Assembly: GCF_020382885.2 (NCBI RefSeq)
Contig: NC_058494.1
Location: 28,561,225 to 28,625,224 of the forward strand
Reading direction: 5' to 3'
Length of the DNA: 64,000 nt
DNA from: Scatophagus argus
Lineage: Eukaryota; Chordata; Actinopteri; Scatophagidae
Below, one piece after another: positions 1-64,000 of the stretch (positions within the stretch are counted from its first letter, which is position 1; each line of letters opens with the position of its first letter). The notes under the pieces were generated by a model. The model was given only the letters and a program-made list of their open reading frames with translations. It made no database searches and had not been told where the DNA came from. The position numbers and the translations under genes were made by a program.

Positions 1-546
1 TGCAGCAGGCAATTCAAACCCGCCAGAACGTCGCCGTGACAGCAGTGAGGCGTCTGCTGCACCTCGGCCACAGCCGGCTCACCCTGCTGCCATCTGCCAG
101 GAGATACAGAAGCGTGTGCTGCCATCTGCCAGCAGATACAGAAGCGTGTGCTGAAGTCCAAGACAGCCATAAATCCCAGTGTCTTACTGGGACCAGTTCA
201 TGATCTCTGAATTTAGTTTGAGGATTTGAGGTTTAAGTGTTGAATGAAACTGAATTCAGTTTAAGTACTTAATACCTGAAGTGAAGCAGATTTCATCGAT
301 GTGACTTCAATTCCATGCTGTACTCACCCTTCAACTCCTTTTACATGAGAGTTTACGTTACTCCTTTTACTTTCCTCAAACTCACACTGCAGCAGCTCCA
401 ACTGTACTTAAATGACAAATCAGCTGCTTTCAATTGAGCCTCCAAGTCTCACAGCCCGGAAACAACACCTGTGCAAATCATTAGATTAACTGTTTTTGTC
501 ATGGAGCCTCCACAGGAAGTGACATCATGTCTGTTTGTACCTGTAG
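1..546. other. Intron 3 of the CAPN8-like calpain, partial
   Basis: No coding exon is recognisable here. The bases just before 547 (ctgtag) serve as the 3' splice site of the first visible calpain exon. The only structure noted is a 32-bp tandem duplication at 85-148. Confidence 0.6.
85..148. repeat. 32-bp tandem duplication
   Basis: A unit beginning tgctgccatctgccag occurs twice with a 32-bp period, at 85-116 and 117-148, with one visible mismatch (ggagat versus cagat). It is intronic. Confidence 0.75.
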
Positions 547-3500
547 CTGTGGCAGTACGGAGAGTGGGTGGACGTGGTTGTGGACGACCGGCTCCCCACC
601 AGAGACGGGAAGTTGCTGTTCGTTCACTCGGCAGAGGGAGGAGAGTTCTGGAGCGCTCTGTTGGAGAAAGCTTACGCCAAGTGAGAATCACATTTAAGTT
701 CACCCAACAAGGTGGTTCTCTGACTTATAGCAACATCAGGTCAACATTTTATCACAGCACATTAATAATGACCAAATACCTGCAGCAGTAACCTCTGAGT
801 TAACTGCCTATTAGCTAATGTTAGCATGCTAAACTAAGATGTGAACATGATGAACATTATGCTTGCTAAACATTAGCATGTTAGCATTTAGTTAAAGGCA
901 CAGTTGTGTTACAGTACAGCCTACAGCAAGGCTCTGGACTCATAGGTTGTGTTCAGACTGCAGCCAAATCAGATCTTCAAGGTTGTTTTTTTCCCAAGTG
1001 TTTTGTCCAGACACCACCAAACCAACTGCAGGAACAACATAGGCATCAGAGGGCTTAAGGTCAGGATCGGGACCAGGATCCTAAGCATCAGAAACTATTG
1101 GTGGTGTGGCTAAAGATCATATCACCGTCTGTCCACAGATTGCTGGTCTCTGTGTTGGCATGCAGTTCTGATCCACCATTCTGGACTTGATGTTGTCATT
1201 CTGTGTCCCATTGCGAGTGACTGAAAAGACACTTTAAAATCCAATTTGAGCTGACAGATCATCTGGGCTGAGAGATGTCTGTCTAAACCCAATCTGAATC
1301 ACATTTCAGAAATCTATGTTCAGAAATCACATTTCATGCTTTTTTTTTTCTGTACAGACTTTCTAAAATCAGTCTGGGTCTGATATAAAACGGTTCAGGG
1401 GATTTGTACAGTAACTAGCAGCAGTTAGCAGCTGAGTCAAAGAACAGCAACTGCTGTGACTGAAAATGTAAACTGAAAAGACCGTGAAGTCCGAGATTCA
1501 CTGCCAGTCCAGTATCCAGTTCTGTTATGGTACACGTCGCCTCTTTTTGGGACCAGACAGCACAGGACCTAAACAGCTAGAGATGGTACTAAAGTGAATG
1601 TTTTTCTGACTGTATTCTGTTTGCTATCACAGTCTTGTAAAATGGGGCAGACATTTCAACTTGAAGCTGCAGTGTTAGTTCAGAGCAGTTTGTTGTGACT
1701 GGAGCTCTTCCCCTCAGCTGACCCCACATCAGCCTCTAAACACTGACAGTAAGAAGGCAGCAGCCGCTGAGCGAGTCCTGTGTGTGTTGGCGATTAGCAG
1801 CAGGGTGGAGGAAGGTTTGCTCAGTGCCGACCAGCCTGGAAAACAAACAGAGCTGCAGATAGAGGGAGTGACTCAGCTCTTTTTCCTGAACAAGTCGAAC
1901 CGCCACACCGGCTGCTCTGATTTATTCTGCCTCACTTCAGCCCACGGTCTGCAGGACATGAAGTGACTTTATCAAAGTGTTCTCAGACGATCTATGAAAC
2001 AAAAACAGCCGACATCTCTTCAGTACTGAGCTTTAATTCTGAGGAAGTCCCAGCCCGTTAAAACTCGGTTTTCAGTTTGTCACTTTTTAATTTTCAACTA
2101 ATCACACTTACACTTCAACTGCTGTCAAGTGGACAAACTTATTTAAGATGAAACAGACTTTTCCAGTTTAGTTTAGGAACAAATATTTGAGGGTTTAGTT
2201 AATGAAGCACCTGATTATATAGATCCAGTCTCATTTAGCAGGTCTGACGTGCTCACACAGTTTTGGCTGTAAATTAGCCACAGTGAAGATTTAAACAGTA
2301 AGTCTGCTGTGATTCCTCCTGCAGGGTGAACAGCTCGTATGAAGCGCTGAGCGGAGGTTCAAGTATTGAGGGTTTTGAGGATTTCACTGGAGGAATCTCA
2401 GAGAGCTACAACCTGAAGGAGGCTCCCCCCTTCCTGTTTAACCTCATGAGGAAGGCCCTGAGCCTGGGCTCGCTGCTCGGCTGCTCCATCAGCGTAAAGA
2501 ATCAAACACTCAGCACCAGCACTCAGACACAAACAAGAGCCTATAGATGATTTCTAAGCCGATGACTAACCAGCAGTTCCTGACGAGCTGTGTCCATTAA
2601 AAAATGTTACTACATTAAGAAGAAAACCTGCCCATTAGCTCAGAGTTCAACATGAGCCCTGATTTCCGCTGAGGTGGTGGATGAAGTGAGACACAGCAGA
2701 AATACACACTGCTTTAAGGTCAGACAGCTCACACTGTTACTACATGTTAATGGCTGAAGATAAGATAAGATAAGGTAAGGTAATCCTTTATTAGTCCCAT
2801 GACTGGGAAATGACAGTGTTACAGCAGAAAACAGGATACAGAGGGTGCAAAGCATGCAGGGATAAGAGAAGGAAGAGCATTCAGAAAGAATAAATACACA
2901 GGAAACAAATACCTGCTGCTGTAGACGGTACAGAAAAGAAAAAGACTATTTACACTAGAGTCCCTCAAGATATGATTAGTGGATGGATTAATTATTGCAC
3001 AGATCTGTTTCAGAGACTAAGTATGTAGGTACTGATCCTTGTAGTAGTGTTACATGAGTAAGGATCATTGCACAATTATTACTACACAGATATTATTGCA
3101 GATGAAGAGTTAACATCAGGCTCTGTGATCAGTACTTTAACAGCTGCAGCCTGATGGCTTTGGATGGAAAATACATCATGCTGTTAGTAGAAAAGAGATC
3201 AAGCAGGTGTTCAGTCTCTTTCTACGATCAATAACACTGATTGACACAGTTTGTTCTGAATGTTCACACTGCAGTCGTCTTCTGCGTTGGCTAATCCTCG
3301 ATTCACAGCATCTACACTGGACAACAGAGAGCTCGGTTAAGCTAAGCTAACATTTTGACCAGGAGCATCACTGCTAGAAAAACCAACATGCTAGCATGGC
3401 TGGTGACCAACATGGACCAGCACGATTAGCTTATGGGTCTGTTTAGTTTATTAGGCTCATTTATGTCATTAGCTTGTTAATGAGCTAATGAGAGCTAAAC

Positions 3501-6500
3501 AGCTAAATAACCAAATGATCTTAATACAGCACATTATGTTAGTTAGTACAGCAGTTTGTTAGTTCCTCAAGATCTTAAGCCACTTTGATTCTGTCTTCTT
3601 CTATCTATCTAATCAGTGTATGTGATGTGAATATTGAGCTCTTTCTATAAGGACACATTAAACATGACTTAGCTATAAAATTGTTGCATAATTTTTATAT
3701 CTTTCTCTGTTTCTCAGATCTCCAGCTCGTATGAGACCGAGGCGATCACTGGTCAGAAGCTGGTTAAAGGTCACGCCTACTCCATCACTGCAGCACAGCA
3801 GGTGAGGCATTCTGGGACACGACTGGAAGCTCCAAACTAAGTCCGGTTTGTCTTGAATTGCATGAGGAGGAGGAATAAAAATGGGAAGCAGCTGAAATTT
3901 ACAGGAGCACCTGAACACAAAAGTTGTGGTGCCCCTTAGGGGACTCAGTAGGTTCCCCAGCTGAATCCAGATGTCCAGATCCTTCAAATGTACTCAGCTA
4001 AATGGACCAGATGAGAGTATGTTCAAAAGGCATCTCTGCAGCTAACATGGAAGACAACATAACTGAGAACGTTTTCACTGATTCTTGTAAGACTGACAAT
4101 ATAAGGACACTGAACCCCAGGAATGAACCGTCTATCAGACCCCAAACAAGACAAGAATTAGGCTGTAAAAACAGCAGACACTGCAGCAGCGTGTCCCTGT
4201 GGTCTGCGTGTTTGGTTAAACTGGATCAAGTTGAATGGACACGTCCCCTGATGTCGTCCAGTTATTCTCTCGTGATTTCGTTTCCTGATAGTCTGATAGC
4301 GGGCGGCACGGGTTAGCACTGTCGCCTCATAGCAAGAGGGTTCCAGGTTCGAATCCCGGTCTGGGCCCTTCTATGTGGAGTTTGCATGTTCTCCCTGTGC
4401 CTGCGTGGGTTTTCTCCGGGTTCTCCGGCTTCCTCCCACAATACCAAAAACATGCACATTAGGTTAACTGGCTGCTCTACATTGCCCCCTAGGTGTGAGT
4501 GTGAGAGTGTGTGGTTGTCTGTCTTTGTGTGTTGGCCCTGTGATTGGCTGGCGACCAGTCCAGGGTGAACCCCGCCTCTCGCCCGTAGTCAGCTGGGATA
4601 GGCTCCAGCTCCCCTGCGACCCTGACGAATAAGCGGTATAGAAAATGGATGGATGGATGGATGGATGGATGGATGGATGGATGGATAGTCTGATAGCTTC
4701 ACTTGTTGCTAAAGTAATCGCTGCCTGTTCGCTGTCTGACCTGCTGTTACACATCAGGGAACAACAGGTTTGTGTTTTTTATTTAATTGAACTAATTCAG
4801 CAGGCTACACATTTTGGCTGGTTTAGAAAGAAAATATTTGCTGTGGTATTACTACTTCTATCTAGACAAGGATCGAGGTACTTCCTCCTGCACTGGATGT
4901 TTACAGCTGAGAGGTTTCATCCTGCAGGTTCATCACTTTGGTTCACCCGTGGAGCTGCTGAGGATCCGGAACCCCTGGGGTCAGGTGGAGTGGACTGGAG
5001 CCTGGAGTGACAAGTGAGTTCAGGTTCTCCTCCTGGTCTGCCTGCCTGTCAAGCTGTCTGTCTGTTTGGTAAGCCACCAGACAGACAGCTTGTTGACTAA
5101 TGGAACAAGCCAAAGAACTTCAGTTGTGTAGTGATGAACCTCACCTGACCAGGTGTGGTGACTGGAACCAGTGGGACCAGTTTTGCTGCTGATGTTTCTG
5201 TTTGTTTGACTGTTTGCCAGTTCGAAGGAGTGGGATGGTGTTGAGGCGGGGGTGAAGAAGAAGCTGGATCGGTCGGCTGATGATGGAGAGTTCTGGTGGG
5301 TTTACATCTGTTGGAGGGAAGTAATGATCCAGTTAATGAATCAATTCTCAGCTCTCTGGTCTCACGGTCAGTCAGGCTCACATTAGTCCTGCTCTGACAC
5401 TCTGTATTACAAGTCTCTGCTCTCATTGGAAAGTGTCATAACATGAATTTTCTTGTGAATTGGTGCCGTATAAATAAAATTAACTGAATTCAAAGACCGA
5501 AAGTCAATGATTACAATTATGACCCAAAAGCTTCATCCAGCACATACAGTGGATCAGTTATCAGATCTGAAGTCAGTGTTTTGCTTCCTGTTGGTCTCTG
5601 CAGGATGTCCTACGCTGACTTCCTGCGTCAGTTTTCCCAGCTCGACATCTGTAACCTGACACCTGATGCGCTGAGCAGCGACGACGTCGGCCGCTGGAAC
5701 TACCGCGAGTTCGAAGGCGCGTGGAGGGTCGGCTCGACAGCCGGAGGCTGCAGGAACTACTCTGGTACAGGCCACCTTCTGAGTCATGACAGAAACCTTC
5801 AATCACAACAATGTTTTATTTTTATCTTTTAAGCATTTTGAGGCTGTTTGTTGTGTGCAGTTACTGTGGTGTCCATCTTTGTTGTAAACAGTTTGAACCA
5901 CTCGCTTTCTGTCCTTCCTGCTCACTCAGCATTAGCATCAGCATTAGCATCAGCATTAGCATCAGCATTAGCATCAGCATTAGCATCAGCATCAGCATCA
6001 GCATCAGCGCAGTCAGGTTTTCCGTCCTCTGCACTCAGCAGATTGTGGATGAATTCAGTCCATAAATCTCCAGAAAACTTTTTTGACAGATACAAAATGT
6101 TTCTGAACAGCAAAGAGATCAACTTCTGAACAGCAGAGCTGATTGACTGCTGGAGAAATCTGTTGGACCAATCAGGAGCCACAGTGTCACCATACAGCTC
6201 GCTAAATTAAAGCAATCATTAATTAATTTGTTCATCCATCTGTCTTTCATGTTATCATTTAGATTTTATTAGCTGATGAAAAATGTAAAACATTGCTTTC
6301 AGTTTCACTGTGTGAAGTGACTTCCTGTCGTCTCTCTGCAGCCACGTTCTGCTCCAACCCTCAGTTCTTCATCCGGCTGGACGACGTCGACGACGAGCCT
6401 CACGACGGCGAGCACGGCTGCACCGTCCTGATCGGTCTGATGCAGAAGGACGCTCGCAGGGAGAGACGCTTCGGACGAGACCTCAACACCATCGGATTCG

Positions 6501-9500
6501 CCATCTATGAAGTACAAATACACACATTGTGCTGCACAGTAAATATGCTTAGCTACTTTCCACCAGTGACCAACAGACATGGCTGTGATGAGAGGAAACT
6601 GACTCACTCTGATCACAGTGTTCAGGATGATCGATACAGACATGACATCACTGAAACCCGATGAAACGCCATCCACTCAGTCGATGAAGACTCGTAATGG
6701 GTCGGTTCTCTGGTCCTCAGGTTGGTCTGTTTGTGTTTCCTGCAGGTTCCTGATGAGGTGAGATCATCACATCAACCAGTACCATCACCGTGTTTTTCCC
6801 ATCATGTACAAACGTACGAGGATCCATGGTAAATCCGTCCTGGGCTTTACTTTCACTTTATACTGCTACTATACCACTTACTTTTCACTTTTGTACTACT
6901 TGTCAGAGTACTGTAGTACTCCATGTGGCCTGGTCTGGTGGTTGTGGATCTTTTCCTTGTGACAGTGATGATGTCATCATCTGGGTCAAAATGGCGCCCA
7001 GTGAGCCGACATGCAGAGAGCAGCGTTGCTTTCAGCTCACCTCCACCTGAATCCTCCGGCTCGTCGCCGTCGTAGCCGACAGTTAAAACGACATTAAAGT
7101 ACTTGTTGGTGTTAACGCAGTATTGATTATAGTATAAGAATACAATAGTGACATAATGAATACTTTCCATACTTTGAGCGCATTTAGCTGATAATACTGT
7201 AAGTCAAATGAAGTATTACTGCAGTCACACTGAAGGATCTGCAGGCTTTAAACTGTGCAGCACCGACCTGCAGTCACAGACTTCTTCTTCTGTGGTGGTC
7301 AGTTTAAAGGTCGCAGTAATGTCCGGCTGGGCCCCGACGTCCTGCTGAGGAGGACGGCGGTGGCCCGCAGTCAGACCTTCATCAACCTGCGGGAGGTGTG
7401 TGAGCGCCTCAAACTGCCGCCCGGAGAATACGCCATCATCCCCTCCACCTTCGAACCGCACCGCCAGGGGAGCTTCATCCTGAGGGTGTTCACAGAGAAG
7501 CAGGCCCACAGCAGGTCCACCACCACACACACACACACACACTGTGACACACACGCACACACACACACACACAGTGACACACACTGTGACACACACACAC
7601 ACACACACACACAGTGACATACATACACACACACACACACACACACTGTGACACACACACACACACACACACAGTGACATACATACACACACACACTGTG
7701 ACACACACCGTGACACACACACACACACACACTGTGACACACACGCACACACACTGTGACACACACGCACACACACACAGTGACACACACTGTGACACAC
7801 ACACACATGCACGCAACCACACACATGCACACTGTGACACACACACACACACACACAGTGACACACACGCACACTGTGACACACACACGCACACACACAC
7901 ATGCACACACACACACACACACACTGTAACAAACACACACACACACTGTGACACACATTCTGTTGTGTGTCCTCTTCAGGCCGATGGTGGAGGACGTCAT
8001 CGCTGACATCCATGAGGTTCGTGTCACCTGATTGATCCACCTTGTTGGAACACGTTGATCAGCTCATGTTTTTTTGATTGAACAGCATTAAACAAACATT
8101 AAACAAACATTAAACAAACGCTAAGCAGATGTTTTCCTTCCAGCCTGACGTCGGACCGAACGACGTGGATCCTCACTTCAAGCATCTCTTCGGGCTGATC
8201 TCTGGAAACGTAACGTTCACTGACCCTGGAAACGTCACGTCTGTAACCTGCTGGGAGAGAAAACAAACGTTTAAATGTTTGGTTTCATTGTGTCCCAACA
8301 GGACTCTGAAGTCTCTGCCTGCGAGCTGCAGCAGGTTTTGGACAAAGTGGTGGCTCAGAGTAAGAACATGAAGGTCGCACAATCTGTCAGATGTTTTCAT
8401 GCTCATGTGGTTTGTATGTAAGACTTTGGACCAGCTGAACAAACTTTGTGTACTTGTAGAGGTTTGTGCACTTCACTGATGTGTGTTCAGCCAGCAGCTC
8501 CACTTACATGAACGCCGTGACATCAGAGTGACGTATGAACTGACCTGAGTGCTGTTTCTCTGAAGGGTCTGATATGAAAACGGACGGCTTCAGTCTGCAC
8601 ACCTGCCGCAACATCATCAGTCTGTTGGACGTATCCTTCACCTGCCCATCATCCGTCCATCATCCGTCCATCATCCCTCTGGTGGTGCAGTGGTTAGCAC
8701 TGTTGCCTCATAGCAAGAGGGTTCCAGGTTCGAATCCCGGTCTGGGCCCTTCTATGTGGAGTTTGCATGTTCTCCCTGTGTCTGCGTGGGTTTTCTCCGG
8801 GTTCTCCGGCTTCCTCCCACAATACCAAAAACATGCACATCAGGTTAACTGGCTGCTCTACTGCCCCCTAGGTGTGAGTGTGAGAGTGTGTGTGGTTGTC
8901 TGTCTTTGTGTGTTGGCCCTGCGATTGACTGGCGACCAGTCCAGGGTGAACCCCGCCTCTCGCCCGTAGTCAGCTGGGATAGGCTCCAGCTCCCCCGCGA
9001 CCCTGATGGATAAGCGGTATAGAAAATGGATGGATGGAAGAAATTATTTAGCTAATCAGAGTGGGACTGTTAACACAAACAGACAGACTGGTCAGTGAGT
9101 GAACTGTCCCCTTAACTGGTCTTCAGATGGACCGCAGTGGTAAACTGGGTCTGCTGGAGTTTCACCATCTGTGGTTGAAGATCCAGAAATACCTGGTGAG
9201 AATGTTGTACTTTTACTGCACTACACCTCAGAGGTGAATATTTTTACTGCATCAGTTTGTGTCCAGATGTAAACCCTGAGTGTCCAGATGTTTTTGTGCT
9301 GAGTAACTGTGATAAACTGAAGGATGAAGATGAAAATCCTCCTCCTCCTTCAGCTAAAAGGCCTCTGGGATGAGTTGAAAACAGCCTGTCTGTGTGAGCT
9401 CAGGAACCTGTTTGGAGGTCCTGGTTCTCCCCGGACAGCCGGACTCCAAACACATGAGGAGATGAAAGCAGGCAGGAGGACAGAAGGAGCTCAGATGTTT

Positions 9501-11135
9501 GACCCTCTGGCACATCAGATTGTTTGGGTTTATTTCCTGCTTTATGTTGTGCAGTCGGTCGGTGTGTTGCTCTTTCAGCTGTCAGGTTGTCTGTGTTTGG
9601 GTTCCTCCTGACGTTCTGGTGTGTTCTTTTGTTCTAACGCTGGCCTCAGCCTGTTCCCCCAGTTTGTCTTGTGTCTACAGTGGGCATCTGGGTCCTCTTT
9701 AGAACAAAACAAGATATATAATCAAATATTTTACTGCACAGACGCCACTTTTACTTCATACTACAGGCCAGATTTAAGGCCAGACACTGTTATAAACAGA
9801 AACATCCTGACAGCCTTTCAGTGTGTGAACTGGAGGGTCATCAGGCCTGTGATTGGTTCAGTGGCTTGGGATCAGAAGGAAATGGTCAAACGTAAGACTG
9901 AATCAGACTGCTGCATGTGTGTAAACTGCTGACCAATATATTGTGCTGTTTGTATACAACATCATCATCAAGACTGGCAAGACTTAAACTAACAATCTGT
10001 CTTCGTCTTCATCTTCTCCCATTTCTCCTCCTCCTCCTCCTTTATCGTACTGTAGGAGATCTTCAAGAGACACGACACGGATGATTCTGGTACGATGAGC
10101 AGTCATGAGATGAGAGCAGCACTGGCTGAAGCAGGTATGTTCTAGTTGTGGTACTGTGGTGGTTCTAGAGATCAGCATGTGGAGATGGAGATGAAGGTCC
10201 AGAGCTCCTGACTGAGCTGATTGATTGTGTTTGTTATGGATGGTCCAGGGGTTCTGCAGGGGGTTCTGCAGGTTCTTCAAACAGCTCAAACTGATTTTAG
10301 AGATGACCTCTAAAGTGACATCTCACTGCTACTCAGAGCACGGGTTCACGAGTTCACGGGTTCTAAAAGAGATTTTGTGGTTCCTTAAAGAAAATCCAGG
10401 GTTTCATAAAAGTGTTGGTGTTGGTGCTTAAAACAGGTTCTACAGATGGTACCCTGAGGTTCTCCCAGGACTACAGGACTGTGTGTGTTTTCAGGTTTCC
10501 AGGTGAACAGCACCGTGATTCAGGAGATCATCAGTTGTTATGCTGACAGGAGTTTTGCCGTCAACTTCGACTGTTTCATCGGCTCTCTGATCCGTCTAGA
10601 GATGCTCTTCAGTGAGTGAACTACAAACTTTAAACTTTAATGACAACAGCATCGTGGACAGACAAACTGAAAACAAACTGAGATACGTTCAGAGCAGCAT
10701 TGGGACACAACCACTCAGGCTGATTGTCAGGCTGTTCTTAAAGAAACTCATCACTCCATCTCTGTTTACTGACTGGTTCCCATTGTTCCAAGTACAGAGA
10801 TTACGCTGATCTTAAATAAACTTTTTAATAATTTAAACAACATTTTCCTTTTCGTTCACAGAGATGTTCAGAATTCTGGACAAGAACAACCAGGGAAAGA
10901 TCCAACTGGACCTGCAGCAGGTACAACCCCAGTTCTGTTCTGGTCTGACTGGTGCTGAACCAGTAACTCTGGGCAGCTCTGACCAGTACAGGCTGGTGCC
11001 CCCTACAGGCTGCAGTGTGATCTGTAATTTTTATGTCAGCATTTCTCTTCTTGTCTTTTATTGGTCCAACCTGTTGTCACATGACACTGAGTTCTTCTAC
11101 TCTTCCTGCAGTGGCTCTGCCTTGCCATCAACTGA
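547..11135 (+). CDS. capn8: Classical calpain, CAPN8-like, 5' end outside window
   Basis: Calcium-dependent cytosolic cysteine protease. Eighteen exons are visible: 547-680, 2325-2493, 3718-3801, 4928-5013, 5221-5295, 5604-5764, 6342-6511, 6746-6757, 7303-7514, 7980-8016, 8144-8209, 8302-8359, 8566-8630, 9127-9195, 10056-10134, 10495-10611, 10862-10920 and 11112-11135 (stop). All borders are GT/AG and phases agree, giving 558 residues. Exon lengths (134, 169, 84, 86, 75, 161, 170, 12...) follow the classical calpain pattern. Visible parts are the rest of the protease core with catalytic His (KGHAYS, exon at 3718) and Asn (RNPWG, exon at 4928), the C2-like domain, and a penta-EF-hand domain ([26 protein letters not shown]). 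The Cys box and exons 1-3 lie upstream. The segments LLDM...[11 protein letters not shown] and the ending WLCLAIN resemble CAPN8 more than CAPN2 from memory, so the paralogue name is tentative. The next gene is its tandem paralogue. Confidence 0.9.
2755..3000 (-). mobile_element. LINE-3'-end-like repeat in antisense, intron 5 of CAPN8-like
   Basis: The segment begins with (aagat)n/(aaggt)n followed by cctttattagtcccatgac and tgggaaa. Read on the minus strand this is the common fish LINE 3' end, in which a ttcccca-like block precedes a (gataa)n tail. A plus-strand relative lies at 54487-54545. Family assignment is from memory and the right boundary is uncertain. Confidence 0.45.
4301..4683 (+). 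mobile_element. V-SINE-like tRNA-derived SINE, full length, 14-bp target duplication
   Basis: The tRNA-like head (gttagcactg...ggttcgaatccc box B) is followed by the conserved V-SINE core (gtggagtttgcatgttctcc, cgtgggttttctccgggt, ggcttcctcccaca) and a 3' tail ending in (atgg)n. It is flanked by perfect 14-bp direct repeats gatagtctgatagc at 4287-4300 and 4684-4697, a target-site duplication from retroposition. It lies in intron 6 of the CAPN8-like gene, same orientation. A near-identical copy lies at 8681-9038. V-SINE membership is by memory of the DANA/mermaid-type core. Confidence 0.85.
5930..6009. repeat. 12-bp minisatellite (attagcatcagc)n
   Basis: Tandem units of attagcatcagc, degrading to (atcagc)n at the right end, in intron 9 of the CAPN8-like gene. 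The period is a multiple of three, so it is open in several frames on both strands. It is not coding. Confidence 0.85.
7515..7979. repeat. CA-rich minisatellite filling calpain intron 12
   Basis: From about 7526 to 7955 the intron consists of (ca)n blocks punctuated by gtgacacac motifs, leaving only a few bases to the donor at 7515 and about 25 to the acceptor at 7979. Long open frames in it (up to about 270 codons on the minus strand, Cys/Val rich) come from the repeat and are not proteins. Confidence 0.9.
8681..9038 (+). mobile_element. V-SINE-like SINE, second copy
   Basis: Same head (gttagcactgttgcctcata, ggttcgaatcccggtctggg), same central core and same (atgg)n tail as the copy at 4301-4683, with only scattered substitutions and small indels. 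It lies in intron 16 of the CAPN8-like gene in gene orientation, next to a short (atcatccgtcc)n stretch at 8648-8676. I could not define a target duplication. Confidence 0.8.
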
Positions 11136-11254
11136 CAACGGCGTCACACTCCAGATGCATGCTGGGAGTTTAAAGGACAGACAGCTGTGGTTGTGGTTTG
11201 AATAAAAACTGTGTATTGTGTTTTGTGTGTGACAGGAAGTCATTTTCACCTTAA

Positions 11255-11260
11255 AATAAA
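11255..11260 (+). terminator. Poly(A) signal of CAPN8-like gene
   Basis: AATAAA lies 120 bp after the stop codon at 11133-11135. A second AATAAA at 11211-11216 could also be used. The 3' UTR is therefore short. Confidence 0.6.
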
Positions 11261-12791
11261 GCCTGGGCAGGCTTAGCATCTCCATACTTTGAGTAAACAG
11301 TAAACATGTTTAACTGAGTAACCATATAAACAGATTTCACTTTGGTATTTTAGACCTTCCACACCACAACAGTCACTACATATTTCATCCAAAGTGACTG
11401 CACACCTCAAGCTGACGTCTGTTTACAGTCTAACAGAAACTGATCAGTATTTATGTTGTAATAAGTAGTAAAAGGCTGAAAATCAAACCGCAGTAACTGG
11501 AAAACATTTATTCGGAAGGAATTGTTGTCTCATGAATGTCATCTGTTGGCAGTTTCATCACATTTTGAGAAACGAATCAGACTGAAAAGGTGAAGATATT
11601 TCAACATGGTGACTGTGGTTCCTGCTCTGTGTCTGCAGGGGGCAGTGTTTTATCACAGACTGTGTAGACTGTAGATGACAGGAACTGCAGTAGTACACAG
11701 TACAAAAACACATATATATATTAATTTACTGTATTATCTTAACATCTCCAATTATTGCATTATTAGTTATCACTTAAATGACTGTAATGATCATGTTTTA
11801 TTATCTGATTCAAATCTCTAAACTAAGCTGTACTTTAAGAATATTTTAATTCAATTTCAATTCAATTCAGTTTATTTATATAGCACCAATTCACAACAAA
11901 AGTTATCTCATGACACTTTCCAATTAGAGCAAACTCTTTAATTAAACTTACTCTACACTTTCTATAAACTATACTCACATTATGGGCAGAGAAAAAAACT
12001 GATGCCATTCATAAAGTTCTGTTTAGCAAGTGGTTTTAATCCGAACTTGGCACCAATCGCAGTATAAGAGCAATGAACTATGTCTGATTGTGCAGTTCAA
12101 CAGCCACACTTTAACGTTTCCCACTTTGCACATGCAACTGTGAACACAGTGAGGTCCTGGCTAGCAATGGCATCCCTGCACTCAGCACGCAGTATTGGTC
12201 ACCTACTGTACTGAAGTACAAATGGTATGTTCTTTCTCTCCTTCACTATGTTTATCAGATTTATTTACAAATTAAGATTTTTACAATTTTTACACACAAA
12301 CTTTATATATTTAGCAGTTTATAAAATCTAATGTGAAGGTTTGCTGCTTAACATTCACCATCTTGTGATAAACAAACTGATGATAAACAGAATATTAGAA
12401 AGTGGAATATTGACATCATGTTAATAACACACATCATAATATTATGTGAGTAATTCTGCACAGATGTTAGACAGGCAGATGGAGACACCAACACACATTA
12501 AAAGATCAAAACTTTATGTCCACAGGAAGTCCCTACCTGCTTCATATCCACAGCTTTCACAGAAGAAGACCGGAAGTTATCCACTGCCTGTTTTTCTCCT
12601 TTGAAAAACAAGAGCTGTTGTTACAGCCTGACAAAAGGTTTACTTTGAAGGCACTTAGCGGAAGTCTTACCTGTCTCTCTTTAATCCCTGAGGAGGGAAC
12701 ACTCACTTCCTGGCATCACTCACCTGCCGCTTCGACATTCTCCAAAACTTCCCAAACTTTCCAGGACACTCGAGGCTCCAAACCCAACAGC
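11261..12791. other. Spacer between the two calpains: promoter and 5' UTR region
   Basis: About 1.5 kb, mostly AT-rich, with no exon recognised. It holds a fragment of an interspersed fish repeat at about 11851-11985. The last roughly 250 bp before 12792 are more GC-rich and must contain the promoter or 5' UTR of the second calpain. No clear TATA box was seen. Confidence 0.5.
11851..11985 (+). repeat. Interspersed fish repeat (ttcaattcagtttatttatata type)
   Basis: The sequence caattcagtttatttatata, then gcaccaattcacaacaaaag, then catgacactttccaattaga recurs at about 20405 and 52893 and in weaker form at 20829 and 43905. All copies are in plus orientation. The family name is not known to me. 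Confidence 0.7.
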
Positions 12792-25937
<13,146 letters not shown>

Positions 25938-26206
25938 AGAACCAGGACGGATCCTGCTGGACTGACGGGGACACCTGAAATATTCCACGTGGTGAATGGA
26001 GTCTTATTTATGTGTTGTGCTGTCGTCACAGTGTGTTAATAGGCACTGACTACATGTTTGTGTAGAGGGGTCTGGGCAGGTAGTCCTGCTCTGATTGGTC
26101 CAGTGGCATTGGTCTCTTGTGTCTCTGTCCAAACTGGGTCTGAGTTGTTGGTTTGTCCCACCTGATGCCTTAATGATTAACTGCTAATTACTGACTTAAT
26201 ATACAA

Positions 26207-26212
26207 AATAAA
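26207..26212 (+). terminator. Poly(A) signal of capn2
   Basis: AATAAA lies 270 bp after the capn2 stop codon (25935-25937), in the sequence tacaaaataaagaaagtgg. Confidence 0.7.
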
Positions 26213-26236
26213 GAAAGTGGAGTGAGTGGTCATGTG

Positions 26237-26242
26237 TTTATT
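26237..26242 (-). terminator. Poly(A) signal of AARS2
   Basis: TTTATT on the plus strand reads AATAAA on the minus strand, about 480 bp past the AARS2 stop codon (26719-26721). It faces the capn2 signal at 26207-26212, so the two 3' ends should abut or overlap. Confidence 0.6.
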
Positions 26243-26718
26243 CATTTTCAAACGAAGACATTTAAATATCATCGGTACTGAATTATAAACCTTCACACCT
26301 GACTGTTGGCCAATCAGAAGAGTCTGTGGCTGTGTGCAGAGCTTACAGCCACCTACAACATCACATTTTTGAAGGAAGGGCAAACAAAATGTTAGAAACA
26401 CCTCAGTTCAAAAGTTTAAGCAGGTCCACATGATGGATTAACATAAAACATAAAGCTAACTGTTAGCATGGTAACAACAGCTGCTTACTAAGCTTTCTGA
26501 CTGGCTGACAGCAGCATGGATGTCCTGCCTGCCACAGTTAGGCCACACCCCTCGCCCCCCAAACTGTCACGCCATTGGTTAACAGTTAACAGAGGTCCCA
26601 TGTGTTCTGCACCACACGTTTCCTGTCCAAACAGGAAACGCTCCTCAGTGCAGACAATTGACCTTCTCACCTCTCAGCAACCACCAGCAGGAGGCGCTGT
26701 GATGTCAGAACGATGTCA

Positions 26719-34525
<7,807 letters not shown>

Positions 34526-36564
34526 GTTGGCCGCAGACTCTGTTCAAAAAACGACAGAACCGGACCGAGTCCGAACCATGGTGACCCTCTCTGTGCACAG
34601 GTTGTCACAATGCGCATGCGCACACGACTCTACTTCTTTGAATGGAGAATGTGACGTTGACGCCGTCAGTAAACGGATTATTACCGCCACCTGCTGGTGG
34701 GACGACACAGTCCTCCCGTCTGTCCCATGTTCTGTGGTGAAATTAATTCAGTTTGGTTTTACTCTGTCAGACGACTACCTGCACAAACAGAAAGACAGCA
34801 GCCTGATGCTGTGAATTGATCATCATAGTTTTGAACTTTACATTGTTGTTATGACCGTGGAACCCTGGACCAACTCTACATCCTCTTGAGGGCTGGATGG
34901 CCTGTTGCTACGGCTCATCCAGTCTCACAGCTTGGTTCACACTGCCAGATAAAAGTCAAGCTTGTTCCCATTTCTAGGCAGTGGAGGGTGTCAGGTTCGA
35001 TGGCCTTAGGATTCCATCTCTGCTTTTTGCGGATGATGTGGTCCTATTGATGTCATCAAGCAGTGACCTCCAGTTTGCAGCTGAGTGTGAAGCAGCTGGG
35101 ATGAAGATCAGCACCTCTGAATCCGAGGCCATGGTTCTCAGCAGGAAAAGGGTGGATTGCCCACTCCGTTGGTGGAGAGATGCTGCTCCAAGTGGAGGAG
35201 TTTAAGCACCTTGGGGTTTTGTTCAGTGAGGGTAAAATGGAGCAGGAGACTGACACCTTGATCAGAGCAGCTTCTGCTGTGATGATGCTGTACTAGTCTG
35301 TAGTGATGAAGAGAGAGTTGAGCCGGAAGGCGAAGCTCTTGATTTACCCGTCAATCTACGTTCCAACCCTCACCTACAGTCACAAGCTGCGGGTCGTGAC
35401 AGAAAGGACAAGATCGCAGATACAAACAGCCAAAATGAGTTTTCTCCACAGGATGTCCAGGCTCAACCTTAAAGGCAGGATGAGGAGCTCAGACATCTGG
35501 GAGAGGCTCAGAGTAGAGCCGCTGCTCCACCAGTTGAGGTGGTCCTGGACGTCTGTCTGGGGAGGTGTTTCAGGCATGTCCATCCGGGAGTAGACCCCGG
35601 GGCCCCGGACCCAGGACATGATGGAGGACCTATCTAGCGCCTGGTCCCTGGAGGAACGTTGTCTCATTTCACTGTTCACTGTACTATTGTTGAACAGCTA
35701 AAATGTCAATGTAAAAACTACTTGACTGGACTTGACTGGACTTGCCACCATCAGGAAGACTGTCCACCACAGAGATTTGTCTGAAATCCCAAAGACAACG
35801 GCAAAGGCAAACCTAATAAAACTGATTAAATTGTTAATATTCTGTTGCTGTTTTTTTTATCTTGTTAAAGGTGTGTTATATTTTATTTATCTGAATGTGT
35901 GTATGTTGTGTGTACAGTTGCTCAGTTACACATGTGGTATTTGAAGCTTATCTTCTTATGTTAATTTTTACTGCACTACATTTATGTGACAACTGCAGTC
36001 TCTGTGATTTTACAAACAAAACTTAGGATGAACTGACATAATACATTATTTTACACAAGTCTTATAAAAGTAGCACCATTCAGCTTCAGCGGTAAACGTT
36101 AATGCGTCACTTGTGACACGAAGTCTGCAATGCAGAAGCACTTAATCTTCCTTCACGAATTAGTTTTACTTTTTTATTTGCTGACTGGTAGAAGGTTTTA
36201 CTCTTGTATTTAAAGGCGCGCTTTTCACCACAACATCGTTTTAATTTGTTTTATATATTTATTTTAGATAGATTTGTTCTTTACTTAGCGTGTTTTCTCT
36301 TGGTTGTTGAAACGTTAAATTTGATTAAAAATCGTGACCAGCAGATTTTATGACTCTGCGCAGTTTTTAAAAAAGAAACATCTTTTTATTGTATTTATCT
36401 ACTCTTTCCTCCGCTTGTCGTGAAACCCTCGGCGCCCCGGCGCGCTGATTAGACCTGATTAAGACCACCTGTCGGAGTCACGTCAGCGGCACGTGGTGTC
36501 GGTCGAGCGGGATCGTGTTAGCAGAGTACACCGAGAGACTTGCCGTTAGTTTACCGGCGGAGGG
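34526..36564. other. Divergent spacer between AARS2 and the ALG13-like gene
   Basis: About 2 kb separating two outward-facing start codons. The AARS2 side (34526-34700) and the ALG13-like side (about 36420-36564) are richer in CpG and are the likely promoters. Between them lies a dead LINE fragment and AT-rich DNA. I looked for the glycosyltransferase-28 part of ALG13 (HAGAGS-type motif) on the plus strand here and saw none. Confidence 0.6.
34970..35670 (+). mobile_element. Non-LTR retrotransposon reverse-transcriptase remnant
   Basis: Frames joined across stops and frameshifts read LRIPSLLFADDVVLLM (the RT F-A-D-D box), AECEAAGMKISTSESEAMVL, FKHLGVLF, VMKRELSRKAKLLIYPSIYV, PTLTYSHKLRVVTERTRSQI and LRVEPLLHQLRW. 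This is the C-terminal RT part of a common fish LINE of RTE-like or related type. Several breaks show it is dead. It is plus strand, upstream of the ALG13-like gene. Confidence 0.8.
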
Positions 36565-39500
36565 ATGCAGAAAGGCCTGAAGAAGTACTTCGTCAACATG
36601 GACGAGTACCTGAGCAGTCTGGGTCTGTACAGGAAGATGGTGGCCCGGGACGCGTCTAGCCTGTTCCGAGCCGTGTCAGAACAGGTAAGCCGGGCTAACG
36701 GTGAACCCACTGTTGTTGCGGGGGAACCGCTGGGACAGGACCAGACCGAGACAGTCAATGGTGGAGTCTAACTGCACGTTGATAAAGTCATTAGCAATTA
36801 ACCCAGTCCAGGTTTGTCCCATTAAGCAGATTCAGTGAGTCTGAGTCCAGGTAGCTGGGAAACTGGCTCCAGAGACGGACTCCTTGTTGGACTGAAGATC
36901 GGGTTTGATGATTACTCGTTTATTCAAGAGATTAAGGAATCAGTAACTGGTCCATCGGATTACAGAAAGTCATGTGATCTGATTCCTTTTCAGTTACTTC
37001 AGACATTGAAAATGGTTCACTTTAAACTGGAAAAATGGATGCAGTCACACAAACTTTCACCAAAATTCATTTGTTTGTTAAACGTAAAAATGTTCACACG
37101 TCGGTGCTTCATTCACACAGTGCGAATCAATTAAAGAAACACGTTAGCACTTTGGTTTTTCTGCACTGACAAACTTACTGTTTACAGTCTGGTCAGGTTT
37201 CTCCTTGAGCCAATTACCTGGTCATCACCTGTGTGTGTGTGTAGTTGTATTATTCTCAGAACCACCACCTGAAGATCCGTCAGGACTGCGCCAACTTCAT
37301 GAGAGCCAACAGGTGCAACTTTGAGCCGGTGAGTCACCACATGAATCGACTCGGCTAACAGCCAGTGAAGCGAGCCGGTCGGCAGCAACAAACGTCTTTT
37401 CTCTCTCAGTTTGTCGAAGGTTCGTTTGAGAAATATCTGGAGCGTCTGGAGGACCCTAAGGTGAGCTGCTGTGACCTTTGACCCTTCAGTCCACTAACAG
37501 CTGAACAGGTGTCTCTGAGTGTAACTGTGTTTGCAGGAGACGGTGGGTCAGGTGGAGATCAAGGCTCTGTCTCAGCTCTACAGGTGAGAAACTGTCACGA
37601 TCACCTGCTCCAGACTGCAGAAATTGAACTGAAATGTTTGCTCGTGTCTGAGATTCCAGAGAAATAATTTTGGCCTGGTCGTTCTTTTATTGAACAAAAG
37701 TTGAACTGAGAGATTGACTTTTGAAACTGACATGAGATCAGCTGATTGTTTGGTCAGAAATGTTTCAGTCCACTCCTGATCCCCCAGAGCTCTTACAGGC
37801 TGGAGCATCTCTCTCTCACTGAAGATCTTTGAGTCATGCTGGTGTCCTCATGCTGCGTTCCATTTGTATTCGTAACTTGTAACTCTGGACTCGGACCGAC
37901 ATCGCAGCCATTAAAAACGAGTTGGACGAGTCCTGTTTGCCACAATGCAAAACAGCTCATTTGTAACGTCATTCAGCCATTGTTGCTATAGCAACATCAA
38001 CAGGTTACAAGCATCACCAGCTGATACACAACACATGACGCAGCATTTCACGCCTAACGACCACAACGGTGTGTCCACAGACAGCGGTGACACAGTGTTG
38101 GGTATACGACTTACTAAACTGGATATAAAAAGACAAAACCACTAAAAACATGCAAAACCACAGCTTGTATTTACAGTCGATGTTCTGAGCAGCCATCTTG
38201 GTTTGCAAACTTGGCGTCCTCTCTGTTGGAATTGAACTTTGGGTGGCGTTCAGTTTGTCACTTCCGGCTTCGGAAGTCGGAAAACAACTCGGAAAATGAC
38301 TTACAAGTGCAAAAGGAACGCACCATCAGTAAGAAGCAACCTGAAAGTGGGTGGAGACATGAGCTGCTGTCCCCACCTCCACATGTCCTCCACATGGGGG
38401 ACAGTGGCTGATTGGGACATGAAACATGTTGAGACTTTAAATCCTGGAATCCTCCTGGAAACCACATACCACGTGTTTCCGTGCAAATATTAATGAGCTT
38501 CAGAGCTGCCGTTTGGACTGAGCCAAGCTAACTGTTTCTGTTCAGTCTCTGTGCTAAGCTAACGGACACAAGAGTGGAATCAGTCGTGTGGCTCAGTAGG
38601 ACGAGGTTTGAATAACTGCGCGTGTGTGTGTGTGTGTGTGTGTGCGCACGAGCAGGCGTTGTTTCCTGATCTACCGTTACCCGGGGAAACCAGCCACGGT
38701 GATCTCGGAGGACGATTTCGTTGACAAGGTGAAGTTGAAGTTTCCTGTTGAGTTGATGAACTGCAGAAATCAACAGAAATGAGACTAAAACGAACAGAAA
38801 ATAAACTGATCACCGTTTTTGGCTTGTAATTTTAACACAAAAGAATCAAACCAGCAGAGTTTATTGACTTGAAAAATGATGTGATGACATCATTTTCACT
38901 GACTGTGACATCACTCAATGACAACATCAGAGGCCATTCATGTCACATGACACCAAACTGATGTGATTGGTCAGCACTAACTGTCTCTGTGTTGCCTAGG
39001 TTACGCTGTGTTGCTCCATCAACGGCCACTATGACATCGTTTACCCAAAGAGTTATCCCGCCTCCGCAGCCGTCTGTCAGTGTGAGTGCTGGCCACTGAT
39101 TGGTCGATCACAGTGACTGACAACAGCTCAACATTTCACTGTCAGACCGACACGTTTATCAATATTAAAATTAACTGCACCTGGATGAGTCGGGAAAAGT
39201 TTTAGCCCTCATGGTGGGGACGTTTTCAAACCAGTTTTAAGGTTCAGGTGAGGATCGGGTTTCAGGTCTTGGTCTGGTCTTAATTTATTATGGTTCTCTG
39301 TGTGTGTAGCTATCCTGTACGAGCTGCTCTACGCTCAGGTGTTTGGTGTGGAGGAGGCGGAGCTCTCTCAGGCCACGGAGGCCTTCAAGGCCGGAGGTCG
39401 TCGCTATAGAAACAGCCTGTCGATGTGCAGTGACATCGACATCGGCTGCGACACACCTGAGGACCGCAGCCACAGGTAGACATGCACACCAGCAGAATAT

Positions 39501-42500
39501 TGTGTGTGATTGATCATGTGAACCGTCCTGACAAACCGGAGCAGGTCTGGGGTCAGATTGGCGGTTTCATGTCCACTGAGAAGTCGATGTGACCTGAATG
39601 CTGGTTGTAGCCTTTTAGACTGAAGACAGAAGCCAGATGTGAAACAGGTTTTACTTCCTGCGGGATGTGTGTGTGTGTGGTTTTATCCTGCAGGGAAGAG
39701 TTGGAGTCGGGTGGAGCTGCTGAGGAGAAACCCCGTGCTGCAGCAGACGACTCAAAGGTGAGCAGCCTCATGCTGTCCCCTCAGGTGAAGGTCAGGAGTA
39801 GATCAGGGACCACACTGAGTTGTTTTCTTCACATTGGAAACATGAAGACCTGAGTGAGCCAGTGATGATGTGTCTGCTGTTTTCATTGGTCAGCCTCCTG
39901 CAGAAGCCCCAACCCCGTCCAGACTGTCTCTTCCTTATAAAGTATTGAAGTCTCTGGACACAGAAGTTTATAGAAACCTGGAGTTTGATGTGTGGCAGGA
40001 CACCTGCAAAGGTGAGACACATCTGCCTGAAGTCCAGCGTTGATGAGAAAAGACAAATGAGTGTTGATTTGAACTGGTTTTGTTATGAGTTATTAATAAT
40101 GTGACCACACTGTGAAAGTCACCGGTTCAGTTTGATCTCCACTTAACAGAGTCAGTCTTTAGGTAACAGGACAGTCACTCACCTGAGCAGCAGGTGAACA
40201 CACCTGAGGTGAAGGCCGGTGGTTTTGCGTTACTCACGCTCTGATCTGCCAGTGTTCCCACCTGAGCCTGATCCTGTCGCTGCTGTGTGTGGCTCACAGA
40301 GATGCAGAAGACGGAGTACATGGTGTTCGCAGGGCGACAGTACTTCCTGGGAGACAAGTGTCAGGTGAGACAACACTGGCCAGCTGCTGCTCGCTGCGCT
40401 CAGCCTGGTGTGCGCAGTATGCACTTTATGTACAGTACACACTTTACGTACATGCAGTACACACTTTATGTACAGTAAAACCTAATGACACAAAACAGAC
40501 ATTAAGACACTGCAGGTTGTCTCAGAGTTTACAAAACGTCTCCAATATTCTGAGACCAAACCAGACTGGTTGACTCACATGATGCGTTTAGGGGTGTGGC
40601 TGCGTGGTCTCTACCCATAATGCTTCCTCAGGTGGTCATTTACAGGTCAGGTCCTGCTCCCGGTCGAGCAGGTGATGTCCCGGGTCTGAATGCTGATGCT
40701 GATGTTGGTGTGTTCACACACTCAGCAGAGAGCAAAGCGTCACCGTGTCGGACTGTGTGCCGACTGCTGGAAACACCTGTGACATGTCATTGAAGGGACA
40801 GCTCACCTGTGCTGGTGTCTGTCCATTGAGATCTTTATGCCATGATTTGAACTGTAGACGTGTGTCTTTGTGTACCAGGACATTCCTGGTCTCCAGTATG
40901 GTACATTTCCGACTCGCTCTTCTCTGGGTTTTGGGGGGAAAAAACCCCCCAAGCCTGTTTCAGACTTGAATGTCAGCATTTTTACCTCGGTCTGTGTCCT
41001 TCAGGTGCGTCTGGAGCCCAAAGGAAAGTACTACAACGCCTTCATCCAGGAAGTTGGAACGCACCCCTCAGCCGTCACCGTCTTCATCGAGGAGCTGGGA
41101 GAGAAGTAAACCTGACACTAACTTGACCCTGAAACAAAGTGTGAACCTGCAAAAAGCCCTCTGACCAGTGAGGACTGGTCTTCAGTTGGACTTGTCTTCA
41201 CAGAGAGGCTTGGCAGCTTCCTCAGGAGCACATTTTCAGTTTGTAAAAATGTGTTGTCATTTTAAACCAAGCAGGATCAGACTTGTTTCAGGAGGGCTGA
41301 CCTGACAACAGTTTATCTAAATGTTTACTCCTGTGTGTGTGTGTGTGTTTGTGTCAGACACCTGGTCCCTCTGACTGATCTCAAACCGGTGAATCCAGTT
41401 CCTGCCTGGAACGTGGCTGTCCCAGCTAGAAAAGGAGACCTTGGTACGTTTTCTCTCAAATCCCAAATCTGTTTTGGTTCTTTCTCGTCCTGCTCTGTTA
41501 TCTATTTTCTTCATCTGCTGGAAATACTGAAATACAGTGAACTCATTAAGTTCACGTTTGAATTTGGTTTGTCTCTTCTGAGCGTGACGGCTGATGTCCA
41601 TATAGCATCGTCCCAACTGTCTCCCTGTCTCTGTGTCCCTGTCAGACTTGGACTCGCGTGGTCAGCGTCATCACCGCCATCGTTACTTCAGGAAGTCTCG
41701 GGGCAGCAGTGGAGTGAAGGGTGCTGAGCTGCTCATTACACCACCCTCCTCCTACGGGGGCCCCGCCACCTCCGGCCTGCCCCCGCGCTTCCAACCAGCA
41801 GGTCACCCACGCCCGCCCCCTCCCCTGTCACCTGGAGCCATAACCTACGACCCCTACGCCCCCCCACACCACCACCCCACAGCCAGACCTCCTCGCTATG
41901 GGGCATCCAGGTGGGAAGTTACACCTGAAAAAACAGCCGCTTACTCGAAACCATTTGAACAGATTCTGTCAGTACTTCAAACCTAAAACTGCCAAGTCTC
42001 CTGTGTGACCAAACAGGAAGGAAGAGTTTGATTAGTTGACTGATCCATAACTTGAATTAATCAGGAACTGTGTGTCTGTTTGTATACCTGTCTCATGGAT
42101 TCTGGTCAGAAGCTCCACCCGTTTCCTGAACCGTCACCTGATTGGTCCACAGTTGACCTGTTACCACCCTGGCAGACGATACTGTCACGACTACGAGAAC
42201 TACGCCTTCAGGTCCCGGTAAACGACAACAAACATAGCTGCTTGTTTTTCCAGCTTCTGTGCTCTGAAGGTTCAGGCTTCGTGTCTCCGATCAACCCCAA
42301 GATTTAAATCTGGTGCCAAACGTCCACATACCGAAGTCGTTAGCACAGCTGCTTCATGTGGAATCGGTGGGACTTTGGTGGAGACACAAGTAAAGCCATC
42401 ACAATAACTTGACAGAAGTTAAATTGTGTACCTTTTACACACAGGACCTTTGATTGGCGGTCTGTGGATTTTCTCATTTATCCTGGTCACAGCTGTATCG

Positions 42501-45500
42501 AGGAGACTGAATCAGATGCAGCTGGACTTGGTTATATGTCTTTGAAGACATTTTGTCTCTCAGCAGTTCATGCTCATCAAGACTAGACCAGGCTAGCCTG
42601 ACCAGCTGGTGGGAGAGGGCGGGTATTTAGCCTCTGTGGAGTCGTTGTCCAGGTTCGATACTTGGTTCTTTGGTGCTGCAGGGTCTAGTCTAGATGAGCA
42701 TAAACTGATATTTCTCCAATCTAAAAACTACTTGTATTCGATTCAGTGTCCTTGAGATACCTAATTAGCAGGAAAGTGCCTCGTTTGTCGTTTGTCCAGT
42801 CGGAGTCGGCGTCAGCTGGCAGCTCTGAATAAAGAGTGTCAGTTTGGTTTCTCTGCGGAGGTGGTGGAGGAGCCCACTGATCTGGAGCCAGCCATCGCCT
42901 ACTATCAGCTGGACGACGGCACCGACACCATCTTCCCCCCACTGCTGGTAAGGTGTTCTGACCTCTCATTGGTCTCCATCAGGTTCTGGCAGGTGTTCAT
43001 GTCTCATGTGACGACTCCTCCCTCAGGATCAAGCTGTGCCACCACCTTCCACTGTGGGGGCTCCACCCCCTTCCTCCTCTGGCTCCTCCTCCAGGGTTCA
43101 GAGAGGCTCAGGGCCCCTGCCACCTGCACCTCCTCCTGGAAACACACCTGTTTGTTCATCAGAGGAGGACCAGGAGGACACGAGCACCGTGGAGGACCAG
43201 GGTGAGGTTGACATTTCATTCAAGTAAAGCCAACAGAACAGTCTGTTCAGCTAGAACACCTCAGAGAGCATCAGTTCTCAGGTGGTCCTGACTTTCATTT
43301 TTCCAGTGGTTCTGTAAACATGTGACTGATGTGTGTTTTGGCAGCTGAGTACACAGAGGAGTACCTGTACATGGCTCCAGGTGAGTAACAGGAGACAAAC
43401 GGCTGAGAGTTCTGCACCTGGACACAAGAAATGACTCAAGTGTGAACTGTTGCAGATCAGGCCTACCCGACCTCAGGTGTTTACACCGCTGCTGAGCCCC
43501 CCACCAACCAGGTAACTTGACCTCTGACCTCACAGCAACTATTTAACAGAGATTTAAACACATCACGTCACGATCACATCACGTACGATTTGCAAGTTTG
43601 CTGAAGCATAGAGGAAATCATAATAACAAACCAGACGGCAGTAAATGAGCTCATCCCCTCCTCTGAGAATCCTTTGTTGTTAGTACAAGCAATGGGAAGA
43701 AGCGGTTGGCTGTCATTTGTAGAAGCTGCAGTGGTTCACAGGGATGAAGGTCAGGCTCCTCTCTGGGCCTCCAGAGAACAGCAGAGGAGAGACTGAACAG
43801 ATGCCTTAGACCACAGGACTGTAAAATGTAGAAAGTATTGTAGAATTATCAAAGACAGAGTTATTGAAGGAGGTATATCAGGAGGTATTAAATCAATGTG
43901 TGTATGTAGCACCAAATCACAACAAAGGTTATCATGACAGCAGCAGCTCGAGACTGAGCTCTTGAATGTAGACACTATGGACAAAGAGCAGTGCACTGTC
44001 CTCTTATGTCACTATTGAAACCCACTCTTGCTGGTTCACCACAGAGAAAACAGACAAAAAGCCTCACTTTTATGTTTTCTTATTGTGAAAGGACGAGCAG
44101 GAAGGAGGAACTGCTGACTCTCCCCCAAGACCGGAGATGAACTACAGCTACACGCAGCAGGTAAAGAGCAGAATGAACATCATGTAAGTGCAGTTCTTTC
44201 ACACACAGTCGTGGATCAGCGGTTAGGGTGTCGGACCCGTAACCGGTGGATCGCTGGTTCGATTCCCCGTCCCGGTGTCCATGGCTGAGGTACCCTTGAG
44301 CAAGGTACCTAACCCCCACTACTCCCCGGGCGCTGCACGCGGTCGCCCACTGCCCCGGGTTTGCTGTGTGTGTGTGTGCACGTCACTTGGGTGGGTTAAA
44401 TGCAGAGAACAAATTTCGTTGGAGTGAGTTCCCTCCAATGACAAAATATGTCACTTTAATCTTTAATCTTAATCTGATTGGTTACTGCTGCAGCTGTGAC
44501 ACAAAGCTCCACCCACCTCCAACCTTACAAACATCCCATCTGGCTCACTGAGGTCAGAAGCCAGGAACTGGTCGTCTTCGTCGATCCGTTCTCTGCCGAT
44601 GGATGGATGATGATGATGTAGTTTCTATGGTTACCACGGTGATACAGCTGTGCAACTGGTCGCCTCATGTAACACGTGACACGTAACATAAAAGGCACGA
44701 GAGCCCGAGCTGCTGATTGGCCGCCGATGTTCACTGATGTTACTGTGTGGGTTTCAGGTGGTGAAGCCAATAGCAGTCATCTGCTCTTCACCCTCCTCTT
44801 CCTCCTCCACTCCCTCTTCACCATCATCACGTGTACCTGCAGCTGCTCACCTGCCGCCAGCCACACACACACAGACACGCTCAGGTATACACACACAGAC
44901 ACACACACACGGACACATGCGGTGACTGTATCTTGAATGTATTGTGATGGTTTGTGTTCTTAGTTGCCATGGCGATCCCGGCTCCTTCTTCCTGGTTGGT
45001 TAATGACTTGGGTGAGGCGCTCTGCACAGTGGTAGCTCCTCCCCCTTACTCCTATGACCCAAACGGCAGTGACTTACCCCGAGGTCAGAGGTCAAACACG
45101 GTAAACGCAGTGTGACGTCAGGTTGAGTCTGTCACAAACTGCAGTCTGAACCTGATGTCAAACTGCTGCTGCAGCTTCCTGTGATGTACGTTTTACTCAT
45201 GTTGGTGTGTGTGTGTGTGTGTGCGTGTGCGTGCGTGTGCGTGCAGACTGCAGAGTCCTCCAGTATTATTTCAACTTAGGAGTCCAGGTGAGAGACTTCT
45301 CGCTGCAAACTGATCACCCGTGGCTGACACTCGGTGTTGGTTCGGTTGGGTGGTTGGTTTCCATCTCTGGGACTGATTCACTTCTCAGCACGTTTCCAGA
45401 CACTCACACCTGTTGTTCTCTGTAAAACCTGATGCAGACCTGCAGTATGTGGACTCATGTTAACTGGTCAGCTTCGGGGGGGGGGGTGAAGAGTACAGTA

Positions 45501-47403
45501 GACGAGATGATTGTGTCGGTTAATCCTGACGAATCGTTCAGACTGTAAAATGCCCAATAGTCATGAACCTGATCAGCTGCAGGTGAAGAAAGCTGTTCAG
45601 TTTGTGTTGAGGTGTGAATGAGCCGTGTCCTCTGACCTTCCCACAGTGGTACCATCAGACCTGTTGGCAGCAGCAGCAGGCGTACCCCGCCACCTTACCA
45701 GAGGCCCCCTATGCCTACCAGCACTTCACCCCCTACCTGAGCCAGGAACCCCCTCTGCACGGTAAGACCTACACACTTTCTGATTGGCTGCTGGGACAAA
45801 GAGCTGCCACTTCATTGGCTGCTTGGGTAGATGGAAGCGGTCAGCATTTTCATGAGTGGCAAATGGAGACTGATGTAGCCATTCAGACTGTTCCCTAGTG
45901 CCGTGCAGTGAAGTTCAGGTGCTGAAGCTCAGGGTCGGTCAGTTCTGTACGGGACTGGACTCCGCGGCAGCCCCCTGAGGTGGAGTACAGCAGCAGTGAG
46001 TCCTGTTGAAGCCCAGTTTTCACAGTGGGGGGCCCGAGCTCTGGCATGAGTATCCTGATGTATTCCTCATGGTGCTCCAGAGTCTGAGGCTTAGTCGGGT
46101 CCATGAAGACCAAAAGCTGCTTTGTTCACTGAATTTCCTGTAAATCCTCTGACTGTGAGAGCACATTCTCAGATGTTCCTGAAGCTTTGTTTTTTGAATG
46201 TGGTCAGTATGAGCTCAGCCATGAACTCGGAGAGGAGGTTTCCTTTTCCCCAGACTCTGGTCCACTTTCCGTAAGATCACTGCTGGGATCCTATCGGGTG
46301 ATCTGGGAATATCCTGACTCGTATGTTGGACATACACCATTCTGTGATAATCCAGAGTAACTACACTTCTGCTTGTTTTTCCTCTGAAACAGGTGGTAGG
46401 ATTTCACATAGATGTTTGACTATAAATATGAAACAGTGTGAAACGTGGTGACATGTTGAAATGCAGCATGGGACTAAGTTCTGTCCTCGTCTTGAACATG
46501 TTTAAGTCTGGAAGCAAAACACACTCGTAGTGTGAAGTTTACTGTCAGAAATGCTCATGCAAAAGACTTCTTCTCTGATTAAATAAACTTGTCCAGCTTG
46601 TTCAGCTTTCATAATTCATTTCCTGTCATGTCATGTGACTGTCACATCCAATATAATGTTAGTGGCTGCTTGCTAACGTTAGCTGCCCCTCTTGATAAGT
46701 GAGCTAGTTGATTTGATCAAACCCGCACACCTAACGGGAAGTAGAACCTCTCTGATCTGGTCCTGGTCTTCTATTTCCAGCTGCGCCACCAACATATCCT
46801 GAGACAGCTCGAGGCCCCCATCAGTCCCCCTCGTCCTACCCAGAGTCCAGCAGGGCAGGAGACGGACAGACAAACGGACACAGTAGCGGTTAGTACTGAA
46901 GAAGTTTTAACTCCTACCTGTCAGATATGAGCTTTTGTTACTTCTATAAAAACATCTGGACGCACCTGGACATGGCGATGGAAAATCACTCAGGTTGGTT
47001 TGTTTCATATCCTTCCTCATCAGGCCCCGCCATGGAAGGCTCATCCTCCATCAGCCCCACCCCCACAGGCTCCACCTCTGCATCTGTTCTCCTGTATCAG
47101 GATCAGACAGCCCCTCCCTCACTCCTGCACCTGCAATATGAAGCTCCACCCCCAGCCGCCTACCTGCCCTCCGCCCCTCCACCTCCTCTTCCTCACCCTG
47201 CTCATCCTCACCCCACCCACCTCCCACATCACTCCTCCTACCATCCCTGCCTCCCCCCCTCAACCCACTGGGGGGCACTGCCAGGCGGAGGCCACACCCC
47301 CCGAGTCTACTGCCCCGCCCCCAATCCTGGTCATGTGATCAGTTACATCACCGCCCCGCCCCCCCACCACACAGCCACACACTACATCCCCCCAACCATC
47401 TAA
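36565..47403 (+). CDS. alg13: ALG13-like OTU-Tudor protein lacking the glycosyltransferase domain
   Basis: 25 exons, all phases closing, 912 aa: 36565-36684, 37245-37328, 37410-37460, 37537-37583, 38656-38728, 39000-39081, 39310-39475, 39694-39757, 39894-40011, 40300-40364, 41005-41105, 41358-41443, 41646-41910, 42176-42217, 42800-42947, 43027-43201, 43345-43380, 43456-43511, 44092-44160, 44758-44884, 44964-45083, 45247-45287, 45647-45761, 46781-46888, 47024-47403. An OTU domain (about residues 12-155; His in NGHYD) is followed by [20 protein letters not shown], a Tudor domain (about 283-345, [20 protein letters not shown]), Arg- and Pro-rich regions, the [26 protein letters not shown] motif shared with ALG13 and OTUD4, and a Pro/His-rich tail. 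The start [16 protein letters not shown] and [18 protein letters not shown] favour ALG13 over OTUD4. A TAG at 36547-36549 in frame blocks upstream extension. The expected catalytic Cys is Ser32. Activity is unproven. Confidence 0.9.
37849..38325. mobile_element. MITE-like element in intron 4 of the ALG13-like gene
   Basis: The left end atgctgcgttccatttgtat...aacttgtaa and the right end ttacaagtgcaaaaggaacgcaccat form imperfect terminal inverted repeats. The interior has no coding capacity. No clear target duplication was found, so the superfamily is left open. Confidence 0.6.
44208..44473 (+). mobile_element. tRNA-derived SINE, intron 19 of the ALG13-like gene
   Basis: A tRNA-like head has box A-like cgtggatcagcggttagggt and box B ggttcgattcc. 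It is followed by tacccttgagcaaggtacct, ctccccgggcgctgcacgc, a (tg)n stretch, cacttgggtgggttaaatgc and a tail (ctttaat)n. It is not an intact tRNA gene: no acceptor stem closes after box B. A truncated antisense relative lies at 19195-19320. Confidence 0.8.
44862..44925. repeat. CA microsatellite spanning an exon-intron border
   Basis: The (ca)n tract interrupted by gacac begins inside exon 20 of the ALG13-like gene (encoding ATHTQTRS) and continues past the donor site at 44885. Length change would alter both protein and splice-site spacing. Confidence 0.75.
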
Positions 47404-47448
47404 CACACACAGACTTCTTCCTGCTCAAATATAAAACAACTGCTTCAA

Positions 47449-47454
47449 AATAAA
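47449..47454 (+). terminator. Poly(A) signal of the ALG13-like gene
   Basis: AATAAA lies 46 bp after the stop codon at 47401-47403. A second AATAAA at 47754-47759 would give a longer 3' UTR. Confidence 0.6.
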
Positions 47455-48384
47455 ATACAAAAAAGGCTGAAATGTGAGTGAAGTACCTCAAAGGAATAAC
47501 TTATTGTTTGAAATGTTTGTTAGCTGTTAATTGTTTGACCTGCCTGCTGTTACCATGGCAACGCAGGTGACAATGTCCTCATTTGCCACAATGACCAGGC
47601 ATTTGACTAATGTTGTCAGATTTCTGTTTAAGTTTATCTTCAGTTTATCTTTCAGAGATAAGCCAGCCAATCAGAAAGAGGGGGCGTGGCCAGTCCCTGT
47701 TTAGAAGGGATGTATTTGTGTTTAACTAGTGGTCAGTTTTTTGTTACTGGGTGAATAAAGTTTGTTGTACCAGCAGATGATTGTGTCTTCAGTTTTGTTC
47801 TGTTTTTTTTTTTTTTTTTCTTTTTTTTGTTTGTAGCTGCTGCTTGGTCGGGTGGAGTCATGAGAACTTGTGGCTGACGGAGTGAAACATGAGTTATGTG
47901 GAGGCAGATAATGTGGTGCATGACTTAACTGTCACAGTGAACCAGCAGGGACGAGTTAAAGCTTTTAGTTTCATCACGTTAACTGTGATTTCATTCATCT
48001 CTGATATTTACTTTTCAATGTGTGACTGCAAACTCGATCTCAACTAAGTCCAGAAACCTGCATCAGATCACTGGACCCTTTCACACCAAAACCAAACTGG
48101 CAACCAACTGAATCCTGCCTGACCTGTGCTCCAGTGAAGAGGTCTCATACCAGACCAAGACATTCTGGCACAATGAGGATGTTCGTTTTCCTCCAGTCAC
48201 TCAAAGCACCACAGAAGACAACCTGACAACGAACCCGTCCACAAACGCATCACCTGCGAGTACAGAGATGCAGCTCACGCAGGTGATGACACGTCGTAGG
48301 TTTGTATGAAATCAGAACTTCCTAGATGCAAACAGGACAAAAGAGCAGAACAAAATGCAACCAAATGGAACCAGAACGCACAAC
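47455..48384. other. Convergent spacer between ALG13-like and EOLA1-like genes
   Basis: No gene seen. It holds the alternative poly(A) signal at 47754 and a poly-T stretch at about 47798-47828. The rest is plain AT-rich sequence. Confidence 0.55.
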
Positions 48385-48390
48385 TTTATT
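48385..48390 (-). terminator. Poly(A) signal of the EOLA1-like gene
   Basis: TTTATT on the plus strand reads AATAAA for the minus-strand gene, about 170 bp past its stop codon (48559-48561). Confidence 0.55.
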
Positions 48391-48558
48391 AACAAAACAA
48401 GTCAGCTTCAAGTCTGGACTGACTTGGGATCAGAAGATTTCTTGATTACCTGTGACGACAGACGTGAGGTTCATTCAGGTGCTCACCAGCACGTCAGCAA
48501 TGTTAACTGTTCATTACAATCAACAGTTGAGATGTTTCAGTCTGATTGAATGTTGTTG

Positions 48559-50476
<1,918 letters not shown>

Positions 50477-51842
50477 TTTTATTGAATCCAAATTTAATTG
50501 CTGAAATTGAGATTACAAATGAAAGATAATAAATGCACATGGACAACACACCCCATTTTAAATGTAACAAATTATGTAACTAACAGCTTGTTTTTGTCGA
50601 TAAAGTTTTCTCTTTGCAAGACAGAATATTTCACAGGTTTTGTTTAATCAGTAAGACTTTTTCCACCAACATGCAAATCACAGAGCAAGAACACACAGCA
50701 CCGATCTATAATCAAGAAATCTCAACAACCAATCACAGATGGTACAGGACAGTTTGTTTACATCATCAGCAGTAGTGATGACATCACACAAACGGATGAA
50801 ACACCTCCTGTGTGAGGGCGCTGATGTCATCACTTCACTTCCTGTTTTTACAGAGAAATTGTTGACATTGATGTCATAACTTTATACTGATTAATATTCA
50901 TCTGCAACACACATCACCTGCATTAATCGATTAATGATGAAAAGCAGCATGTCCTTATCACTAACGAGCTCTTCGCTGGTTGCCACAGCAACTAATTAAA
51001 CAGATGCCGAAACCAGCAGCAGGGAACACGAGGAGAAAACACGTCCATGTTCACAGCTTCAAAATACTGTTTATGTACAGTCATATGTACAGGTCACCGA
51101 AAGAGAGGATAAATCAATAATGTATGAATATAATGTCTTTTAAAAACAGACAGCAAACAGAAACAAAAATACAATATCTGTTATAAGATAAATGTAAAAA
51201 ATAACGTTCAATAAAATAATAATTTCTTTTAGATGATTGGATTGCATGAGCAAACTAAATCAAATCAAATCAAATTAAATGATCAAACGTTTTGAAGTCC
51301 ACTGGACAACATTTAAGAACTTTTATCAGAAACAACAGGAACAGCTGATCCATCTGACCGACGGGAAACACAGCGAGGACCAACAGTTTTACGGCTGCCA
51401 GATGCTGCACTAAACGCAAGACTGAGCGCCACCTGCTGGACAATCTGCTGCTCGCAGTCCACCCGCTGATCACTGATCAGTATCGTATTCATCAGAAGTC
51501 ACGTTTTTGGTAACCACTGTCACTTCATTACTAAAACACGTAAATCGGTCTGTAGTCCTGTTAGCAGTTTGTCCTAAAGGTGGCGCTACAGGAAACACCA
51601 CAGAGTCATTAACATGTAAAGGGTTCGTCCTCTGGAGAGCAGGATAAGTAAAACTAAACTTTACCTAAACATTTTTTCTAAATATTTAGACTTTATTTTT
51701 CTCTCAAGGGGAATCTTTTGTGCTTCTTCTGTCCCAACAAAACCTTTTCCAGTGACTTTATTGGTGTTTCCTGTTTTTGGTTTTGACTTTGTCAGCGCTG
51801 GTCTGGGGTCTGTCTTCACACAGACTGAACTTCCTGCTCTCC
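50477..51842 (-). other. Probable 3' UTR of the WASF3-like gene
   Basis: AT-rich non-coding DNA after the wasf3 stop codon. Minus-strand AATAAA signals occur at 51757-51762, 51692-51697 and 50477-50482, so UTRs of about 0.1 to 1.4 kb are possible. The longest is assumed here. Confidence 0.4.
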
Positions 51843-54800
51843 TCAGTCAGACCACTCCTGGTCCTCAGGTTCAGACTCCTCCTCTGATTCGCTGTATTCC
51901 ACTGCAATACGTCGCGACAGGATGGTGGCGACATCATTTCCTGCGGGCTCTCTTTTTTTAGCTTCCTCCTGCTCGCGCTGCTCCTGAACTTTCCTCAGCT
52001 GAATCCCTGCAGACCAGGAGAAACCAGGAAATCAACATGTCAGACTGCAGGACAGGATGTAAGTCTGGTTTTCCAAGTTCCAGATGAACTTCAGAGACAG
52101 GCTAAGCTATGGCTAATCACAGTTTACTGTGACCACAGCTTTCAGTTAGGCATTACACAAATACAACAAACATCACACAGTGTGACAGTGTGTGAATGTG
52201 ATGACGCTGGGATAACAGCGAGACGCGTCCACCTGTCCTGGAAGCATGTGACAACACACACGTTTGCTAACACGACCAAACTTTACAAACACAGTCGGAC
52301 AGCTGACCTCTGCGTATGGCAGCCAGCAGGTCGCTGCGGGCGTCGTTCATCGGCACATTCGGCCCGCCGGGTGGCTTCCTGCCATCCATTGCCGGGGGTA
52401 ATGGGGGAGCAGCAGCAGCAGCTGAGGGTGGGACTTGGCCTCCGGGCCGGGAGGGGGAGGGGACATAGTTAGCTGGGGGGGGCGGAGGGGGGGAGGGGCT
52501 GTAGGGCCGAGAGAGGACAGCACCACCTAGAGACAAAAAAGTACATTTTTCACATTTTCTTGGCAACCAGCAAACACACACAAGCATCCAGACAAGTCAC
52601 ATACACAAGTCTATTTATGTTCTTCATGTACTTATACTTAATTATACTTATACTTCATACAAATATGCTTCATACATCTGACTTGTGACACGTGGTTTCT
52701 TCATCTCTCTTATATGAACATGCAGCCCTGACTGATTTTCAGTTGTACCAAACACATGATGACACCATGTTTCATTATAATGTGTGACTTTATTAAAATG
52801 TAAAATGTATGATGTCACCAAAAGAAGATGGCAGCACTCATATCAGGGCTGTTCTGGCTTCACAGTTGGAGGAAGGGGGGCAGACTTCCTAACTTCAGTT
52901 CAATTCAGTTTATTTATATAGCACCAATTCACAACAAAAGTTATCCCATGACACTTTCCAATTAGAGCAGGTCTAGACCAAATTACCTTCACTGTATGAC
53001 ATGTAGACTTCACTGTTATACAGCAATAAAGGATTTAGGTGTCTACACAACTAACAAAATAATTGGAAACCTGTCCATTACCTTGGTTTCCAGGAGCAAC
53101 GGCAGGATGCAGCGGCGTTGCCATGGCAGCAGTGTGGGTGGAGTTGTTGGGGAATGCTGATGGCATGAGAGGAGGGGGTGGCGGCGGAGGGGCTGGAGGG
53201 ATCTGATGGTCACTGAAGAGAGATGGAGGTCAAAGGTCAAATATGGCAGATGATGAAACTGTGTGCTTATGTGCTTGTGTGTGTGTGTGGTGTACTTGGC
53301 CTCCTTGGTGGCGTTAGTCCGTGCTCCGTTCTGATTGGTGGAGCCTGTGAGTGGTGGATGGTGGTGATGATGCGCCTGGTTGCGGCCTAGTGAATGCTGC
53401 CGGGTGGTTGCCACAGAGACCGCAGAGGAAGCGGGTCGGAAGGCGCGGTCCAGTGACTGAGTCTGACCACTTCCACCAGTTGCCATGGTGACGTGATCTT
53501 TCCCATCATGCCTCTGCATGTCATGGGAGCTGTTGGGGTCATCTGACATCCCTGACCTGTTGTATGAGGAGTGAAACAGTCATGGAGACACGTGGAGTCG
53601 TTACTACAGCTGATACATCAGTGGTCACCCACAGAAAGAACCTGTTCAGTTCCTGGTCTGACGACAGCACATCCATCTGTCTGGCTGAATTAGTGATCCA
53701 ACTCTAACAGTCATTTAGAACAAGTTTTTGACTGAGACCAGGACCATCTCAGACTGACTCAGAGATGGAACAGAAAGATGTAATTCAGTTACATTCAGGT
53801 GTACTTACCTGTCAGGTGACATTGAGCCGTCAGAGGTGTGGTAAGGTGATGGTGTTACTCGTGCGTCTGGGCGGAGCTCCTTGTCGTATGCCATCAAGTT
53901 CCACTCCTGCCGTCTGTTACGAGCTTTCCGGACCTAAACGGGATGAAGGTCAGCATTTAACTCAGACCAAAGATTCACATGATGGAATACAGTGAATGAT
54001 GAGAAACTGACCTTCTTAACCTCCCGCCCTGAGGACTCCTCCACATGCTTCTGTTCCTGAATATAAGAGAAAGCTTTTTTTAAATTTGTTTGTTCATTCT
54101 GCTAGGCACCTTGATCTTTTCAGAAATGTAGGATGTAAGGAAACAGTGCAACTGTGGGTAGATGAACCTTCTGTCGTCTCTTCTCTTTGCGCTTATTCTC
54201 GGTGGCCTGCAGCATCTTTTCCTTCCACAGGCTGAAGAAGTAAGATGGGTCGGTGTAGAACTTCAGGCCATCCTTCTTATCATCCCTGCACACACACAAA
54301 GTTTTTACTTAAAGGAGCAAGAGATAGCTCAAACCACGGTTTTGGTGACTTTTTGTTTGCTGTATATTGTACTGTGTTTACTGTACTTTGTAAATTGTTA
54401 ATGTATTACCTCTATATTTTACCTCTCTATTTTTTTTTTGCAACACTTTTTGCTTTTTGCACTCTTTATCTGTTCTTCTGAGCTGCCACGACAAGTGAAT
54501 TTCCCCACTGCGGGATCAATAAAGTTCATCTTATCTTATCTTTGTTTTTGTCTTGTTTGAATGAAGGGTGTTGAGTGTGATAAGTTAACAAGGCAGTTCA
54601 GCTCATCGTAGTTCAGTAGAAGATTCTGGATTCTGGATTTGGTCTATATTCAGGTTATAAAGTAAATAGACTTATACACTCAAATATTCACATGTTCAAT
54701 TGTTCACCAAACCAAGAACTCAGGAAATGGGATAAAAACTGGGAAGCTAAGTCAATCAAATATTTGGGCATAAACAAACTAAAGACATTTTCAAATTATA

Positions 54801-57800
54801 CAGAAGCAACTATGAACATACTGACAATAGTATAAAGCAAGATGTAGACAGAAGGACTGCTTATCCAATGGAATTAATCGATAGGATAAACGTGGTAAAG
54901 ATGAACATCTTGCCATGTTTGCTATATGTGTTCTTGTCTCCACCAGTACCCATATCAAAAGATGAATTTCATAAATGGGATAAATGCATATCAAGATTTG
55001 CGTGGGGAGGTAAGTGACCTAGAATACGCTACACAACCCTACAATTACCTAAAGACAAAGGGGGAACGGCACTCCCAAATTTAAAAGAAAATTTTCAGGC
55101 TGCACAGCTACGTCAATTAATCTGCTGGTGTGATGAAGGTTTTGTGGCTCAATGGAAAATATTAAAACTTCCACAATAGACATAAAAACCTGTTTCAAAC
55201 AAATATAAGGGAAACAGAGTCACCTACATACACAAGAGGGGGACATAATTTTAACCCAGTGATATCCTTTACTTTAGATATATGGCATTCCATAGTGAAA
55301 GAACTAAAAATAGGTTAAAAAAAAATTAAAAAAAAATGGACTATTAAAATGGATTGCATTTGATGATAAATTTTTACCAAGAGAAAATTTGATGAAACAT
55401 TTAAATATTGATATGGCCAGAAAAGGGCCATATAAAAAGCCATATATAAAACTATAAAAAAGGGCGAAATGAGAATGAATGAATGAATGCTTTCAAGAGC
55501 TTAAAAATGCACATGAGCTAACTAATCAGGACTTATTTAGATACTTGCAAATGAGGGATTATTACATCAAAAATACTAAAACTAATGAGGATAAAATTCA
55601 TTCCATTATCCATTACTGAACCATTACTGGTTCAGTCATATAGCCATGCCATCCCAAAAACAGTATCTATTCTATATGGCTGCATAATGGAATCTTAAAA
55701 AGAGTCAACCTTATATGTTAAAGCCAAATGGGATAGGGAGATAGGTGAAGAGATATCAGAAGGGATATGGCACGATCTGTGGAAATCATACCAAACTAAT
55801 ACGCAGTCACTGAGATGGAGAAAATTTAACTGGAAAAACTTAATTCGATATTTTATCACACCTAGAATCAAAAGCAAACAGATAGGCACTCAACAGCCAT
55901 GCTGGAGATTGTGTAATCACATAGATCCAGATCGCACACATATTTTCTGGAAATGTACAAATATACAGCCCTTCTGGGGGAACGTTCATTCAGTTCTCTG
56001 TTATATCTTGGGTTATGTAATTCCTAAATCTTGCTTTGTTACGTACTTCAGACATTTGAATGGATCGGTGCATGTTGGAGATCAGTATCTGGTTAAGATT
56101 CTCCTGGTGGCTGGGAAGAAGGACATTACCAAAAACTGGCTCAAGACTGACACCCTGAGTAAAAAACAATGGATGTCAATCATAGAAGATAATTTGACGA
56201 TAGAGCAACTGATGGGCAAATTAAAAGAGAAACAAGACCTCTTTGTAAAAAGATGGAGAAAATGTTTTTTGTATAAAGAGAGACTCGAGGTTATCGTATA
56301 ATTGTATACAGGCTTTGTTCTAGACGACTGGTTACTAGTACTGTCTTGTTTTGCTGTATGCTTTCTTTTTCACATTATTATACTGAAATAAACAAATAAA
56401 AATTGTTTTAAAAAAAGAGGACAGAAGAGTTCAGAAGGTGGCCAGTTGGAATTTTTCTGCTTCGTAAGGAAAACAGGTGTGAGTATATTTCTTTTCTGGA
56501 CATTTTGTGAATTGTTTTGTTTCCTCATTAGACTAAAGTCTAAGAGAGCCTGTAAAACTCAGCGAATCCACCACTCATATTCATCTCCCAGCTGAAACTG
56601 AACTGTCAAAGTGATATTACAGGCAGGATGGGCTAGCGGGTTAGCATGCTAACTGCTGTCTCTGCAGTATCCTTACTGCGGAAGTTGCTATAAACTGACC
56701 TGTAAGGTGTCAGAATATTGAGAGGTGGAGGTTTGTCACAGTGTTGGTACATTTCCAGTACTGGGTTGAGGATGGAGCTCCGTGACACCACCTGCTGGTC
56801 CTGGATAGTACTGCTTCTGAAAGCCTTCCTCATGTTGATATCCTGCAGAGACACTACGCCACAAACAGTACTGTTACTGAGCATGAATGGTGTTTGAGAA
56901 ATTTAAGGGCCTTTACGAACTGGCAGCACAGAGTCATCTCATTAAAGATAAACAGTAACCAGGACCTCAAAACATGTTTATAATAAACTTATCCACCTTC
57001 CTCCACAGTGGAGTCCAGCTGTGTGACCTTCACTGCCAGCAGGTCCACTCGCTCCTGCAGGCTGTTCATCCTCAGGTAGAAACTGTTGGCCTCAGTGAAC
57101 AGCTCGCCAAAGATGTCCTCTGCATGACGACCTGCACGCCATCAGACACAGTACAGTACAAACAAACCTTGTCAACGACAGCGTTGTATGCTCATTTGAC
57201 CGACTACTTTTAGAGGCTGCACCTCCTTAACTGATCAAACACAGGTCTGGATGTGGACAGTAAGATATTATTGTTATTATTATTATTAACAATAAATCTT
57301 ATTGTTAGACAATAAGATTTCTGGCAGGGTAGAAATTCTGGTCTGCAGTTTGAGCGGTCTGAGATCAGATTTCTCTCCAGATGACGCCAGTCTGAGCCTG
57401 ATTATTGTTTGCCTGTTGGGCCTGACGGAGATGGTGCTGACATAAACTAAAAGACGAGGCTGACAAGTGGATTCTGTCTTTGTCTTTCTGTCCGCTGTGA
57501 ACTTTTAGCATTGCTTGTCAGGTCTGTCTGATCCTTTCCTTTAGGTCCTTGCCTGCCTTGAACTGAGTACAGCTGAACCTTCATGTTGAATCACTTTGTT
57601 CTGTGTGGTGCAAACATTACATGATGACTTGATATGACTTGCCGTCATTCTTGTTTAGGCCATCGTTGTTGAAATCAGTTAATTAGGGTTGAGTACCCGA
57701 GTGGTATTTAACTAACATCTTGCTGTATGATGGTCACTTAGTTATCGTTATGTTGTCTTTTATGCAAGTTATATTTGGTGTTTCTCTGTGTTGTCAGAAC

Positions 57801-58037
57801 TACCGCTGATACGTGCATCTTCCCACTTACTGTTCTGCGGCCTTATGGGTAAAGAAGCTACCAGTCAGAGAACCAGAGTCACAGTGGTAACCATCAGTAC
57901 TCACTGAGTCCTCCGAGCTGTTTGATGACAGCAGCCAGGGTGCTGTTGGTGACACACTCCAGCTCACTGGCGACCCCATCAGGCAGAGCACCGCGGCACA
58001 AATATCTGGGTTCAATGATCCGCTTCACCAAAGGCAT
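51843..58037 (-). CDS. wasf3: WASF3/WAVE3-like actin-nucleation promoting factor
   Basis: Subunit of the WAVE regulatory complex; relays Rac signals to Arp2/3 to form branched actin at the cell edge. Ten coding exons: 58037-57905, 57131-56997, 56853-56700, 54285-54168, 54056-54012, 53933-53809, 53556-53296, 53212-53082, 52526-52308, 52006-51843; phases close, 494 aa (human WASF3 502). The WAVE homology domain covers about residues 1-180 ([71 protein letters not shown]), then a basic KEKRRQK...[12 protein letters not shown] stretch, a Pro-rich middle with HHHHHPP, and a C-terminal VCA with WH2 ([16 protein letters not shown]), central ([16 protein letters not shown]) and acidic ([14 protein letters not shown]) parts. 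The sequence is nearest WASF3 among family members from memory. The ATG follows an acceptor by 7 nt, so an upstream non-coding exon is needed. Confidence 0.94.
52893..53000 (+). repeat. Interspersed fish repeat copy in a wasf3 intron
   Basis: The bases cagttcaattcagtttattt through gcaccaattcacaacaaaag to cattagagcaggtct match the copies at 11851 and 20405. It lies in intron 8, antisense to wasf3. Confidence 0.7.
54487..54545 (+). mobile_element. LINE 3' tail with (cttat)n
   Basis: The sequence gacaagtgaatttccccact, gcgggatcaataaagttcat, then (cttat)n is the sense counterpart of the repeat at 2755. Only the 3' end is recognised, in intron 3 of wasf3. Confidence 0.55.
54650..56418 (+). mobile_element. 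L1/Tx1-like LINE, 3' part of ORF2, degenerate
   Basis: Many broken frames read as the C-terminal half of an L1-type ORF2: [18 protein letters not shown] near 54734, then a longer intact piece ending at 56301 with [42 protein letters not shown] and [18 protein letters not shown]. It is followed by a short 3' UTR with aataaacaaataaaaattg. Stops and frameshifts in the 5' two-thirds show a dead copy. It sits in intron 3 of wasf3, antisense to that gene. Confidence 0.8.
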
Positions 58038-58097
58038 GGCTGACCTGCAGAGAGAGGGGGCGGGCTTAACTCTCCACATTTGTCCTTTGACCAATCA

Positions 58098-59515
58098 ACA
58101 GCCGCCTTGTCCTGACGCACCTCAAATCCATCACTGACCCACTCCTGGAACCCCTGTAGTTCGCCTACAGAGCCAACAGGTCTGTGGACGACGCTGTCAA
58201 CATAGCCCTACACTACATCCTTCGGCTTCTGGACTACACAGGAACCTACGCTAGGATCCTGTTCGTGGACTTCAGCTCTGCCTTTAACACAATCATCCTA
58301 CAGGACAAACTCTCCCAGCTGAGCGTACCTGACTCCACCTGCGGGTGGATCACTGACTTCCTGTCTGACAGGAGGCAGCACGTAAGGATGGTGAAGCACG
58401 TCTCTGACTCCCGGACCATCAGTACTGGATCACCGCAGGGCTGTGTTCTTTCTGTATACAAACACCTGCACCTCCAGCCATCAGAATGTCAAGCTCCTGA
58501 AGTTTGCGGATGACACCACCCTCATTGGACTCATCTCTGATGGGGATGAGTCAGCCTACAGATGGGAGATCGACCGTCTGGTGACTTGGTGCAGGCTCAA
58601 CAACCTGGAGCTCAATGCCTTCAAAACAGTGGAGCTGACAGTGGACTTCAGGACGAACCCACCCCCACCTGCCCACATCACCCTGTGTGGCTCCCCCGTG
58701 GTTACTGTGGAGCATTTCCGCTTCCTGGGAACCACCATCACACAGGACCTCAAATGGGAGCTGAACATCAGCTCCCTCATCAAAAAAGCACAGCAGAGGA
58801 TGTTTCTGCTTGAGGCAGTTGAAGCAGTTCAAACTGCTAAAGGCAATGATGGTGGACTTCTACACCTCCATCACAGAGTCCATCCTCACCTGCTCCATCA
58901 CCATCTGGTATGCTGCCGCCACTGCTAAGGACCTTAGCAGACTGCAGCGTATCATCTGCTCTGCTGAGAAGGTAATTGGTTGCAACCTACCTTCTCTTCA
59001 GGATCTGTACACCTCCAGGATCCTGAGGAGAGCATAAAAGATTGCAGCCGACCCTTCTCACCTGGGACACAAACTCTTTGAGGTGCTCCCCTCTGGCAGG
59101 AGGCTGCGGTCCTCTCGGACCAAAACCTCTCGCCACAAAAACAGCTTCTTTCCCTCTGCTGTCAGGCTCATGAACACACGAGAAGTCAACCACTGACACC
59201 CCTCAGCCCCTCACACCAACACAAACACACACACACACACAGAGTCACACACTCTCCCCTTGTACATTCAGGTCCCTGGCACGTCATCACTCTGCACTTT
59301 AAAAAATATGCATGGCCATCTGCAAATGTTTACGTCCACCATTGTATATACAGATGTATGTATATGTATACTGTGTATACGGACTTTTGGCATTTCACTA
59401 TTTATCCTTTTTGTTCTCTTTTCTTGTGTTTGTCTGCTGCACCTGATGCCAAAACAAATTCCTCGTAGGTGGAACCTACCTGGCAATAAAAGTTTTTCTG
59501 ATTCTGATTCTAGTT
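58098..59515 (+). mobile_element. L2-like LINE, 5'-truncated, frameshifted
   Basis: Three overlapping frames give reverse-transcriptase segments: FVDFSSAFNTI, STGSPQGCVLS, KFADDTTLIGLI (the F-A-D-D box), FLGTTITQDLKW, then ITIWYAAATAKDLSRLQRII and SAEKVIGCNLPSLQDLY. The copy ends with a typical short repeat tail gattctgattctag. Frameshifts near 58450 and 58810 break the ORF. It lies about 55 bp upstream of the exon carrying the wasf3 start codon, antisense to wasf3. Confidence 0.85.
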
Positions 59516-61593
59516 GGATTATGTACCTGCTTGATATAATTCACTAACACGGCAAGGTAAAGTTATAAAATGTTAAGGAGACGGAGATTTAAATCAGCAC
59601 CTCCCTCTGCTGTCCCCAAATGTGAACTTGTTGAGGACGATGTTATAAATCAGACTAAACTGAAGTTAGAGTTAGTTTGCTGAGCTGCAGTGCCTCCAGC
59701 GTCCACTAGAGGAACAGACACTGACTGCTGGATGACACACGCTAATCAACACACAGCTTCAGAGGGCATCACCATGGTAACACAGCCAGCCTTTACATCA
59801 CACTCCGTTGCCCACAGAGCCGAACATGGCTACTGTTGCTAGGAGACAGAGTGGGGGAAGTCCCGTGTTACTATAGACAAGAGGTTTGGTGTAATCAGAT
59901 TACTGTGATCACACGATGTGTTTGGTGTCCTTTTGGTCTTCATGTCTCCTCTGTTCACTTTCCTTCACCCCATTTAGAGCTCAACTGTCATGTTGTAATG
60001 AGCAGTCACCATGGAAACTAGCATGCTGTGAGCGTGCTCAGATGCACAAACGAACTGCTGCGTACCTTCACGGTCTGTTCACCCGAGTGAAGACGTTTGT
60101 GGACGGTCCACTCAGTTCACTTATGGGACACAAATGTGCTGCTTCACTGAGTCAGATGATTCTCCACAGGGGGTTCTTCCTCAGGGATTTAAAGGTGCAG
60201 TCTGTCTCCGGATTTGATAAGTGTTTTAGTTTGAATGCTTCCCGGGTTCCTCGAACTCCCCTCAGTGCACTCTGCATTAAGTTTTATTTTTCCACATTCA
60301 GGTGATGTGATCACAGCGTGGTGGTAGACAGGTGAACACGGAGGGACATGTAGATGCCTGACTGGTCGGTCAAGCAGGACACAAACCAGAAGAATCAACA
60401 TTGAGACATTTCTGACCAGGTTTACAAACATTAAGAGAGAACTGATGAGTTCCCTGGTCGTTAGAGGAGAGAGAAAGACCACAGCTCGAACGTCTGAGTT
60501 TCCGCAGTGAACTCCGACGCTTCCTTGTGGATGTAACTCAGTTCATTTAAACCAGGCCTCCCCAAAGTGGGCCTGCCAACCAAACTTTGGGAAGCCCTGA
60601 CATCCACAGAAACGTTCATTTCCAGAGGTTTCACATGTGGAGGACAGGCCCAGCGATGGGTCAGAGTCCTCACTGTCTGTCTTTCTGGCTGTCTGTGGCT
60701 CTTCATCAGTGTGGAGGCTAAAACCAAACCGGTGCTTGTTCTGCAGGGTGTAAAAGACGTTTCTGACGGCAGCAGCTCATCGTGTGGCCTCACTGTGGAC
60801 TCGTGTGCTCTTTCAGGACGCATTCAGGACGAAGCTGCAGTTAGCGGCAGCTCTTTGTCAGCTCTTTGTTCGTTAAGATTTTAAAATCCTTTCAGCTGGA
60901 CAAGAATAAAACTTTGTTCTCTGGTCTCCTCCAGCAGAACCTCATGTCATCAATCACACGTCTTTGTGGGTGATTTCGTTATTCTGAAGAACAACTGTGG
61001 CAGCATGGGACTGATCTGACATGATCCTGATCAGTAGACTTTGTTGGCTATTTAACAGCACGGTCGTCTGTGGTCGGATGTACGAGTCCACACCCTCGCC
61101 AACAGGCTGCAGGGACTGATCCAGATGCAGCCACAGCTTCATCTGGACTGCTGTTCAAGCTCTGGGCTGATTGCAAGTCTGCTGATATTTGGATAATGAA
61201 GAAGAAACCATACCTGTGTAAGAGAATGGTGGCAGAGAAAAGGTAGTGCCAAAGCACAGGGCTGTAGGACAGCGAGGTGGAGCAGTGAAAGTGGAATAAA
61301 AACACCCTGATGCTCCTGGTCCACACCGGCTGTCACCCACTCAAGACCCCCTAAAGACTCTGAACTGTCCCTTTAACGCTCCTCAACACCTTTGGATTAT
61401 CAGAAGCTGATCAAACGTCATCAGTCCACATTCATACACATGATGACATCACTTGTAGATCAGATTTTACACCAGAACACAAAACATGATGTAATGTCTT
61501 CTGATTTCACTGGAAGAAGCTCCGCCCCCTCTTACACATGTCCCACACGCACGCACACACTCCAGAAGCAGTCTGGGTGCATTACATCATCTA

Positions 61594-61623
61594 GTCATTG
61601 TGTGTGTGTGTGTGTGTGTGTGT
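61594..61623. repeat. (TG)n microsatellite
   Basis: About 13 tandem tg units, in the presumed first intron of wasf3. Other tg/ca tracts of note are at 15098-15129, 32659-32684, 38621-38644, 41334-41348 and 45206-45224. Confidence 0.85.
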
Positions 61624-61693
61624 TCAGGCCTGTTGATGCATGATCAGCTGATCAGCTGTGCCCATCAGGCTCGGTCAGACGGCTGACCGCAGA

Positions 61694-61701
61694 TGACGTC
61701 A
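61694..61701. promoter_or_regulatory. Full palindromic CRE (TGACGTCA)
   Basis: An exact TGACGTCA octamer lies in a CpG-containing region about 100 bp from the putative first wasf3 exon. CREB/ATF binding is an inference from the motif only. Confidence 0.4.
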
Positions 61702-61804
61702 TCCCCGCACTGATCAGAGGCGCTCACGGCCCGCGGATCGATCATAGCTCTTGTTCGTCGATTGTGTGTCAGTCAGAAGCCGATGACAGATCGATGAGAC
61801 TCAC

Positions 61805-62000
61805 CGCGCGCTGAGGATCGTTCTGCTCCGGGATCCGGTTCCTTCTGCTGTGACTCCTCCGTCACAGAGCAGCGGACGGCGGGCTCATCCTCAGACCCTC
61901 CGACCAGGAATGGATGCTCACAGAGGAGGAGGAGGAGGAGAAGGAGGAGGAGGAGGAAGCCTCCTGTCGGCTCATCGGAGCTGCTCGGCTCCAGTCGGAA
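61805..62000 (-). other. Putative non-coding first exon of wasf3
   Basis: On the minus strand cctcagcgcgcg is followed by a perfect GTGAGT donor (plus-strand actcac, 61799-61804). The surrounding few hundred bases are relatively GC- and CpG-rich. wasf3's start-codon exon begins at 58044 with an acceptor just upstream of the ATG, so an upstream exon is required and this is the best candidate. The 5' limit is a guess. Confidence 0.4.
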
Positions 62001-63585
62001 AACGTCGTTCGGTCGACGATAACCATTTGTCTGAACCTTCAGTGAACCACAATAAACAAAAAGCTGTAACATGTAAACAAGTGCACATTACAAACAACAC
62101 GACGAGCCATAAACACCGAATCGGTACCAAACGGTATTTGACCGGAAAAACGAGTTAGAACGTGTTTCCGACTGAGTACCGTCTGCAGGTTCCCCTCTCA
62201 GGCCACAGAGGCAGCCTCCACCAATCAGAGGGCAGCCCGAGAGCCTGAGAGACAAAACCCGGGACACAACGCTGACCCAGTACCCTGTGACGCAGAGCTG
62301 TGGACCTGCTTCGTTAGCGCCTCAGGGCTCAGGGTGATGATGAGGAGCAGCAGGACATGCAGCCGAGGAAGGTGACATTAATGACAACGCAGAATATATT
62401 CATTTCATTTATTTAACGTGTTAAAGGTTTTGGATAATAAAGGCTGAGGAAGTCATATTTGATGGATGTTTGATGGATGAGTGCAGAGCGTTTCACATCA
62501 TGTGTGTGAACGGAGAGCTCCTGAACCACCTGTGGTCGATACCTGCTGTCTCGCAGCATCTCAGAGCCAATCAGACCTAACCAGTTCAGTTAGTGCACTT
62601 TCACCTGCAGGAGTTTCTGACGGCTCGAATGAAGTGCTGATGGCTGAGCAGTCTGCTCTGTCGCGACGATGTGTCCTCTGCATGTCCATCGAGGGACATA
62701 CTAAGTACATGTGGTCAAAAGTACCAAAACTCTAAACAATCATTTCTTCTTTGCTTCTCATTCAGAAGCAAACAGAACAAGTTGTCCTGTGCTGCCACTG
62801 GCGATGAACTTTTTCAAAGCTTAGTTCTAAGAAGAATCAAAAAGAATTGCTTTCCTGGAGTGTAACGATAGTCAGAGTGAGGAAAACAACAGCAACTGGA
62901 CAATATTTCACAGTGGAGAAACCCACCAATAAAACAGCAACAAGTACAGCAGGTGAGTTTAGTCTCAAACCACCTGAACATGCATCATGAGGAGGAGCGC
63001 GATGGATTCACCAATGGGAAAAAGAGGACAAACTGAGTGACTGTCAAACAGGAAGAGGAAGTTCTGTGACATTCTGTCACAGCTTGTTGTTGTTGCTAAC
63101 TGCCTCGTGTCTCATTCACAGGTAAGAAAATATCTGACAACACCATCCATCCATTTTCTATGCCGCTTATGGCGGCTGGAGCCGATTCCAGCTGACAGGG
63201 TGGGCTACAGGGGATAGGCCGAGTTCACCCTGGACTGGTCATGGACACCTGGTTGGACAGGCAGACCTAATGAAAAGACGGGACAGGTACAGACCTGTAA
63301 CAGCCACAGGTAGCAGTAGACTTTAATGAATTACTGTCAGGATGTTAAAAGATTTTCACCAAATATAACAAAAAAAGCTTCTAAGACAAATGAAACCCCC
63401 AGCCTTAACCTGAACCGGGTCATACTACAATCACATCACAGGGTGAGTAACTGCTAGTAAATGACTTTTCTATGTACACTCAATACTGAAAGGCATCAGA
63501 ATCATATCAGAAAGAAAACATGATACTGGAACAGCTCTAGTTTGGTCATCATGTCATGCTCCATCAGGTCCTCCTCCAGTCCAGT
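62001..63585. other. Spacer between wasf3 and the GPCR gene
   Basis: No coding exon recognised. It contains the likely wasf3 promoter at its left end and an antisense V-SINE-like 3' end at 63145-63250. The GPCR 3' UTR must lie at its right end. Confidence 0.45.
63145..63250 (-). mobile_element. V-SINE-like 3' fragment, antisense
   Basis: The bases ccatccatccattttctatg followed by ccgcttatggcggctggagc and ttcaccctggactggtc are the reverse complement of the 3' ends of the V-SINE copies at 4301 and 8681, but clearly more diverged. Confidence 0.65.
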
Positions 63586-64000
63586 TCAGAGTCTCTCACA
63601 TTCAGACTCAGGCCCGGTCTCAGAGGGATGAGGCATGTCAATGTAGAACACCTCCTTGTTGACAGGTGGTGGCGTGTGGGGTGGGCTTTCTATCCCACAG
63701 TCTGGGCTAGGGATTGGGTGAAGCTGGTTCTCTGGCGAATGCTTTTTCTCTGTCCGGTTCAGAGGAACTTTGAGTCTGGCCCCACCTCCAGCAGCAGGAC
63801 GACCGTGGGGATCGGCCTTTGGCTTGAAACGCTTCAGCTTGACGCTGTCTTTGGCGTCATGGGTACACGGTAGTAGGACAGCCACATCTTTGCGAAACTT
63901 GGAGCTGAGTCCAAAGTAGATGAGGGGGTTGTAGAAGCTGGCAGACTTGGCAAAGAGGCGGGTGAAGATGCTGGTGAGGTTAGGGACATGGAAGCCCCAG
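63586..64000 (-). CDS. Class A G-protein-coupled receptor, C-terminal part
   Basis: A minus-strand frame runs from the window edge to a stop at 63586-63588, giving 137 residues. It starts in the seventh membrane segment: LTSIFTRLFAKSASFYNPLI, then YFGLSSKFRKDV, so the NPxxY motif is intact and is followed by a helix-8-like basic stretch and a Cys (LLPC) that could be palmitoylated. The remaining hundred residues are a hydrophilic, Lys- and Pro-rich cytoplasmic tail ending ECERL. The A-K-S-A-x-x-Y-N-P arrangement recalls opsins, whose retinal-binding lysine sits in this spot, but the following YFGLSSKFRKD is not a typical opsin sequence. I do not recognise the subfamily. Transmembrane segments 1-6 are outside the window. 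Confidence 0.8.
   Translation of the reverse strand, partial: WGFHVPNLTSIFTRLFAKSASFYNPLIYFGLSSKFRKDVAVLLPCTHDAKDSVKLKRFKPKADPHGRPAAGGGARLKVPLNRTEKKHSPENQLHPIPSPDCGIESPPHTPPPVNKEVFYIDMPHPSETGPESECERL

What the first reader, a model, noticed from the sequence alone, without database searches (positions are those of the whole stretch)
36547..36684. ALG13-like gene starts directly at the OTU domain: glycosyltransferase half is absent
The first exon begins [16 protein letters not shown] and is preceded by an in-frame TAG at 36547-36549, with no plausible 3' splice site between the stop and the ATG. In long vertebrate ALG13 the N-terminal GT28 domain (partner of ALG14 in making dolichol-linked chitobiose) precedes this segment. 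No GT28 sequence was seen in the 2 kb upstream. So this locus encodes a free-standing OTU-Tudor protein, either a split ALG13 or a paralogue that lost the GT part.
Basis: partly seen in the sequence, partly recalled or inferred. Interest (0 to 1): 0.7.

Follow-up and report, generated by a model that had tools for sequence, protein, structure and literature searches.

The report
Stand-alone fish ALG13-type OTU-Tudor gene
A fish-like gene resembles only the back half of the human disease gene ALG13 and seems to start at its own promoter without the sugar-transferase half; this is probably the old unfused arrangement rather than a loss, so it is useful but not strange.

Summary
The first coding exon is 36565-36684, with an in-frame TAG at 36547-36549. 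A 25-exon model (36565-47403, 912 aa, 24 of 24 introns GT-AG, no internal stop) gives an OTU domain, a Tudor-like segment and a Pro/Ser-rich tail. It aligns nearly end to end with the OTU-onward part of human ALG13 (recalled sequence, 525 bits), better than with OTUD4 (310 bits). No GT28 signal was found on either strand of the 64 kb. Exon 1 lies in the highest-CpG tile of the 134 GC-rich tiles. One correction: the TAG is itself a weak candidate acceptor AG, which sequence alone cannot exclude.

'Split or lost the GT part' is the less economical reading. Published fly relatives are already free-standing OTU-Tudor proteins, and a review lists two separate fly genes for ALG13. The long human form is probably the derived fusion. 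The OTU nucleophile here is Ser, not Cys, as published for fly Otu/CG3251 and one Fugu protein. The decisive check, a separate GT28 gene in this genome, could not be run: the genome search did not complete (11 tries). Verdict: new member of a known kind.

The parts
36400..36720 (+). CpG-rich region around the putative transcription start and exon 1 (36420-36720: GC 0.59, CpG o/e 1.06; whole window 0.46)
   Evidence: the 300-bp tile at 36401 has the highest CpG o/e (1.10) of 134 tiles with GC of at least 0.55 (1274 tiles in all); the next two (34451, 34401) lie at the divergent alanyl-tRNA synthetase start. AT-rich sequence just upstream has an even higher ratio (36200-36399: GC 0.285, o/e 1.72)
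36547..36549 (+). in-frame TAG upstream of the start codon; its AG is also a weak candidate acceptor
36565..36684 (+). coding exon 1, aa 1-40, [16 protein letters not shown]...SEQ, donor GTAAG; starts directly at the OTU region
36658..36660 (+). codon AGC = Ser32 at the OTU nucleophile position (DASSLF); mammalian ALG13 and OTUD4 have Cys (Louis 2015; recalled alignment)
37245..39475 (+). exons 2-7 (37245-37328, 37410-37460, 37537-37583, 38656-38728, 39000-39081, 39310-39475), rest of the OTU region, His135 in NGHYD
   Evidence: model; Pfam PF02338 OTU aa 33-115, E 2.4e-9, 38.2 bits against a cut-off of 23.3
39694..41443 (+). exons 8-12 (39694-39757, 39894-40011, 40300-40364, 41005-41105, 41358-41443), linker and Tudor-like segment (about aa 283-336)
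   Evidence: phmmer to the SPF30 Tudor (4a4f) E 0.0032; no Pfam Tudor family at E up to 1
41646..47403 (+). exons 13-25, Pro/Ser-rich tail with ALG13-type motifs ([34 protein letters not shown]), stop codon at 47401-47403
34550..36564 (.). spacer to the divergent alanyl-tRNA synthetase gene; no GT28 found; reverse-transcriptase-like remnant about 34980-35600 (by eye)
32731..34543 (-). pieces of an alanyl-tRNA synthetase gene (called AARS2-like from its N-terminal end, from memory), head to head with the finding

Best explanation
This is the ALG13-class member of the OTUD4/ALG13 family in a ray-finned fish (fish is inferred), encoded as a free-standing OTU-Tudor-Pro-rich protein of about 912 aa with its own promoter. 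It most likely never had the GT28 half. The ancestral OTU-Tudor gene and the ancestral ALG13 glycosyltransferase gene are separate, as in flies, and the long mammalian form joins the first about 125 GT residues to a pre-existing OTU-Tudor unit by splicing. A separate short GT28 ALG13 must do the glycosylation step with ALG14 (inferred, not seen). The protein probably acts as an RNA-protein or ubiquitin adaptor: the OTU fold binds ubiquitin or partners, the Tudor segment reads methyl-arginine, and the low-complexity tail drives assemblies. With Ser at the nucleophile it has little or no ordinary cysteine-protease activity. Shown here: gene model, start, upstream stop, CpG-rich start region, no GT28 found in 64 kb, Ser codon. 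Inferred: history, function, the separate GT gene.
For: Gene model with 24 of 24 GT-AG introns and no internal stop. Exon 1 in the top CpG tile of 134 GC-rich tiles. No GT28 by tblastn against shuffles, nor by Pfam on the three + frames of the spacer. Start Met aligns with the first Met of the human OTU part (recalled human sequence; tblastn residue 1 to 36565; blastp 1-909 to 1-907). Closer to ALG13 than to OTUD4, 525 against 310 bits (recalled sequences). Fly relatives carry OTU and Tudor without a long N-terminal part, and two fly genes are listed for ALG13. The two human isoforms share only the N-terminal 125 aa (passage) and the short one suffices with ALG14 (passage). Human ALG13's OTU, with Cys, was inactive on diubiquitin and unreactive to Ub-PA (passage). 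A 2025 paper gives Otu and ALG13 a methyl-arginine-type (T1) Tudor (passage, PMC12147562).
Against: No transcript evidence. A weak acceptor at the TAG cannot be excluded. The own genome could not be searched. One gene cannot tell 'never fused' from 'fused then separated'. Activity reports conflict: fly Otu, also with Ser, showed deubiquitinase activity (PMC12263153, passages) against Louis 2015; [quoted passage not shown] So Ser may not mean inactive. The human comparisons rest on recalled sequences. The Tudor call is weak (E 0.0032; no Pfam hit).
Confidence: 0.68

Rival explanations
1. Secondary split or loss: an ancestral vertebrate fusion gene lost or separated its GT28 half in this lineage, or a duplicate (such as a teleost-duplication copy) kept only the OTU-Tudor half while the full ALG13 lies elsewhere.
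For: Neighbours are calpain and alanyl-tRNA synthetase genes, which from memory resemble human 6p21.1 rather than the Xq23 home of ALG13, so the copy may be relocated or a paralogue.
Against: The outgroup state (flies) appears already separate, so loss needs two events. The synteny comparison is recalled only.
Confidence: 0.22
2. A long-range upstream GT28 exon outside the window splices to 36550 (using the TAG as acceptor) and the gene is a normal bifunctional ALG13.
For: The TAG's AG leaves an open frame FTGGG-MQKG and scores above 3 of 24 acceptors.
Against: 24% of the 4552 + strand AGs score as high. The site sits in the CpG-rich start region. A divergent alanyl-tRNA synthetase gene lies between, and no GT28 was found in the 36.5 kb upstream.
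Confidence: 0.07
3. It is the OTUD4 orthologue, not ALG13-class; then no GT half would be expected at all.
For: OTUD4 has a similar OTU-Tudor layout (recalled alignment); Louis 2015 describes the Ser-bearing Fugu protein as an OTUD4 homologue.
Against: 310 against 525 bits, and ALG13-type tail motifs (recalled human sequences).
Confidence: 0.05

Closest known systems
Human ALG13 long isoform (Q9NP73), OTU-Tudor-Pro-rich part
   Same: OTU start, Tudor-like segment, tail motifs, near end-to-end alignment (recalled sequence)
   Different: No GT28 half found here; nucleophile Ser instead of Cys
OTUD4 (human)
   Same: OTU then Tudor, no GT28 half (recalled sequence)
   Different: Lower similarity (310 against 525 bits); tail differs
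Drosophila Otu and CG3251
   Same: OTU-Tudor proteins with Ser at the nucleophile (passages)
   Different: 495 aa for CG3251 and 853 aa for Otu; sequences not compared here
Fugu OTUD4-family protein with active-site Ser (Louis 2015)
   Same: Fish, Cys-to-Ser (section 5)
   Different: Sequence not available here; which paralogue it is was not checked

Membership tests
ALG13 (as N-glycosylation enzyme) | GT28 catalytic domain that pairs with ALG14 | tested here: not met
   No GT28 found in the gene or in 64 kb nor by Pfam in the protein and the + frames of the spacer
ALG13/OTUD4 OTU-Tudor family | OTU domain | tested here: met
   PF02338 E 2.4e-9, above the gathering cut-off
ALG13/OTUD4 OTU-Tudor family | Tudor domain after the OTU | tested here: inconclusive
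   phmmer E 0.0032 to the SPF30 Tudor; no Pfam Tudor hit
ALG13 class within that family | closer to ALG13 than to OTUD4 over full length | tested here: met
   525 against 310 bits with recalled human sequences; no gene tree possible
active OTU cysteine deubiquitinase | Asp-Cys-His triad | tested here: not met
   D29, S32, H135; positions taken from the recalled alignment
active OTU cysteine deubiquitinase | deubiquitinase activity | not testable with these tools
   needs an enzyme assay; reports on Ser-bearing fly Otu conflict

The most novel reading that the evidence does not exclude
Fish keep ALG13's two halves as unlinked genes, so long mammalian ALG13 is a derived read-through/splice fusion of two unrelated genes. 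Here the OTU-Tudor half has its own promoter and a Ser nucleophile, a natural separation of function showing that this half works outside N-glycosylation and without ordinary cysteine-protease chemistry.
Probability: 0.45. Interest if true: 0.5.

Novelty: new member of a known kind. Interest (0 to 1): 0.32.

Why it matters
Human ALG13 variants outside the GT28 part are reported with epilepsy, intellectual disability or developmental delay (passages), yet a review calls it unclear whether the OTU domain is active or functional (passage). If fish carry that half as its own gene, deleting it alone would show what it does apart from glycosylation.

Tried and rejected
HIN1L as a third ancient paralogue: I considered that the gene might be the fish counterpart of mammalian HIN1L, because Louis 2015 speaks of a triplication. 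A 2020 table equates HIN1L with OTUD4P1, 'OTUD4 pseudogene 1' (passage), so I dropped it.

A PDB search with the OTU part found 4 distinct sequences, of OTUD3, OTUD5 (two) and OTUD1, at E up to 0.001, none named ALG13 or OTUD4. Rfam on 33000-48000 gave 0 matches at the gathering threshold. Papers on a fish ALG13 split: the listings of searches show no title or abstract start that describes it. This is no proof of absence: one search showed 20 of 292 papers and 20 of 37, subscription papers are mostly not held, and I read passages of only some listed papers.

Gene-model drafts had errors at E11/E12 and E14, corrected. The acceptor matrix includes the wrong E14 acceptor (1 of 24). No structure prediction was run.

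Full report
What is there. The sequence around 36547-36684 is as reported: TAG 36547-36549, then 15 bases, ATG 36565, open to a GTAAG donor from 36685. I extended the exon to a full model of 25 coding exons, 36565-47403, 912 aa. All 24 introns are GT-AG and there is no internal stop. Exon choices in the tail are by eye and frame, so errors are possible there. The only other ATG from 36300 to the start is at 36350, out of frame.

Domains. Pfam sees an OTU domain (E 2.4e-9) and nothing else at E up to 1. A Tudor-like segment at about aa 283-336 matches the SPF30 Tudor structure at E 0.0032. The last 561 residues are 18% proline and 11% serine. Against recalled human sequences the protein aligns over residues 1-909 with ALG13 from its OTU Met (36% identity, 525 bits) and over 12-855 with OTUD4 (30%, 310 bits). 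The first Met aligns with the human Met that opens the OTU part.

Is the GT28 half absent? tblastn with human and yeast Alg13 gave nothing above chance on either strand of 64 kb: best 21.2 and 20.4 bits, against 19.2-25.4 bits in 20 shuffles made by permuting 3-base blocks. The same search with the human OTU part found OTU pieces in exons 1 to 7, down to 16 residues (one linked with its neighbours in one E-value, one at E 0.021), so fairly short exons are within reach; a GT28 gene cut into very short or diverged exons could still be missed. Pfam on three of six frames of the spacer found no glycosyltransferase, and the recalled human GT domain was recognised at E 1.5e-29. The spacer is closed by a divergent alanyl-tRNA synthetase gene.

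Is exon 1 the first exon? Among 134 tiles of 300 bp with GC of at least 0.55 (of 1274), the one at 36401 has the highest CpG ratio (1.10), followed by the divergent gene's start. The ratio is not unique to it: AT-rich sequence at 36200-36399 reaches 1.72 on few CpGs. This is a promoter-like signature, not proof. Against it, the TAG is also an AG; splicing there would give an open frame, and its score exceeds 3 of 24 acceptors. A non-coding leader exon is also possible: the AG at 36523-36524 scores 7.1 but would keep the TAG in frame.

History. Louis and colleagues (2015; abstract, passages and section 5 seen) describe fly CG3251 (OTU 29-150, Tudor 296-361, 495 aa) and Otu, and place ALG13 with OTUD4. 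A 2020 review describes a fly Alg13 gene and, separately, otu, and its table lists otu and CG14512 for human ALG13; that CG14512 is fly Alg13 is recalled, and the review cautions that otu may not be orthologous (passages). In human, the two ALG13 isoforms share 125 N-terminal residues and the short one is sufficient with ALG14. So the free-standing OTU-Tudor gene is the expected ancestral layout, and the long fused isoform is the special case. This inference would fall if early-branching fishes have the fusion.

Active site. The codon at 36658-36660 is AGC, Ser32, where human ALG13 and OTUD4 have Cys (recalled alignment); Asp29 and His135 are kept. The same change is published for fly Otu and CG3251 and for one Fugu family member. 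Human ALG13 with Cys was inactive on diubiquitin but reacted with haloalkyl probes (passages), while another paper speaks of activity in the long form's C-terminal region (passage). Reports on Ser-bearing fly Otu disagree: inactive in Louis 2015, active in a 2025 eLife paper citing Ji 2017 (passages).

What I could not do. The window's own genome did not complete (11 tries), so a separate GT28 gene, which the organism should need, is inferred only. No fish relatives were fetched: the open sequence collections here are prokaryotic, viral, phage, plasmid or E. coli, and I did not scan them. That the window is fish is my inference from gene content and layout. Synteny with human 6p21.1 or Xq23 is recalled.

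Verdict. Observation confirmed, with the acceptor claim softened. It is an ordinary member of a known family in its probably ancestral layout, with a known kind of active-site change. Interest is modest.

Noticed in passing
36658-36660: Ser (AGC) at the OTU nucleophile position, a Cys-to-Ser change known from fly Otu/CG3251 and one Fugu protein.
   Followed up: yes
6263-15851: Calpain gene pieces on the + strand (Calpain_III at 6263-6661 and 7252-7614, Peptidase_C2 at 15468-15851, best PDB match calpain-1), possibly two tandem genes. Of the 10 window pieces given to Pfam, 6 had a hit.
   Followed up: partly
32731-34543 (-): Alanyl-tRNA synthetase pieces, AARS2-like from memory, head to head with the finding and with a CpG-rich start.
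   Followed up: partly
34980-35600 and 58160-58510: Reverse-transcriptase remnants; Pfam RVT_1 hit for the second, the first by eye.
   Followed up: partly
48963-49427 (-): ORF containing [35 protein letters not shown]1-like from memory; no Pfam hit at E up to 0.001.
   Followed up: no
33770-34000, 44200-44400, 48800-49040: Dispersed repeats that look alike by eye (share a 'cccttgagcaagg' box on one strand or the other), perhaps SINE-like.
   Followed up: no
8676-8749: ARAGORN lists one tRNA-like element without a clear anticodon.
   Followed up: no
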